Assembly (NCBI RefSeq): GCF_000025605.1
Contig: NC_013894.1
Span: 667,529-731,528 of the forward strand
From: Thermocrinis albus DSM 14484
GTDB lineage: Bacteria > Aquificota > Aquificia > Aquificales > Aquificaceae
Direction of reading: 5' to 3'
Length of the DNA: 64,000 nt
The notes beneath the pieces were generated by a model. The model did no database searches. It was not told where the DNA came from and worked only from the letters and a program-made list of their open reading frames with translations. Positions 1 through 64,000 of the stretch are shown here, piece by piece; position 1 is the first letter of the stretch; each line of letters opens with the position of its first letter. A program made the position numbers and the translations under genes.

Positions 1-86
1 AACAACCTGTGGAGGAGATCATCACTCAATCTTCGGAAAGCGGTTTTACCTTAGGAGATATCCTCAGAAAGAAGCTTAAGCTCTGA
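1..86 (+). CDS. C-terminal end of an unidentified protein (partial)
   Basis: An open frame enters from the left edge (first full codon at 3) and ends with TGA at 84-86, three bases before the next start. The visible tail reads QPVEEIITQSSESGFTLGDI then LRKKLKL, a polar then basic end. Too little is visible to name a family. The tight spacing to the HU-like gene suggests shared transcription. Confidence 0.5.
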   Translation, partial: QPVEEIITQSSESGFTLGDILRKKLKL

Positions 87-88
87 GT

Positions 89-376
89 ATGACCAGAAGG
101 AGGGTGGTAGAAAAATTTCTGCAGAACAACCCTGGGTTTTCTCCCACTTTAGTGGGGAAGGCCCTCAACCTGATGTTGGAAGAGATCATCTGTGCTTTGG
201 AGAAAGAGGGAGTGGTGAGAATTCAGGGGCTTGGAACTTTCAGACTGGACAGAACAGCGGTAAGGAAGCTGAGGGGAAAGGTTTATCCTTCTAGGAAAAC
301 GGTGAGGTTCAAACCCAGCAAACTTCTTCTGTCTGCGTTGAAGATGGGTACAAAAAGTAATAAAATAAAAACATAA
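89..376 (+). CDS. HU/IHF-family DNA-binding protein
   Basis: This 95-residue protein has the HU/IHF fold signature: two N-terminal helices followed by VRIQGLGTFRLD (around residues 43-54), which matches the family VxLxGFGTF strand. The DNA-binding arm is unusual: the family RNPxTGE turn is replaced by a basic VYPSRKTVRFKPSK stretch, so it is a diverged member rather than canonical HU. Members bend and compact DNA in the nucleoid. The start ATG lies directly after the preceding stop codon, suggesting a small operon. It could be a specialised HU paralogue; the canonical HU may be elsewhere in the genome. Confidence 0.85.
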   Translation: MTRRRVVEKFLQNNPGFSPTLVGKALNLMLEEIICALEKEGVVRIQGLGTFRLDRTAVRKLRGKVYPSRKTVRFKPSKLLLSALKMGTKSNKIKT

Positions 377-449
377 CGGGGTGTGGCGCAGGCGGTAGCG
401 CGCTGGCATGGGGGGCCAGAGGTCACGGGTTCAAGTCCCGTCACCCCGA
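377..449 (+). tRNA. tRNA-Pro (anticodon GGG)
   Basis: The sequence folds as a cloverleaf. The acceptor arm CGGGGTG pairs with CACCCCG, the T arm is ACGGG-TTCAAGT-CCCGT, and the anticodon stem CTGGC/GCCAG encloses the loop ATGGGGG, placing GGG at 34-36 with G37. A C at position 1 and G37 are usual for tRNA-Pro. CCA is not encoded; TTT follows the discriminator A. It lies between the HU-like gene and the next gene. Confidence 0.93.
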
Positions 450-469
450 TTTAAAAAAGGAGGACAGAT

Positions 470-1108
470 ATGGTGGTGCAGCTGGGTCCAGTACAGCAAG
501 ATGTGGAGACTTTGGTCACCCGTGTCTTCATGAAGTCCCTGGACGTTCTGGGGGGGTTGTCCAAGTTGGTGGAGTACAGAACCCTGACGTGGCTTCCTTC
601 TCTGGCACGCGCTGCCTACGCTGTTGTGCTAAGAGAAGAGTACTTTAAAACAGAGGAGGAGATAGCTCAGCAGGTAGGACTCACGAGACAGACAGTCCGT
701 AACATTCTCAGGGCGGATCCGGCTCTGGCTCTTGAGAAGATAAGGAGGTTGGAGGAACTTCTCCAGGAGGAGCAGAAGGAACTCAAGGTTCACACGGCAG
801 GTGGTATAGCCAAGTTGGCCTACAAGATGGTTAAGGAAGGGCAGGAAGAGTCCAAGATGCTCATGGAGTACTGTGAGAGAGTAGCCGTAGCTCTGGATAT
901 ACCCTGGGCCTACATGACCCTCAGGAGACTCAAAGGTGTTGATTTCCCCATTCAGTCCTCCCAGGACATAGCAGACAGACTTACAGGTGTTTATATAAAG
1001 GGTAGACCTGCTCAGGAGGTTATGGCTGAGCTAGAGTATCCCATAAAGAACCCTGCGGAACTTCTTCACAAGATAAAGGAGAACCTCAAGATGCATGGCA
1101 TAGAGTGA
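470..1108 (+). CDS. HTH-domain putative regulator
   Basis: This is a 212-residue protein with a good ribosome site (GGAGG about 7 nt before ATG 470). Residues about 62-82 (EEEIAQQVGLTRQTVRNIL) read as a helix-turn-helix, and residues 85-105 are a charged helix or coiled coil. The layout resembles the regulatory domain encoded near KaiC-like ATPases in archaea and Aquificales (the near_KaiC family, recalled from memory), but no KaiC homologue is in view. There is no membrane segment or enzyme motif. The next gene starts 1 nt after this stop codon, so the two are probably co-transcribed. The regulatory role is inferred from the HTH alone. Confidence 0.6.
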   Translation: MVVQLGPVQQDVETLVTRVFMKSLDVLGGLSKLVEYRTLTWLPSLARAAYAVVLREEYFKTEEEIAQQVGLTRQTVRNILRADPALALEKIRRLEELLQEEQKELKVHTAGGIAKLAYKMVKEGQEESKMLMEYCERVAVALDIPWAYMTLRRLKGVDFPIQSSQDIADRLTGVYIKGRPAQEVMAELEYPIKNPAELLHKIKENLKMHGIE

Positions 1109-1109
1109 T

Positions 1110-4100
1110 TTGAGGTACGTAGGTTACATACTTCTTCTCGCTCTGTTTGCCTATTTTCTCTTTGTTAAGCCCTTTTTGAAACTTAGTTTACACTTAAGTG
1201 ACGTGGGTTTAGGAAGGGGAGGGTTTTACGTTGGTGAATTCTGGTTTCAGGTAGACGGCTGGCAAGGTGATGTCTACTTTGTGGGTGTGAAAGGTCTGTT
1301 GTTGAATCCTCCTTCGGTGAAGGTAAAAGAAGCCAGGATAATTGTGGTAGGGTTAAAACCCAAACCTCCGAAACCCTTTCAGTATAACTTCGGTCCCCTT
1401 TTGAGACGCTTGCAACAAAAGGATGTTTACATAGGTGCTCTGTACGTTTCTGTTAACTCGGTACCCCATAAAGAGAGTTACACCGTGGTGGTGAAGGATG
1501 TTTTCCTAAAGGATGGGACGATAAGGTCGGGAGACTGGTCCTACCTTTACATCCTCCACCAGAACAGTACGGACCTTATGAGTATACTGGTGGATGAGGC
1601 GTACCTCAAGGAAGGAAAAGTGTATGTGGAGAAAGCAACGGTAACCTCTGACAGGTACACCTTCGCGTTAAGGGGTGTGTGGAACGGTATGGATGGTAGT
1701 TTCAGCATACAGGGTTATGTAAAAGGTTACACCGGTACCCACGTTACGGTGGATGATGTAAAGGTGAGGGCCACAGGTTCCTTCAGCTACACCCATGTGA
1801 GAGCTAACATTGATCTTTACTGCCCCATGGTGTTCTACAAAGATATCTATTACAGGAACATATACGGGAAAGGAGAGTACCTCTATCTCTGGCACAAAGA
1901 GAACAAACTGTACGGAAATCTCTATTGGGAGAGTTCAAAGGCTTTGGTAAACTATGATCTTCATACCCGAGTTATGGCGGTGTCCTTTCAGCACCTGCCC
2001 GTGTACGGAGGTGTATGGACGGGGGAGCTAGTATGGCACAGGAAGACAGGGGGTTTGGACCTCATCGCCTTCAGCCCATACCTTATGAAGGACAAGGTGT
2101 CTCTTGAGGGTGTCCAGGCTCACCTCTCTTTAGAGAAGGGTTTGGGAAAGTTCCGACTCACCTCCCAAAAGCCCACTGTGGATCTCAGCGGAGATTTTTA
2201 CGGGAACCAGGCTCAGGGTAGTGTTCTGCTGAAGGACTACCTCCTTCAGGAGGGGGAATTCCGCTCTCATCTTACATGGGTAGGTTCGTGGAGAAAAGTG
2301 GGTGATACCCTCTACCTTTGGGGAGACGGTAAGCTAACGGATCCTTCTTACAATACCGTAAACCTACCTCCTGTAAACTTCCATCTTGACCTTCATGGGA
2401 ACACGTACAACATCTTTGCTCAATCAGAGGGTTTAAGTTTGGAAGGTGGAGGCTCATTAACTGATAAAAGTTTCAAAGGTAACGTGTTTCTTAAAGGGTT
2501 TTCCCTTAACACCCCCTCCGGTGTGTTCCGAAACCTTACGGGCAGTATGAAGGTGGAATGGATCAACGGAAAAGGTACACTGGTGGGAAAGATTACGGGA
2601 AACGCTAACTTTGGGACACAGGAGGCTTTCTTTGACGGTCATATAAGCATCGGTAACCTTTCTGGTAACTGGGAGGGATTGGTACAAGCACATGTTGGTG
2701 GTTCTTTTGGTGATGGATCTGTGGAAGCGAGACTTCATAAAAACATCTGGGACTTTGTGTATAACATAAGGGGACTGGGAGAGGGAAGAGGGTTTTACAA
2801 ACCTCAGGAAGATCTTCTTACCGCATCCGGCAAAGTTAAGGTAGAAAGAAGTGGCTTCTCTTTGGAAGGGAACTACCAACTGTTATCTGGGAAGGGAACC
2901 ACTCACGTGAGATTGAAAGGTGAAGGCTCCTATTGGGGCGCCCGTTTTCCTTTACTTCTGTCTTTGGAGAGAAGCAACAACGGTTTGAAGGGTTATGTAG
3001 AAGGTTTCAAAATTCGTAAGGGCGTTCTCTGGCTGGATATAGGATCCATAAAGTTGGCGGAAGGAGGTTCTCTTCTTTGGGAAGGAATGAAGGTGAGTAT
3101 AAACTCCCATATGGTCCTCTCAGTACCTGAGAGGGAGGGAAGCTATGATCTTACAAACTTTACTTTTCGGTTCCCTCAGTTGGAGTTTACGGGCCTCCTT
3201 TCTGGTAAAGGGAGCCTTTTCTATAGTAAAGAGAAAGGTATCAGTGCCTATCTTAACGGCAGGGCGAACCTAGGTTCTATCTCGGATCTGGTGAGAAGTA
3301 AGCTACCTGCCTATGTAGAGGGAGTGGTAAGTTTCCAGCTAAACTACGCAGGAGATCTTGAGGTACATCTCGTGTCGGACGGCCCGTTGACGGTAAGATC
3401 ACGATTTTTAGGTAGCTATCTGCAAGGACCTTTAGATGTTACTTACAAAGACAGAGCTGTGACGGGGCGTTGGCAACTGGAGAATGGGTCTTCCCGGCTT
3501 CTGATGGTACTGTCGGGAAAGGATAAAAACTTTGCGGTGAGGTGGTATGCCAAGAAAATACCCGTCGTATACAGATTACAGAATGTTTTTTCCTCCATGC
3601 TGGTGGATGCAGACGGTGAGGTGAAAACGGACCTCTCCAGTTGGTACATAAAGGGGGAGGCAAAGATAGGTGGTTCCCTTTACATCTCTAAAGCTCCCCA
3701 AGGAAGGAAGGTGCCACCTCCTACATGGGCCGACAAATTTCACCTTGACCTGAAAGTTTCCTCATACGAACCCATCAGAGTGCAGATACCGGAAGGTTAC
3801 ATCCTCACCCGGCTAAAATCCAGTGTAAGTGGCACATGGCGTCAACCTTCCTACCGTGTAGACCTTAAACTGACGGGAGGAGAACTCAGATACTACGGTA
3901 GAAGATTCGTGGTGAGAGGGGGTAGTTTCACTTTAACTGACAAAGAGAGAATTATGGATCTCAGTATAGCCTCATCCGGCCCAGAATACACCACAGTGAT
4001 AGATCTGAAGGGAGATCCGGAATTTCCCAAGGTGATAGTAAGATCAGAACCACCGAAGGATCCCAAACAGGTGCTGGCGGATCTCCTGTTAGGTGGAGGA

Positions 4101-4442
4101 TCGGGAGAGGGACTTATATCTCTTAACTCCGCTTTGGCAGCCAGCTTTCCTGAACTGGGAAGACTTCTTGAAAGTCCGGGAAAACTTTTGGGTACAGAGG
4201 TAAGGGTTAACGTCTCTCCTCAGGTGGGTTCTTCGGGAGAGGTAGGTGTAAGAATACGTGTTTCTAAGGAGCTGTCCCAAAGGGCCGAGGTGGAATACCA
4301 GCAGAGCACCCTCAAGAACCCTCGGGAGACTTTCGGAGGCGCAGAGCTGAAGCTCATTCCTCAGAGTTCCATAGGAGGAAGGTTTTACTCGGATAGATCA
4401 AAAGAGGTCAGAATTCGTGTGAAGGGTAAGTTTGACTTTTAA
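1110..4442 (+). CDS. TamB/AsmA-like translocation and assembly module protein
   Basis: This 1110-residue protein has a single N-terminal membrane anchor (residues about 4-22) and then a very long region of alternating short beta strands, typical of TamB and other AsmA-like bridge proteins that span the periplasm and carry lipids or outer-membrane proteins. The C-terminal 150 residues fit the TamB domain (DUF490): DPKQVLADLLLGGGSGEG, a helix ending SPGKLLGTEVRV, then amphipathic strands with aromatic termini. It starts with TTG at 1110, one base after the previous stop. No TamA/BamA gene is in the window. The family call rests on architecture plus the C-terminal signature. Confidence 0.75.
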   Translation: MRYVGYILLLALFAYFLFVKPFLKLSLHLSDVGLGRGGFYVGEFWFQVDGWQGDVYFVGVKGLLLNPPSVKVKEARIIVVGLKPKPPKPFQYNFGPLLRRLQQKDVYIGALYVSVNSVPHKESYTVVVKDVFLKDGTIRSGDWSYLYILHQNSTDLMSILVDEAYLKEGKVYVEKATVTSDRYTFALRGVWNGMDGSFSIQGYVKGYTGTHVTVDDVKVRATGSFSYTHVRANIDLYCPMVFYKDIYYRNIYGKGEYLYLWHKENKLYGNLYWESSKALVNYDLHTRVMAVSFQHLPVYGGVWTGELVWHRKTGGLDLIAFSPYLMKDKVSLEGVQAHLSLEKGLGKFRLTSQKPTVDLSGDFYGNQAQGSVLLKDYLLQEGEFRSHLTWVGSWRKVGDTLYLWGDGKLTDPSYNTVNLPPVNFHLDLHGNTYNIFAQSEGLSLEGGGSLTDKSFKGNVFLKGFSLNTPSGVFRNLTGSMKVEWINGKGTLVGKITGNANFGTQEAFFDGHISIGNLSGNWEGLVQAHVGGSFGDGSVEARLHKNIWDFVYNIRGLGEGRGFYKPQEDLLTASGKVKVERSGFSLEGNYQLLSGKGTTHVRLKGEGSYWGARFPLLLSLERSNNGLKGYVEGFKIRKGVLWLDIGSIKLAEGGSLLWEGMKVSINSHMVLSVPEREGSYDLTNFTFRFPQLEFTGLLSGKGSLFYSKEKGISAYLNGRANLGSISDLVRSKLPAYVEGVVSFQLNYAGDLEVHLVSDGPLTVRSRFLGSYLQGPLDVTYKDRAVTGRWQLENGSSRLLMVLSGKDKNFAVRWYAKKIPVVYRLQNVFSSMLVDADGEVKTDLSSWYIKGEAKIGGSLYISKAPQGRKVPPPTWADKFHLDLKVSSYEPIRVQIPEGYILTRLKSSVSGTWRQPSYRVDLKLTGGELRYYGRRFVVRGGSFTLTDKERIMDLSIASSGPEYTTVIDLKGDPEFPKVIVRSEPPKDPKQVLADLLLGGGSGEGLISLNSALAASFPELGRLLESPGKLLGTEVRVNVSPQVGSSGEVGVRIRVSKELSQRAEVEYQQSTLKNPRETFGGAELKLIPQSSIGGRFYSDRSKEVRIRVKGKFDF

Positions 4443-4467
4443 AAAGATAGAAGTTAACTTTTTTGTC

Positions 4468-5331
4468 ATGCTGGAGATAAGGGAGCTGGACAGACTTCTC
4501 AGTCTTTTTCTGGAGGTTATGGACGATCCTTCCAAAAAGGAACTCCTCCTTTACCTTTTGTGCTACGTGCAGATAGCAAGGAGAGAGGGTAGTGGTACGG
4601 TAGAGTTGGACGAACTTCTTTCCTGTGCCTACAGGAACTTTAGAACCTCCAGAAGCTTTTGGAAGGACGTTCTTGTAGAGTTAAATCTCTTTAAGATATG
4701 GGATCTTTACGGAAACGTGTACAAGGGTAAAGATATATACAAACTGTCAGAGAGCGGTGTTTACCTTATGACCCTTGAGGGTAGTTACGCTCAGGATATA
4801 TCTTCCTTTGGTCACAGAGTACTCAAATATTGGAACATCGTCAACAGATTGGACGGTAGGAGGTCCTTGGGAGAGACTATAAAGGCATGTGTTTTTGCCT
4901 TTAACGAGGAGCTCTATCAAGAAGCCGCCCTCTATGCAGAGTTACAGAAAGAGAGAGTTCCTCAGGAGGCATCCTTCTTCTCCCTAATAGAAGAGCTGTG
5001 CAGAGCCTCTCTCACCAAGAAAAAGGAAGATATCCACGGTCATCTGCTAAAAAGTTACAAACTGGCAAGAGAGTTGGGAGATGTTTACTACGAGGTAAAT
5101 ATACGTAAGCTGAGGGAAGATATCCAGAAGGGTATAAAACGCCTCCAAAAAAACCAGGACCCTGGCAAGATAAAGATAGAGTTCGTGTGGAAAAGAAATA
5201 AGAGGAGTTTCCTATCCTACCTGTGGGAGAAGATAACCCGCTGGTACAGAAACTGGAGGAGAAGAGAACCTCTCAGGGCCACAAAACCTTATGTGAGCAT
5301 CATGAAGGATTATGTTCAAGGAGTTTTCTGA
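4468..5331 (+). CDS. Hypothetical protein (about 287 aa)
   Basis: I do not recognise this protein. An in-frame TTG at 4432 would overlap the previous gene; I prefer the ATG at 4468 (MLEIRELDRLL) because it avoids the overlap. The protein is largely helical and charged. The first half suggests a small winged-helix-like region (LDELLSCAYRNFRTSRSFW, then ELNLFKIWDLYGNVY). The C-terminus is strongly basic and aromatic (WEKITRWYRNWRRREPLR), which could touch nucleic acid or membrane. No signal peptide or catalytic motif is visible. It overlaps the next gene by 20 nt, so translation is probably coupled to the HD phosphohydrolase. Confidence 0.65.
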   Translation: MLEIRELDRLLSLFLEVMDDPSKKELLLYLLCYVQIARREGSGTVELDELLSCAYRNFRTSRSFWKDVLVELNLFKIWDLYGNVYKGKDIYKLSESGVYLMTLEGSYAQDISSFGHRVLKYWNIVNRLDGRRSLGETIKACVFAFNEELYQEAALYAELQKERVPQEASFFSLIEELCRASLTKKKEDIHGHLLKSYKLARELGDVYYEVNIRKLREDIQKGIKRLQKNQDPGKIKIEFVWKRNKRSFLSYLWEKITRWYRNWRRREPLRATKPYVSIMKDYVQGVF

Positions 5332-6406
5332 TCCTCTTTACGGTTCTATAAGGGCCTTTAGTCATGAGCTTAAGCTTATAGACACACCCACTTTTCAGAG
5401 ACTTAGGTACATAAAGCAGCTGGGTGTAACCTATCTGGTGTTTCCATCTGCACAACACACACGCTTTGAGCATTCCTTAGGCACTATGGAGCTGGCAGAC
5501 AGAATGTACAGGGGCTTTGGTCTCAAGGACGAAAGAGAGCTACAGCTGGTTAGACTGGCAGGGCTTCTTCATGATGTGGGCCACCCGCCCTTCTCCCATA
5601 CCACAGAGGTGCTTCTGGGAGACAGAAGCCATGAAGATGTTGGCAGAAGAAAGATTCTGGAGGGAGAGATATACCATATTCTGCGTCGCGAAGGATTCTC
5701 TGACGAGGAGATAAAACTGGTGTGCCATATGGCCTTTGGAAAGGACAGTGTAGTAGGGGGTGAGCTGGGAGCAGACAGAATGGACTATCTAATGAGAGAT
5801 GCCTACTTTTGTGGTACATCTTACGGCTTCTTTGATAGGGACAGGATACTTAATCATCTGGTTTTACTGGAAGGTAAGAAGGCGGTGAGAAAGAGCGCAT
5901 TGAGGGCTGTGGAGAGCTTTTTCTTAGGAAGGTACTTTATGTACCTTCAGGTATACTTTCACCGAGTAGTTAGAATCCTCAACATACATCTTTTGGATCT
6001 GTTGAAGGAACTTATAAAGGCCGGGGACTTAAATAAGGAGGACCTAGAAAACTTAACAGACGCTCATCTCCTGACCCTCATACTGAAGGACCCTAACAGA
6101 CCTTCCGTGAGGAGACTCTTTAACAGGGAACATTATAGGGAAGTTGTATCCACCGAAGATGAAGATTACTTTGAGGCGGTGAAGAAGAGACTTCTGGAAC
6201 GCTACCCGGAGGAGAAGCTAAGGTTTGATATAGCCCACAAAAAGCCCCTGGATCATAACCTGTGGATAGAGGACGAAGGTAAGTGTAGGTCTCTTACGGA
6301 GCTGTCCTACCTTGTGTCCCATCTTAGGGACATTAAAATAATGCGAGTGTACGCAGATCCCTCCATAAAGAACGATGTGGAAGAGTTTATTAAGAAGATA
6401 CTATAA
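5312..6406 (+). CDS. HD-domain phosphohydrolase (dGTPase/SAMHD1-like)
   Basis: The protein has 364 residues. The metal-binding HD motifs are visible: RFEHSLG (H54), LLHDVGHPPFSH (H87, D88, with downstream His) and a later Asp in GADRMDYLMRDA. This order and the N-terminal DPLYGSIRAF / FQRLRYIKQLG segment are typical of the SAMHD1/YdhJ-like branch of HD hydrolases, which cleave dNTPs or related nucleotides; the exact substrate cannot be read from sequence. It starts 20 nt inside the previous gene and overlaps the next by 32 nt, so it is embedded in a tight translationally coupled run. Confidence 0.88.
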   Translation: MFKEFSDPLYGSIRAFSHELKLIDTPTFQRLRYIKQLGVTYLVFPSAQHTRFEHSLGTMELADRMYRGFGLKDERELQLVRLAGLLHDVGHPPFSHTTEVLLGDRSHEDVGRRKILEGEIYHILRREGFSDEEIKLVCHMAFGKDSVVGGELGADRMDYLMRDAYFCGTSYGFFDRDRILNHLVLLEGKKAVRKSALRAVESFFLGRYFMYLQVYFHRVVRILNIHLLDLLKELIKAGDLNKEDLENLTDAHLLTLILKDPNRPSVRRLFNREHYREVVSTEDEDYFEAVKKRLLERYPEEKLRFDIAHKKPLDHNLWIEDEGKCRSLTELSYLVSHLRDIKIMRVYADPSIKNDVEEFIKKIL

Positions 6407-8270
6407 GACCAAGTTTCTCTCCCTTGCCCTTGTTTACATTACCTGCGGTATAGCGGTTCTGTCTTTGCTTAGTGCCGCAGATTTTCCTGTATGGCTCTTG
6501 TTTACCACCCTTTTCCTTACCGGCCTTTTGATGGAGGTAAGATCTCGCCATCCCATCCGAAGGTGGGTACTTAACACGGTAGGCGTTCTTTTCTCCCTAT
6601 ATTTTCTCACAGGGATAAGGTGGGAAAATATCATCAAACCCCTCTCTCACACAGTTCTCCTCCTGATAGCCATAAAGTCCCTTGAGGAAAAGAAGCCAAG
6701 GGATATGTACCAGATACTTCTTCTGGGACTACTGGGTGTAGCCCTCTCCACCCTCTACAACATAGGTCCACTCTTTCTGCTGATATTCCTGCTGTTTCTC
6801 TTTCTTTCTCTCTCCTCTCTGGTGGCGGTAAATCTCTACAGAGAGATGGGAGATGCAGAATTAACACAGGAGGATCTTTTAGAGTACGCTAAGGTGTCCC
6901 TCTTCTTCGGGATAGGGGTTTTTCTTTTGTCAGTACCTTTCTTTGTTCTTTTACCCAGGAGTCCCACGCCTCTTTTAGATCTCTGGGGTAGAAGAGAGGG
7001 GCTTAGGACGGGACTTGCCAACAGTGTGGAACTCAACAAGGTAGGTATCATACAGCAGGATAACTCGGTGATACTAAGAGCTTACGGACTTCCCAAAGGT
7101 ATGAAGGATCTTTACTGGAGAGTGCAGGTCTTTGATACCTACAGAAACGGGACGTGGACGAGAAGCCCCTACACTCCTGTGTATCCTTTGAGAAACGCTC
7201 CCGGCATCCCCTATACGGTAGTTTTGGAACCCACCTACGATAGTTATCTGCCCGTTTTAGACTATCCTGTGGGACCGATACGCATTGAAGGGACTGCCTA
7301 CTCCGTTAGGTTAGAGAAAGGTACAGTACTGCGCCTATCGGCGCCCATCACCAAGCCTATAAAGTACACCATCTCTTACTCTCCCGTAATGTGGCCTCAG
7401 GATCCACCTCAACCCTATACGGAGGTTCCCGAAGACATCCCACCCGGTATAAAAGAACTGGCCCGCAGACTCGCCAAAGATACGAAAACCGACATGGAAA
7501 AAGTTAAAAGAGTTGTAGATTACTTTTCTAAAGGCTTCAGCTACAGTCTCAAGTTGGAGAGTTATGAAGGGGATCCCCTTGAGTACTTCCTCTTTGTCTC
7601 CAAGAAGGGTAACTGTGAGTTTTATGCCAGCGCCACCGCCTTACTGCTAAGATTGATGGGGGTGCCGGCCCGTGTGGTGGGGGGATTCAGGGGTGCTGTA
7701 TGGAACGAAATAGGGAACTATTACATAGTCACCAACGCTATGGCACACGTGTGGGTGGAAGCTTACGTAGATGGCCGTTGGGTTAGGGTGGACACCACAC
7801 CTCCGGCCCTACCCCCCAATATTCCTGAAGTCTACAAATTCATGGATGCTATCGTAAGCTTTTGGTACAACAACGTGGTTGGTTTCTCCTCTGAGAAGCA
7901 GAGGGAGCTTTGGGTAAACTTTGTGAGGAAGGGTACAAACTGGGAAAGCTGGAAAGCTTTCCTTACGAAAGCGTCTTTGCTGATGGCTTTCCTTCTCCTC
8001 CTTTACTTTGGCCTCAGACTGTACACCCACCACTCACCTACACCCGAAAAACTCTACAGAGATCTCTGCCGAATCCTTGGCGTAGAAGGTTACCTTCCGG
8101 AGGAAGTCATAAGGCTGTATAAGGATACCGAGTTGTATCCCTATGTGGAGTATGTGGTTAGACTCTATCAAAGGTACAAGTATTCTCCCTATCGCATCTA
8201 CGAAAGTGAACTTAGGGAGGCAAAAAGGGCTCTCCTCAACATTCGCACGAGGAAGAAGAGTAAGGGATAA
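6375..8270 (+). CDS. TgpA-type membrane transglutaminase-like protein
   Basis: This 631-residue protein has an N-terminal half of several hydrophobic helices (roughly residues 13-195, DUF3488-like). It is followed by a soluble transglutaminase core with the Cys-His-Asp triad readable as GNCEFYAS (C414), MAHVWVEAY (H458) and RVDTTPP (D473). A further membrane helix lies near residue 540 (ASLLMAFLLLLYFGL), then a short cytoplasmic tail. This matches the TgpA family of bacterial membrane transglutaminases/peptidases, which act on envelope proteins. In many bacteria such genes sit beside MoxR and DUF58 genes; here they do not. The start overlaps the HD gene by 32 nt. Confidence 0.87.
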   Translation: MWKSLLRRYYKTKFLSLALVYITCGIAVLSLLSAADFPVWLLFTTLFLTGLLMEVRSRHPIRRWVLNTVGVLFSLYFLTGIRWENIIKPLSHTVLLLIAIKSLEEKKPRDMYQILLLGLLGVALSTLYNIGPLFLLIFLLFLFLSLSSLVAVNLYREMGDAELTQEDLLEYAKVSLFFGIGVFLLSVPFFVLLPRSPTPLLDLWGRREGLRTGLANSVELNKVGIIQQDNSVILRAYGLPKGMKDLYWRVQVFDTYRNGTWTRSPYTPVYPLRNAPGIPYTVVLEPTYDSYLPVLDYPVGPIRIEGTAYSVRLEKGTVLRLSAPITKPIKYTISYSPVMWPQDPPQPYTEVPEDIPPGIKELARRLAKDTKTDMEKVKRVVDYFSKGFSYSLKLESYEGDPLEYFLFVSKKGNCEFYASATALLLRLMGVPARVVGGFRGAVWNEIGNYYIVTNAMAHVWVEAYVDGRWVRVDTTPPALPPNIPEVYKFMDAIVSFWYNNVVGFSSEKQRELWVNFVRKGTNWESWKAFLTKASLLMAFLLLLYFGLRLYTHHSPTPEKLYRDLCRILGVEGYLPEEVIRLYKDTELYPYVEYVVRLYQRYKYSPYRIYESELREAKRALLNIRTRKKSKG

Positions 8271-8293
8271 ATTTTTATGTGGGGGTGGGTGGC

Positions 8294-9496
8294 ATGCAAG
8301 CGTTACGAGAGATGGTGGAAGGTCTTTCCGAATTTGTACCCGGTGGTATCACCGTTGAACTTCCCGGAGGGACACGTGTAGGTGCAGGTAGTTGCAGAGT
8401 AGTGATAAAAGACGATAGAGTCCTGAGGGACATACTGAGGGATCCTGAGATGGGTTTTGGTGAGCATTACATGAAGGGTAACTTAGCGGTGGAGGGTGAT
8501 CTGGAGAGTTTCCTGAGAGGGTGTTTCCTGTACCTACAGAGAAAGAAGGAAGAGAAAAACCTCGGGTTTGACCTGATGAGGGCTCTTCTGAGAATGCTGG
8601 GTCTCATACGCAGGTGGGAGGAGAGGGAGGTAAGAAAACACTACGATCTTGGAAATGAGTTTTACAGTTTGTGGTTGGATAGTTCCATGACTTACTCATG
8701 TGCTTTCTTTGCCAGCCCCGGTATGACATTGGAACATGCCCAGCAGGAGAAGAGGAGGATCATATACGAAAAACTACAGCTTACGGAGGGTGACACCCTT
8801 CTGGACATAGGGTGCGGCTGGGGTTCCATAATAACCGAGGTGGCTACCCTTTATCCTATAAGAGCGGTAGGCATAACCCTTTCCAAAAATCAGTATCAGT
8901 ACGTAAAGGAGAAGATACTACAAGAAGGTCTGGAGGGTAGGGTGGAGGTGTATCTGATGCATTACGAAGAGCTTCCCAAATTAGGCAGGAAGTTTAACAA
9001 AGTGGTGTCCGTTGGTATGTTTGAACACGTGGGAAAGGGCAGACACAGGAAGTTCTTTCAGGTGGTGAGCGATATACTGGAGGAAGGTGGACTGTTTTTA
9101 CTGCACACCATAGGTAAGGTGCATCCATCTTCCCAGAGCAGATGGATAAGGAAGTACATATTTCCCGGAGGATACATACCCTCCATTGAGGAGATCCTCA
9201 GGGCGTGTGAGGGTCTTGGCTTTAACCTGATAGATATAGACGACTGGAGGATCCATTACTATAGAACCCTTAAGGAATGGAGAAAAAGGTTTCATCAAAA
9301 CAAAGATCATGTGATATCCCTTTACGGAGAAGAGTTTTTCAGGATGTGGGATCTTTATCTGACCGCCTCTGCTGTTTCTTTCTACGTGGGTAGCAACCAC
9401 CTCTTTCAGTTCCTCTTCTCCAAGGGTGTGATAAACTCCTACCCCGTTATGAGGAGGGTGTTTCTGCAATCTCCCGTAGCATCCCACTCTGTATAA
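8294..9496 (+). CDS. cfa: Cyclopropane-fatty-acyl-phospholipid synthase (SAM-dependent)
   Basis: The enzyme transfers a methylene group from S-adenosylmethionine to unsaturated acyl chains of membrane lipids. Visible features are an N-terminal lipid-binding region, the CFA signature HYDLGNEFYSLWLDSSMTYS, the SAM-binding loop LLDIGCGWGS, SVGMFEHVGKG and LFLLHTIG. The frame opens at GTG 8279, but ATG 8294 (MQALREMVEG) is preferred because a G-rich purine run lies just upstream. Its 3' end overlaps the convergent MlaF-like gene by 50 bp. Related methyltransferases of this superfamily make other methyl-branched lipids, so the exact product is open. Confidence 0.9.
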   Translation: MQALREMVEGLSEFVPGGITVELPGGTRVGAGSCRVVIKDDRVLRDILRDPEMGFGEHYMKGNLAVEGDLESFLRGCFLYLQRKKEEKNLGFDLMRALLRMLGLIRRWEEREVRKHYDLGNEFYSLWLDSSMTYSCAFFASPGMTLEHAQQEKRRIIYEKLQLTEGDTLLDIGCGWGSIITEVATLYPIRAVGITLSKNQYQYVKEKILQEGLEGRVEVYLMHYEELPKLGRKFNKVVSVGMFEHVGKGRHRKFFQVVSDILEEGGLFLLHTIGKVHPSSQSRWIRKYIFPGGYIPSIEEILRACEGLGFNLIDIDDWRIHYYRTLKEWRKRFHQNKDHVISLYGEEFFRMWDLYLTASAVSFYVGSNHLFQFLFSKGVINSYPVMRRVFLQSPVASHSV

Positions 9497-10214
9497 ACTC
9501 CACAACGAAGGGATCTGTGGATCGCAGGAAGTCCTCCCTGCTACCCGTAGCCACTACCTCGCCTTCTTTTAGGAGCATGAGGCGGTCCGATATACTGAAG
9601 GCAGATACAAGATCGTGAGAAACCACAACGGCTGTTGCTCCGGTTTTTTCCCTCAGATCCAAGATAAGTCTGTCTATCAGTCTACTGGTGATAGGATCTA
9701 GTCCCGACGTTGGCTCGTCGTATATGATGATCTTAGGTTCTGTGGCTATAGCCCTCGCTATTCCTACCCTCTTTCGCATACCACCCGACAGTTCGGAGGG
9801 GAAGAGATCCATGACCTCCTCCCCCAGACCCACCAATCTGAGTTTTTCCAAGGCTATCCTTCTGAGCTCCTCTTCCTTCATCTTACCGCGCTCTAAGTAG
9901 AAGAACACCACGTTTTCCCATACACGCAGACTGTCAAAGAGAGCAGCACCCTGGAAAACATACCCTATCTTCCTGCGCAGTTGGTCCAACCGTTGCGGAT
10001 TTAGAGAGTTTATATCCTCTCCGAATATCTTTACTATGCCCGCCGTGGGTTTCCAGAGACCTACCAAACACCTCGTTATGGATGTTTTTCCACTTCCGCT
10101 ACCACCTATTATGGTAAATATCTCTCCTTCTTTTACATAAAAGCTCACTCCCTTTAGTATCTCCCTTCCGTTGATAACCTTCCGAAGATCCTGTACCTCT
10201 ATAACCAAGTTCAT
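9447..10214 (-). CDS. MlaF-like ABC transporter ATP-binding protein (lipid transport)
   Basis: A 255-residue ABC ATPase with Walker A GGSGSGKTS, signature SELSGGMRKRVGIARAI, Walker B KIIIYDEPTSGLDP and the H-loop VVVSHD. The motif GGMRKRVGIARA and the length are typical of MlaF/Ttg2A, the ATPase of the Mla system that moves phospholipids between inner and outer membranes. No MlaE, MlaD or MlaB is adjacent in the window. The start overlaps the end of the FMN-barrel gene by 4 nt. Its 3' end runs 50 bp into the convergent cfa gene. Confidence 0.85.
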   Translation of the reverse strand: MNLVIEVQDLRKVINGREILKGVSFYVKEGEIFTIIGGSGSGKTSITRCLVGLWKPTAGIVKIFGEDINSLNPQRLDQLRRKIGYVFQGAALFDSLRVWENVVFFYLERGKMKEEELRRIALEKLRLVGLGEEVMDLFPSELSGGMRKRVGIARAIATEPKIIIYDEPTSGLDPITSRLIDRLILDLREKTGATAVVVSHDLVSAFSISDRLMLLKEGEVVATGSREDFLRSTDPFVVEFIQSGMLREIAETPSS

Positions 10215-10648
10215 AGGTTTTTCAGGGCTTCCAGCACGGCTGCGTCCAACTGGGACGCCTTTAAGAGGTCTCCTGTGTGAACAAAGGGTATGGTGCCTGT
10301 TATAGTGCCGCCTGGGAAGAGGTTATTCTCCACCCTCTCCACCGACAGTTCAAAGACAGACACAGGAAACTTAACGCTTTCTATTTTCTCCTTAACGAGC
10401 TTTGCAGTTCCATAGCAAGACAGAGCCTTATCTTGGGCTATCAGCATGATACAAGCTTTACCTGTTTGCTGTAAGTTTTTGCTGCTGGTGGCGTTACTGC
10501 TGAGGGCTATGCGCAGTGTCCTCTCATCTACCGGATAAACCCAGGTGAGAAAGGTAAGATGCACGTTACCATCATTATCGCAGGTGGCCAAAATGGACGG
10601 GAACACTCCCATGTCCCTCATAAGATCTACCATGTCCCTCGGTAGCAT
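10211..10648 (-). CDS. Pyridoxamine 5'-phosphate oxidase-like FMN-binding split-barrel protein
   Basis: A 145-residue protein with the split-barrel pattern of the PNPOx-like flavin family: PSILATCDNDGNVHLTFLTW, then RIALSSNATSSKNLQQTG and ACIMLIAQDKALSCYGTAK. These fit the strands that line the FMN site. Members are mostly uncharacterised flavoproteins or reductases; no specific substrate can be assigned. It lies 3 nt after the CDP-alcohol phosphatidyltransferase and overlaps the MlaF-like ATPase by 4 nt, forming a compact three-gene unit. Confidence 0.75.
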   Translation of the reverse strand: MLPRDMVDLMRDMGVFPSILATCDNDGNVHLTFLTWVYPVDERTLRIALSSNATSSKNLQQTGKACIMLIAQDKALSCYGTAKLVKEKIESVKFPVSVFELSVERVENNLFPGGTITGTIPFVHTGDLLKASQLDAAVLEALKNL

Positions 10649-10651
10649 TCC

Positions 10652-11230
10652 TTACCTCCTTTCGGTGAGTTTCCTTAAAGTATAAACCCTCTGAAGTATT
10701 GTTACCGTGGAACCCACCGAAAGGATAATGAGGGTCAACGTTAGCATATCCAACACCAGACCCGTCAAAAACAGTATCCAACGCTCCGGCCTTTCAAAAA
10801 GCCCTACGTTGATGTTAAAACCTAGTCCCTCAGCCCTTGCTCTGGCGTAACTGACACCAAAGGATGTGATCATGGTGGTGAAAGAAAGTAAGAGGAGGAG
10901 CTTACTCTCAGAGGACATGGCTATGGCCACCATGGGTGCAGCGTCCGAGAGTCTATCCAAAAAAGAGTCCAAAAAGGCACCGAAAGGGTCCCTCCTACCG
11001 GACCTTCTGGCCAGTACCCCGTCTAACATGTCCATCGTGGCCCCTAAGGTCAGGAGAAGTACCGCCGGAAGTTTCTGCCCTGCGTAAAGGACGTAGGACC
11101 CTGCACACACCAGTAAGAAACCTGTTAGGGTTATGCTGTTGGGTGTTACACCTAGACGATGCAGTGTTTCCACCAAAGGCCCAAGACCTTTCTCTATGTA
11201 GGGTTTGAGTTCTCTTGTTAGATAACTCAT
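10652..11230 (-). CDS. CDP-alcohol phosphatidyltransferase family protein (copy 1)
   Basis: A 192-residue membrane enzyme. The family signature DG-xx-AR-x8-G-xxx-D-xxx-D is complete in DGVLARRSGRRDPFGAFLDS followed by FLD. Several hydrophobic helices follow. Family members join a CDP-linked diacylglycerol or alcohol to a second alcohol to make phospholipids; the bacterial members closest in length make phosphatidylglycerol- or inositol-phosphate-type lipids, but the acceptor here is unknown. A second, clearly homologous but diverged copy lies at 28501-29076, so the two paralogues flank the nitrogen island. It leads the unit with the FMN-barrel protein and MlaF-like ATPase. Confidence 0.88.
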   Translation of the reverse strand: MSYLTRELKPYIEKGLGPLVETLHRLGVTPNSITLTGFLLVCAGSYVLYAGQKLPAVLLLTLGATMDMLDGVLARRSGRRDPFGAFLDSFLDRLSDAAPMVAIAMSSESKLLLLLSFTTMITSFGVSYARARAEGLGFNINVGLFERPERWILFLTGLVLDMLTLTLIILSVGSTVTILQRVYTLRKLTERR

Positions 11231-11245
11231 TCCGTCTCCTTACCG

Positions 11246-11625
11246 TTATTCAGAGAGCTCTTTATTCTCTAATAGGATTATGAATTGTAACTAACTTTGT
11301 ACCATCTGGGAATGTCCCTTCCACTTGAACAATTTCAAGCATTTCAGGAACACCCTCCATAACATCCTCTTTTCTAAGAATTTTTGTTCCTAAATCCATA
11401 AGCTCTGCAACAGATTTTCCTTCTCTTATACCCTCAAGAATTTCACATGCTATAATGGCATATGCCTCAACATAATTTAATTTTAACCCTTTCTCTTTTC
11501 TTTTTTTAGCAAGCTCGGCAGCTACATATATTAAGAGTTTTTCAACCTCCCTTGGCGTGAGATTCATGCTAGCACCTCCTAAATATATATATATACTCTA
11601 AAATCTCTCCAATGTTTGTATCAGT
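11246..11625. repeat. Direct repeat A1 (380 bp) carrying ureA copy 1
   Basis: This block is nearly identical to 15800-16177: about five substitutions and a 2-bp slip in an AT run by eye. It contains all of ureA plus the last codons of a urtE-like gene. In this copy the AT slip destroys the urtE reading frame, and the match stops abruptly at TCAGT where an rpe fragment begins. The two copies bracket about 4.2 kb of unique sequence carrying the ureohydrolase and its ABC transporter. Confidence 0.95.
11262..11567 (-). CDS. ureA: Urease subunit gamma, copy 1
   Basis: A 101-residue protein with the complete urease gamma fold: [57 protein letters not shown] and [13 protein letters not shown]. It is identical in protein sequence to the copy at 15816-16121. 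The gamma subunit joins UreB and UreC in the nickel urease. It is separated from ureB/ureC by more than 9 kb, whereas ureABC are usually adjacent. It lies downstream of the ABC transporter genes and a truncated rpe piece, so it may be transcribed as the last gene of the ureohydrolase operon. A ribosome site (AGGAGG) lies about 5 nt before its start. Confidence 0.96.
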
Positions 11626-11779
11626 CTGCAAGCACCGGACAAAAGGTTATGTCTGGAACAAAACGCCCATCCATTACATCAAGATGGATAAGGTCTGCGC
11701 CACCCTTTACTACCGCTTCTACCTGCTCACCCAAATTCCAAGAGTCCGCAGAAAGCACAAAAAGCGCAAGAAACTTCAT
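11621..11779 (-). pseudogene. rpe: Truncated ribulose-phosphate 3-epimerase (rpe) fragment
   Basis: A 52-codon minus-strand frame begins at ATG 11779 and reads [20 protein letters not shown], then [20 protein letters not shown] and ITFCPVLAD. This is the N-terminal quarter of ribulose-phosphate 3-epimerase (SxLSAD, H-x-DVMDG-x-FVP). It ends at a TGA created at the junction with repeat A1. Complete enzymes are about 220 residues, so this is a broken piece captured by the rearrangement that duplicated ureA. It cannot be a working epimerase; a full rpe is presumably elsewhere in the genome. Confidence 0.85.
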
Positions 11780-11797
11780 AATTAGTATTATGTCCTG

Positions 11798-12634
11798 TTA
11801 TTTAGTTTCGTGCATGTGATCTATATCAGATTCATTTAAAGCTTTAAAGCTCTTTGACGAACCGCTTTTAAATAGGTAGTATGCTATCGTCCTTTTTATT
11901 TCTAAAAACTCTTCAGAAAATATGAAATTAACATCTATATCTTGGCATGACAGTTTGGATTTCAGATCTTTTAAATTGATATCTGCAATTACTCTTCCAG
12001 GATTATTACTAAGAACTATAACTCTATCACAAAGAAATGCTATTTCATCTAAATTATGAGAAACAATAATAAATATTGTATCCCTTACTTCCTCAAAAAG
12101 TTTTCTAAGTAGGTGCCAGCTATTTATAGCTGTGAACATATCCAAAGCACTTGATGGTTCATCAAGAAGTAAAACCTTTGGCGAAGTACATAAAGCTCTA
12201 CATAATGCAACTCTCTGTTTCAAACCACCAGAAAGTTCATGAGGGTAAGCGTTAAGCTTTTCTACTAGACCCAGAATCTCCATATAGTAGGTTACTCTTT
12301 CGTAAAGTGATGCGATCCTATGCTTAGGTAAGTTTAGTGTTCTAAGAGGAAATATAATATTCTCCTTTACAGTAAGCCATGGGAACAATCTGTAATCTTG
12401 GAACATGTATGCTACTTCTGGAGAAGGCTCTTTAACAATCCTATCACCAATGTAGACACAGCCTGAATCTGCTTTCTCTAGCCCCGCTATTATTTTTAAC
12501 AAAGTCGATTTTCCTGCCCCTGACTGCCCTATTATCCCAACAAACTCTTTATCGATAATATCAATACTTACATTTTCTAATACGGTTATCCCCATAAATT
12601 GCTTACTTACATTTTCCAATTTTACTAAACTCAT
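11798..12634 (-). CDS. NMT1/TauA-type ABC transporter, ATP-binding protein
   Basis: A 278-residue ABC ATPase of the nitrate/sulfonate/taurine class. Walker A GQSGAGKST, signature HELSGGLKQRVALCRAL, Walker B KVLLLDEPSSALDM and H-loop IIVSHNLDEIAFLCDRV are all intact. About 50 residues after the core (QDIDVNFIFSEEFLEIKR and onward) form an extension seen in some SsuB/TauB relatives. It overlaps the permease gene by 4 nt and is the third transporter gene after the ureohydrolase, so it should energise the same importer. The substrate is not readable; context argues for a nitrogen compound such as guanidine or a guanidino/amidino compound. Confidence 0.9.
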   Translation of the reverse strand: MSLVKLENVSKQFMGITVLENVSIDIIDKEFVGIIGQSGAGKSTLLKIIAGLEKADSGCVYIGDRIVKEPSPEVAYMFQDYRLFPWLTVKENIIFPLRTLNLPKHRIASLYERVTYYMEILGLVEKLNAYPHELSGGLKQRVALCRALCTSPKVLLLDEPSSALDMFTAINSWHLLRKLFEEVRDTIFIIVSHNLDEIAFLCDRVIVLSNNPGRVIADINLKDLKSKLSCQDIDVNFIFSEEFLEIKRTIAYYLFKSGSSKSFKALNESDIDHMHETK

Positions 12635-13395
12635 TTACTATTCCTCCTAAGATGTTTGAAAATAAGAGGCTTACTTACTCTGAAAAAAGAATCACTTAGT
12701 AAACCTATCAGACCTATGACTATTAAATAAGCATATATCATATCCATTTGTAGGAATCTCTGACTCTTAATTAATCTATATCCAAGTCCCTCATTTGCAG
12801 CTGCCACTTCCCCAACAAGAAGGTAAGTCCATGCCCATCCAAGATTTATCCTATATATATCCCACAAATTAGGCTTTATACCTTCTAAAATTATATGATA
12901 CAATATTTGATGTCTATTCATACCTAAAGATCTACCGACTTCTATGTATTCATAAGGGAAGTTCCTTATTTCGTTAGCTACCATCGCTATAACTTGAACA
13001 AAAACTCCTAAAAATATGAGAAATATTTTAGAAGTTTCCCCTATACCAAACCACATCAAAGTAAGAGGTAAAAACGCTGGTACTGGAAGATAACGGAAGA
13101 AATCATTTATGTAATCAAGTGGAGTAAACCACCTATAGTAGCTTACCAAAATGCCTATTATAGTCCCAGTCAAAATTGCTATGAGCCAACCAATTGTTAT
13201 TCTTATTATGCTTGTTTTAAGATCTGAGAATAGAAATCCTTCTTCAAATGCATTCAGTAGTGCCTTATAAATATCTATAAGAGAAGGGAACAGAGGGCTT
13301 TCAATCATTTTACTTGATATACTCCAAAGCATAAATATAAGTCCTACGTATATAAACAGTAGAAACAGGATTACATAATTATCTCTTTGTAGCAT
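12631..13395 (-). CDS. NMT1/TauA-type ABC transporter, permease
   Basis: A 254-residue inner-membrane protein with about six hydrophobic helices. The permease EAA-type loop is readable as EVGRSLGMNRHQILYHIIL followed by EGIKPNLWDIYRINLGWAW, as in SsuC/TauC/NrtB-type permeases. The start overlaps the substrate-binding gene by 17 nt and the stop overlaps the ATPase gene by 4 nt, indicating one operon. It should form the membrane channel for the importer fed by the neighbouring NMT1-like binding protein. Confidence 0.9.
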   Translation of the reverse strand: MLQRDNYVILFLLFIYVGLIFMLWSISSKMIESPLFPSLIDIYKALLNAFEEGFLFSDLKTSIIRITIGWLIAILTGTIIGILVSYYRWFTPLDYINDFFRYLPVPAFLPLTLMWFGIGETSKIFLIFLGVFVQVIAMVANEIRNFPYEYIEVGRSLGMNRHQILYHIILEGIKPNLWDIYRINLGWAWTYLLVGEVAAANEGLGYRLIKSQRFLQMDMIYAYLIVIGLIGLLSDSFFRVSKPLIFKHLRRNSK

Positions 13396-14353
13396 CTCTT
13401 ACCACCCTATCGTAGATTAAATTTGAAAGATTAGCTTCCTTGTTCGTAAAACCAAATTTAAGTAGATATTTATTTAGTAAATCGCCACTTCTATATAGGG
13501 AAAGTGGATTATTCTTATTCTCTGGATAAAGTGCGAGAGCGTTCTCTTGAACACCAAAGAATTTAATACCTTTAAGCATATACAATACGTCATCTTTCTT
13601 GATATTTAAAACTTTTGCCATTATGGATGCAGCCTCCGAAGGATTATTTTTTATAAACTCAACCGTTCTGAACCAAACTCTTGCAAGTTTTACATACTCA
13701 TTGTAATTTTTCTTAAGACTTTCTTCGTGAACAACAAGTATATCTGGTATTAATCCAGGTGTATCTTTTGAAGAGATTAATACGTGTGCTTGTTTAGATT
13801 TAACTATTCTACTTATCCACGGTTCCCAAACAGCAGCAGCGTCAACTTTGCCTTCAAGTAAAGCTACTGCGGCATCTTGTGTTGTCATGTTAATTATTTG
13901 AACATCTTTTTCCGTTAAACCGTATTTCTGTAGCACATACAGTAAGAAAAAGTGATCTATTGCACCTACCTCTACAGCAACCTTCTTTCCTCTAAGATCA
14001 TTAATTGTTTTTATATAATTTTTTGCAACTATAGCGTCGTTACCGTTGGAGTTATCGTTAACCAAAATAACCTTAATTTTCATTCCTTTAGAAGCTAACG
14101 GGATAGTATCGCTGAGAGTTTGCGAGTTAGCGTCAAGCTGCCCAGATGCGAATGCACTGATCGAGTCGCTATAAGTACTGAACCACACAAGCTCCACATT
14201 TATCCCTTCGCTTTTAAAAAATCCTTTTTCTTTTGCAATGTACCATGCAACCCAACCTGGCCAATCACTGACACCTAATTTAATAGGTCCTGCAAAACCT
14301 AAAGATGTGAGAATTAGTCCCATGATTATAGTTGTAAGGATTTCTTTTAGCAT
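13379..14353 (-). CDS. NMT1/SsuA-like ABC transporter substrate-binding protein
   Basis: A 324-residue periplasmic binding protein. A signal peptide is visible (LKEILTTIIMGLILTSLGFA then G). The mature N-terminus KLGVSDWPGWVAWYIAKEKG is typical of the NMT1/TauA/SsuA fold, followed by FASGQLDANSQTLSDTIPLA and GKVDAAAVWEPW. The ligand cannot be told from sequence. It starts 31 nt downstream of the ureohydrolase gene, on the same strand, with no terminator visible. As I recall, a similar binding protein-permease-ATPase set lies near the nickel-dependent guanidine hydrolase gene of Synechocystis, which supports a guanidine-type substrate here by analogy only. Confidence 0.88.
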   Translation of the reverse strand: MLKEILTTIIMGLILTSLGFAGPIKLGVSDWPGWVAWYIAKEKGFFKSEGINVELVWFSTYSDSISAFASGQLDANSQTLSDTIPLASKGMKIKVILVNDNSNGNDAIVAKNYIKTINDLRGKKVAVEVGAIDHFFLLYVLQKYGLTEKDVQIINMTTQDAAVALLEGKVDAAAVWEPWISRIVKSKQAHVLISSKDTPGLIPDILVVHEESLKKNYNEYVKLARVWFRTVEFIKNNPSEAASIMAKVLNIKKDDVLYMLKGIKFFGVQENALALYPENKNNPLSLYRSGDLLNKYLLKFGFTNKEANLSNLIYDRVVRDATKR

Positions 14354-14384
14354 GGTATACCTCCTATTTATCTATTTACTTAAC

Positions 14385-15479
14385 TCATATGTTTTGGCTT
14401 TGACTTCTAGTTTCTGTTTTAGGTCTTACAGGTCTGCCTTCGGACCATCCTGCACGTTTTATGGCAAGTCCCCCCATTACTTCAAGAATAATTCTACTTG
14501 CGAACAGGGAGGTTATACCACCATTATATGAACTGTTATCGCTTACATCATACATCGGGGCAACTTCAAGGATATCAAAACCAAATCTTTCTACATCAAA
14601 GTGCTTAGTAATCAGTCTAATAAGCCCTATTGCTTCTCTTGGAGTTAAACCACCAGGCTCTGGTTCTCCCGTTCCAGGACAAACACTTGGGTCCATGACA
14701 TCAACATCGAAAGTTAACCATACAGCATCAGTTCCATCTAATGCCCTTTCTACAGCTATTTCAGCTATTTTCTTTATACCTATCTCCCATACATCAAAAG
14801 ATGTGAACCAGAGCATACCGTTGTCTCTCATCCATTCATATGTTTTTTTATCTGGCCAAAAACCACGTGGTCCTATAAGTGTATAATTTTCGCCATTTAG
14901 TATTCCAAGATCCCAAATTCTTCTTATATGTGCGCCGTGATCGTATTCAAATCCACATAGTCCAGTATGTGCTGTATCTGCATGACAATCAAAATGAATA
15001 AGCCCTATTTTTTTATAACCCCTAGCCTCTGCCCAACCTTTTATGTTAGCGAATGTTACAGAGTGATCGCCTCCAATTATGAATGGACATATGCCTAGAC
15101 TCGAGACTTCATAAACTTTCCTCTCGAAGTTTTTTAGTGTAGCCATGGTATCTCCGGGAACAACACGAGCATCTCCGTGATCAACTACAAAAAACTCATC
15201 AAAAGGATCTACACCTGTTTCGATATTAAAGTGAGAATATGGTGGAGAGGGGACTGTAGATGCAGCTCTTACAGCCCTAGGGCCATATCTAGCTCCCGGT
15301 CTTATAGTCGTAGCCATATCCATAGGTTCTCCGATTATTGCAATATCTGGTTTTAGCTTAGCCAATTCTTCGATAGATGGCACATAAGGTAATTTTAGAA
15401 AAGTAGGTATTCCTGTAAATATTGGCTCATTTACATCTTCAAAACGCTCTCCATAAAACATCCTACCTTTACCAGGCAT
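14385..15479 (-). CDS. Ureohydrolase (agmatinase family; guanidine hydrolase candidate)
   Basis: A 364-residue arginase/agmatinase-superfamily enzyme. Dinuclear-metal ligands are present: GGDHS (H139), HFDCHADT (D164, H166, D168) and FDVDVMDP (D258, D260). The family cleaves guanidino groups to release urea. The length, with an extra N-terminal region of about 40 residues, is longer than typical SpeB agmatinases (about 300) and nearer the guanidine hydrolase (GdmH, Sll1077-like) branch. A Cys sits in the usual DAH position (DCH). It leads an operon with an ABC importer behind a sigma54 promoter, beside urea transport and urease genes, so the urea product would be used locally. Agmatine or guanidinobutyrate remain possible substrates. 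Confidence 0.85.
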   Translation of the reverse strand: MPGKGRMFYGERFEDVNEPIFTGIPTFLKLPYVPSIEELAKLKPDIAIIGEPMDMATTIRPGARYGPRAVRAASTVPSPPYSHFNIETGVDPFDEFFVVDHGDARVVPGDTMATLKNFERKVYEVSSLGICPFIIGGDHSVTFANIKGWAEARGYKKIGLIHFDCHADTAHTGLCGFEYDHGAHIRRIWDLGILNGENYTLIGPRGFWPDKKTYEWMRDNGMLWFTSFDVWEIGIKKIAEIAVERALDGTDAVWLTFDVDVMDPSVCPGTGEPEPGGLTPREAIGLIRLITKHFDVERFGFDILEVAPMYDVSDNSSYNGGITSLFASRIILEVMGGLAIKRAGWSEGRPVRPKTETRSQSQNI

Positions 15480-15520
15480 AGCAGCACCTCCTTTAAGGGT
15501 TTAGTTCCTATACATCGTTA

Positions 15521-15536
15521 TGCAAACTTCATACCT
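15521..15536 (-). promoter_or_regulatory. Sigma54 (-24/-12) promoter of the ureohydrolase operon
   Basis: On the minus strand the sequence AGGTATGAAGTTTGCA places GG and GC exactly 10 nt apart, as in the RpoN consensus TGGCACG-N4-TTGCA; only the first T and the C of GGCA deviate. It lies about 42 nt before the start codon, and AGGAGG precedes that start. A palindromic candidate activator site lies about 108 bp upstream. Confidence 0.75.
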
Positions 15537-15643
15537 AAAATAAAAGTACATAGAGTAGAGCTCCTAAAACTTAGAAATTCTGTTTTGAACTGTGTAGCTT
15601 AATAATACGATAATTGCATACAAAAGAACAAAATTTACAATCT

Positions 15644-15659
15644 TTAACAAAATTGTTAA
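15644..15659. promoter_or_regulatory. Candidate enhancer site, copy 1 (TTAACAA-AA-TTGTTAA)
   Basis: A perfect 7-bp inverted repeat with a 2-bp spacer, lying about 108 bp upstream of the ureohydrolase sigma54 promoter. The core ACAAAATTGTTAACA recurs at 20856-20870 and in near form at 28413-28427, each upstream of other sigma54 promoters of the island. It is the probable binding site for the regulator encoded at 24250-25788. Confidence 0.6.
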
Positions 15660-15799
15660 CATTATTACTTGGACAAAGAGTAAGTATATTGAATCTACCT
15701 TTATTTGTGCAGCAATATGCAAAAGGAGTACTAAGGAATTCTAGGTATGATCTTAGTATTTTGCAGGAATTTAGGGAAAGAATATATAGCTCGTTGCAA

Positions 15800-16177
15800 T
15801 TATTCAGAGAGCTCTTTATTCTCTAATAGGATTATGAATTGTAACTAACTTTGTACCATCTGGGAACGTCCCTTCCACTTGAACAATTTCAAGCATTTCA
15901 GGAACACCCTCCATAACATCCTCTTTTCTAAGAATTTTTGTTCCTAAATCCATAAGCTCCGCAACAGATTTTCCTTCTCTTATACCCTCAAGAATTTCAC
16001 ATGCTATAATGGCATATGCCTCAACATAATTTAATTTTAACCCTTTCTCTTTTCTTTTTTTAGCAAGCTCGGCAGCTACATATATTAAGAGTTTTTCAAC
16101 CTCCCTTGGTGTGAGATTCATGCTAGCACCTCCTAAATATATATATACTCTAAAACCTCTCCAATGTTTGTGTCAGT
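15800..16177. repeat. Direct repeat A2 (378 bp) carrying ureA copy 2
   Basis: This is the partner of 11246-11625. Here the block is continuous with the intact 3' end of urtE, so this is probably the original context and the other copy the derived one. The spacing between copies is 4554 bp. Homologous recombination between them would delete the ureohydrolase and its transporter and leave one ureA. Confidence 0.95.
15816..16121 (-). CDS. ureA: Urease subunit gamma, copy 2
   Basis: Identical over all 101 residues to the protein at 11262-11567, with the same urease gamma motifs. It starts 11 nt after urtE stops and has AGGAGG as ribosome site, so it is the sixth gene of the urtABCDE operon. The arrangement couples urea import to one urease subunit, while ureB and ureC are transcribed divergently about 5 kb away. 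Silent differences from copy 1 are few, so the duplication is recent or is kept alike by gene conversion. Confidence 0.97.
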
Positions 16178-16849
16178 TTTAGCAGCTTCTTTTAAAATAC
16201 TGCCATTATCGATTACATAAACTCTATCTATAAGTTCCCATATAAGTTCTAACCTATGTTCTACAATTACAAATGAAATTCTGAACCTCTCCCTTATTTC
16301 GTACAATACCTTTAATATAAGTTGAACTATAGATGGCTGAATTCCTTCAAATGGTTCGTCCAATAGTAAGATCTTTGGATTTGTTAGTAATGCTCTTGCT
16401 AAGGATACTAACTGTTGTTCCCCTCCAGATAAAGATCCAGCTGTTTTATTTAACAATCCTATTAGACTGGGGAAAAGGCTTAAGATGTAATCAAAATAGT
16501 CATAAAAATTTGGAAAAATAGTATGCTTTTTAGCTGTAAAAGCGTTTTTTGCCGTAAAAAGGTTTTCTTTTACAGTAAGATATGGAAATAGCTTTCTACC
16601 TTGAGGAACATAACCTAGCCCCAATCTTACTCTCTCATAAGGCTTTAACTTGTTAATATTCTTACCATAAAAGTATATACTACCGTCTATGACTTTATTT
16701 AACCCTAATATAGTTCTTAATAAAGTTGTTTTACCTGCACCATTTCTTCCTATAAGCAAAATACTTTCCGAATCTTTAATACTAATATTAATATCTTTAA
16801 GTATTATGGCAGACTTATATCCGGAATATAAAGATTTTAATTCTAGCAT
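16133..16849 (-). CDS. urtE: Urea ABC transporter ATP-binding protein UrtE
   Basis: A 238-residue LivF-like ATPase. Walker [14 protein letters not shown], signature [17 protein letters not shown], Walker [18 protein letters not shown] and H-loop [12 protein letters not shown] are present; the FEGIQPSIV segment is characteristic of UrtE. It is one of two ATPases of the high-affinity urea importer UrtABCDE. It overlaps urtD by 7 nt. Its last codons lie inside direct repeat A2. Confidence 0.93.
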
Positions 16850-17586
16850 CTCTCTACCCCCAAATAAATTCTCTTAACCTCATTATCCGAACGGATTTCA
16901 TCAAAAGTACCAGTTCTTAGTATTTTTCCTTGATGCATAAAAGTTACTCTTGCCTCAAATTTCTCACAAATCATTCTTAAAAAATCCATATTATGGTCCA
17001 CAATAATAATAGATGAATTTCTTTTAATAAAATACCCTATTATATCAATCAATTTGTATATATCCTTTAGTGTCAAACCAATAGCAGGTTCATCAAGAAG
17101 AACTAAATCGCAATCGTTTGTAAGTATCATAGCAAGCTCTAACCACTGTTTTTCTCCATGTGAAAGTTCTTTTGCTAAGTCATATCTTCTTTCATGAAGA
17201 CCAACTAACTCTAATATATCCTTTATCTTGTTGTGATCTACCGGTGCAAACGTTCCTGAAACGTTCTTTTTCACCGAAGCTAATATGAGATTATCCCATA
17301 CTGATAAACTTTCAATTACATTTGGCGTTTGAAATTTCCTTATAATCCCCATCCTTGCGATTTTATGTATCGGTAATTTACTTATAACTGTATTTTTGTA
17401 ATAAATATCTCCGTAGCTAGGTTTGACTGTACCGGAGATCGCATCAAGCAACGTAGTTTTCCCCGCTCCATTAGGACCTATAAGCACCCTTAATTCCCCC
17501 TGGCTGATACTTAGAGAAACTCTATCTAGAGCAGTAAAATTTCCATATTTAACGGTTACATTTCTAACTTCTAAAAGCGCTCTCAT
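16843..17586 (-). CDS. urtD: Urea ABC transporter ATP-binding protein UrtD
   Basis: A LivG-like ATPase with Walker [19 protein letters not shown], the segment IRKFQTPNVIESLSVWDN, signature KELSHGEKQWLELAMIL, Walker B VLLDEPAIGLT and H-loop IIIVDHNMDFLR. The variant signature LSHGEKQWLE is typical of UrtD. A longer frame opens at 17640, but the start at 17586 has GGAGG five nt upstream, giving 247 residues beginning MRALLEVRN. It overlaps the end of urtC by 23 nt. Confidence 0.93.
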   Translation of the reverse strand: MRALLEVRNVTVKYGNFTALDRVSLSISQGELRVLIGPNGAGKTTLLDAISGTVKPSYGDIYYKNTVISKLPIHKIARMGIIRKFQTPNVIESLSVWDNLILASVKKNVSGTFAPVDHNKIKDILELVGLHERRYDLAKELSHGEKQWLELAMILTNDCDLVLLDEPAIGLTLKDIYKLIDIIGYFIKRNSSIIIVDHNMDFLRMICEKFEARVTFMHQGKILRTGTFDEIRSDNEVKRIYLGVERC

Positions 17587-18631
17587 GTTTGCCTCCATAT
17601 ATAAATTTTGTAAATCTTGTAAGCAGTTTTTTAAGTTCATTTATATTATTACCGACAAGTATTATAACAATGTAAGCTATACCTATAAAATATAGCCAAA
17701 AGTTAGGAAAGTAACTGCTTATTTTGTCTTTTATTAAATTAATGCCAATAACTGAGAGAACAACTGCCAGAAAGTTTTCTCTACCAGCCAAAGCAACCCA
17801 TAAAATCATTTCTATAGAAGCCATAACTCCTACCAAAGATGGGGAAATGGAACCATTGAAAAGGGTAAAAAGTGCACCACCTATGCCAGCCAAAGTGCCA
17901 GATATTGCAAATACAATGATCTTAAAGTAAACTGTATTATAACCAAAGAATTTTAATCTATTCTCATTATCTCTAATAGCCCTTATGAGCTTTCCAATCC
18001 TAGAATTTTCTACTATAAATGATAGTAAAATTAAGGAAAACACTATAAACTCTGTAATAAAGAGGAGCCCTCGCTGAAAACCATTATCTCCTATATACCA
18101 AATGAGAAAAGGGCCAAAGTTAGTAAGACCATTAAATCCTCCAGTATAAGGTTGCAAACTTATTAAAAGTATCTCAAATATTGCTACAGCTGCCTGACTG
18201 ATAAGGGCAAAATATACACCACTTATTTCTCTTTTAAACATAATATAGGAAAAAACAACAGCCAGCAGTGTTGGGATTAAGAAGATTGTCATAAATACAA
18301 ATACTATATTGCTAAAAGGTTGCCACCACCATGGCAGTGTTGTTAAACCACTCCATAACATAAAGTCTGGAAGGTCACCAGAAGGTGTTGCTTTAAGCTT
18401 AAGATGCATGGCCATTGCATAAGCACCTAATCCGAAGAAAAGTCCTTGTCCTAAGGACAAGATATTCATGTGCCCCCAAATCCAAGAAATGCCTATAGCA
18501 ACTATCGCAAGAGAAAGATATTTACCTAAAATGACTATATAGTAGTCTGGAAGAGCTGGAGTAATGCTTAAAAATACCATAAATAGGAAAAGTGTATAAA
18601 TATAATTTTTATTTTTCTTCAATATCCACAT
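17564..18631 (-). CDS. urtC: Urea ABC transporter permease UrtC
   Basis: A 355-residue LivM-like permease with about ten hydrophobic helices. The features WGHMNILSLGQGLFFGLGAY, LTNFGPFLIWYIGDNGFQRG and RAIRDNENRLKFFGYNT fit UrtC of urea importers. A GGGGTAAAGG ribosome site lies before ATG 18631. It follows urtB closely and overlaps urtD. With UrtB it forms the inner-membrane channel. Confidence 0.92.
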   Translation of the reverse strand: MWILKKNKNYIYTLFLFMVFLSITPALPDYYIVILGKYLSLAIVAIGISWIWGHMNILSLGQGLFFGLGAYAMAMHLKLKATPSGDLPDFMLWSGLTTLPWWWQPFSNIVFVFMTIFLIPTLLAVVFSYIMFKREISGVYFALISQAAVAIFEILLISLQPYTGGFNGLTNFGPFLIWYIGDNGFQRGLLFITEFIVFSLILLSFIVENSRIGKLIRAIRDNENRLKFFGYNTVYFKIIVFAISGTLAGIGGALFTLFNGSISPSLVGVMASIEMILWVALAGRENFLAVVLSVIGINLIKDKISSYFPNFWLYFIGIAYIVIILVGNNINELKKLLTRFTKFIYGGKHESAFRS

Positions 18632-18636
18632 ATCCT

Positions 18637-19521
18637 TTACCCCCTTATCTTAACAGATATAAGCCCAGTTGGTCTAAACTGAATAAATAAGATAACAGAC
18701 ATAAGCACCAAAGCTTTGGCAAGACTAACTTCCATATATCCACTAAAAATAGCAGACATAAAGCCTATGATAATAGATCCAAGAAGTGTCCCACCCAAAC
18801 TACCTACACCGCCGAAAATTACAACTAAGAAAGCGTCTACTATATAACTCATCCCTGTAGTAGGTGTAATAGAAGAAACCATTGATAAAGCAGAACCACC
18901 AGCACCGGCAATACCCGAACCTAATGCAAAAATAAGTAGATTAACTAAATCATCGTTTATTCCCATGGCTGAGGCCGTCTCACGATCTTGAGCAACAGCT
19001 CTGAGATTAAGACCAAGATCGGTTTTAAAAAATAGCAGATAAAGCAGCAGAAGAACAAAGAGCATTACCACTATAATATAAATGCGAACAACTGGTATAT
19101 AAACACCACCTAAATAGAGTGTGGTAGATAGCCACTTAGGTGGTACTACTCCTACTCCTGTTGGACCAAAAGCATCTCTAACTAGTTGTTGAAGTATAAG
19201 ACTAAGTCCCCAGGTCAAAAGAATAGTGTCTAAAGTATTTTGAACTCTCTTTAAAATTAGGTACCAAAAAACTAGTCCAAATATAAATAGTACTATAAAA
19301 GAAAAGAAGATTGAAAAAAGTGGAAAAACTGCTTCTGGAAAAATATTACTTTGCTGTACTATATAAGAAATATAACCTCCTAACATAAGGAATTCGCCGT
19401 GTGCCATATTAATTATTCTCATATATCCAAATGATAGACTTAAACCTATGGCTATCATAAAGTAAATTGACGCAAGACTCAGTCCGTTGAAAAGTTGGTT
19501 TAAGAAGAAATCCGTATCCAT
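18637..19521 (-). CDS. urtB: Urea ABC transporter permease UrtB
   Basis: A LivH-like permease with multiple hydrophobic helices. Typical UrtB/LivH segments are visible: GLSLSFGYMRIINMAHGEFL, RAVAQDRETASAMGIN, ALGSGIAGAGGSAL and FLVVIFGGVGSLGGTLLGS. The frame is open to 19578 and would overlap urtA by 41 nt; the ATG at 19521 (MDTDFFLNQLFNGLSLAS) gives a conventional N-terminus and no overlap, so I prefer it. It is 6 nt from urtC. Confidence 0.92.
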   Translation of the reverse strand: MDTDFFLNQLFNGLSLASIYFMIAIGLSLSFGYMRIINMAHGEFLMLGGYISYIVQQSNIFPEAVFPLFSIFFSFIVLFIFGLVFWYLILKRVQNTLDTILLTWGLSLILQQLVRDAFGPTGVGVVPPKWLSTTLYLGGVYIPVVRIYIIVVMLFVLLLLYLLFFKTDLGLNLRAVAQDRETASAMGINDDLVNLLIFALGSGIAGAGGSALSMVSSITPTTGMSYIVDAFLVVIFGGVGSLGGTLLGSIIIGFMSAIFSGYMEVSLAKALVLMSVILFIQFRPTGLISVKIRG

Positions 19522-19537
19522 GGTAAGCCCCACGATG

Positions 19538-20752
19538 TTATAAAACACATTTCTTTCCGGGAAAAACAAGTTTGTCATAAGGTTCAGGTTCTATAGGTTT
19601 TCCTGAAGACCAAACTATAGAGAACTGCCCATCTGAACCGAGTTTTCCTATATAAGCTGTTTGATATAAACTTTGATTTTTTGCTATCTTTATTTTTCCA
19701 AATGGAGAATCCACCCATGGAAGTTCTGTTGCAGCTTTTCTAACCATCATAGGGTCAAAAGTTCCAGCCTTTTCTACAGCCATTTTCCATAAATAGACAT
19801 TCATATATCCATGAGCCATCGGATCAGTTATAAGGGAGGATTTACCGTATTTCCCTTGATACGCCTTTATAAATTCCAAATTAGCTTTATTGTTAAGACT
19901 CATAAAGTAATTCCACGCAGCATAACTTCCTTCTAAAAGAGGTATTCCAATTGCTTTTGCTTCTTGTTCAGCAATGCTAAAGGAAATTACTGGAAGCACT
20001 TTAGGACCAACACCTGCTGCAGCCATTTGCTTGAAGAAAGCCACATTTGAATCACCGTTTATAGTATTAAAAACTATGTCTGGTTTTGTGTTTATGATTT
20101 TATTAACAACTGCGCTAAAATCTGTTCCTCCTAAGGGTACATACTCTTCCCCACTAACTATAGCACCATTTTTCTGAATATGCTTCTTTAATATCAGGTT
20201 TGCTGTTCTTGGAAAAACATAATCCGAACCTACTAAAAAGAACTTTTTGTAACCTTGCTTTAAAGCCCATTCAAGTGCTGGTAATATTTGTTGATTCGGT
20301 TGTGCTCCTGTATAGATAATGTTAGGAGAACATTCATTACCTTCAAATTGTACAGGATACCACAATAGATTTTTATATCTTTCAAAAACAGGAAGCATAG
20401 CTTTCCTGCTTGCCGATGTCCATCCGCCAAAAACAGTCACAACCTTATCCATAAGTATTAACTTCTGTGCCTTTTGTGCAAATGTTGCTGGGTCGGATGC
20501 CCCATCTTCAATTATAGGTTCAATAGTGTATCCCAATACACCACCTTTTCTGTTTATTTCTTCTATAGCTAATAAAGTTGCATTTTTAACATGAACCTCA
20601 CTTATAGCCATCGTGCCAGAAAGAGAGTGCAACACTCCAACTTTGATTTTTTTAGGTGAAGGCCAAACTAAGGCCGGTGCTATAGTATGCAGGGTTATTA
20701 CAGCTGCACTTGCCTTAATAAAATCTCTTCTGTTTGCATACCCGCTTTTCAT
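19538..20752 (-). CDS. urtA: Urea ABC transporter substrate-binding protein UrtA
   Basis: A 404-residue periplasmic binding protein of the Leu/Ile/Val-binding fold. The N-terminus has a Tat-type signal (NRRDFIKASAAVITLHTIA). Motifs that fit UrtA are KVGVLHSLSGTMAISE, VFGGWTSASRKAMLPVFE, NLLWYPVQFEGNECSPN, IYTGAQPNQQILPALEW and TDPMAHGYMNVYLWKMAVE. It captures urea for UrtBCDE. It leads the operon behind a sigma54 promoter and is divergent from ureB. Confidence 0.94.
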   Translation of the reverse strand: MKSGYANRRDFIKASAAVITLHTIAPALVWPSPKKIKVGVLHSLSGTMAISEVHVKNATLLAIEEINRKGGVLGYTIEPIIEDGASDPATFAQKAQKLILMDKVVTVFGGWTSASRKAMLPVFERYKNLLWYPVQFEGNECSPNIIYTGAQPNQQILPALEWALKQGYKKFFLVGSDYVFPRTANLILKKHIQKNGAIVSGEEYVPLGGTDFSAVVNKIINTKPDIVFNTINGDSNVAFFKQMAAAGVGPKVLPVISFSIAEQEAKAIGIPLLEGSYAAWNYFMSLNNKANLEFIKAYQGKYGKSSLITDPMAHGYMNVYLWKMAVEKAGTFDPMMVRKAATELPWVDSPFGKIKIAKNQSLYQTAYIGKLGSDGQFSIVWSSGKPIEPEPYDKLVFPGKKCVL

Positions 20753-20798
20753 GGCATCACCTCCTTAAAGGTTTTAACCTCCTTCCGTAATTCAAATT

Positions 20799-20814
20799 AG
20801 CAAACAACGTGCCC
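20799..20814 (-). promoter_or_regulatory. Sigma54 promoter of the urtABCDE-ureA operon
   Basis: The minus strand reads GGGCACGTTGTTTGCT, matching TGGCACG-N4-TTGCT at all but the first base, with GG-GC spacing of 10 nt. It lies about 47 nt before the urtA start. The candidate activator palindrome is only about 39 bp upstream, closer than at the other promoters. Confidence 0.78.
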
Positions 20815-20852
20815 TGCACTTTTCATTTTTAATTATTCAATAATGAACATAA

Positions 20853-20868
20853 TCAACAAAATTGTTAA
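20853..20868. promoter_or_regulatory. Candidate enhancer site, copy 2
   Basis: TCAACAA-AA-TTGTTAA differs from copy 1 by one base and overlaps a perfect palindrome TTGTTAACAA (20862-20871). It lies between the divergent urt and ure promoters, about 103 bp upstream of the ureB promoter, much like the 108 and roughly 100 bp at the other two sites. Confidence 0.6.
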
Positions 20869-20970
20869 CAATTACGAGCTCATTATAGAATTTAGCAAAA
20901 CGCCCTGTCAAAGATAAACAATTAAACGGTTGAAATAAAAGGAATGGTGTGAATGGTTACAAACAAAATA

Positions 20971-20986
20971 TGGTATAAAATTTGCA
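20971..20986 (+). promoter_or_regulatory. Sigma54 promoter of ureBCEF
   Basis: TGGTATAAAATTTGCA carries TGG and TTGCA at exact RpoN spacing. It lies about 27 nt before the ureB start, and GGAGG is at about 21002. The element has the T-A-T variant in place of C-A-C in the -24 block, shared with two other promoters of this island. Confidence 0.75.
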
Positions 20987-21012
20987 TAAATACTCAATGA
21001 AGGAGGTAAGAT

Positions 21013-21372
21013 ATGGTACCGGGAGAGATATTTGTAGATGATGGAGAAATAACCCTCAATGCTAATAGAAAAACTATAAAGTTACTCGTTAAGAATGTTG
21101 GGGACAGACCTATACAAGTTGGATCCCATGCTCATTTTTTTGAAGTTAATAAGTACTTAAAATTTGACAGAGAGAAAGCTTACGGTTATAGGCTAAATAT
21201 ACCTGCTGGTACTGCAGTAAGGTTTGAACCTGGAATGGCCAAAGAAGTAGAACTCGTAGAGTTTGGTGGTAAAAGAATTGTTTACGGTTTTAATGCATTA
21301 GTTAGCGGGTTTCTAGAAGAAAAGAGGGAAGAGGCTATGCAAAAAGCAAAAGAAAGGGGGTTTTTGTCATGA
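21013..21372 (+). CDS. ureB: Urease subunit beta
   Basis: A 119-residue protein matching urease beta: [59 protein letters not shown] and [20 protein letters not shown]. It packs with UreC and UreA in the (ABC) trimer. The gene starts behind a sigma54 promoter with a strong ribosome site and overlaps ureC by 4 nt. The gamma subunit gene that normally precedes it is absent here and lies in the urt and ureohydrolase operons. Confidence 0.97.
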
Positions 21373-23072
21373 GGATATCTAAACAATCTTATGCCAGACT
21401 TTATGGTCCAACAAAAGGTGACAGAATAAGGTTAGGTGATACAAATTTGATAATAGAAGTTGAGGAAGATTTCAATTTGTACGGTGAGGAAGTTTGTTTT
21501 GGTGGAGGGAAAGTTATAAGGGATGGTATGGGTCAATGTCAACTTTCGCGAAAGGATGGTACTCCTGATTTAGTTATAGTAGGTGCTGTAATCGTAGATT
21601 ATTGGGGCATAGTAAAGGCTGATGTAGGAATAAGAGATGGAAAGATAGTTGCCATAGGTAAAGCTGGAAATCCAAATATTCAAGATGGTGTGACCCCTGG
21701 CTTGGAAATAGGTCCATGTACGGAAGTTATTGATGCACGAGGGAAAATACTAACAGCAGGGGGTATTGATTGCCATGTACATTTTATATGTCCTCAACAA
21801 ATATGGGAAGCTCTTTATAGTGGTATAACCACAATGATTGGTGGAGGCACAGGACCTACAGAAGGTACCAAGGCAACCACATGTACACCAGGACCGTGGA
21901 ACATAATACATATGCTAAAGGCTTTAGAAGCTTTTCCAATGAACTTTGGACTTCTCGGGAAAGGAAATTCATCTTTACCTTCCCCCCTTATAGAGCAAAT
22001 AGAAGCTGGGGCAATGGGATTAAAAATTCACGAAGATTGGGGGGCAACTCCAGCGGTTATAGATTGCGCTCTTACGGTGGCGGATGAATACGATATACAA
22101 ATAGCGATACATACTGATACTTTAAATGAGTGTGGTTATGTTGAAGATACGATCAAGGCCTTTAAAGGAAGAACCATTCATACATATCATTCAGAAGGTG
22201 CAGGCGGAGGACATGCACCCGATATAATGAAAGTGGTTTCTCATATAAATGTTTTGCCTTCTAGTACTAACCCTACTATGCCGTATACCGTAAACACATT
22301 TGATGAGCATTTTGATATGTTAATGGTGTGTCATCACCTATCTCCAAATATACCAGAGGACGTAGCTTTTGCGGAATCCAGAATAAGACCAGAAACAATG
22401 GCTGCGGAGGATGTACTTCACGATATAGGGGCTATTTCTATGATGTCCAGTGATTCGCAGGCCATGGGGAGGGTAGGAGAGGTAATAATTAGAACATGGC
22501 AAACTGCCCATAAAATGAAGGAAGAAAGGGGTAAACTTCCGGAGGATTCGGATAGAAATGATAATTTCAGAGTAAAGAGATATATCAGTAAATACACAAT
22601 TAATCCAGCGATAGCCTTTGGTATAGCTGAGTACGTTGGTTCAGTAGAGGTAGGGAAAATTGCTGACCTTGTTATATGGGATCCAAAATTCTTTGGCGTT
22701 AAACCCGACTTGGTAATAAAGGGTGGAATGGTGGTTGCGTCATTAATGGGAGATCCAAATGCTTCAATTCCTACACCTCAACCTGTACTTTACAGACCCA
22801 TGTTTGCTTCGTTTGGTAGTGCAGTTAACAAGGTTTCTGCATTCTTTGTTTCTCAAGTATCCTTAGAAAAAGGTTGGATAGATGATCTAAAAAGACCATT
22901 ACTTCCAGTAAGAAAAACAAGAGTAATATCAAAAAAAGACATGATATTAAATGATGCATTACCTAACATAAAGATAGATCCAGAAACCTACAAAGTTTAC
23001 ATCGATGGTGAACTTATAACGAGTAAGCCAGCCAAAAGCTTACCCCTAACTCAGCGATATTTCCTATTCTAG
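21369..23072 (+). CDS. ureC: Urease subunit alpha (catalytic)
   Basis: A 567-residue nickel urease catalytic subunit. Active-site elements are intact: nickel ligands [11 protein letters not shown] (H136, H138), the carbamylated lysine in [10 protein letters not shown] (K219), [29 protein letters not shown], the mobile-flap cysteine in MVCHHLSP (C321, H322) and SSDSQAMGR. It hydrolyses urea to ammonia and carbamate in the cytoplasm. Length is normal for the family. It overlaps ureB by 4 nt, and ureE follows after 10 nt. Confidence 0.98.
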
Positions 23073-23082
23073 GAGGAACTCA

Positions 23083-23547
23083 ATGAGGAGAGTGTTTGTT
23101 TATGAAATACCAAATGTAACCAATGAACAGTTAAGTGCATACAACATAAAGGAAATTAAGCTTTCGTATTATGAAAGACAAAAAGTAAGACAGAAGATAA
23201 AAATAGAGGAAGAACTAGAGATAATTATAATTCTAAAAGATAGAACACATATAAGACCATTTAGTTATATCTATATAGATTCCAGCAGCAAAACAGCATA
23301 TAAAGTGGTACCACTGGAGGAGGAATGCTTAGTTATAGAAGTTGATGCCCCATTGTCCTATTTATTGTTAGGGCACATATTAGGTAATATGCACCTTCCA
23401 ATAGGTATCTGGGAGAATAAAGTTACCACGATATTTGATCCTACTGTTGAATATAGGTTAAATAAATACGGTTTTAAGACAAATAGATTGATAGTCCCCT
23501 TTGTGGAACTTTCGGAACATACAGAGCATATGCATTCACATGGATAG
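23083..23547 (+). CDS. ureE: Urease accessory protein UreE (nickel chaperone)
   Basis: A 154-residue protein with the UreE N-terminal domain and a peptide-binding C-terminal domain, including YLLLGHILGNMHLPIGIWE, which contains the conserved nickel-binding GNxH. The C-terminus ends in a short His-rich tail (HTEHMHSHG), less extended than in Klebsiella UreE. It delivers nickel to the apo-urease complex. AGGAGG precedes the start; the stop overlaps ureF by 8 nt. Confidence 0.93.
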   Translation: MRRVFVYEIPNVTNEQLSAYNIKEIKLSYYERQKVRQKIKIEEELEIIIILKDRTHIRPFSYIYIDSSSKTAYKVVPLEEECLVIEVDAPLSYLLLGHILGNMHLPIGIWENKVTTIFDPTVEYRLNKYGFKTNRLIVPFVELSEHTEHMHSHG

Positions 23548-24208
23548 TAGGGTATACGATCAACTTAATTACATTCTTGCACTATTTGATAGTCAATTTC
23601 CCGTTGGTGCTTTTGCTTTTTCATGGGGACTTGAATCATTTGTTTCCGATAAATCTGATAAATTAACACTCGAGAAACTTGTAGATGCGTATATTAAGGA
23701 AGGGCCATTACATCTTGAACTTTTTTCTTGCAAGCTATCTTACGAGTATAGCGACTGCATAGAATGCTTAAAGTGTGTAAATGATTATGTAAGTGCATTT
23801 AAGATTTTACCTTCTGTGTATGAGCCATCCGTTAAGATAGGAAGGAACCTCATAAAGGCTAGTAAAGAAATACTAAATGTGGAATTTCCTTATAATGAAG
23901 TTAAAGACCCACACTTTTCTGTGGTTTTAGGTTATGTTGGAGCCACACTTAATATAAAGTTGGACCTATTACTATTCTCTTTTGCTCATAGTAACATAAA
24001 AAATTTACTTAGCTCACTCATGAGATGTATCCCATTGTCACCTTATGAAGCATGGAAGACGCTGTTGACGTCGTACAAAAAGCTGAAAGATGAAATAAAT
24101 AGAATACTCTTGTATCAAGATTGGGATCAAATTTTTGTAAATACTTTCCTTTGGGACATTCACTCTTTTAGGCAAAGGTTTTTAGAAACTCGGCTTTTTG
24201 AAGGATGA
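23540..24208 (+). CDS. ureF: Urease accessory protein UreF
   Basis: The hallmark SQFPVGAFAFSWGLESFV lies near the N-terminus, as in UreF, followed by an all-helical domain. A longer frame begins at 23501, but ATG 23540 (MDSRVYDQL) gives the standard UreF N-terminus and overlaps ureE by only 8 nt. The product is about 222 residues. UreF acts with UreD and UreG to insert nickel and form the carbamylated lysine. ureG and ureD are encoded on the opposite strand nearby. Confidence 0.93.
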   Translation: MDSRVYDQLNYILALFDSQFPVGAFAFSWGLESFVSDKSDKLTLEKLVDAYIKEGPLHLELFSCKLSYEYSDCIECLKCVNDYVSAFKILPSVYEPSVKIGRNLIKASKEILNVEFPYNEVKDPHFSVVLGYVGATLNIKLDLLLFSFAHSNIKNLLSSLMRCIPLSPYEAWKTLLTSYKKLKDEINRILLYQDWDQIFVNTFLWDIHSFRQRFLETRLFEG

Positions 24209-24249
24209 TGTTGAAAAAGTTATATAAAGTTTTATATAATATATAGAGG

Positions 24250-25788
24250 ATGAAGGAGAAGAAAGGGCTAAACGAGATATATTATCTTTTCCATAATACA
24301 ATAAGTTTAATTGAACATATAAATGCTAACATATATGTTAAAAATCGTTCTGCAGACGCCTTCTTAATAGAGTCTATAGCAACTGTATTTGAATACTTTG
24401 GGTACGATAACCTCCTCCTTTTTAATGAAAATCAAGGTTTCTATGAGTTAGTTCTTTATATAAAGAATGGAGAGATAAAGCAGGATAAAATTAGGTTAGA
24501 TAAGAAATTTTTTAAAGGAATTGATGCTTTTAAAAGCGTCCAATTCTTTGAGTATTATAGCCCTATATGTGAATTCCTTTCTCGGGAAGGATTAATAGAA
24601 TTAAGGGAAAATGTTAAGGTATTCATTAAGACATTTCATTCAAGCAGAAAATGGATAGCCATATTAGTATCCTATAAAAAATTTACAAGCATTCCAGTGT
24701 ATATTGATAAAATGATTTTAGACGCTTCTTTTATGTTTATAGAAAAGCTTTATAAAACACATATGGAATATTCATCTGAAATAGATATTTATAGAACAGA
24801 GCTGGAAAATTTAGCAAAATTTACTGCAGAAGTATACACTAAAGATTTTATCAAATATAATGATGCTTTTTTAGAGAAAATAGCAAAAACGGATGTAAAT
24901 ATATTGATCGAAGGAGAAACAGGAACTGGAAAATCCACTCTTGCATATAGAATTCACAACCTAAGTCATAGAAAAGATAAACCTTTTAAAGAATTATTTG
25001 AAGCAGAGCTTTTTGGATACGAAAAAGGTGCTTTTACAGGTGCAAGCATATCAAAAAAAGGAAGGTTGGAAATAGCCAACGGAGGTACTGTCTTTTTTGA
25101 TGAAATAGGGGATATACCTATTGAATTTCAGACCAAGCTATTAAGACTATTACAAGAAAAAAAATTTTCCAAACTCGGTGGACTGAAAGATATATATGTA
25201 GATATAAGATTTATTTTTGCTACTAATAAAAATTTAGATAAGTTGGTCAAAGAAGGGTTGTTTAGACAAGATTTGTATTACAGGATAAATACTATAAGAT
25301 TAAAACTGCTACCTTTTAGAGATAGAACAAGTAAAGAAAAAAGAGAAATAGTAGATAGGATAATAGAAAAACTGACTAAAAAGTATAACAAATCACTGTC
25401 TATAGACAACGAAGTTTACAAGTTCATCGAAGAACATCATTGGCCAGGTAATATAAGAGAACTGGAAAATGTTCTTGAATATGCAGCAATTCTATCGGAA
25501 GACGGAGTTATTAAATTGAATCACCTTCCACAATGGGTTATCACTGAATATATTGAAAGCAAGAATACCACGGATTATGTAATTGAAACACACAAAGGCC
25601 ATGGATTAACTTTCAAGGATATAAAGAAGTTAGAAATGGAAGCCATCATTGATGCACTTCTGACTACAAACTTTAACGTATCAAAAGCTGCTTTAAAACT
25701 AGGTATTTCGCGCAGACAACTTGAGTATAGAATAAAAAAATACAATATAATAGAGGATATTACTAAAAAAATTCGGAAAAATGAATAA
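24250..25788 (+). CDS. Sigma54-dependent enhancer-binding regulator
   Basis: A 512-residue activator. Residues 1-200 are an unrecognised sensory region. The AAA+ core has Walker [11 protein letters not shown] (222-229), the sigma54-contact loop GAFTGA (260-265), Walker B VFFDEIGD (284-288) and [11 protein letters not shown] with the arginine finger region. A Fis-type HTH ends the protein ([20 protein letters not shown]). About nine residues normally found after PF (V-x-x-NCA-x-x-P) are absent: [20 protein letters not shown] runs straight on. It follows ureF by 41 nt, with a TATAAT-like element just upstream. Context makes it the likely activator of the island promoters. Confidence 0.9.
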
Positions 25789-25795
25789 AAAGAAA

Positions 25796-26602
25796 TCATA
25801 AAAACGCACTACTCATCGTGTACCATGGTATACTTTGTAAGTATTTTTCATTTCGCCATGAATCTATTAAATCAATAACTCTTTTAGCAAGAATAAAATT
25901 GCTATTTGACAATCCTTTAATAAAAGCTAAACCTCTGTGATTGGTTCCATAAATTAATATAAAGTCTTCATGTTCTTCTATATTTTCTCCTAAATTTAAG
26001 AATGTCCATACTCCCGAAATCATATATTTAAAGCGACCAATAATCCCTATATGTTTAGCAGTATGTTGACTTATAGAGAAGTTTTCAATATAAATTGGTA
26101 TTGATTGTTTAAAGATTTTTAAGTTATTGTTTATGCAGTTAAAGGACAAATATTCTCCACGTTCAATTCTGCCCATGCTCCACATCTCAAAGAAACCAAA
26201 ATTTGCCGATGAAGAAAGATATACATTAATTTTCTGAAGAAATCTGCTTCCTTCAAAAGGTATATTTATACCTGGATAGTACTCGAGTATTGCATTGTCA
26301 TCTATGTAAATGTTATAGAACTGCATGGATATTTCATCATTTTCAGATTTCAAGATTTTTGTTGCGCTCTGATTTAATAAAATTACATGACAATCTTTTC
26401 CAACATTTACTTCTATCTCTAGTTCATCACCTGCATGTATGCCTGCACCAATCGTGATGATCTGAGTAATGAGACAATTACCTATATAAAAAGGTTTCAA
26501 TATCCTTGCAGAACCTGTTTGAAAATTTCTTGTTAAAGTTGTTTTCCCAGATATTTCCTTGAATTCCATAATTAATTTATGCTTCACCATAATTATAATC
26601 AA
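25796..26602 (-). CDS. ureD: Urease accessory protein UreD (UreH)
   Basis: A 268-residue protein with the UreD pattern: [71 protein letters not shown] and [20 protein letters not shown]. It is the scaffold on which UreF and UreG assemble with apo-urease for nickel insertion. The start is uncertain (Met1, Met5 or Met12 are all in frame). It overlaps ureG by 4 nt and its stop lies 7 nt from the convergent regulator gene. Confidence 0.92.
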
Positions 26603-27207
26603 TCTATAAATAATATTTCTTTCTCAATCCATGTAATTACTGGAATTATGCTTTCTTCTTCTTTTAGACTAACGAAAAAATACGGTTTGTTTTTTCTCTT
26701 TTCTTCTGTATATTTTCTCATAATTTCAAGATTTACTCCTACATAAGGAGCAAGATCAATCTTATTTATAATAAGTATATCACTTTGAGTTATACCTGGA
26801 CCACCTTTTTTAGGTATTTTCTCTCCTTCTGCAACATCTATTACATATATTACGCTATCCACAAGTATAGGGCTGAACGAGGCTGCTAGGTTATCCCCTC
26901 CAGATTCTATAAAAATAATATCAAGGTCCTTGAACTTACTAATTAGTCTATCAACTGCCTCTAAGTTAATAGAAGGATCTTCCCTTATCGCAGTATGTGG
27001 ACACCCGCCTGTCCTCACTCCTATTATTCTATCTTCTTCTAAAACACCACGTTTTATAAGGTATTCAGCGTCCTCTGTTATATATACATCGTTTGTAATT
27101 ACCGCTATTGAATATTTATCTTTCATAAATTTACACAGCACTTCAATAAGAGTTGTTTTCCCAGAACCTACAGGACCACCTACACCTATTCTAACTGGTT
27201 TTTGCAT
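26599..27207 (-). CDS. ureG: Urease accessory GTPase UreG
   Basis: A 202-residue SIMIBI GTPase. P-loop [17 protein letters not shown], metal-binding [17 protein letters not shown] (the CPH motif), [20 protein letters not shown] and the base-recognition motif [11 protein letters not shown] are present. It couples GTP hydrolysis to nickel delivery to urease. It begins 11 nt downstream of the porin gene and overlaps ureD, so porin, ureG and ureD form one operon under the porin promoter. Confidence 0.97.
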
Positions 27208-27218
27208 TTTACACCCTC

Positions 27219-28271
27219 CTAAAATACAAATCCAGTCTCAGCAAGTAATCTAAATTGAGTATCTTTATTTCTTTCGTATGTAGGTTTGTCCGTTTTCACA
27301 TATGAAGCTTCTCCTCTTATAAAGAATCCAGATTTGCTATATTTAAGTGTAAAAGTAGATGTAACTGCACTATTATCTTTTCCTATACCATAGTAATCAA
27401 ATTTTTTATCTGCTTTAACATATTCAAATCTAATCCCTGTGGATAGATTTTCAGAAATTTTTTGGCTTATGAACAGAGCTACACCGAAACCAGTACCAGT
27501 ACCATTACCATTCGTACCTGTTTTTGAATCAGGTACAGTTATTATATCTGGATTCAGGGTTATTGTGGTGTTTCCCTTACTGTAGCTAAGAGCTAAGGAG
27601 TAGAGCCTTATAGGATATTTGTCATTTCTATTGTTGTATATTAAAGTAAAGTTTGCAAGTAAATTACTTAATGGTCTTGAACTGATTCCAAATTCTAAAG
27701 CATATTTACCGTCCTTTGTATTCCAATCATTAACACCACCTATAACTTTTAGAGTGTCTAAAAGGGAATAAGTAAGTCTAAACCCGTTAAAGAAAGAATT
27801 AAATTCCGCCCACCAAACAAGTCCTCTCTGTATATTCGCATTTTGATATGTAAACGGAGACTCCCATCCGTAAATAGCAGGTATTTTACCTGCCATTATA
27901 TTTAACTTATCAATATCTAATGTTATATATGCACTTTGCAACTCAAACTTGCTTTCACTAACAAAGGGTTCATACTCTATCCCAACAGTTGGAACTGCTC
28001 TTCTTCCTACATTCAATGCAAAACCTATAGGTAAAGTACTTGATGAAGGTTTAGAAATTTCCAAATTAGCTGCTGATATATCTGTAACACTATAAAGAGA
28101 CGGATTCTCTTTTCTATCTAATGTTTGCATCCAAAATGCTGATATACCGCCGCTAATCCTTAATTCAGTGTTGGCAAGCAATGGAAAGCTCTTTTCTTCT
28201 GAAAAAGAAGGCTTCAAAGATAGCAATACTATTGATGCACTTAAAGCTGAAATAGATCTTATACCTCTCAT
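27219..28271 (-). CDS. Outer-membrane beta-barrel porin
   Basis: After the start at 28271 the protein is 350 residues: signal peptide [19 protein letters not shown], a region of alternating strands rich in aromatic girdle residues, and a terminal Phe (TGFVF), the usual C-terminal signature of outer-membrane barrels. A longer frame opens at 28307, but a sigma54 promoter covers that region and GGAGGG lies just before 28271. By position at the head of ureG-ureD it probably admits urea or a related nitrogen source; the substrate is inference. The segment [16 protein letters not shown] is probably an extracellular loop. Confidence 0.82.
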
Positions 28272-28295
28272 GTCATACCCTCCACTGACTGTTTT

Positions 28296-28311
28296 AGCAA
28301 TATTCATACCA
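28296..28311 (-). promoter_or_regulatory. Sigma54 promoter of the porin-ureG-ureD operon
   Basis: The minus strand reads TGGTATGAATATTGCT, with TGG and TTGCT at exact RpoN spacing. It overlaps the 5' end of the longest porin frame, which fixes the real start at 28271 (24 nt downstream, with a GGAGGG ribosome site). A near copy of the candidate activator motif lies about 100 bp upstream. Confidence 0.78.
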
Positions 28312-28330
28312 GATCGATTAACATTTATTA

Positions 28331-28356
28331 AATCTTAAATAAGAATCTTAAATAAG
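28331..28356. repeat. Tandem 13-bp repeat (2 units) upstream of porin
   Basis: AATCTTAAATAAG occurs twice in direct succession between the porin promoter and the candidate activator site. It could be simple slippage or a second regulatory site. Confidence 0.7.
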
Positions 28357-28410
28357 AGAAATAAGAGGGTATCATGCACTGCTTGATTATATGTAATGAT
28401 TGTATATTTT

Positions 28411-28430
28411 AAACAAAAATGTTAACAATA
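28411..28430. promoter_or_regulatory. Candidate enhancer site, copy 3
   Basis: The sequence AAACAAAAATGTTAACAATA matches the core ACAAAATTGTTAACA of copies 1 and 2 with one change and contains the palindrome TGTTAACA. It is about 100 bp upstream of the porin sigma54 promoter, close to the spacing at the ureohydrolase and ureB promoters. Confidence 0.5.
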
Positions 28431-28500
28431 AAGTATGACTGCTGTAATATTAGCAAAGTTTATCGGAAAACCTTAGCAGGAAGGCATCTAAAAAAAGGTA

Positions 28501-29076
28501 TCAGTGGGGAATACGGTTTTTGAAGGCAAATACCCTCTGAAGCATTGTTATAAAAGAACCAAAAAGTATAACGAGGATAGATACTTCTACCATGTTAAGA
28601 ACTATTCCTACAAGTAATGTTAGCCATCTTTCTGTCCTCTCAAAAGTCCCGACATTTAGAGTGTATCCAAGACTCTCAGCTCTTGCTTTGGCATAACTCA
28701 CTCCAAAAGAAAACACCAAAGCAAGTAGGGACAAAAAAGATAAGTAATCCTCTTCTGATGAAAGGCTAATGGCTATGAAAGGTGAAGCATCAGAAAATCT
28801 GTCTACAAGAGAATCTAAAAAGGCACCGAACTCACTTCTAGTTCCGTTTTTTCTCGCGAGAGAACCATCTATGGCATCCGCAAGACCACCTAAAGCGAGG
28901 AACACAAAACTCCAAAGGTGCATATGCATGTAAAGAAAGACAGAACCTACTATGACAAGGACTAAACCTAAAAGAGTTATTGTATTGGGACTTACATGCG
29001 CTTTTGTAAGCGCAGTCAGTACTGGCTGTATGCTTCTCTCAAAGTGAGGTTTTATCTCTCTTACTAAATAACTCAT
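28501..29076 (-). CDS. CDP-alcohol phosphatidyltransferase family protein (copy 2)
   Basis: A 191-residue membrane enzyme with the full signature DGSLARKNGTRSEFGAFLDS followed by LVD. It is similar along its whole length to the protein at 10652-11230 (shared MSYL-REIKP start, GAFLDS, FGVSYA-ARAE, NVG-FER-ERW, TMLQRV), roughly half identical by eye. The two share strand and flank the nitrogen island. It follows tRNA-Ser in the selB-selA direction. The acceptor alcohol is unknown. Confidence 0.87.
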   Translation of the reverse strand: MSYLVREIKPHFERSIQPVLTALTKAHVSPNTITLLGLVLVIVGSVFLYMHMHLWSFVFLALGGLADAIDGSLARKNGTRSEFGAFLDSLVDRFSDASPFIAISLSSEEDYLSFLSLLALVFSFGVSYAKARAESLGYTLNVGTFERTERWLTLLVGIVLNMVEVSILVILFGSFITMLQRVFAFKNRIPH

Positions 29077-29088
29077 CTTTTTACCTTA

Positions 29089-29178
29089 CGGCGAGGGAGG
29101 GATTCGAACCCCCGGTGGGCCGTGAAGACCCACAGCGATTTTCGAGACCGCCCCGTTCGGCCACTCCGGCACCTCGCC
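29089..29178 (-). tRNA. tRNA-Ser (anticodon CGA)
   Basis: On the minus strand a class II tRNA is seen: acceptor GGCGAGG/CCTCGCC, anticodon stem GCGGT/ATCGC with loop CTCGAAA giving anticodon CGA, a long variable arm (GTGGGTCTTCACGGCCCAC region) and T arm GGGGGTTCGAATCCCTCC. The discriminator is G, as usual for tRNA-Ser. It lies between selA and the island-edge phosphatidyltransferase. It is not tRNA-Sec, which would have anticodon TCA. Confidence 0.94.
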
Positions 29179-29184
29179 TGCTTA

Positions 29185-30531
29185 TTAAATTATAGCTTCC
29201 TCCACTATCTTGGGAAGTTCCTCAAGGTCTTCAGGAAGGAGGGTTCTTGTGTCCAGCAAAAGGGTATCCCTCTTTACACGAACTATGACGGGTGTGCTGG
29301 CGTCCATAAGTTTTCTCTCCAATTGAGACACGCTCATGGTCCTGTGCTTTATGGCGACACAGTAGGTGGGTAAGTAAAGGTGGGGTAACGCACCGCCACC
29401 ACACTGAGAGAAATCCTTTATGATCCTAACATCAAGATCCTTTATCCTTTTCAGCCTTCTGGCCAGAAGTTTAGCTCTCCTGTAGAGTTCCTTTTCTTCA
29501 ACCGTCAACATTCTTATAACTGGTATCTCGTGGTGACGTTTCTCCATATACAACCTCAAGGTCATCTCCAGCGCCGATAAGGTGAGTTTGTCTACACGTA
29601 CCACCCTACTGATGGGGTTCCTTCTGAGAGGTTCGATCAGGTGACGTTGCCCCACTATTATACCCACCTGTGGACCTCCCAACAGTTTGTCACCGCTACC
29701 CGACACCACATGTACTCCCTTCTTTATAAGATCACGGAAGGAGGGTTCGTAGATGTCGAGGCCCATATCTCTTAAGTCTACAACGGCACCGCTTCCCGCA
29801 TCGTAGTAGACGGGTAAACTCAGTTGGAGAAGATCCTCTATCTTTACCTCTTCCACAAAGCCTTCCATGTAGAAGTTACTTCTGTGTACCTTCATGATGA
29901 AGGCTGTGTTGGGAGTGATGGCTTCTATGTAATCTTTTAACCTTGTTCTGTTGGTGGTACCTACTTCCACCAGTATGGCTCCCGCCGCTTTCATAATATC
30001 AGGTATGCGAAAGGAGCCGCCTATCTCCACCAGTTCGCCCCTTGAGACTATCACCTCTTTGTTTTTGGCATGAGTGTTGAGGATCAGAAAAACGGCTGAG
30101 GCATTGTTGTTGACCACATGAGCACTCTCCGCTCCCGTCAAACACACCAAGTACTCCTCCACCAACTCCACTCTTGATCCCCTGCAGCCTGTAGTCAGAT
30201 CAAACTCCAGGTTAGAGTAATGGGAAGCTATCATACTAACGAAGCGTACGACGTCTTCATGCAGGGGTGCCCTACCTAAGTTAGTGTTTATCACCACCCC
30301 CGTAGCGTTTATCACCCTCTTCAACCGTGTTTCTGACAACTTTCGTATCTCCTTCTCAACATCTTCCAGAAGGTTCTCGGTAGTATGTCTCAAACCGGCT
30401 TTTATCTCCTTCCTGTACCTCTCCAAGACTCTTCTAGCCCCCTCCTTTATGTATTCCTCCCTGTACTTTCCCCTGAAGTGGTCTAAAAGTCGTGAAACCT
30501 GAGGCAGTGATCTCAGAAGGTGTTCCCTCAT
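29185..30531 (-). CDS. selA: L-seryl-tRNA(Sec) selenium transferase
   Basis: A 448-residue PLP enzyme that converts seryl-tRNA(Sec) to selenocysteinyl-tRNA(Sec) using selenophosphate. Visible features: RVINATGVVINTNLGRAPLH, NNNASAVFLILNTHAKNKEV, EVGTTNRTRLKDY, KVHRSNFYMEGF and the PLP-lysine region VVSGSGDKLLGGPQVGIIVG. The stop lies 7 nt before tRNA-Ser, and the start overlaps selB by 4 nt. It indicates that this organism decodes UGA as selenocysteine; no selenoprotein gene was recognised in the window. Confidence 0.96.
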   Translation of the reverse strand: MREHLLRSLPQVSRLLDHFRGKYREEYIKEGARRVLERYRKEIKAGLRHTTENLLEDVEKEIRKLSETRLKRVINATGVVINTNLGRAPLHEDVVRFVSMIASHYSNLEFDLTTGCRGSRVELVEEYLVCLTGAESAHVVNNNASAVFLILNTHAKNKEVIVSRGELVEIGGSFRIPDIMKAAGAILVEVGTTNRTRLKDYIEAITPNTAFIMKVHRSNFYMEGFVEEVKIEDLLQLSLPVYYDAGSGAVVDLRDMGLDIYEPSFRDLIKKGVHVVSGSGDKLLGGPQVGIIVGQRHLIEPLRRNPISRVVRVDKLTLSALEMTLRLYMEKRHHEIPVIRMLTVEEKELYRRAKLLARRLKRIKDLDVRIIKDFSQCGGGALPHLYLPTYCVAIKHRTMSVSQLERKLMDASTPVIVRVKRDTLLLDTRTLLPEDLEELPKIVEEAII

Positions 30532-32255
30532 CTTACAAAAAACCTCCTGTCTCCTTCCCGTCTGGTTACACCTAGCCTGTCCAGATACTCCAAAAGAGGT
30601 ATAAGGTACTTCCTGGTAAGACCGAGGGTTGTCTTAGCATCCTGGACACTGAAGCTTGATCCCAACCCCCTTAGTTTTTCCACCATCCTGTGCAAAGTCT
30701 GATCTGTCACGTAAAGGTACGCCCCGAGACTATGAACAACCCCTCTTCTTACCGCCACAGGTAGTATGTCCCTAAACTCTTGAAGGTCCTTCTCTTCCTT
30801 TATACTGTCCCCCATGTACTCTACGAGCCTTTTGAAAACATCCAGTTTATTAATATCGGACCTTGTCTCATCCAGTATGTAACCTTCCACCCTCCTGTAA
30901 CCCTTCGTATCTTCCAGCAAGAACTGGAGCAAAACTTGGTCTATTCCCAGAAGGGACCTTACTTCCTCTACGTGAAGGGGATATTCCGCTTTTGTCAAAA
31001 TATCCCTGAGCCTCTTCTTCAAGTTCTCCACCACTGACGGGTCGTACAGCTTATCACCTACCCTCACGGCCCTCAGTTTCTGGGGATTTACATGTCTACC
31101 GTAGGCGGAAGAGATCCTCTTTAGCTCCACACCCTTTACTCCAGCTTCCTTCAGCATGTAAGATGCAAGATGGTTTGTCAAAAGATCCACGTTCTGCCGT
31201 ATGAAGTTGCTGCTCCTCCTTATAGGAAGGGGGTGGAGGACTCTGTAACTCCCACACAGTTTACCACTGGAGTCAAGGATCGGACCCATGTCTCCCACGA
31301 AGGCTACCACTGGTTCCTCAAGATCAAGTAGATAGATGCTCTCCTCTACACGTCGCCCCCTGAACTTCACCTCCCTCATCCAGTGGAAGAGGGTCTTTAC
31401 TCCTTCGGGCAACTTTCCTCTCACATGAGCTATGAGTCTCCTCGTCTTGATAGCCTCCCCCTTCTTCACCAGCATATCCCCTCTCTTCACCTGTTTCACA
31501 TCTACCTCTGGTAGGTTCACCGCCAACCTTTCGCCCGCCTTTCCCTCCTTTACCCAAGCACCGTGGTTTTGCATTCTTCTGATCCTAGAAGATACTCCCG
31601 CAGGTTCCAACACCACCGTGTCACCTTCCCTTATACGACCACTAACACAGCTACCTCTCACCACTGTACCGTATCCTTTCACCAGAAAAGCGGAGTCCAC
31701 ACAGAGACGGAAGAAGGTCTCCTCCTCGTAGAGAGATAAGAGTTCTGTAGCGTACTCCTTTATAGACAGTTTCAAGGTATCTATACCCGTACCTAGCAGA
31801 GCGCTCACCTCCAGTATACACTTAGGATGTATACCTTCTCTTTTCAAAAACTCCTCCACCTCTATCCTTGCTAAACTTAAGATCTCAGTATCCACTTTGT
31901 CTGTTTTGGTTAAAACGACGATACAGTGCTGGATACCGAAGGAGGCCATAAGTCTAACGTGATCAACTGTCTGAGGCATTACACCTTCTGAGGCATCTAC
32001 CACCAGGAGGACTCCCTTCACACAGGAAAGACCTGCCACGGCGTTCTTTATAAAACGTTCGTGTCCAGGTATGTCTATGAGCTCCACTCTCAGGTTACTC
32101 TCCGGAAAATCGAGAAAGGCGAAACCAAAATCTATACTCATACCTCTTCTCTTCTCTTCCGGAAGGCGATCGGTGTCTATACCTGTCAGAGCCTTCACCA
32201 ACGTTGTCTTCCCATGATCTACGTGACCTGCTGTTCCAAGACTTACAAATCTCAT
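30528..32255 (-). CDS. selB: Selenocysteine-specific elongation factor
   Basis: A translation GTPase of about 575 residues: G1 GTAGHVDHGKTTLVKAL, G3 DIPGHERFIKNAV, G4 LTKTDKVD, EF-Tu-like beta barrels, then winged-helix repeats at the C-terminus that bind the SECIS hairpin. The open frame extends to 32498, but codons before 32255 lie over the divergent CBS/GGDEF gene and have no homology; MRFVSLGTAGHVDHG is the family N-terminus. An alternative start at 32279 has a better ribosome site but adds eight residues. It is in an operon with selA. Confidence 0.95.
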   Translation of the reverse strand: MRFVSLGTAGHVDHGKTTLVKALTGIDTDRLPEEKRRGMSIDFGFAFLDFPESNLRVELIDIPGHERFIKNAVAGLSCVKGVLLVVDASEGVMPQTVDHVRLMASFGIQHCIVVLTKTDKVDTEILSLARIEVEEFLKREGIHPKCILEVSALLGTGIDTLKLSIKEYATELLSLYEEETFFRLCVDSAFLVKGYGTVVRGSCVSGRIREGDTVVLEPAGVSSRIRRMQNHGAWVKEGKAGERLAVNLPEVDVKQVKRGDMLVKKGEAIKTRRLIAHVRGKLPEGVKTLFHWMREVKFRGRRVEESIYLLDLEEPVVAFVGDMGPILDSSGKLCGSYRVLHPLPIRRSSNFIRQNVDLLTNHLASYMLKEAGVKGVELKRISSAYGRHVNPQKLRAVRVGDKLYDPSVVENLKKRLRDILTKAEYPLHVEEVRSLLGIDQVLLQFLLEDTKGYRRVEGYILDETRSDINKLDVFKRLVEYMGDSIKEEKDLQEFRDILPVAVRRGVVHSLGAYLYVTDQTLHRMVEKLRGLGSSFSVQDAKTTLGLTRKYLIPLLEYLDRLGVTRREGDRRFFVR

Positions 32256-32277
32256 ATTAAGGTTAAATTTTAAGTTC

Positions 32278-34746
32278 ATGCTGAGTGTTCCTCTCAGAGA
32301 GGTTATAGGGGGAGAGGATCCTGTCATTTCGGCAGACTGCACACTTCGGGAAGCTACAGAGGTCATGAGGGAGAAGGGGAGAGGTTTTGTAGTACTGGAG
32401 GAGAACGGTAGAGTGGTGGGCCTGCTAACGGAGAGGGATATCGTACGGCTCGTGGCGGAGAACGTCTCTTTGGAGGAGAAGGCTCTGACGTATGCCACAA
32501 CTCACATAATGCAGGTACGGGAAGATAGGGATGTCCTGTATGCTCTGAGTTTGATGCTGGAGAACAACATAAGGAGACTCGTGGTGGTGGACGGTAGCGG
32601 ACGTAGGCGCGGTTGCGTCACCATGCAGGAGTTACTGAGGTACGTGGAAGAGGATCTCCTTCGCAGAAGAATCAAGGTGAGGGAGGTAGTAGGAAGAGAG
32701 TTCCTCTTCTTAGAGGCCACCGCTACTCTGAGAGATGCTGTCAAACTTATGAAGGAGAAGGATATAGGTGCCCTACCAGTGCTGGAAGGTGGAAGAATTC
32801 TTGGTATCATCACGGAGAGGCAGTGTTTATCCTTTGCCCTGGAAGGTCTCCTGGACAGTCCGTTGAAAAATCTGCCTCTGTTACCGGTGCATGTAGTAGA
32901 TGACGAAGCCTATCTGGATGAAGCTCTGAAGATCATGGAGACCACCAACACCACCCACTTGGTAGTGCTGAAGGAGGGGATACCTGCCGGCGTGCTCAGT
33001 TACAGAGATGTAGTAAAAAGCCTGGATAAGGATTATGCCGTGCTGGTGGAAAGAAAACTAAGACACACCAAGGATGTTCTTGATATGTTTCCTGAATGCG
33101 TACTGGAGGTACTGGATGTGGTGGATCAGCAACTGGTTATATGGCTCAACAGAAGAGCCCGCGAAACTTTTGGAAATCTCCTGGACCAACCTGTAACCAC
33201 CCTCATACCTGAGGAGGACTGGAGTTTTATTCTCATGCGCCTCCTTAAGGAGGGGAGGGTAGAAAGGGTACTTTTTCGATCAGGGCAGCGAGTGTACGAA
33301 CTTTCCGCTTCCTACCTGCGTGTAGATTCCTCGGAGGAGAGGGGTAGAATAAAGATGCTTCTGAGAGATGTGTCCGAGGATCACAGCCGACAGATGCTCC
33401 TTCAGAAGGAACTGGAGGTTCTAAAACGTGTCATAAACAACACCGAGGACATGATCATCATATATGAGGCCAACACTGGGAGAATTGTGCTTTGGAACAG
33501 GGCGGTGGTCCGAAAACTGGGCTACGAGGACGAGCAGTTGTCGGAGAAGACCATATACGATCTCGTGGCTGAGGACCCTCAGTACATAAGGCATAACATA
33601 GACAGGATATTGAGGAAGGGGGAGGTGATCAGGGGCAAAAGACATTACAGGGACATTTACGGTGAACTTCTTCCTGTGGAGATAGTAGCCACCCGTGTGG
33701 ATCTAAACACCCTTCCCCATATTCTCATCGTGGCCCGTGACATCTCTGAGAGGATTAAACTGGAGAGAGCATTGCACAAGCGCATGGAGGAGTTAGATAG
33801 TATTCACCAGTTTTTGCTACACATGGGCAGATGTTCATCAGAGGAGGAGGCTTACAGTATACTGGCTCACACCCTCACCCACACAGTGGGTGTAGAGCTT
33901 CTGGCGTGTTTTAAGGTGAACCCTTCCCTCAACAGGATAGTTTCTTTTTCCCTTTTTGGAAAAGGAGATTACACACCGTGTCTTGAAACGGAACCTTACG
34001 GATGTAAGGTGTTCAGTTCCCCACAACCTTTTCTTTACAGAGACAGAACCTCTTACTCCTGCCCACTCTTTAAAGCAGATGCCGGATCGTACCTCTGTAT
34101 GGCGGTGGTTTCGGCAGGGAGAGTTATAGCTCTGGTCTCCATGCTGTCTAAAAAGGAAGGGTTTTTCACCGAGGAGAGGGTGAGGTTTGTGGAAAACATA
34201 GTGAACGCCTTCTCCCCTTACGTATCCAATCTCAGACTTCTGGAGATAACCAAAGAGCTGTCCATACGAGATCCCCTCACCAACTTATACAACAGACGCT
34301 TCGTCATGGAGTTCCTGGAAAGAGAGTTAGAAAGAGCAAAAAGATACTCAAAACCTCTCTCGGTGATACTGGCAGATCTGGACAACTTTAAGACCATTAA
34401 CGACACTTACGGACACCACGTGGGGGACGAGTGTCTTCAGACCTTTGCCCATGTTCTAAACAGGGTGGTGCGCGGTTCCGATGTGGTGGGAAGGTACGGG
34501 GGAGAGGAGTTCATCCTTGTACTACCAGAAACAGACAAAGAAGGTGCCGCAATGTTGGCGGAAAGAATAAGGCTTGCGGTGAGGAGTAGTTCCATCAGAT
34601 TTACTGGTGGGTGTGTGTATCTCACCGCCAGCTTCGGTGTTGCCTCTTTTCCCGAAGATGGAGAGGATGTAACAACACTGATAAGGGTTGCAGATCAACG
34701 CCTTTATATAGCCAAAAGTCAGGGAAAGGATAGGGTTGTGTGGTGA
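32278..34746 (+). CDS. Diguanylate cyclase with CBS, PAS and GAF-like sensor domains
   Basis: An 822-residue multidomain signalling protein. Residues about 1-255 hold four CBS motifs in two pairs (repeated VVGLLTERDIVRL / ILGIITERQCL / AGVLSYRDVVKS). Residues about 270-490 hold two PAS-like regions (the second NTEDMIIIYEANTGRIVLWN). A GAF-like region spans about 505-650, and a GGDEF domain ends the protein with active site RYGGEEF and I-site RGSD five residues before it, so product inhibition is likely. It makes c-di-GMP, probably in response to adenylate and redox or ligand signals; no membrane segment is seen. Its start codon lies 23 nt from that of divergent selB. Confidence 0.9.
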   Translation: MLSVPLREVIGGEDPVISADCTLREATEVMREKGRGFVVLEENGRVVGLLTERDIVRLVAENVSLEEKALTYATTHIMQVREDRDVLYALSLMLENNIRRLVVVDGSGRRRGCVTMQELLRYVEEDLLRRRIKVREVVGREFLFLEATATLRDAVKLMKEKDIGALPVLEGGRILGIITERQCLSFALEGLLDSPLKNLPLLPVHVVDDEAYLDEALKIMETTNTTHLVVLKEGIPAGVLSYRDVVKSLDKDYAVLVERKLRHTKDVLDMFPECVLEVLDVVDQQLVIWLNRRARETFGNLLDQPVTTLIPEEDWSFILMRLLKEGRVERVLFRSGQRVYELSASYLRVDSSEERGRIKMLLRDVSEDHSRQMLLQKELEVLKRVINNTEDMIIIYEANTGRIVLWNRAVVRKLGYEDEQLSEKTIYDLVAEDPQYIRHNIDRILRKGEVIRGKRHYRDIYGELLPVEIVATRVDLNTLPHILIVARDISERIKLERALHKRMEELDSIHQFLLHMGRCSSEEEAYSILAHTLTHTVGVELLACFKVNPSLNRIVSFSLFGKGDYTPCLETEPYGCKVFSSPQPFLYRDRTSYSCPLFKADAGSYLCMAVVSAGRVIALVSMLSKKEGFFTEERVRFVENIVNAFSPYVSNLRLLEITKELSIRDPLTNLYNRRFVMEFLERELERAKRYSKPLSVILADLDNFKTINDTYGHHVGDECLQTFAHVLNRVVRGSDVVGRYGGEEFILVLPETDKEGAAMLAERIRLAVRSSSIRFTGGCVYLTASFGVASFPEDGEDVTTLIRVADQRLYIAKSQGKDRVVW

Positions 34747-35480
34747 AGGCTGCGGTCATACAGCTACAGATAGATGAAGGGAAAAGCATTAACAACCTCC
34801 AGAAACTTATAACCCTTCTGGCGGATCTTGAAGATCATCTGGTGGTGGTGCCGGAGATGTTTGCATGTGGTTTTCATTATGAGGGAATGAGAGAGCACGC
34901 CAGAGAAACGTGGGAAATTCTCCACACCCTTTTGGATCTGACGAAGCGAAAGTCTATAACCTTTGTAGGAACTTTACCGGAGGAAGAGGACGGTAAACTT
35001 TACAACACCGCCTTTGTCCTATCGGAAGGTGTTCTGGTGGGAAAACGCAGAAAATCAAAACTCTTTCCCCTTTACAAAGAACCCGCTTACTTCCAACCCG
35101 GTGACAGTAATCCCCTTTTTGAGACAAGGCACGGTATCCTGGGGGTGTTGATCTGTTTTGAGCTGAGATTTCCTCAGTTGGGATGGGAGCTGCGCAGGAA
35201 AGGAGCACAGATAATCTGTGTGCCCTCCATGTGGGGCCTTGCCAGAAAGGACCACTTGAGGATACTCTCAAGAGCTAGGGCGATAGAACTTCAGTCCTAT
35301 TTACTTTTGGCCAACGCTTGGGGAGTATCGGGAGATGAGGAGTATGCAGGTTCTTCCGCCATCTTTGGTCCGTGGGGTGAGATCTTGGCCTTTGCAGAAG
35401 TTGGAGATACGGTGCTGAAGGCCAACTTAGACATGGCCCATCTGGAAAAAGTGAGGAAAACTCTGCCGCTTTTCCTTTAA
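34740..35480 (+). CDS. Nitrilase-superfamily carbon-nitrogen hydrolase
   Basis: A 246-residue amidase with the Glu-Lys-Cys triad: VVVPEMFACGFHYEG (Glu), GKRRKSKLFPLYKE (Lys) and GVLICFELRFPQLGWELRR (Cys). The order and short length fit the Nit2/omega-amidase and YafV branch that clears deaminated glutamine or asparagine analogues, or related amides. It starts with GTG overlapping the stop of the GGDEF gene. The substrate is not certain. Confidence 0.87.
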   Translation: MVKAAVIQLQIDEGKSINNLQKLITLLADLEDHLVVVPEMFACGFHYEGMREHARETWEILHTLLDLTKRKSITFVGTLPEEEDGKLYNTAFVLSEGVLVGKRRKSKLFPLYKEPAYFQPGDSNPLFETRHGILGVLICFELRFPQLGWELRRKGAQIICVPSMWGLARKDHLRILSRARAIELQSYLLLANAWGVSGDEEYAGSSAIFGPWGEILAFAEVGDTVLKANLDMAHLEKVRKTLPLFL

Positions 35481-35490
35481 ATTTTTCTAT

Positions 35491-36534
35491 ATGACGGTTA
35501 TACTGGGATACACTTTGGAGGAACTGAGAGAAGAGGTAGTCTCTCTGGGACTGGAGCGTTACAGAGCCGATCAGATCCTCAACTGGGTTTATAAGAAGGG
35601 GGTGACAGACTTTAGCCTCATGACCAACATCTCTAAGAGGGACAGACAGGTTCTGGCAGAACGTTTCTCCTTTCACACCTTGCAGATGATAGATAAGGTG
35701 GAAGCTCCAGATTCGGTAAAGTACCTTTTCAAAACGGAAGACGGCCATACCGTGGAGACAGTGCTCATAAAAGAGAGGGATCATCTCACCCTATGCGTGT
35801 CCTCTCAGGTGGGGTGTGCGGTAGGTTGTAGCTTCTGTGCCACAGCTAGGGATGGTCTCTTGAGAAACCTGAGGACCGAAGAGATAATAGACCAGTTTAT
35901 ACAAGTACAGAAGGACTCTCCTCAGCGCATAAGGAACGTGGTCTTCATGGGAATGGGTGAGCCCTTAGCCAACTATGAGAACGTACGTAAGGCGGTAAAG
36001 GTAATGATAAGTCCGTGGGGATTAGATCTCTCCAAGAGGAGGGTTAGTGTGTCCACCAGCGGTATAATAAGTCAGCTCAAGAAAATGGCCCAAGATCCCG
36101 TCATGAGAGAACTGAACTTGGCGGTTTCTATAAACGCACCTTCTCAGGAGCTAAGAGAGAGGATAATGCCCATATCCAAGACCAACCCTCTCCACGAGCT
36201 TATGGAGGTACTCTACCAGTACCCATACCCCCCCGACAGAAGGATTATGCTGGAGTATGTCCTGATAGAGAAGGTCAACGACGAACCTGAGCATGCCCTG
36301 CAACTCGCCCAACTTCTTAAGGGAAACCCCAAAAAGTTTAAGGTAAACCTCATACCTTATAACCCAGATCCCGAGCTGCCCTACCGTAGACCACCCTTGG
36401 AGAGGGTGTATCGTTTTCAGAAGATCCTGTGGGATAACGGTATATCCACCTTCGTGAGATTCAGCAAAGGTGTCCAAGTCTTTGGAGCGTGTGGACAGCT
36501 GAGAAGCAGAAGAACTTCTGTGGTAAAATGGTAG
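35491..36534 (+). CDS. rlmN: 23S rRNA (adenine-2503-C2) / tRNA methyltransferase RlmN
   Basis: A 347-residue radical-SAM methylase. The iron-sulfur motif CxxxCxxC reads QVGCAVGCSFCAT. MGMGEPLANYENV, the catalytic region SVSTSGIISQLKKM and a C-terminal Cys in FGACGQLRSRR (which forms the methyl-carrying adduct partner) are present. It methylates A2503 of 23S rRNA and A37 of some tRNAs. It lies between a nitrilase gene and lepB, all on the plus strand. Confidence 0.96.
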   Translation: MTVILGYTLEELREEVVSLGLERYRADQILNWVYKKGVTDFSLMTNISKRDRQVLAERFSFHTLQMIDKVEAPDSVKYLFKTEDGHTVETVLIKERDHLTLCVSSQVGCAVGCSFCATARDGLLRNLRTEEIIDQFIQVQKDSPQRIRNVVFMGMGEPLANYENVRKAVKVMISPWGLDLSKRRVSVSTSGIISQLKKMAQDPVMRELNLAVSINAPSQELRERIMPISKTNPLHELMEVLYQYPYPPDRRIMLEYVLIEKVNDEPEHALQLAQLLKGNPKKFKVNLIPYNPDPELPYRRPPLERVYRFQKILWDNGISTFVRFSKGVQVFGACGQLRSRRTSVVKW

Positions 36535-36538
36535 ATCT

Positions 36539-37219
36539 ATGAAGCCACCCGGTTGGTTAAAGGAACTTGTGATTATCCTTCTGGTAGTCCTCTTTATAAG
36601 GACTTTCGTGGCGCAAGCCTACAACATACCTTCGGGATCTATGCAGCCCACCCTCCTTGTGGGAGATTTCATACTGGTCAACAAGCTAGTTTACAGGTTC
36701 TCAGAGCCAAGAAGGGGCGATATAGTGGTTTTTCACTGGCCCAAAGATCCCAGCATAGATTTTGTAAAACGCATAGTAGGTGTTCCGGGAGACACGGTGG
36801 AGATAAGGGGTACTCAGCTGTACATAAACGGTAAGCCGGTACCCATGCGTTTTGTAGGTAGGGGAAACGATATGGGTTCCCCAGTCCTTAAGTATGAAGA
36901 AACCTTGCCCAACGGAGTGACACACATAGTGCAGTTCTATGAAGATCCACCTTTTCCCCGCATGGACTTTGGCCCCATCACTATACCTGACGGTTTCTAC
37001 TTTGTAATGGGTGACAACAGAGATAACAGTGAGGACAGCAGATACTGGGGTCTTCTTCCCAGAGAGAACATAGTAGGTAAAGTTTTTGTCATTTATTTCT
37101 CCGGTGAAGTACCACCTCTTAACTCCACCGATGTCAATGCCCTCACCGGCATACGCCAGATACTTCTGGCGCTTTTAAACCCAAGGTGGGACAGAATAGG
37201 CAAACCCCTCATATGGTAG
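36539..37219 (+). CDS. lepB: Signal peptidase I
   Basis: A 226-residue membrane protease with one N-terminal anchor (LVIILLVVLFIRTFVAQAY). The catalytic Ser is in NIPSGSMQPTLLVGD, the general-base Lys in DFVKRIVGVPGDTVE, and box E reads FVMGDNRDNSEDSRYWG. It removes signal peptides from exported proteins on the periplasmic side. The start is 4 nt after rlmN; the 3' end overlaps the convergent gene by 11 bp. Confidence 0.96.
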   Translation: MKPPGWLKELVIILLVVLFIRTFVAQAYNIPSGSMQPTLLVGDFILVNKLVYRFSEPRRGDIVVFHWPKDPSIDFVKRIVGVPGDTVEIRGTQLYINGKPVPMRFVGRGNDMGSPVLKYEETLPNGVTHIVQFYEDPPFPRMDFGPITIPDGFYFVMGDNRDNSEDSRYWGLLPRENIVGKVFVIYFSGEVPPLNSTDVNALTGIRQILLALLNPRWDRIGKPLIW

Positions 37220-38831
37220 AGGGTAGTATGCCCAGCTTCAGCATCTCCTCCAGAACGTACTTTAGATGAGATGGATTTGCTCTCACTTTTATAAGGGAGT
37301 ACAGTAAACCTTCAGGACTAAGAGGGTACTGAGACAGTTCATCTACAAAAACCTGATACTCCTCAGGAGCCATCCTCTCCTTCAATAGCTCCGTCAGACT
37401 CTGAAGAAACTCCACCACATCTTCCTGATACACGTTGGTAGGCAGTCGGTGGTGCAGAAGGTCCTCCGCCATCTGGATAGGATCTTTCTGTACGGGGTTG
37501 CCAAAGGCAGGAAGGACCTTTACAGGATCGAGAGAGTACAGTCTCTGTATAAAGTTTTCAAAGGTGTGGTGACTGCATATGTAAAGACTGTAGAAGAGGT
37601 AAAGGTCTTCGTATTTAGCATCACCCTTAGGCGAGAACTCTTTGGGCAGTGTTAAGGAGGAAAGGAAAGCTGGTGAGAAAAGGATCTTTGTGTCCTCTTC
37701 GTAAAGGGCTAAACTTCCCTTAAGGGGCATGAAAGGCGCAGGAATGAAAGTTACAGTGTGTCCCGTAGCCAGTCTAAGCTTGCCCTTATGGAAACTCTCA
37801 ACAGTTCTCACACGGGCATAGGGGACTCCCATGGAGTTAAGGACCCTGGCCAAATGGCTGCTGGTGATGATGCTGAGCCTTGTGCTGCTTTGCAGAAAGT
37901 TCACAACACCGGAGAGTTCTTCCATAGAAGCTCCCAAAACCACGAAAGCCTTCAACGCACCCAAGGTACCCACCACCTGTTCCACCTTTGATCTTACATG
38001 AGGATACTCCTGCGGTGAACAGGAACCTATCAAGATGGGGAGTCTCACACCATTCCCTTCGTAAATTCTGAGATACACGTTCCTATGAAGGAGACCGTAC
38101 GTGTCCACAGTACCTACCCACAGAAGGTTCTCCTCCAACTCCACCGGCTGGGCTAGATCTTCTTCCTCCACCTGTAACTTTACCACCGCTGGGGTTACCT
38201 CTGGTGTCTCCTCCGTCAAGAGAAGGATCAGATCCCTGTTACCTTTAAAGTAGTGGCTTAACTCTGTTCCTGTGTAAGACTCTATCCTTACCTCTACATT
38301 TTCCTCTCTTAGGAGTTTCTTTAAAGTTTCAACACCGCAAGATGTTCCTCTCAACACGCCTTCCTTTACCTCCACCGTACATCTTTCCGCACCTTCCAGG
38401 AGTATACACCCCGAACGTTTCTTGGTGATGAACTTCAGAAGGAGGTTAAGAGGCCCAAAAAGAGATAAATGGTGCGGCTCTATTGTATATTTACCCAGTA
38501 TACCTATCTGGCTTAAAAACTCCAGAGGGTTAAAGGGTAAAACCACAACATTTATGTCTCTAAAGCCCAGTTCCTTTATCTTATCGGCATCGTCGTAACT
38601 CTCTACCAAGAAGATGGGCAATGTAAGTATGCCTTCCTTCACCAATGTTAACCAGAAGGGAAGGTCCTTGTCTCTCAGCAGCAGTATATCTGGCTGAGCT
38701 ATCTCTATAAGTTCCTTAGCCTTGCCCTCGTCTAAGGCTATCAGCAGCTGGTGGGTGGTGACGTTGAACATATCCGCCAACACCTGAAAGATCCTTCTCT
38801 CCTTGTCGAGAAGTAGTACTTTTACCGCCAT
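37209..38831 (-). CDS. Receiver-like protein with degenerate ODP (flavodiiron-type) domain
   Basis: A 540-residue protein in three parts. Residues 1-115 look like a response-regulator receiver (VKVLLLDKERRIFQVLADMF ... PDILLLRDKDL). The middle (about 125-230) is an unassigned PATAN-like or spacer region. From about 240 there is a metallo-beta-lactamase-type fold resembling flavodiiron/ODP sensors (LLWVGTVDTYGLLHRNVYL, VVLGASMEELSGVVNFLQSS). The diiron ligand motif HxExDH is replaced by GASMEE, so metal binding at that site is doubtful. ODP domains bind diiron or oxygen in some chemosensors. It is a probable signalling protein of unknown partner. Confidence 0.6.
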   Translation of the reverse strand: MAVKVLLLDKERRIFQVLADMFNVTTHQLLIALDEGKAKELIEIAQPDILLLRDKDLPFWLTLVKEGILTLPIFLVESYDDADKIKELGFRDINVVVLPFNPLEFLSQIGILGKYTIEPHHLSLFGPLNLLLKFITKKRSGCILLEGAERCTVEVKEGVLRGTSCGVETLKKLLREENVEVRIESYTGTELSHYFKGNRDLILLLTEETPEVTPAVVKLQVEEEDLAQPVELEENLLWVGTVDTYGLLHRNVYLRIYEGNGVRLPILIGSCSPQEYPHVRSKVEQVVGTLGALKAFVVLGASMEELSGVVNFLQSSTRLSIITSSHLARVLNSMGVPYARVRTVESFHKGKLRLATGHTVTFIPAPFMPLKGSLALYEEDTKILFSPAFLSSLTLPKEFSPKGDAKYEDLYLFYSLYICSHHTFENFIQRLYSLDPVKVLPAFGNPVQKDPIQMAEDLLHHRLPTNVYQEDVVEFLQSLTELLKERMAPEEYQVFVDELSQYPLSPEGLLYSLIKVRANPSHLKYVLEEMLKLGILPSTI

Positions 38832-39079
38832 TACTGAATCTCTCCTTTTTTGGCAGCTACTTCCAGAAGTTTCAACTGCTCCTTCAGGATGTTGGTGGAC
38901 TGCACCAGCATGAAAAAGGCGTGTTCTACATGTAGAAGGGCTGTCTGAAAAGATAAGGTGTCCTCAAGAAGCCTCAGCTCTCTGAATCTACGATACAGCT
39001 CGTCAATGTTGGTTCCACACTCCAAAAGGAGCTTTATGGTTTCCTGAGCCAGCTTCAGAGCATCCTCCCTCGTATCCAT
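38831..39079 (-). CDS. Hypothetical small helical protein (82 aa)
   Basis: I do not recognise this protein. It is almost wholly helical with a hydrophobic heptad-like pattern (LAQETIKLLLECGTNIDELY, then TALLHVEHAFFMLVQSTNIL). No signal peptide is seen. It overlaps the start of the ODP-like protein by 1 nt and the preceding gene by 25 nt, so it may be a partner or scaffold of that regulator. Confidence 0.6.
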   Translation of the reverse strand: MDTREDALKLAQETIKLLLECGTNIDELYRRFRELRLLEDTLSFQTALLHVEHAFFMLVQSTNILKEQLKLLEVAAKKGEIQ

Positions 39080-39453
39080 AACCTTCCTATCTCCTTACCC
39101 TCTTTACGTGGAATATTATATCTACCGAAGAGGATCATCTCCAGTTTTCTTGTGTCCTCCTCCTTTAAACCTTCAAAGATGAGTATGTCTTCTTCTCCCT
39201 CTTTCCTATGTCGTAGAAACAGCCTACCTTCCCCTTCACCCACCTTGACGTCCCCTCCACCACCCATGAAACCTACGGCCACACTCATAGTGAGAAAGTT
39301 CAGATCTTCTAACACCAAGACCGGCTCTAGCTCCTCTATACGTAACAGAGCGCAGAGGGCTAACCCGAGACGCATTAGGTTCTCCATAGTGAGAGGATAC
39401 AGTCCTGGTATGCCTCTCACGGTAGTCCCTTCAAACAATCTCCTTGACAGCAT
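39055..39453 (-). CDS. Degenerate phosphohexomutase domain I-like protein (132 aa)
   Basis: A 132-residue protein whose N-terminus (RRLFEGTTVRGIPGLYPLTM then ENLMRLGLAL) resembles the start of phosphomannomutase/phosphoglucomutase domain I (family FGTxGxRG). The next segment, VLVLEDLNFLTMSVAVGFMG, resembles the strand-helix that normally carries the catalytic serine, but no TASHNP-like motif exists. It is far shorter than the mutases (about 450 residues) and has no sugar-binding loop. It overlaps tlyA by 23 nt and the small helical gene by 25 nt. The function is unknown; the resemblance is by eye only. Confidence 0.5.
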   Translation of the reverse strand: MLSRRLFEGTTVRGIPGLYPLTMENLMRLGLALCALLRIEELEPVLVLEDLNFLTMSVAVGFMGGGGDVKVGEGEGRLFLRHRKEGEEDILIFEGLKEEDTRKLEMILFGRYNIPRKEGKEIGRLWIRGRML

Positions 39454-40207
39454 GCTTTACCTTTTCCTCCCAGCCATCCCATGTACCTTCTGTTCTTTTG
39501 GCTAAAAGAAAGAACTCTTCGTTTCCTTTGGCTCCCTTGGGCTTCGCCTTGATGATACCTAGCGGATAAAAACCCAGATCCTTAAGGGTCTGGGACACTT
39601 TCAGGATGGCCTCCACCTTATCCTCCTCCTTCTTCACAATACCCTTCCTCAGTCTGGAGGGATCAAGCTCAAACTGAGGTTTTACCAAAAGGAGAAGAAA
39701 GCCATCCTCTTTGAGAAACCTCACCACGTGAGGTAGAACCTTTGTGGCAGATATGAAGGAAACATCCACCGTTATTAGATCCACTTTTTCGGGAATATGT
39801 TCCTCTGTAAGTTCTCTGGCATCTGTCTCTTCGTAAAGAATAACCCTTGGGTCCTGTCTCAGAAGGTAATCCATCTGTCCTCTTCCCACGTCCACGGCAT
39901 AGACTCTTTCTACCCCTCTCTGTAATAAGCAGTGGGTGAAACCGCCTGTAGAAGAACCCACATCAAGGGCTACCATACCCTTTACATCCAGCTGAAACCT
40001 TTCCAAAGCATACTCCAGTTTGTAACCTCCCCTAGATACGTACCTGAGACCTTCTTTGAGCTCCACTTTTTCGGTACCCTTAAGACGGAATCCAGGTTTA
40101 TCCACAACCCTTCCGTCCACCGTCACCATACCCGCCATTATAAGGGCCTGGGCCTTCTCTCTGGTGGGGGCTAACCCTTTCTCTACAAGGTATACATCCA
40201 GCCTCAA
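39431..40207 (-). CDS. tlyA: TlyA-family rRNA methyltransferase
   Basis: A 258-residue protein. An S4 RNA-binding domain fills the N-terminus ([20 protein letters not shown]), followed by an FtsJ-like methyltransferase with the SAM loop ALDVGSSTGGFTHCLLQRG and the segment DLITVDVSFISATKVLP. TlyA enzymes 2'-O-methylate cytidines of 16S and/or 23S rRNA. It overlaps yggT by 4 nt. Confidence 0.9.
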   Translation of the reverse strand: MRLDVYLVEKGLAPTREKAQALIMAGMVTVDGRVVDKPGFRLKGTEKVELKEGLRYVSRGGYKLEYALERFQLDVKGMVALDVGSSTGGFTHCLLQRGVERVYAVDVGRGQMDYLLRQDPRVILYEETDARELTEEHIPEKVDLITVDVSFISATKVLPHVVRFLKEDGFLLLLVKPQFELDPSRLRKGIVKKEEDKVEAILKVSQTLKDLGFYPLGIIKAKPKGAKGNEEFFLLAKRTEGTWDGWEEKVKHAVKEIV

Positions 40208-40440
40208 ACTTTGAGGAGCTGCTTTATAAGATACAAAATCAAGATAAGCACAGCGGGGGAAAAGTCCAAGCCACCTACTGGTTTAATCACAGATCTTATG
40301 GGATTCAAAAGAGGTGAGAGGATCCCGTCCACCTTTCTGTAGATGTTACTCTCCCTTACTGTAGGTATCCAGGATCCTACCGCGTGAAAGAGGGTGATAA
40401 GAATCAGAGCGTTCAGCAAAAGAGATAAGATACCCCTCAT
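40204..40440 (-). CDS. YggT family membrane protein
   Basis: A 78-residue protein with two hydrophobic segments ([20 protein letters not shown] and [17 protein letters not shown]) around the conserved loop with [20 protein letters not shown]. This matches YggT, a small membrane family linked to cell division, osmotic and potassium homeostasis in other bacteria. It overlaps rplQ by 4 nt and tlyA by 4 nt, extending the ribosomal operon. Confidence 0.85.
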
Positions 40441-40796
40441 GCCTCCACCAATTCCAGAATAGCCAGTTCACAGCCGTCTCCTATCCTTCTGTGGGGAAGC
40501 TTGATAATACGTGTGTATCCTCCGTTTCTTCCCTCATATCTGGGTGCTATCTCCTCAAAGAGTTTTCTAACAGCCTGTTTATCAGGAAGAAGTGCCAGAG
40601 CTCTCCTCCGTGAGGCCAGATCACCCTTTTTGGCAAGAGTCACCAATTTCTCCACAAAGGATCTTACCGCCTTAGCTCTCTGAAGGGAGGTTTCTATTCT
40701 CTCCTCCAGTATCAGAGCCCTCGCCAGTGATCTGTAAAGAGCCAATCTTTGTTCTTTCTTCCTATCAAAGTGTTTTTTCTTAACTCTGTGCCTCAT
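40437..40796 (-). CDS. rplQ: Ribosomal protein L17
   Basis: A 119-residue 50S protein: [40 protein letters not shown] and [20 protein letters not shown] are standard L17 signatures. It is the last ribosomal gene of the alpha operon, 4 nt after rpoA, in the usual order. Confidence 0.97.
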
Positions 40797-40800
40797 ACTA

Positions 40801-41754
40801 TCACCTCCTGCTCTCTATATCCATACCAAGGTAAAGTCCCATCTGTTTAAGAGCCTCCTTTATCTCGTTTATAGCCTTCCTACCCACGTTCTTGGTGCTC
40901 TTGAGATCTTCTTCCGTAAGTCTCACCAATTCACCTAAAGTGTTGATACCTATTCTCTTGAGAGAGTTAAGGGACCTTTGGGAGATATCCAGCTCTTCTA
41001 TAGGAAGAGACAACTTCTCCATAAGTTCGTCCACCACTACCGGCTCCTCTGCCACAAAGGGAATTTCTTGGGCTATGTTCTCAAGAGAAGAGAAGTTTCT
41101 CAGTAATATCTGCACAGCTTCTTTCACTACTTCTTCTGGAGTTTTGCTGCCATCTGTCCTTATCTCCATGATGAGCCTATCGTAATCGCTCCGCCTCTCC
41201 ACCCTTGTCTTTTCTACCCTATAAGAGACGTGTCTGACGGGAGAAAAGTCGGCGTCCACCAGTATCCATCCCACTTCCCCAAAGGATTCCATCTCCTCTG
41301 TAGGTACATATCCAAAACCTCTCTCCACCCTTATCTCTATGTGCAGTTCCGTATCGGGAGAAGTTATGGTGGCTATCTTGACATCGGGAGTTATGAGGTC
41401 TACGGAGGGTGGTAGAATTATGTCCCTCGCATAAACTTCACCCTCACCACGTTTCTTCAGGTAAAGGATCTCCACATGGGATTCTCTCAGTCTGAACCTA
41501 ACCCTCTTAAGGTTGGCTATTATTTCCAGCACGTCTTCCAGAACACCCTCCACGGTGGAAAATTCGTGATAGGCTCCGTATACCTTAACCCCCGTTATGG
41601 CCGTTCCCTCTATAGATGAGAGTAACGTTCTCCTTAAGGCGTTACCTACCGTGATACCAAACCCTCTCTCCAGAGGCTCTACCACGAACCTTCCGTAGGT
41701 TTTAGTCTTCTCTTCCCAGTAAACCTTCGACGGATACACAAACTCCCTCAGCAT
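40801..41754 (-). CDS. rpoA: RNA polymerase subunit alpha
   Basis: A 317-residue subunit. The N-terminal assembly domain shows [20 protein letters not shown] then [17 protein letters not shown], and the C-terminal domain shows [20 protein letters not shown] and [14 protein letters not shown]. Length is usual. It lies in the alpha operon after rpsD, separated by 119 nt that hold a structured RNA element ending 16 nt before the start. That gap is long for this otherwise packed operon. Confidence 0.98.
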
Positions 41755-41770
41755 AAAGATTCACCTATCT

Positions 41771-41863
41771 ACCCAAGCTGTTAAGTGACAGCTTGGGTGC
41801 CGGGCTATTTGTATAGCGCCCTCTAGGCTGGGGAGATACCCGGCAGGCGCTATTTCCCCAGCC
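41771..41863 (-). ncRNA. Structured RNA element, copy 1 (rpsD-rpoA intercistronic)
   Basis: In mRNA sense there is a 9-bp stem GGCUGGGGA/UCCCCAGCC (41855-41863 with 41826-41834). It encloses a 20-nt loop with AUAGCGCC and UGCCGGG. Downstream lie exact complements GGCGCUAU (41813-41820) and CCCGGCA (41798-41804), then a 10-bp hairpin ACCCAAGCUG/CAGCUUGGGU (41771-41798), and 16 nt later the rpoA AUG. Loop-to-downstream pairing would form a pseudoknot. An alternative local stem GGGC/GCCC exists around ACAAAUA. No U-run follows, so it is not a simple terminator. It matches no RNA class I know. Copy 2 lies before rpsK. Confidence 0.75.
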
Positions 41864-41873
41864 AAAACCTCCG

Positions 41874-42503
41874 TCATACTCTTGAGTAGAACTCTATAAC
41901 GTACTGGAGGTTTATGGGTATCTCCAGCTGTATGTCCTTAGGATAGTCCAGCACCTTTCCTCTGAAGTTCTCCTTATCCAGCTCCAACCACGGTGGAACA
42001 CTGCGAGGATCCATATTCTCCAAGTTCTCTATTATCTGAGGTATGTCTCTGGAGGAGGGTTTCACCTCTATCACATCTCCCGGCTCCACCAGGTAGGAAG
42101 GTATGTTTACTTTTTTCCCGTTAACCAGTATATGACCGTGAGCCACAAACTGCCTGGCCTGTCTCCTGGTACAAGCAATCCCCAGCCTGTACACCACGTT
42201 GTCCAATCTCCTTTCAAGGAGCTGTAACAACACCTGTCCTGTGTTGCCCTTAGATTTGGATGCCATGTCAAAGTATTTCTTGAACTGCTTCTCCCTTATA
42301 CCACCGTAGAGGAACTTGAGTTTCTGCTTTTCCATAAGACGTATGCCGTACTCTGTTAGCTTCCTTCTCCTACCTTTGACTCTTCCGTGTTGACCTGGTG
42401 GAAAGTTCCTTTTAGCCAGTATACGGGCTGCACTTTTTCTTCCAGACACTACCACTCCGAACCTTCTGTCTATTCTGGACCAGGGACCTATGTACCTACC
42501 CAT
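41874..42503 (-). CDS. rpsD: Ribosomal protein S4
   Basis: A 209-residue 30S assembly protein: [40 protein letters not shown], the S4 RNA-binding core [39 protein letters not shown] (split here for length). In Escherichia coli S4 represses the alpha operon through an mRNA pseudoknot, which is relevant to the structured elements found on either side of this gene pair. The start lies 3 nt after rpsK. Confidence 0.98.
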
Positions 42504-42506
42504 ACG

Positions 42507-42878
42507 TCAAACCCTCCTTTTGGCAGGTGGTCTACACCCGTTGTGGGGTATAGGGGTAACGTCTCTTATAACCTTTACCTTTAACCCGGAGGCGAATATG
42601 GCCCGCAGGGCCGATTCTCTACCTGCTCCTGCTCCCTTTACTCTAACCTCCACCTCCTGAAGTCCGTACTCTTGCATAGCTCTTTTGGCGGCCTTCTGAG
42701 CTGCTAGCTGAGCCGCGTAAGGAGTGCTCTTCCTTGTTCCCTTGAAGCCGACGGTTCCCCCGCTTTCCCATACAAGGGTGTTACCCTGCATGTCCGTTAT
42801 AGTCACTATGGTATTGTTGAAGGTGCTCAGTATATGTACTATACCTTGTGTTACCGTTCTCTTTTGCTTTTTAGCCAT
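42507..42878 (-). CDS. rpsK: Ribosomal protein S11
   Basis: The protein is 123 residues from ATG 42878 ([20 protein letters not shown]), with [20 protein letters not shown] and [19 protein letters not shown]. The open frame extends to 42980, but that upstream part is the structured RNA element and encodes nothing S11-like; the start is fixed by family length and by AAGGA about 8 nt upstream. It is in alpha-operon order between rpsM and rpsD. Confidence 0.97.
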
Positions 42879-42893
42879 ATCGTCCTTGTGTAT

Positions 42894-42984
42894 CCGAGCC
42901 CACCCTAGGACCCGGTGCCGGGCTATTTGTAACGCGCCCTTTATGGGTGTCCAGAGACCCGGCAGGCGCCATTTGGACACCCAT
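42894..42984 (-). ncRNA. Structured RNA element, copy 2 (rpsM-rpsK intercistronic)
   Basis: Same plan as copy 1. An 11-bp stem AUGGGUGUCCA/UGGACACCCAU (42974-42984 with 42943-42953) begins in the rpsM stop codon. Its loop has AAUGGCGCC and UGCCGGG, with complements GGCGC (42934-42938) and CCCGGCA (42916-42922), then hairpin CCGGGUCC/GGGCUCGG (42908-42915 with 42894-42901), and 15 nt later the rpsK AUG. The outer stem and last hairpin share no sequence with copy 1 yet remain paired, while the loop core GCGCCUGCCGGGU and ACAAAUAGCCCGGCA are conserved. That pattern argues for a selected RNA structure. Confidence 0.75.
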
Positions 42985-43364
42985 CACTTCACCACCTTCT
43001 TCTTAGTACCACCGACGGTTTTTCTCTTACCTTTCCTCGTCCTGGCGTTGGTTCTCGTCTGTTGACCTCTGACAGGCAGCCCTCTGGCGTGTCTCAAGCC
43101 TCTGTAACATCCCATATCCATAAGTCTCTTTATGTTGAGCTGCACCTCTCTTCTGAGATCACCTTCCACCTTGTAGTTTTGCTCTATGAACTTACGTATG
43201 GTGTTAAGCTCATCGGGTGTTAGTTCTCCCAGTCTCTTGGTACAAGGTATACCTGTTTTTTCGCATATCTCCCTTGCCCTGGACCAACCTATACCGTAGA
43301 GATAAGTGAGGGCAACCTCCAACTTCTTATGATCCGGAAGATCTACACCCGCTATCCTGGCCAT
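42984..43364 (-). CDS. rpsM: Ribosomal protein S13
   Basis: The protein is 126 residues from ATG 43364 (a GTG one codon earlier is also possible). [39 protein letters not shown] and [20 protein letters not shown] then TNARTRKG are standard. It binds the head of the 30S subunit and tRNA. It follows rpmJ by 12 nt. Confidence 0.97.
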
Positions 43365-43376
43365 CACACTACCTCC

Positions 43377-43493
43377 TCAGTTTCCTTGTCTCTGCTTATG
43401 CTTGGGATTCTCGCAGATCACCATCACTCTGCCCTTTCTCCTTATGACCCTACATTTAGCACATATAGGTTTCACGGAAGGTTTCACCTTCAT
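43377..43493 (-). CDS. rpmJ: Ribosomal protein L36
   Basis: A 38-residue frame on the minus strand starting at ATG 43493. It reads [20 protein letters not shown] then [18 protein letters not shown], which is L36 with the zinc ligands Cys-x-x-Cys, Cys and His intact. AGGAGG lies 6 nt before the start. It is in the usual infA-rpmJ-rpsM order. Confidence 0.96.
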
Positions 43494-43741
43494 ACCACTC
43501 CTCCTAAGAAATTAGTATTATATCACAGGTTCACGACTCTCTGTATATGATCCTTCCCCTCGTAAGGTCATAGGGTGAGAGTTCCACCTTTACCCTATCA
43601 CCGGGAAGTATTCTTATGAAGTTCACTCTCATCTTACCAGACACGTGGGCCAGCACCTGATGCCCCGTGTCTAGCCTCACACGGAACATGGCGTTAGGAA
43701 GTGCCTCTTCTACCGTCCCCTCTAAGACTATCCCCTTCTCC

Positions 43742-46494
<2,753 letters not shown>

Positions 46495-46501
<7 letters not shown>

Positions 46502-46944
46502 TTTATTACCTCGCAGGTTCCACCTGCGGCTTCGATTTTCTCTTTGGCGGAGTTAGAGAAAGCGTGGGCTACCACCGTAAGTTTCTTGGTTATGCTTCCT
46601 TCACCTAGTATCTTCACGGGTTTTTTCCCCTTCACTATGCCCCTCTCACGGAGCACGTCAGGTGTAACCTTGTCACCATCCTTAAAGTACCTGTCAAGAG
46701 TGGATACGTTCACCACAGCGTACTCTACCCTGTTGGGACTGTTGAAGCCCCTCTTAGGGATTCTCTTGTGGAGAGGTGTTTGGCCACCTTCGAACCAAGA
46801 TGGCATCTTCCTGTCTCCGGATCTACTTTTCTGACCTTTGTGACCCCTTCCGCAGGTTTTCCCGTGACCAGAACCTATACCTCTGCCTACCCTCTTTCTC
46901 TCCTTGGTAGCACCTGGATGGGGAGAAAGTTCATGCAGTTTCAT
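46495..46944 (-). CDS. rplO: Ribosomal protein L15
   Basis: A 149-residue protein: [40 protein letters not shown] and [20 protein letters not shown] are diagnostic of L15. It overlaps rpmD by 14 nt. Confidence 0.97.
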
Positions 46945-47125
46945 CTTTTACCTCCTCCACTTTAAGCATGTAATGGGCCACCTTTATGTTACCTCTCACC
47001 ATAGGGTTGTCGGGAAGAACAACCCACTGCCCCACCTTCTTTAACCCTAAGCTTCTTACAGCCTTTATGTGCTTCTCGGGTTTACCGGCAAGACCTCTTA
47101 TGAGAGTTATCTTCAACCTGCCCAT
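46931..47125 (-). CDS. rpmD: Ribosomal protein L30
   Basis: A 64-residue protein: [40 protein letters not shown] and MLKVEEV match L30. It overlaps both rpsE and rplO. Confidence 0.95.
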
Positions 47126-47703
47126 GGCGCTACCCTCGCGTACAGACGATATCTTTTTCTCAGCTCATCAGGATCTATACCCCTTATAGCGGCTACTTCC
47201 TCCAATGACCTCAGCTTGAGAAGAGCGTCAAAGACGGCCCTCACCACGTTGTTGGGGTTGGTGCTTCCCAAGATCTTGGTGAGAACATCTGTGTATCCTG
47301 CCAGCTCAAAAATGGGCTTTGCAGCACCACCTGCTACTATACCTGTTCCACGCCTTGCGGGAAGCACCTTAACCATGGTAGGACCGTAATGCCCTATCAC
47401 GTCGTGGGGTACAGTACCATCCACTATAGGAACCCTTATGATGTGCTTTTTACCATCCTCTATAGCTTTGGCTATGGCTATGGGAACTTCTCTGGCTTTA
47501 CCTAGGCCGAAGCCCACAAAGCCTCTCCTGTCACCTACTATAACAAGAGCACTGAAGGAAAAGCGCTTTCCTCCCTTGGTCACCCTCGTGGTTCTCTTGG
47601 CGTATATCAACCTCTCCTCCAGCTGGAGTTGATCTTCCAGCTCTGCTATGTTCTGTTCCTTCCTCTTCTCGTCTATCAGTTTCTCAATAGACACACCACC
47701 CAT
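47113..47703 (-). CDS. rpsE: Ribosomal protein S5
   Basis: A 196-residue protein. The double-stranded RNA-binding part is [20 protein letters not shown] then [17 protein letters not shown], and the C-terminal domain shows [20 protein letters not shown] and [16 protein letters not shown]. It contributes to decoding accuracy. It follows rplR. Confidence 0.97.
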
Positions 47704-47714
47704 CTCACACCTCC

Positions 47715-48086
47715 TTAGAATTGAAGACCCAACTCTCTACACCTATCGGCAAAGGCCTTTATCTTACCGTGATACAGGAAGCCTCCTCTGTCAAAAACCA
47801 CCTTTGTTATACCCTTCTCTTTGGCCCTCTTCACCAGAAGTTCTGCCACCTTTTTGGCATCCTCTATAGACTTCCCTCCTCTCTTACCGAACATCTCCAC
47901 AAACTCTCCGTCTATGGAGGATGCACTCACCAGCACGTGACCGGTAGTATCGTCTATTATCTGTGCATAAAAGGCGTTGAGACTTCTGTAAACACATAGG
48001 CGAGGCCTTTCCGGAGTACCAAAAACCTTCTTCCTTATCCTCTTGTGTCTTCTTTCTCTCCTTTCATGTCTCGTCAACTTAGCCAT
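47715..48086 (-). CDS. rplR: Ribosomal protein L18
   Basis: A 123-residue 5S-rRNA-binding protein: [40 protein letters not shown] and [20 protein letters not shown] are standard. Confidence 0.97.
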
Positions 48087-48097
48087 GCTTTACCTCC

Positions 48098-48643
48098 TCA
48101 CTTCTTACCTTTACCAGCCGCTTTACCCGGTTTGAGTTTGAGTACTTCACCTTCGTACCTTATACCTTTGCCTTTGTAAGGATCAGGTTTTCTGAAGCTC
48201 CTTATCTCAGCAGCCACCTGCCCAACCCTTTGTTTGTCTATACCGCTCACGTATATCTTGTTTTCCTTCACCTCTATCTTTACATCGGGTGGTATCTGAT
48301 ACAGCACCGGATGGGAGTATCCTAAGTTCAGCTCCAACGTGTTGCCCTTCACAGCAGCCCTGTAACCCAGACCTACCACCTCCAGAACCACCGTGTATCC
48401 CTCTGTGACCCCCTTTATCATGTTCCTGATAAGGGCACCCATGGTACCGTGTATAGCCCTGTGGAAGGGTGCATCGGAAGGTCTTTCCAGTTTTATGTGG
48501 CCATCCTCCAACTTTACCGTTATATCAGGGTGGACGTCTAAAGAGAGTTTCCCCTTTGGGCCTTCCACAGTTAGTTTGTTACCTTCTAAATTTACCTTAA
48601 CGTTCTGAGGTATCTCTATGGGTTTCTTTCCTATCCTGGACAT
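48098..48643 (-). CDS. rplF: Ribosomal protein L6
   Basis: A 181-residue protein: [40 protein letters not shown] and [19 protein letters not shown] are diagnostic. Confidence 0.97.
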
Positions 48644-48652
48644 GGTAGCACC

Positions 48653-49069
48653 TCACCACACGTAAGCTATAAGCTCTCCACCCTTGCCCAGTTTGCGGGC
48701 TTCGTGATCGGTCAAAACACCGGCATCGGTGGAGAGTATGGCTATCCCGAGACCTTTCCTCACGTAAGGTATACGATGTTTAGGTACGTATATCCTTCTG
48801 CCAGGTTTGGAGATCTTCTTGATCTCCTGTATCACGGGTTTTTGCTTTCTGGGATCTGCGTACTTGAGGTATATACGGAGAGTGTACTGAGTACCTTTGG
48901 TGTGTTGTGGATCCTGCAAGCGTTCCCAGTCTCTTATGTAACCTTCTCTCTTAAGCACATCCAGTATAGCTTCCTTCAGTTTGGAGGAGGGAACATCCAC
49001 GTAATCCTTCTTTCTCAGTATGGCGTTCTTTATGGCGGAGAACATATCTGCCACTGGATCCATTTTCAC
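48653..49069 (-). CDS. rpsH: Ribosomal protein S8
   Basis: A 138-residue protein: DPVADMFSAIKNAILRKKDY, SSKLKEAILDVLKREGYIRD and the C-terminal GLGIAILSTDAGVLTDHEAR are standard S8. The start may be Met1 or Met3. Confidence 0.97.
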   Translation of the reverse strand: MKMDPVADMFSAIKNAILRKKDYVDVPSSKLKEAILDVLKREGYIRDWERLQDPQHTKGTQYTLRIYLKYADPRKQKPVIQEIKKISKPGRRIYVPKHRIPYVRKGLGIAILSTDAGVLTDHEARKLGKGGELIAYVW

Positions 49070-49075
49070 ACCTCC

Positions 49076-49264
49076 TTACCAGCTTGCCTTTCTGACACCG
49101 GGAAGCTCACCCTTCAGGGCGAGCTCTCTAAAACACAACCTACACATACCGAAGTACCTTATAAAACCCCTCGGTCTTCCACAGAGAGGACACCTGTTTT
49201 TCTGTCTCACCTTGTACTTAGGGAAGTGCTTGATATCCTTCGCTACCTTAGCCTTTCTGGCCAT
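49076..49264 (-). CDS. rpsN: Ribosomal protein S14, zinc-binding type
   Basis: A 62-residue short S14. Two Cys-x-x-Cys pairs ([20 protein letters not shown]) mark the zinc-binding type, consistent with thermophiles. The tail [16 protein letters not shown] is standard. Confidence 0.96.
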
Positions 49265-49274
49265 ATCATCCTCC

Positions 49275-49838
49275 TCACACAGATCTTATAGGTAGTCCTA
49301 AAAGAGAGAGGAGCCAAAGAGCCTCCTCGTCCGTCTTAGCGGTGGTATGGATGATGATGTCCATACCCCTTATGGCATCTACCTTATCGTAATCTATTTC
49401 CGGAAACACTATCTGTTCGCTTATACCAAAAGCGTAGTTACCTCTTCCATCAAAGGATCTGGGATTGAGTCCCTTAAAGTCTTTAACCCTCGGGAGAGCC
49501 ACCGATATCAACTTATCTAAGAAGTCCCACATCCTCGCCTTTCTCAGTGTAACCTTGAGACCCACGGGCATGCCTTTTCTCAGCTTGAATCCTGCTTCCG
49601 ACTTTCTGGCTCTTCTTACGGCGGGTTGCTGACCTGTTATGGCTCTGAGATCTTCCATAGCCCTTTCCAGAAACTTTATGTCCTTAACAGCTTCACCCAC
49701 ACCCATGTTAACCACTATCTTGACCAGTTTAGGCACTTCCATGGGGTTCTTGTAGCCAAACCTCTGAATGAGCCTGGGAACCACCTCTTCCCTGTACTTG
49801 ATGTATAGTCTGGGGACGTACTTGGTCTCTACACTCAT
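49275..49838 (-). CDS. rplE: Ribosomal protein L5
   Basis: A 187-residue protein: [39 protein letters not shown] and [20 protein letters not shown] match L5. It binds 5S rRNA. It overlaps rplX by 4 nt. Confidence 0.97.
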
Positions 49839-50200
49839 GCTTCAACCCTCTCCTTTACAGCCTTTTCCCTTACTACATCTATGTTCTCGTTACACTTTTT
49901 GCAGTACCTATACTTGCGTAGGGTACCGCCTTCCTGTACTATTCTGAAACCCACTCGTGTAGGTTTATTACATTTAGGACATACCAGCATCACGTTGCTG
50001 ATGTGAAGGGGGGCTTCCACTTCAAAGATACCTCCCTCTCTCACGTTGGGTATAGCCTTCACGTGCTTTTTGACCAGGTTCACACCCTCCACAATCACTC
50101 TCCCTTCCTCACGAAGAACCCTTATTATCTTACCTACCTTTCCCCTCTCTCTGCCTCTCAGAACCACTACAGTGTCACCCTTCCTCAACTTCCACGCCAT
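49835..50200 (-). CDS. rplX: Ribosomal protein L24
   Basis: A protein of about 121 residues with the KOW motif [20 protein letters not shown] and [13 protein letters not shown]. The C-terminal half holds a four-Cys arrangement (CPKC ... CKKC), which suggests zinc binding. ATG 50200 overlaps the rplN stop as ATGA-type coupling; a GTG one codon earlier is less likely. Confidence 0.96.
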
Positions 50201-50565
50201 CACACCACCTCCGGAGCGAGAGAAGCCAGTTTGGTAAAACCTCTGTTTCTAACCTCACGGGCTATGGGACCTAGTATACGTGTACCTAGAGGTTCACCGT
50301 ACTGGTTGAGGAGAACCACAGCGTTGTCATCGAACTTTATATAACTACCGTCTGGTCTCCTCACTTCCTTTTTAGTTCTCACCACCACCGCCCTGTATAT
50401 GTTACCCTTCTTGGCAGGGCTGTGGGGTGTGGCCTCCTTTACGGTAACCGTCACCACGTCACCTAAGGTGGCATACTTCCTAGGTGCGTAAGGTATACCT
50501 ATGACCTGAACTTTCTTGGCTCCCGAGTTATCAGCTACGTTGCAGTAAGCCTGTCTGGGTATCAT
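50200..50565 (-). CDS. rplN: Ribosomal protein L14
   Basis: A 121-residue protein: [40 protein letters not shown] and [20 protein letters not shown] are standard. It is the first gene of the cluster here; the usual upstream neighbours (rpsQ, rpmC, rplP) are absent, so the S10 and spc blocks are split at this point. Confidence 0.97.
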
Positions 50566-50590
50566 GGCCTCTCACCTCACAAGACCTACT

Positions 50591-50619
50591 ATTATACACA
50601 AAAACTTCTGCTTCATCAA
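50591..50619 (-). promoter_or_regulatory. Sigma70-type promoter for the rplN-rplQ operon
   Basis: On the minus strand, TTGATG (50614-50619) and TATAAT (50591-50596) are separated by exactly 17 nt, a near-perfect housekeeping promoter. Transcription would start near 50584, about 19 nt before the rplN start. It supports rplN as the true first gene of this operon. Confidence 0.8.
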
Positions 50620-50637
50620 GGGTGAGGTTTAAAATAT

Positions 50638-51753
50638 ATGGTCATGGATGTTTACAGAGTCATAGAACGTCAAAGGGACACTCGCCTGAGGCAGATAGGA
50701 GAGAAAGTACTCAAAGGAGAGAGGCTGTCTGCTGAGGACGGGCTTTATCTGTTTCGATCCGGTCAGCTGACCTACGTGGGTATGCTGGCCGAGTGGGTCA
50801 ACCGTCAACGTAATGGCCAGTACGCTTATTTTGTGGTGAATCGCCAGATAAATCCCACCAACGTGTGTCTCTATCAGTGTAGTTTCTGCGCCTTTGGTGT
50901 GACCAAGTCTGACCCCAGGGCTTATGAACTGACCCTTGAGGAAATCCTGAGGAAGGTAGAAGAGACATACCTTCAGGGTGGGAGAGAGGTGCACGTAGTG
51001 GGTGGCATACCACCCCACTGGACTTTGGATCATTATGTAGGCATTGTGAAGGAGATAAAGAAAAGGTTTCCTGACATGGTGGTGAAGGCCTGGACAGCTG
51101 TGGAGATACACCACATGGCCAAGATCTCTAAAAAGAGCTATGAAGAGATACTTAGGATGTTGAAAGATGCCGGGTTGGACGCTTTGCCCGGCGGTGGTGC
51201 AGAGATCTTCTCTGAGAGGGTTAGAAGGATAATAGCTCCTTACAAAGCTTCTGGCGAGGAGTATCTTCAGGTGCACAGGGTAGCTCACAAACTGGGTATA
51301 CCCACCAACGCCACCATGCTTTACGGTCACGTGGAGACATACGAGGAGAGGGTAGAGCATATGCTGAAACTCCGAGAGCTACAGGATGAGACAGGAGGGT
51401 TCCAGGTTTTCATCCCTCTGGCTTACTGGCCCGAAGGAACACGGTTGGGTGGTAGTAGAACCTCTTCTGTGGATGATCTTATGACTATCGCTGTCTCCAG
51501 ATTGTTTCTCGACAACTTCCCCCACATAAAAGCTTACTGGGTCACGTTAGGAGAACGCGTGGCTCAGGTGGCCCTCAACATGGGTGCGGACGACATAGAC
51601 GGAACTATAGAAGAGGAGAAGATAGTACACTCGGCAGGAACGACATCTGCCTATGGTCATTCTCGTGATAAACTGGTGAGGCTCATAAAGGAGGCGGGGA
51701 AGGTGCCCGTGGAGAGGGACACCTTCTACAGAGTGGTGAGGATATTCAGTTAG
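50638..51753 (+). CDS. mqnE: Aminofutalosine synthase MqnE (radical SAM)
   Basis: A 371-residue radical-SAM enzyme. The cluster motif CxxxCxxC reads NPTNVCLYQCSFCAFGV, followed by VVGGIPPHWTLDHYVGIVKE, AWTAVEIHHMAKISKKSYEE and LPGGGAEIFSERVRRIIAP. These are typical of MqnE rather than MqnC or CofH. It adds a radical from SAM to 3-enolpyruvyl-benzoate in the futalosine route to menaquinone-type quinones. It is divergent from rplN, and its end overlaps the DUF302 gene by 8 bp. Confidence 0.92.
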   Translation: MVMDVYRVIERQRDTRLRQIGEKVLKGERLSAEDGLYLFRSGQLTYVGMLAEWVNRQRNGQYAYFVVNRQINPTNVCLYQCSFCAFGVTKSDPRAYELTLEEILRKVEETYLQGGREVHVVGGIPPHWTLDHYVGIVKEIKKRFPDMVVKAWTAVEIHHMAKISKKSYEEILRMLKDAGLDALPGGGAEIFSERVRRIIAPYKASGEEYLQVHRVAHKLGIPTNATMLYGHVETYEERVEHMLKLRELQDETGGFQVFIPLAYWPEGTRLGGSRTSSVDDLMTIAVSRLFLDNFPHIKAYWVTLGERVAQVALNMGADDIDGTIEEEKIVHSAGTTSAYGHSRDKLVRLIKEAGKVPVERDTFYRVVRIFS

Positions 51754-52627
51754 AACCGGCCACTTCCCTTATAGCCTTTTCTATGTCCTCATCTGCCTTT
51801 TCAAAGATCTTAGCCTGATCCTCCATGAGATGCTTCCTGTAGATTTTGATAAGAAGGGGGATATTTACGTAACCTATAACGGTGCTACCGTTATCCTTTT
51901 CGTAGGTGTACACCCTGCACGGTGCCAGCGTACCAAACTGGGGTACCCTTTTCAATATGACCTCTCCGTAGCTGAGATTACATGTGAGAAATATGGAGAA
52001 TCTCGGGGTTTTCTCCCTCATGTCCATAACGTCCAGCACATTCATGTTCACACCGTCTAAGGAAGATTTCAACAACATCTTCACATCATCGTATCCCAAG
52101 TTCACAACTGTCTCCTTCACCAGATCCTCTTTGAGAGGCTTTATCTTTGTCATCCTCACAGGTCTCACACTGAGGGAGTTGAGGAGTCCATTGAGCTTAC
52201 TGTAGGTGGACAGAACCCACGCCCTTTCTTCCTTTGAGAGCCTATCTGCGTACTTTATCAGAAAGGGGTATGGGTTGAGGATGGTGGCATGAAGAGCACC
52301 ACTCTGTCCTTGGTAGAGGGCCACACTGCAAGGTAGGAGGTTGCTGAGGGCTGGAGCTTTTACCAGTAGATCACTTACCTGTGGTGATGTGCAACCGAAG
52401 AGGATGTAGTAATGGGGGAAGTCCTTAACACCTCTAGATCTTATAGCATCGGAAACTTTGAGGACCCTCGCTACCTTCAGACCTTCTTCTTCCATACGGT
52501 TCTTTACCAGCTTCACAGCTTTCTCAAAATCCTTCTCTCTTAGCCTGTGGTCCAGGTACATTACCTTCACAGGATCCAAGGAGAAGGATAGACCGATCCA
52601 CACCAACAGGAGAAGGAGCCAACTCAT
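51746..52627 (-). CDS. Secreted protein with two DUF302-like domains
   Basis: A protein of about 293 residues with signal peptide MSWLLLLLVWIGLSFS. Two copies of a DUF302-like pattern are visible: LFGCTSPQVSDLLVKAPALS then LLPCSVALYQG, and LTCNLSYGEVILKRVPQFGT then LAPCRVYTYE, each with a conserved Cys pair. The start at 52627 follows GGAGG; an upstream ATG at 52648 would overlap soxB. It is the last gene of the sox operon. DUF302 function is not established; the context suggests a periplasmic accessory role in sulfur or redox chemistry. Confidence 0.7.
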   Translation of the reverse strand: MSWLLLLLVWIGLSFSLDPVKVMYLDHRLREKDFEKAVKLVKNRMEEEGLKVARVLKVSDAIRSRGVKDFPHYYILFGCTSPQVSDLLVKAPALSNLLPCSVALYQGQSGALHATILNPYPFLIKYADRLSKEERAWVLSTYSKLNGLLNSLSVRPVRMTKIKPLKEDLVKETVVNLGYDDVKMLLKSSLDGVNMNVLDVMDMREKTPRFSIFLTCNLSYGEVILKRVPQFGTLAPCRVYTYEKDNGSTVIGYVNIPLLIKIYRKHLMEDQAKIFEKADEDIEKAIREVAGSN

Positions 52628-54369
52628 GCCCTTTTTCCTCCATAGCACTGATAAGGAGGTACGTACTTGGCATCCAGTACCCTCACGTTGGGTCTTGGAT
52701 CCACGTGTATGTCCCTCTTCTTACGTATGTAATCTATGAGTATTTGATAAACAGGTACAGGTTTTGCATCCGGCACCCGTATCTCAGGTGGTGGGGTAGG
52801 ACCACCGTAGACCGCCACCAAATACTCCCTCTTAGGATCCAACTCTTTTCCTTTGACCCAAACACGCTTGATGCGTTTACCCTGAGGTGCGTTTATTTCT
52901 ATCTCATACTCTACGTTATAGAGTCTGGACATGTCTCCACCTTGTTGGTAGAAAGGATCGGGATTGAAGACGTTGTCCGCTACGTCTTCCCAGAGGGCCA
53001 GAAGCTGTTCTCCCGTCCTCTTTAGTATATATACGTTGGGATAAGTTATGGCTGTAAAGTCATAGACATGCTCCACCGTGATTTTCTGTCCAGGTAGTAT
53101 GGTGGTACCCCACCTGTAGCCGGGTGATGTAACTATATCTACACCGTGGTAGTGGTCAGCGATAGCCTCACCCACCAGCCTGTCCCATGTGCTGAAGAAA
53201 GTATCTCTCTTGTAGAGGAGTGTGTGGGCCACTCCTATAACTTCCGAAAGTTTCTTTTCGTAAGGTGCGTAAGCCTTCCTAACCAGTTCTTCTGCTCCTC
53301 TGTCAGCAGGTATGAGGTTAGAGGCCACTGGATAAAGTTTGAAACGGTACTGGCGTATCTTTCCGTCCTTCACATCCAGATCCAGTCTTCCTACATACTT
53401 CCCATGGGAACCCGCAATGACGATCATAGTGTTACCCACAAAGTAAGGTAGGGGTGTCACGTCGTGAGTATGTCCGGAGATGATGATGTCTATACCTTTC
53501 ACCTTCTTGGCCAAGGCTATGTCCAGAGGTAGGCCGTCGTGGGAGAGAAGTACTACCAGATCCACCTTATGTTTTTCTCTCAGTTCGTTTACAAACTTCT
53601 GAAGTTGCTCCTCACGAACACCGAAGCTCCAGCCTTCCACAAACTCCCTGGGATTGGCTATGGGCGTGAAGGGGAAGGAGTTCCCTATTACACCCACCTT
53701 AACACCGCCCACTTCTCTGATGGAGTAGGGTTTGAAGATGAGGTCACCAAAGTCCGCATCCACCACGTTCTGAGATATGAACTCTCCTTTAAACTCCTTA
53801 ACCCTCTGGAGAAACTTTTCCTTACCTAAGGTAAAGTCCCAGTGGCCCACCATGAGGTCGTACCCTGTGTAGTTCATCCAGTCCACCACCGCCTTGCCTT
53901 CTGTGAAGAGCCCAATGGCTGTTGTGACCCACGTGTCTCCTCCGTCCAAAATCAACACTTTGTCCCTTCCACGCTCCGCTATAACCTGTTTGATGATGGT
54001 GGTTATGTGAGCTGCTCCACCCATCTTACCGAACTTGTGGGCCAGTTCCACAAAGTTAACACAGCTACCGAAATAAGCCTCCAGACTGTTGGGGGCTATC
54101 CTGTACATCCTGAGAAAGTCCTTTCCCGTAACGTATCCGGGTATACCTTCCAGAGGTTTAGGTGGTACTAAGTTGGCAGGTTCTGCAAAGTATAGAGGCT
54201 TCAGGTGAGCGTGCAGGTCGGTGGTGAAGAGAAGTGTCACATTTCCCACAGATTTGAAAGACAGAAGGTCCTTTTCTGTCATCTTGGCCAAAGTGGTTAC
54301 CGGATCTGCTGTAAGAAAAGCTCCTGTCACTATAGCCAGTTCAAGGAAATCACGCCTCGTGAGATGCAT
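52624..54369 (-). CDS. soxB: Thiosulfohydrolase SoxB
   Basis: A 581-residue periplasmic enzyme. A Tat signal is present (LTRRDFLELAIVTGAFL). Dimanganese 5'-nucleotidase-type motifs are LLFTTDLHAHLKPL, LILDGGDTWVTTAIG, VVLLSHDGLPLDIALAKKV and IISGHTHDVTPLPYF. It releases sulfate from the thiosulfonate held on SoxY. It is 12 nt after soxX and overlaps the DUF302 gene by 4 nt. Confidence 0.96.
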   Translation of the reverse strand: MHLTRRDFLELAIVTGAFLTADPVTTLAKMTEKDLLSFKSVGNVTLLFTTDLHAHLKPLYFAEPANLVPPKPLEGIPGYVTGKDFLRMYRIAPNSLEAYFGSCVNFVELAHKFGKMGGAAHITTIIKQVIAERGRDKVLILDGGDTWVTTAIGLFTEGKAVVDWMNYTGYDLMVGHWDFTLGKEKFLQRVKEFKGEFISQNVVDADFGDLIFKPYSIREVGGVKVGVIGNSFPFTPIANPREFVEGWSFGVREEQLQKFVNELREKHKVDLVVLLSHDGLPLDIALAKKVKGIDIIISGHTHDVTPLPYFVGNTMIVIAGSHGKYVGRLDLDVKDGKIRQYRFKLYPVASNLIPADRGAEELVRKAYAPYEKKLSEVIGVAHTLLYKRDTFFSTWDRLVGEAIADHYHGVDIVTSPGYRWGTTILPGQKITVEHVYDFTAITYPNVYILKRTGEQLLALWEDVADNVFNPDPFYQQGGDMSRLYNVEYEIEINAPQGKRIKRVWVKGKELDPKREYLVAVYGGPTPPPEIRVPDAKPVPVYQILIDYIRKKRDIHVDPRPNVRVLDAKYVPPYQCYGGKRA

Positions 54370-54381
54370 ATCTTAACCCCC

Positions 54382-55029
54382 TTACTTGTTGACGGGTGAA
54401 TCAGGATGCAGAAGGAAGGTCACCACATTCATAACATCCTCAGGCGAAAGAACACCGTGGTATCCAAACCGTGGCATAGCAGAACAGGGGAAAACAGACC
54501 AAGAGTTGTAGACTATGTTGTAGACCGTCTTCTGCTTCTCTATAGTCTCAGGTGTGTTCATGTTCTCCTTTGTTATACCGTAACGTTTTCCGTAACCTGT
54601 CAGAGATGGGCCCATAGTGCCTCCAGGTTTTCCTTTCTCTATAAGATGACAAGCATAACAGTTGCCACCTTTGTCGGTAGGTTTGTCAGAAAAACCGTAA
54701 GTGGCGTACCTTCCTCCCCTTGGTGAATCCACTATCTTCTGACCCTCTTTCCAATCACCCCAGTATATTCCCCACTGAGGGTACTGGATAGCCTTGGCGT
54801 TAAGCTCCATGACCTTCTGTATCTCCTTCGCAGGCATCTTCTCCCTTGAAGGATAACGGGAGCATATCCTCTGGGATTCGTCCTGTTGAAGTTTCCATGC
54901 AAACTGGGGATTCTTGTCCAAGCCTTCCTTAAGGATCTTCATAGCCTCCTGTTCCAGTTTGTCAGTCTGTGCCTGCCCTAAGCCCATTCCCACCAAAAGA
55001 ACCGTTAGGATAAAACCAGCCCTTTTCAT
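54382..55029 (-). CDS. soxX: Sulfur oxidation c-type cytochrome SoxX
   Basis: A 215-residue protein with signal peptide (MKRAGFILTVLLVGMGLGQA). One haem site GNCYACHLIEKG and a distal Met region CSAMPRFGYHGVLSPEDV are typical of SoxX. An N-terminal extension of about 80 residues makes it longer than the Paracoccus protein. SoxAX couples thiosulfate to the SoxY cysteine. It sits 4 nt after soxA. Confidence 0.92.
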   Translation of the reverse strand: MKRAGFILTVLLVGMGLGQAQTDKLEQEAMKILKEGLDKNPQFAWKLQQDESQRICSRYPSREKMPAKEIQKVMELNAKAIQYPQWGIYWGDWKEGQKIVDSPRGGRYATYGFSDKPTDKGGNCYACHLIEKGKPGGTMGPSLTGYGKRYGITKENMNTPETIEKQKTVYNIVYNSWSVFPCSAMPRFGYHGVLSPEDVMNVVTFLLHPDSPVNK

Positions 55030-55033
55030 GGTT

Positions 55034-55846
55034 TCACCTCCCTATTCCGGGTACCTTTATAGGTGTACCGTTGGCGCTACCGTAGAGGAATGTGGAGAGA
55101 GCCACCCCAAGGTCTGAGTGAGGCTCAAAGGTAGGCCACCTCATCTGTCTCATGCACTCAGCGTACCTGTAATGCATGGTCATAGGCTGGTACCATCTGA
55201 CAAGGTATTTGGGAAATATGGAAACAGCCTTACCTACCTCTCCCCTGTCCATACTCCACAGGACGGTAGCCCTTATGGTGCTCACCTTAGTTCCCGCATG
55301 ACAAGTAGCACAGTTAAAGTCCCAAGGTCCCACTCTGGCGTAAAAGATCCTCTTGCCTATTTCGTACATTCTTTTGACATGTGGATCCTTGAGGTTAACC
55401 TTTATGGGTTGTCCGTTGGAGGCCATGGATATGTACATGACTATGGCGTCGTATTCTCCCATACACTGGCTCTTACCCCAGCACTGCATGACGAACTTTT
55501 TAACCTCTTCTGGCTTCATGTTGGCGTACTTCTGAAGACACCAACCTATCCGTGTCTCTAGATCCATCACCTTTCCTGCGTCGGGAAAGTATCTGGGGAG
55601 CTGTGCCAAAGCACCCTCTATCTTGCCCGGTCCCAGACCAAAGTCACATTTGTCTAGATTGTACTTCTTGAAGGCTTCCTTTCCCATCTCCGCCCATATC
55701 TCTCCTGGATTTATACCTTCCGCCATCAGCTTGTTGAACTCCTGTACCTGCTTGATTTCCTCCTCTGGAGAAAGGTCCTGGCTCGATGCCATCATAGAAC
55801 CTGCCAGCATAAGCCCCACCAACCCCGTCAGTACTTTACCCCTCAT
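55034..55846 (-). CDS. soxA: L-cysteine S-thiosulfotransferase subunit SoxA
   Basis: A 270-residue protein with signal peptide. A single haem motif CATCHAGTKVS lies in the C-terminal half. The active-site Cys that becomes a persulfide is probably in HYRYAECMRQMRWP. The N-terminal domain keeps cysteines (CLQKY, QCWGKSQCMGEYDA) without CxxCH, so it is the monohaem type. With SoxX it starts thiosulfate oxidation. Confidence 0.94.
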   Translation of the reverse strand: MRGKVLTGLVGLMLAGSMMASSQDLSPEEEIKQVQEFNKLMAEGINPGEIWAEMGKEAFKKYNLDKCDFGLGPGKIEGALAQLPRYFPDAGKVMDLETRIGWCLQKYANMKPEEVKKFVMQCWGKSQCMGEYDAIVMYISMASNGQPIKVNLKDPHVKRMYEIGKRIFYARVGPWDFNCATCHAGTKVSTIRATVLWSMDRGEVGKAVSIFPKYLVRWYQPMTMHYRYAECMRQMRWPTFEPHSDLGVALSTFLYGSANGTPIKVPGIGR

Positions 55847-55858
55847 GTTTTTGCCTCC

Positions 55859-56185
55859 TCAGACCACCTTTATCTCGGCGGTCTTTTCCCACTTTCCTCC
55901 CATGTTGTCCTCATACACTACCTTTACCACACCTGACTCATCCACCCTAAGGCTGATACCAAAGTAGGGGTTTGCGGCCACACCTTGCGCCATGTTGACC
56001 ACAGACACCTCTTTGTCGTTGTAGTAAAGTACCATTTTGGTGAGATAATGACCAGGTTCCTCCTTACCTGTTTGAGGATCCCTTCTGGGCACCGTCATAG
56101 GGTGAGTGATGACCATCTGTACCTTTACTGTTTCGCCTTTCTTGGCCTCTTTTGGCACACGCAGTATGGCAGTCCCTACACTCAT
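55859..56185 (-). CDS. soxZ: Sulfur carrier complex protein SoxZ
   Basis: A 108-residue immunoglobulin-like protein: VQMVITHPMTVPRRDPQTGK and EEPGHYLTKMVLYYNDKEV are typical of SoxZ. It has no signal peptide and is exported with SoxY. It follows soxY by 42 nt. Confidence 0.94.
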   Translation of the reverse strand: MSVGTAILRVPKEAKKGETVKVQMVITHPMTVPRRDPQTGKEEPGHYLTKMVLYYNDKEVSVVNMAQGVAANPYFGISLRVDESGVVKVVYEDNMGGKWEKTAEIKVV

Positions 56186-56227
56186 GATAAAACCTCCTAA
56201 ACGGGATTTATTGGTATGTTTATCCTG

Positions 56228-56671
56228 TCAACCGCAACCGCCTGCGGTCACCTTAACCTCTTTGGTGGCCATAACGTAAGAACCATCTGCCAGTTTAAAG
56301 ATGGCTCTCACGTTGGATGTCTGTCCCATCTTTATCCTGGTGGAGAACCAGAACTTACCATTTTGAGGTGTCACCTTCACGTCCAGGATCCAAGGCAACG
56401 GATTGTTGTCCACAAATATCCAAAGATGCTGTATCTTGTCGGCAGGTATATCCGTTTCCACAGTGACCGGTACGTTGGCACCACTTTCTGCAATGGTAGG
56501 CACCGTGAGTTTTACATCACCACTTTCCTTTATGGTGGCCAGGTCCACACCCACCCTCTTTTTCACCTCTTCTTCTAGTTTGGAGGCCCCGAAACTGGGT
56601 TTCAGGGTGGGACCCACCAGCATACCTACCGTCAGGACCGCACCAAGTAGAAGGAACCTTCTCCTGTCCAT
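56228..56671 (-). CDS. soxY: Sulfur carrier protein SoxY
   Basis: A 147-residue protein with a Tat signal (MDRRRFLLLGAVLTVGMLVG). The C-terminus ends in GGCG, the swinging-arm cysteine that carries sulfur intermediates. The body contains VPTIAESGANVPVTVETDIP. It is the substrate carrier on which SoxAX and SoxB act. Confidence 0.95.
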   Translation of the reverse strand: MDRRRFLLLGAVLTVGMLVGPTLKPSFGASKLEEEVKKRVGVDLATIKESGDVKLTVPTIAESGANVPVTVETDIPADKIQHLWIFVDNNPLPWILDVKVTPQNGKFWFSTRIKMGQTSNVRAIFKLADGSYVMATKEVKVTAGGCG

Positions 56672-56683
56672 GGCTTAAACCTC

Positions 56684-57103
56684 CTAACAGTTTTTTATGC
56701 GATAGGCTGTACATACCTTGTTGAAAAACCTGAGAAAATCCTCCTTGGGTCTGCTTCCGAAAAGCAGGTCCACTCTGGAGCCTTTCGAGGGATCATACAC
56801 CACAAAGGTGGGTGTTCCAAACACACCAAGACGGTTGGCCCAGAACCTACCTTCCTCCGAATTTATGTCTAAGGAGACCACCACGAAGTTCTTCAGCTTT
56901 TTGGTGACTTCTTCGTCAGGTAACACAAAATCCTCTACCTGCCTGCAGTACACACAGTACTGGCTGTGAAAGTAAAAGACCACCAGCTTTCCTTGTTCCT
57001 TTGCCTGCCTCAAGCCTTCGTCTGCCTTACTAAACCACCACCGAGGGAACCCAACACCTGATATCAACAGTAGATAGATAACTAAGTGGACTATTTGTCT
57101 CAT
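56684..57103 (-). CDS. Thioredoxin-like SoxW-type periplasmic protein
   Basis: A 139-residue thioredoxin-fold protein with an N-terminal membrane or signal segment (RQIVHLVIYLLLISGVGFP). The active site is YCVYCRQVEDF, and the cis-Pro loop is FGTPTFVVYD. At the head of the sox operon it probably keeps the SoxY or SoxA cysteines in the right redox state, as SoxW does. The name SoxW is inferred from position. Confidence 0.8.
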   Translation of the reverse strand: MRQIVHLVIYLLLISGVGFPRWWFSKADEGLRQAKEQGKLVVFYFHSQYCVYCRQVEDFVLPDEEVTKKLKNFVVVSLDINSEEGRFWANRLGVFGTPTFVVYDPSKGSRVDLLFGSRPKEDFLRFFNKVCTAYRIKNC

Positions 57104-57115
57104 GCTGACTATAAA

Positions 57116-57130
57116 TGATAATCCTTATCA
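57116..57130. promoter_or_regulatory. Palindromic operator candidate upstream of the sox operon
   Basis: TGATAATCCTTATCA is a perfect 6-bp inverted repeat with a 3-bp spacer, 13 bp before the start of the SoxW-like gene, where a repressor could block transcription or initiation. It resembles a half Fur-type box but is shorter. The surrounding sequence is AT-rich. Confidence 0.45.
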
Positions 57131-57190
57131 ACAAATGAAGGTATAAGACTTTTTTATAACGCTATAAGTTATTAAAGTTTTGCTATATTC

Positions 57191-57330
57191 GTGAACTACC
57201 CCACATCAAAGATGCGGAGCTTCGTGGTAGGTTTGAACGCTTAACGCGTTCCTTACCACCACGGGCGGGTTCACACCGCCCCTACTCCTGCCCATACCAC
57301 AATACAGCGGTATAGCGGAGCTACTTCCCT
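57191..57330 (-). ncRNA. Candidate right-end guide-type RNA (omega RNA) region of the IS
   Basis: The 3' end of tnpB and the right end form three successive hairpins in RNA sense: GGGCGGU...CCGCCC type, GAACGC-GTTAA-GCGTTC and CUACC..GUAG enclosing CUCCGCAUC/GAUGUGGGG. In IS200/IS605 elements the RNA used by TnpB derives from this overlap. Here it is inferred from position and folding only. Confidence 0.4.
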
Positions 57331-58585
57331 TTAGCTTGTAAAATACCCTCAGCCTCACAGGTCTTCCCAAAGCGGTTTCAAGGTCAAACTTTCCGAGCTT
57401 CTTAAGATAGTTCCTCACAGCATTAACATCAGCATTCAAAAGTCCAAGAGAGGTTCTGAAAAGTCCTCTCTTTATCCTTCCTTCAGGGGTGTAGTTTTCT
57501 TTGCTAACTCCACAAAAGAGCGTGGAGTCCACCCCTGAAGTGTAGCTCTCATCTATGTAATCCACACTTATACCGTATTCCAGAGCTTTATACTCCAGAT
57601 ACTTTTTCACTTTACCGTGTGGAAGCAGGCTCCATATCTGGTCCGCCACCGAGTTCAGTTTGCTTTCTTTGTTCTTATTCTTCACCGCATCTCCTATGTA
57701 GATTTCTTTCACTCCGTGCTTGATTGCAAGCTCAAGTATCAGATTTGATACCGTATGAGCGTAGTATCTTAAAAGCCTCTTTATCTTCACCCAGAGCTTG
57801 CTTATCCTCTCTTCCACCCTGTGGTAGGGAAGTCCCTTGTTCTTGAGATTGTCTTTTAAGCTCTGAAGCTTTGCTATCTTCTTTAAATACTTCCTGAGCA
57901 GGCTCTTCAGTCCTTTTCCGTCTATTATGTAAGGAGTCTTTATCCCTTCTATTGCTATCACCATGAAGTTTCCTGAGTTTGGGTCTATTACCATTACCTT
58001 GTTTCCTGAATACTCCCTGTTTTCTATTTTATGCTCGTAGATTATGTGAAGCTCATATCCAGTCCCTTTCGGAACAATCTGAATATTCTTCACGAGCTCC
58101 TCTCTCAGTTCAAGCCCTGTTTCTATCCAGAGGTATTTGACGTGTATGTTGTGCTTTTCTCTGAGCCACCTTCTTAGCTCCTTAGAGAGACTCAGCCTCA
58201 CTTTAGTGCCTATCACCTTAAAGCCTGTCCTGTCGTAAGTTAAGGTTCTGTGGGGTTTTCTCTTGGGCCTGAATTTGGGAGTTTTTATCTTTTTTCCTTT
58301 GAACTTCTGAGGGTTTTTGAGGAACTCAAACCAGTTTTTGTAGGCTCTTACAAGCTCATCTAAGACTATCTGGGCCGTTCTTGACTGGAGGGCTTTGAGG
58401 TGGATTGAGGAGTTTAGCTTGCTGTAGAGGTCAAACATATTAACCTTGGCGAGTTTGTTTTTTAGAAAGTAGAGAGCCTGGTTGTAGAGCTTGCCCGAGT
58501 GGTAGGTAAGATACCCGAGGACAATCCTGTACTCTTCGGGAAGGTCGTTTAAGGATATGGTGATACATCTTAGAGATTTTGACAT
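57206..58585 (-). CDS. tnpB: TnpB/OrfB-family protein of the IS605 group
   Basis: A 459-residue protein with a RuvC-like core: RuvC-I region VMVIDPNSGNFMVIAIEG (Asp present) and RuvC-III region LLNADVNAVRNYL (Asp present). The RuvC-II position reads EIYIGDAVKNKNKES, with Gly where TnpB usually has the catalytic Glu. The CxxC zinc ribbon is absent (YTSGVDSTLFCGVSKENY). It belongs to the TnpB-related subgroup with GRIKRGLF / NADVN. Nuclease activity is therefore uncertain. The start overlaps tnpA by 16 nt. Confidence 0.85.
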   Translation of the reverse strand: MSKSLRCITISLNDLPEEYRIVLGYLTYHSGKLYNQALYFLKNKLAKVNMFDLYSKLNSSIHLKALQSRTAQIVLDELVRAYKNWFEFLKNPQKFKGKKIKTPKFRPKRKPHRTLTYDRTGFKVIGTKVRLSLSKELRRWLREKHNIHVKYLWIETGLELREELVKNIQIVPKGTGYELHIIYEHKIENREYSGNKVMVIDPNSGNFMVIAIEGIKTPYIIDGKGLKSLLRKYLKKIAKLQSLKDNLKNKGLPYHRVEERISKLWVKIKRLLRYYAHTVSNLILELAIKHGVKEIYIGDAVKNKNKESKLNSVADQIWSLLPHGKVKKYLEYKALEYGISVDYIDESYTSGVDSTLFCGVSKENYTPEGRIKRGLFRTSLGLLNADVNAVRNYLKKLGKFDLETALGRPVRLRVFYKLKGSSSAIPLYCGMGRSRGGVNPPVVVRNALSVQTYHEAPHL

Positions 58586-58992
58586 TCTTCAATATACCTC
58601 CTGATAGTTTCCGCTGAAACCTGTCCGACGGTGCCTACATAGTAGGAAGGTGCCCAGAGATGGTTTTTCCAGTACTCTTTACGTAGCTGTGGGAATCTCT
58701 GAAAGAGCTTCTTAGCGGAAACTCCCTTGAAAATTTTAGCTATGTTGGATGGACTGTATTTAGGGGGAGCTGAAACAAAAAGGTGTATATGGTCAGGCAT
58801 TATCTCCATGGCTAAAATCTCAAAGCGGTATTCCTGAGCTATCCCCTTAAAAAGGTTTTCTAAGAACTCCTTGATTTCTCCTCTCAGGATTTCTTTTCTG
58901 TATTTAGGTATCCAAACGAAGTGGTAGGCTATCTGATATTTTGCGTGTGGTGTTGACTTTACTTTAACCAACTTTTCGCTTTCCGCAACCAT
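58570..58992 (-). CDS. tnpA: IS200-type Y1 transposase TnpA
   Basis: A 140-residue transposase. The HUH metal site is MPDHIHLFVSAPPKYSP, and the catalytic Tyr lies in the C-terminal helix (SYYVGTVGQVSAETIRRYIE). Length and motifs are complete, so it is probably active. It excises and inserts the element as single-stranded DNA. A palindrome ATATGGT-CA-ACCATAT (59005-59020) precedes the gene. Confidence 0.93.
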   Translation of the reverse strand: MVAESEKLVKVKSTPHAKYQIAYHFVWIPKYRKEILRGEIKEFLENLFKGIAQEYRFEILAMEIMPDHIHLFVSAPPKYSPSNIAKIFKGVSAKKLFQRFPQLRKEYWKNHLWAPSYYVGTVGQVSAETIRRYIEECQNL

Positions 58993-59087
58993 TTAATATT
59001 AATTATATGGTCAACCATATGCAAGTGTCAAGACCAAGAACTGCCTTTGGCATGCTGGCTGTATCCCCGCATCATAGATACGGGGTT

Positions 59088-60278
59088 TTAGCCCGCAAGT
59101 TTTTCTATATATCTTAATGCTAAAGGAGAGATAAGGGTTGTCAGCGCCACCACAAAAACGATGACAGCGTACATAAGATCGTCGTAGATACCTCCCCTTC
59201 TTCCTAGTTCTGCAAAGATAAGACCCACCTCTCCTCTTGGAAGCATGGCCAAACCTATGAGAAATCTCTCCCTCATATTCCTTCCAGATAAGGCACCAGC
59301 CACCAGTTTACTCACGAGAGCCACCACCGCGATGGGAACAGCATACTTCCAAAACTGGCCAGATAGTATATCTACAGCCTTCAGATTCAGCTCTAATCCC
59401 ACGTAGACAAAGAAGATGGGAGAGAAAACCCACACAAGGGGAATTATGGACTCTTCTATCTTATGGGCCATCTTCTCGTCCGTTCTTAGGAAGGTGGCAA
59501 AGGGTAGAAAGAAACGCCTGGAGAGGGCAAGGCCTGCTGTGAAGGAACCCAGTATCTCAGGAGACCCTACCCTGTGGGCCAGATAAGCCAGTAAGAAAAC
59601 TAAGGAAAGTATAGCAGGTGGTACAAAATCCATGGTTCTGAGGAGTCTGGACAAGACCCTTATGAAAAAGGCCATAAACTGTGCCGCCAAGGGCGACAGA
59701 ACAAAGAAGGTGGCTATGTAAAGGATCATGAGAAGTAAAGTGTTGGTCTGCAAAGATCCGCTCCGTGACAGTTCATACAACCCTGCTAAAAGAATGACTC
59801 CCATAATGTCATCCAAAACGGCAGCTCCCAGCACTATCTGAGCGAAGCGCTCTTTCATCATACCCAGATCCTGGAGGGCTCTCACGGTAATGCCTATGCT
59901 GGTGGCTGCAAGAGTTCCTCCCAGAAAGAGAGACTGTAAGTGACTCATGTCAAGTAGATGGTATCCTACCCAATACCCCAGCAGTAGAGGTGTGAAGGCT
60001 CCCAAGGAAGCCACCAGAAGGGCATGAAAACCCACCTTCCTAAGCTGGTGGATGTCAGCTTCAAGACCCACCTGAAAAAGAAGGAGAATTATTCCCAGCT
60101 CGGCCAGTACTCTGATAAGATCGTGAGGCTGAACTAATCCCAAAACACTCTGTCCAAGAAGCACACCCACCAGTATCTCTCCCAGTACGGAGGGTAGACC
60201 GAACCGTGCCAACACATCACCCATCAGCCTTGCTAAGAACAGTATTAGGGCAAGGTCCAACAGAAGATGATGCATCAT
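59088..60278 (-). CDS. CPA2-family Na+(K+)/H+ antiporter
   Basis: A 396-residue membrane protein with about 12 helices. GLPSVLGEILVGVLLGQSVL, LLLFQVGLEADIHQLRKVG, GGTLAATSIGITVRALQDLG, AVLDDIMGVILLAGLYEL (the ion-binding Asp pair) and IGLAMLPRGEVGLIFAELGR match NapA/Kef-type exchangers. The cytoplasmic RCK domain is absent. The last codons and the TAA stop lie at the edge of the IS element, so the original C-terminus may have been altered by a residue or two. Confidence 0.9.
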   Translation of the reverse strand: MMHHLLLDLALILFLARLMGDVLARFGLPSVLGEILVGVLLGQSVLGLVQPHDLIRVLAELGIILLLFQVGLEADIHQLRKVGFHALLVASLGAFTPLLLGYWVGYHLLDMSHLQSLFLGGTLAATSIGITVRALQDLGMMKERFAQIVLGAAVLDDIMGVILLAGLYELSRSGSLQTNTLLLMILYIATFFVLSPLAAQFMAFFIRVLSRLLRTMDFVPPAILSLVFLLAYLAHRVGSPEILGSFTAGLALSRRFFLPFATFLRTDEKMAHKIEESIIPLVWVFSPIFFVYVGLELNLKAVDILSGQFWKYAVPIAVVALVSKLVAGALSGRNMRERFLIGLAMLPRGEVGLIFAELGRRGGIYDDLMYAVIVFVVALTTLISPLALRYIEKLAG

Positions 60279-60721
60279 ACCTTTCCTCCCGTAGATCCAA
60301 AACCTTCTTCACCTCGTTCTGAGGGAGAGAGGTTTTCTGTGGGCTCCCACTCTATCTTCACCACTTTACAGAAACAAAGCTGAGCTATTCTCTCCCCTCT
60401 CTGGAGGAGAAAGGGCTCCTCTCCCAGATTTATGAGGATCACCTTTATCTCTCCTCTGTAATCGCTGTCTATTGTACCGGGTGCGTTGAGAACAGTGATG
60501 CCGTACTTTAAGGCAAGACCGCTTCTTGGACGTACCTGGGCCTCTAACCCTTCAGGTAGCTCTATAGCTATCCCGGTGGGTACAAGTACTCGCTTTAATG
60601 GTTCTATCACCAAGCTCCCTTCTACAGCAGCCAAGAGATCCATACAGGAGGATCCTGGAGTTGCGTAGAAGGGAAGAGGAAGGTCCTCTGCGTGAGGTAG
60701 CTTCTTTACCTTTACCTTCAT
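60275..60721 (-). CDS. dut: dUTP diphosphatase
   Basis: A protein of about 148 residues starting at ATG 60721 (MKVKVKKLPHAEDLPLPFYA). Trimeric dUTPase motifs: SSCMDLLAA (1), RPRSGLALKYGI (2), LNAPGTIDSDYRGEIKVILI (3), RGERIAQL (4) and the Gly-rich tail GEEGFGSTGG (5). It removes dUTP and makes dUMP. The longer frame to 60754 would lie over tRNA-Thr and is rejected. It overlaps the antiporter by 4 nt. Confidence 0.94.
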   Translation of the reverse strand: MKVKVKKLPHAEDLPLPFYATPGSSCMDLLAAVEGSLVIEPLKRVLVPTGIAIELPEGLEAQVRPRSGLALKYGITVLNAPGTIDSDYRGEIKVILINLGEEPFLLQRGERIAQLCFCKVVKIEWEPTENLSPSERGEEGFGSTGGKV

Positions 60722-60729
60722 CCTCAGAA

Positions 60730-60802
60730 AGCCGGCGGTGGGACTTGAACCCACGACCTAGGCATTACGAGTGCCTCGCTCTGCCTGCTGAGCTACGCCG
60801 GC
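60730..60802 (-). tRNA. tRNA-Thr (anticodon CGT)
   Basis: On the minus strand the cloverleaf is complete: acceptor GCCGGCG/CGCCGGC, D arm GCTC..GAGC, anticodon stem AGGCA/TGCCT with loop CTCGTAA (anticodon CGT), T arm GTGGG-TTCAAGT-CCCAC, discriminator T. The pnp reading frame runs into its 5' half and stops in the anticodon stem region. Confidence 0.94.
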
Positions 60803-62872
60803 TCCCTCTATACCTACGTTAGTTAATTTAGGTCTTCCTAAATCGTCCAGTTCGTACACCTTTACCTTCACCTTATCTCCCACGCTGTAAGCTTTGCGAA
60901 CATCCTTCACGAAACCCTCCATATCCTTCACGTGCATAAGACCCACTTTCCCTGGCAGTATTTCCACAAACACTCCGTAAGGTTCCACTCTCGTTACCTT
61001 ACCTTCGTACACTTTACCCACCTCCACTTCTGCCACCAAGTTTTGTATCGCTTCTTTAACCTGCTGGAGGGCCTCCCTGTTGGTGCTGGTGAGGGAAACC
61101 CTACCACCCTCGTGCACCCACACCGACACCCCCAGTCTGTCCCTCCAGTCCCTCACGTTCCTACCACCTGGTCCTATAACCACCAGAGCTTTATCTTCAG
61201 GTATGGTTATTATTTCGATCACAGGTGCGTAAGGAGACACCTGAGGCCTGGGCTCGGGGATAGCTTCGTACATCTTCTGTAGTATGTACAGCCTCCCTTC
61301 CTTGGCCTGCTGAAGAGCCTCCCTCATTATCTCCTTCTTAAGACCCTTCACCTTTATGTCCATCTGTACGCTGGTTATACCATCCTTGGTACCAGCCACC
61401 TTAAAGTCCATATCCCCCAGTTGGTCCTCATCACCCAGTATATCGGAGAGGATAACGTACCTGTCACCTTCCATGATAAGTCCCATAGCTATACCTGCGG
61501 CATGCTTTTTCATGGGAACACCTGCATCAAAGAGGGCTAAGGAAGCGGCGCACACGGTGGCCATGGAAGTGGAACCGTTGGATTCCAGTATATTGGATAC
61601 TACCCTGATGATGTAGGGAAACTCTTCTTCCGGAGGTATGAGGGGTTCCAGAGCCCTCTCTGCCAAAGCACCGTGTCCTATCTCTCTCCTGCGAGGTGGA
61701 CCCCACGACCTTGCCTCTCCCGTGGAGAAGGGAGGGAAGTTGTAGTGAAGCATGAACCTCTTGAAGACCTCTCCTTCGTATATGCTCTCCACCATCTGGG
61801 CCTCTTCCGGTGCTCCCAGTGTCACTGTAGCAAAAGCCTGAGTTTGTCCTCTCGTAAATATGGCGCTGCCATGAGGCCTTTCGAAGGGATGCAGTTCTAT
61901 GGTGATGGGTCTTATGTCTTTGGGACCTCTTCCGTCTATCCTCCTCCCTTCCTCCAGTACCATCTTCCTCATAAGCTTGCTGATCAGCTTTTTGTACTGA
62001 TAGGATACCCTAAACTTTAGTTCCTCAGGTATCTGGTATGTTTGTAGAAACTCCTCCAGTACCTTACTTTGAAAGCTTTTCCTTTCCCTCTTGTCCTGTA
62101 TTTGGAAAGACTCCTTTATTCTGGGGCTGCAAAACTCCACCAGCTGGTTCTGGATCTCCTCGGGAAGGTCAAGACCCTGGAAAGATGCCTTAGGTTGTCC
62201 TATCTTGTCTCTGAGCTCTTCTTGTGCACGCAGAAGATCCTGTATAACTTCCAAACCGAAGTACAGGGCTTCCGTTAAAACCTCTTCGTCCACCTCTTTG
62301 GCTCCACCCTCCACCATCACAATGGCATCCTTAGATCCGGCCATCACTATCTCCAGATCGGCCTTCTGTCTCTCCTCATAGGTAGGATTTGCCACCAGTC
62401 TACCTTCCACACGGCATATCCTCACGCCCGCTATAGGTCCCTCAAAAGGTATACGTGATATATGGAGAGCGGCAGAAGCACCTGTTATGGCCAGTACATC
62501 TGGATCGTACTTATCATCTGCCGACAAGGTAAGAGCTGTGACCACCACATCGTGAGAGAAACCTTCGGGAAACAGGGGTCTTATAGGCCTGTCTATAACC
62601 CTTGATACCAGTATCTCCCTGTCGGTGGGTTTTCCTTCCCTCTTTATAAAACCTCCCGGAATCTTACCCCAAGCGGAGGACTGTTCTCTGTAATCCACCG
62701 TGAGGGGTACAAAATCTACGTTAGTCTGAGGCTCCTCCGACATAACGGCGGTGACCAGAACCGCCGTGTCACCCTGCCTTACCACAACGGCACCGTCTGC
62801 CTGTTTAGCATAGTGACCTGTCTCTATAATGATGGGATCTGAATCTCCTACTTTGGCCTCTACCCTTATCAT
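60758..62872 (-). CDS. pnp: Polyribonucleotide nucleotidyltransferase (PNPase)
   Basis: A 704-residue enzyme: two RNase PH-like domains ([60 protein letters not shown]), then KH ([13 protein letters not shown]) and S1 ([20 protein letters not shown]) domains. It degrades RNA 3' to 5' with phosphate. The last 14 codons ([14 protein letters not shown]) are read from the 5' part of tRNA-Thr, where the TAG stop lies. It follows rpsO, the usual order. Confidence 0.96.
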
Positions 62873-63144
62873 CCTTTCACCTTGAGACCCAGTTTGTTGA
62901 CCACCTGTAGGTATCTCTGATAATCTTTCTCCTTCAGGTACTCCAGTAACTTTCTCCTGGCGTGAATCATAGCTATGAGCCCTCTACGAGAGTGAAGATC
63001 CTTCCTATGTTTCTTAAGATGCTCCGTAAGGCGATTTATCCTCTCGGTAAGGAGCGCTATCTGTACCTCAGAGGAGCCTGTGTCCTGCTGATGTCTGGCA
63101 AACTCTTTAATAATCCTCTCTTTGACTTCCTTAGGAAGTGCCAT
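62869..63144 (-). CDS. rpsO: Ribosomal protein S15
   Basis: A 91-residue protein from ATG 63144 ([20 protein letters not shown]), with [20 protein letters not shown] and [26 protein letters not shown] precedes this start; the frame extends six codons further upstream without homology. It overlaps pnp by 4 nt. Confidence 0.97.
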
Positions 63145-63181
63145 CACAAAACCTCCTACCACCTGTCATCTATCTAAGAAA

Positions 63182-64000
63182 TTATACACGAGTTTTGGGA
63201 GCGAAGTAACTGAGGACCGAAGGGAGAACTAGCAGAGTGAGGGAAGTGGAGGTGAATATACCTCCCAGCACAACCACGGCGAGGGGTTTTTGAACCTCGG
63301 ACCCTACATCAGTACTCAGAAGCATAGGCACAAGACCTAAGGAGGCAGCGGTGGCTGTTATCAGGATAGGTCTGAGTCGGAGACGGCACGCCCTTCTTAT
63401 GGCCTCCTCAAGAGATAGTTTTTCCTCTTCCAGTAGGTTTTTCACATAAGAGACCAGTACCACACCGTTGAGGGTGGCTATACCGAACACCGCTATGAAT
63501 CCTATCGCGGCAGGCACTGACAGGTTAAAACCTGACAGATAAAGAGCCACCACACCACCTATAGTGGCGAAGGGTACGTTCAACATCACTATGAGGGAGT
63601 ATCTCACAGAACCAAAGTTAAGATACAGCAGAATGAATATAAGGGCTATGGCAAGAGGTACCGCTACAGATAGCTTTTTCATAGCCCTCTGCTGGTTCTC
63701 CCATTGCCCCGCAAAGACTATCCTGTAACCTTCGGGTAGTTTCACTTCTTTCTGTATCCTTGCCTGGAGTTCTTGGACAAAGCTCCCCAAATCTCTTCCT
63801 TTTACGTCAGACAGCACGAGAGCATAGCGCATTCCGTTCTCTCTTCTTATCTTCAGGAAACCTTCTGTGACTGTTATGTTGGCTATGTCCTTAAGAAGGA
63901 GTGTGGTACCATCCTTCAGAAATATCGGAAGGTTCTGTATGGTGGTAACATCCTTAGGTTCCACAGTAAGTACTATGGGGAAGAGAAGGGTGTCTTTCTG
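63182..64000 (-). CDS. RND-family heavy-metal efflux pump (CzcA/CusA type), C-terminal part
   Basis: The frame is open to the right edge of the window, so the N-terminus lies outside. Visible parts are the end of the second periplasmic loop (LPIFLKDGTTLLLKDIANIT, PEGYRIVFAGQWENQQRAMK) and the last membrane helices: FGIATLNGVVLVSYVKNLLE, RRACRLRLRPILITATAASL, DVGSEVQKPLAVVVLGGIFT and LLVLPSVLSYF. The pattern fits CzcA/CusA metal pumps. The substrate metal is unknown. The final 12 codons at the edge are in frame. Confidence 0.9.
   Translation of the reverse strand, partial: QKDTLLFPIVLTVEPKDVTTIQNLPIFLKDGTTLLLKDIANITVTEGFLKIRRENGMRYALVLSDVKGRDLGSFVQELQARIQKEVKLPEGYRIVFAGQWENQQRAMKKLSVAVPLAIALIFILLYLNFGSVRYSLIVMLNVPFATIGGVVALYLSGFNLSVPAAIGFIAVFGIATLNGVVLVSYVKNLLEEEKLSLEEAIRRACRLRLRPILITATAASLGLVPMLLSTDVGSEVQKPLAVVVLGGIFTSTSLTLLVLPSVLSYFAPKTRV

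Follow-up and report, generated by a model that had tools for sequence, protein, structure and literature searches.

A candidate guanidine hydrolase of a Glu-type ureohydrolase lineage in the urease island of Thermocrinis albus

The protein encoded at positions 14385-15479 of a 64-kb stretch of DNA (referred to below as the window) from the hot-spring bacterium Thermocrinis albus is a member of the ureohydrolase (arginase) superfamily. We propose, with a probability of roughly 70%, that it is a guanidine hydrolase belonging to a second, Glu-type lineage within the part of the superfamily that contains GdmH, the Ni-dependent guanidine hydrolase of Synechocystis (Sll1077; PDB 7ESR, 7OI1). We favor this reading because the best sequence and Foldseek matches of the protein are two proven guanidine hydrolases, and because two unrelated transporters that accompany enzymes of its subfamily, an ABC importer and a symporter, both trace to guanidine operons. 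Against it stand the replacement of the GdmH residue Trp305 by Glu, the absence of a guanidine riboswitch at this locus and its relatives, and a binding protein that is not of the GdmH-operon type and that has similar counterparts next to other "agmatinase" genes.

Gene organization and putative regulation

The ureohydrolase gene corresponds exactly to an open reading frame identified in a sequence-only reading of this DNA (Table 1). It is separated by 31 bp from the downstream binding-protein gene, and the permease and ATPase genes come next, with overlapping ends. The short gap and the overlaps led us to treat the four genes as one operon, which agrees with the earlier assignment of an NMT1-type importer to the same transcription unit. 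The surroundings of urease and urea uptake genes described in that reading were also borne out: urtABCDE, two copies of ureA, ureBC, ureE, ureF, ureG, and ureD are all present, and a porin gene lies in the same neighborhood. UrtB and UrtC exceeded their NCBIfam cut-offs, UrtD and UrtE were the best NCBIfam matches of their genes, and UrtA matched Peripla_BP_5 (473 bits).

Table 1. Features of the T. albus window discussed in the text, in order of position
Feature	Position	Strand	Remarks
ureA (urease gamma), copy 2	11262..11567	-	Inside the 380-bp duplicated block 11246-11625; 3' of the importer operon
ABC importer ATPase	11798..12634	-	NCBIfam SaoA/NtrCD-like; shares 4 bp with the permease gene
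ABC importer permease	12631..13395	-	NCBIfam SaoP/TauC-like; overlaps the binding-protein gene
NMT1/SsuA-type binding protein, proposed guanidine-binding	13379..14353	-	TIGR01728 over cut-off, TIGR03427 second; DxSxGxD motif
Ureohydrolase, proposed Glu-type guanidine hydrolase	14385..15479	-	364 aa; Pfam Arginase PF00491, 242 bits
Sigma-54-like (-24/-12) promoter TAGGTATGAAGTTTGCA	15521..15537	-	58 bp 5' of the ureohydrolase start
ureA, copy 1	15816..16121	-	TIGR00193, 160 bits; adjoins urtE
urtE, urtD, urtC, urtB, urtA (urea ABC importer)	16133..20752	-	Family matches
Sigma-54-like promoter	20799..20815	-	5' of urtA
ureB, ureC (urease)	21013..23072	+	Urease_beta, Urease_alpha
ureE, ureF	23083..24208	+	UreE_C; ureF from position and similarity to relatives
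Sigma-54-dependent activator, candidate island regulator	24250..25788	+	Sigma54_activat, 184 bits; HTH_8
ureD, ureG (nickel insertion)	25796..27207	-	UreD, CobW/HypB/UreG

The second ureA gene is part of a direct repeat. The two copies of a 380-bp block (11246-11625 and 15800-16177) are 98.2% identical, contain the end of urtE, the entire ureA gene, and 16 bp of downstream sequence, and flank the ureohydrolase-ABC operon. Because direct-repeat copies lie on both sides of it, the operon could be gained or lost through recombination. The second ureA block abuts the remnant of a ribulose-phosphate 3-epimerase gene, truncated to 52 codons from the 5' end (11625-11780, minus strand); with only 64% identity to the intact gene elsewhere in the genome, the remnant was not recently copied from it.

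When both strands of the window were scanned for sigma-54-like promoters, only two sites had at least 10 of 13 matches, one preceding the ureohydrolase gene and the other preceding urtA. Comparable GG-N10-GC sites lie 54 and 57 bp before the ureohydrolase start in two relatives, so each of the three Aquificaceae genomes with the operon has a sigma-54-like site in front of it. The presence of such sites before both the operon and urtA, together with an activator gene in the island, suggests that the ureohydrolase operon and urea uptake are under joint nitrogen control. The activator lacks about nine residues (VVIDCSTIP) that are found in two relatives ahead of a sequence motif; the gap could be an in-frame deletion, which might impair the protein, or a sequence error. 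No guanidine riboswitch was detected in the window at gathering or relaxed thresholds, and none was detected in seven Aquificaceae and haloarchaeal loci by a search in which the upstream regions of GdmH operons were positive.

Active site, fold, and phylogenetic position of the enzyme

All six metal ligands of the ureohydrolase pattern (HxxxDxHxD...DxD) are present in the T. albus protein (H139, D164, H166, D168, D258, and D260), as are T58, which corresponds to T97 of GdmH, and the general catalytic residues (H181 and E305). Among solved relatives, the highest sequence scores were obtained with GdmH (7esr, 208 bits; about 35% identity over the domain) and the guanidinase of Nitrospira inopinata (9fek, 190 bits); guanidinobutyrase (166 bits), proclavaminate amidinohydrolase (161 bits), guanidinopropionase (149 bits), and Escherichia coli SpeB (122 bits) scored lower. 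The same two guanidine hydrolases were the best matches when an AlphaFold model of the T. albus protein was searched with Foldseek, and the N. inopinata enzyme, which has the same metal ligands, ranked first (35% identity, TM 0.78). With a mean pLDDT of 81, the model is usable at the level of the fold, but its active-site loops are too uncertain to support an argument from pocket shape.

The resemblance to GdmH extends to the ureohydrolase fold, the operon with an ABC importer, and the presence of urease in the genome, but there are also clear differences. The position of W305 in GdmH is occupied by Glu272 in the T. albus enzyme (PGTG-E-PEPGG), an Arg within the FDxHxD motif is replaced by Cys165, and the T. 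albus protein has loop inserts at residues 76-85 and 315-321. Ahead of the conserved EPIFTGIPTFLKLP start the protein has only about 16 residues, compared with roughly 60 in GdmH-type enzymes, and the N-terminus is a few residues longer than that of guanidinobutyrase or proclavaminate amidinohydrolase; the "N-terminal extension" noted earlier is therefore not GdmH-like. Unlike GdmH, the T. albus enzyme has neither a riboswitch nor adjacent HypA and HypB genes. Nickel chaperone genes are likewise not adjacent in N. inopinata, whose guanidinase differs from the T. albus protein in possessing the Trp (W313), an APC permease in place of the ABC importer, and a guanidine-I riboswitch. No HypA or HypB gene was found at the T. 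albus ureohydrolase locus, and one HypA gene is located elsewhere in the genome; by analogy with GdmH and given the co-occurring urease, nickel would be a plausible metal for the enzyme, although neither the urease nor the HypA gene proves it.

A published rule defines an "inferred guanidinase" by the Thr and Trp residues (T105, with H222, and W313 in N. inopinata numbering; PMC11410670). The T. albus enzyme has the Thr and the His (T58 and H181), but the Thr also occurs in guanidinopropionase and so is not specific, and Glu272 is found in place of the Trp (305 in Synechocystis, 313 in N. inopinata). As the Trp is missing, the rule classes the protein as "not guanidinase." Guanidinobutyrase (3NIO), guanidinopropionase (3NIP), and proclavaminate amidinohydrolase (1GQ6) share with the T. 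albus enzyme the superfamily, the short N-terminus, and the PGTGxPxxGG loop, but they carry Thr within this loop, in contrast to the Glu of T. albus. Our guess is that Glu272 and the two loops inserted specifically in this clade (residues 76-85 and 315-321, approximately) stand in for Trp305 by closing a small cationic pocket.

The replacement of Trp by Glu could instead make space for a substituent. The substrate would then be a small guanidino compound closely related to guanidine, for example methylguanidine, dimethylguanidine, or guanidinoacetate, which the enzyme would split into urea and an amine and which both the importer and the symporter would take up. There is precedent for this in the metformin and dimethylguanidine hydrolases, which are GdmH-related, nickel-dependent ureohydrolases that accept substituted guanidines (PMC11399263). 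These enzymes (MefH and DmgH) showed 26-29% identity to the T. albus protein in Foldseek alignments; they are heteromers of two ureohydrolase subunits, whereas T. albus has a single gene. We regard a substituted substrate as unlikely, in view of the transporter kinships described below.

Close homologues of the enzyme were found in two other Aquificota genomes among 136 (83-85% identity) and in 14 of 194 sampled haloarchaeal genomes (58-65% identity). Glu occupies the Trp305 position in the T. albus enzyme and in all 40 rows of this type that were examined. The search for related loci was seeded with the patterns HFDCHAD and NEPIF; Glu272 lies outside the seeds, but the invariance of Cys165 is in part a matter of ascertainment because HFDCHAD contains it. 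In a tree of 41 sequences, the Aquificaceae and haloarchaeal enzymes formed a clade of their own (support 100/100) within a larger clade that includes GdmH (100/97). An exclusive clade of Glu-type enzymes and GdmH was neither supported nor rejected by the AU test (p = 0.09). The separate clade and the Trp-to-Glu replacement rule out membership of the GdmH clade itself. Two side observations concern related genes: a member basal to the GdmH clade, on an Embleya plasmid (L071), has Thr at the Trp305 position and keeps HFDRH, and a haloarchaeal contig (L042) encodes a second, different ureohydrolase (GTGTPEPGG, HLDAHSD; 8742-9734, minus strand) about 2 kb from its Glu-type gene.

The haloarchaeal homologues are automatically annotated as "agmatinase family protein," and the T. 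albus enzyme scores highest against the agmatinase family of NCBIfam, albeit under the cut-off. We therefore considered a role in polyamine or arginine metabolism, as an agmatinase or guanidinobutyrase whose location near urease would be incidental. AU tests rejected the grouping of the Glu-type enzymes with SpeB-type agmatinases (p = 0.006) and with the tested guanidinobutyrases and guanidinopropionases (Gbu/Gpu; p = 5e-8), so on phylogenetic grounds the enzyme is neither. Urease genes provide a further argument against this explanation. The urease alpha gene is present in 3 of the 136 Aquificota genomes, which are exactly the three that have the Glu-type enzyme, and the agmatinase-like genes of other Aquificota are distinct from it and occur where urease is lacking. 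Urease was present in each of the 25 enzyme-carrying haloarchaeal genomes that we searched; in the sample of 194, urease was found in 14 of 14 genomes with the enzyme, compared with 57 of 194 overall, although p-values for this comparison are no more than indicative because the species are related. As the operon also includes a dedicated importer with kin in guanidine operons, we consider a role in polyamine or arginine metabolism quite improbable. The earlier proposal of a guanidine hydrolase instead of an agmatinase thus gains from the phylogeny and from the two unrelated transporters linked to guanidine operons, but its placement of the enzyme in the GdmH family does not stand, and the T. 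albus protein is no GdmH orthologue.

Transporters associated with the Glu-type enzymes

We searched 72,556 plasmids with tblastn for relatives of the T. albus binding protein. The three closest (52%, 45%, and 39% identity) are encoded with urea carboxylase and UAAP1/UAAP2, or with UAAP1/UAAP2-like open reading frames where the plasmid sequence examined ends, an arrangement of genes that is characteristic of the guanidine carboxylase pathway (PMC12186494). A guanidine-I riboswitch lies immediately 5' of two of the three (L079, 83.7 bits; L084, 67.8 bits), and riboswitches of this class also precede the genes of more distant kin (L090 and L091). The closest plasmid relatives of the binding protein are thus found in guanidine operons, two of the three under riboswitch control, as expected for a guanidine ABC importer. 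Like T. albus, the guanidine carboxylase operons encode an SsuA-like protein, a permease, and an ATPase, and the binding proteins share the motifs DxSxGxD and PGLIxD; unlike them, T. albus combines the importer with a ureohydrolase and urease and not with guanidine carboxylase, UAAP1/2, and allophanate hydrolase. A binding protein of the GdmH-operon type was excluded: the T. albus protein scored 134.9 bits on TIGR03427 (the GdmH-operon importer family), below the cut-off of 333.9, and the GdmH-operon binding proteins scored 525-536. A tree of the three concatenated importer genes was star-like, and a single clade of the Aquificaceae and the three guanidine carboxylase importers was weakly rejected (p = 0.039), which leaves the binding protein as the main basis of the kinship.

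It is very unlikely, in our judgment, that operon logic is misleading here and that importer and enzyme handle different substrates, as would be the case for a sulfonate or nitrate importer next to an unrelated ureohydrolase. The binding protein does exceed the cut-off of the broad SsuA_fam, and proteins 31-36% identical to it occur in other Aquificota that have no ureohydrolase. However, the importer trio lies directly 3' of the ureohydrolase gene in all three Aquificaceae genomes, binding proteins at the 62-63% level are confined to those genomes, and the DxSxGxD motif, which the T. albus protein has in common with the GdmH-operon binding proteins, is absent from E. coli SsuA.

At the haloarchaeal loci, no ABC importer adjoins the enzyme gene; a sodium:solute symporter lies beside it in 31 of 32 loci. 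Within the sample of 194 genomes, the symporter is present in 13 of the 14 enzyme-carrying genomes and missing from the remaining 180. It has only two close non-haloarchaeal relatives on plasmids (59% and 49% identity; the next are near 27%), and both adjoin Trp-type GdmH genes, in Rubrobacter indicoceani and Nonomuraea. The GdmH gene of R. indicoceani has a guanidine-I riboswitch in front of it and is followed by genes for formamidase and urease. The pairing of one symporter with either enzyme type is what would be expected if the Glu-type and Trp-type enzymes do the same job. The formamidase gene (fmdA) near the Trp-type GdmH of R. indicoceani (L068) has a counterpart in Haloarcula marismortui (L028), where fmdA lies near the gene for the Glu-type enzyme. 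In all 32 haloarchaeal loci (L027-L064), the gene immediately upstream of the enzyme gene, of about 350 codons, encodes an AbrB/MazE-type regulator, which may respond to guanidine or nitrogen.

These kinships also bear on the possibility of a substituted substrate. Binding proteins similar to that of T. albus are found beside other agmatinase-family genes, where they likewise carry DxSxGxD (L083), and on a metformin plasmid, which would suit a substituted guanidine; on the other hand, several of the nearest importer relatives and one of the symporter relatives are under guanidine-I riboswitches, which respond to guanidine. The latter observation favors guanidine itself, which is probably the substrate of the enzyme.

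Proposed pathway and its implications

We consider it likely that the T. albus genes constitute a guanidine pathway of import, hydrolysis, and urease action equivalent to that of GdmH. Guanidinium would cross the outer membrane through a porin and be taken in by the NMT1/SsuA-type ABC importer, whose inward direction of transport is presumed. The dinuclear-metal enzyme would convert guanidinium to urea and ammonia, and the adjoining nickel urease would release two further ammonia molecules and CO2 from the urea. The sigma-54 promoter and the linked activator would presumably induce the operon jointly with urea uptake. With slightly less confidence, we suggest that the Aquificaceae and haloarchaeal guanidinases owe their selectivity to Glu272 and the two inserted loops and not to the Trp of GdmH, and that they are served by an ABC importer in the former and a Na+/guanidine symporter in the latter.

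A limited literature search returned no account of an archaeal guanidinase or of a Glu-type subfamily. If our reading is correct, biological guanidine degradation reaches the Archaea and near-boiling water, and haloarchaea and hyperthermophilic Aquificaceae use guanidine as a nitrogen source. The rule based on Thr and Trp would overlook the entire Glu-type group. The haloarchaeal symporters would represent a candidate family of Na+/guanidine symporters, and the two enzyme types would provide a natural comparison of the routes by which ureohydrolases arrive at guanidine specificity.
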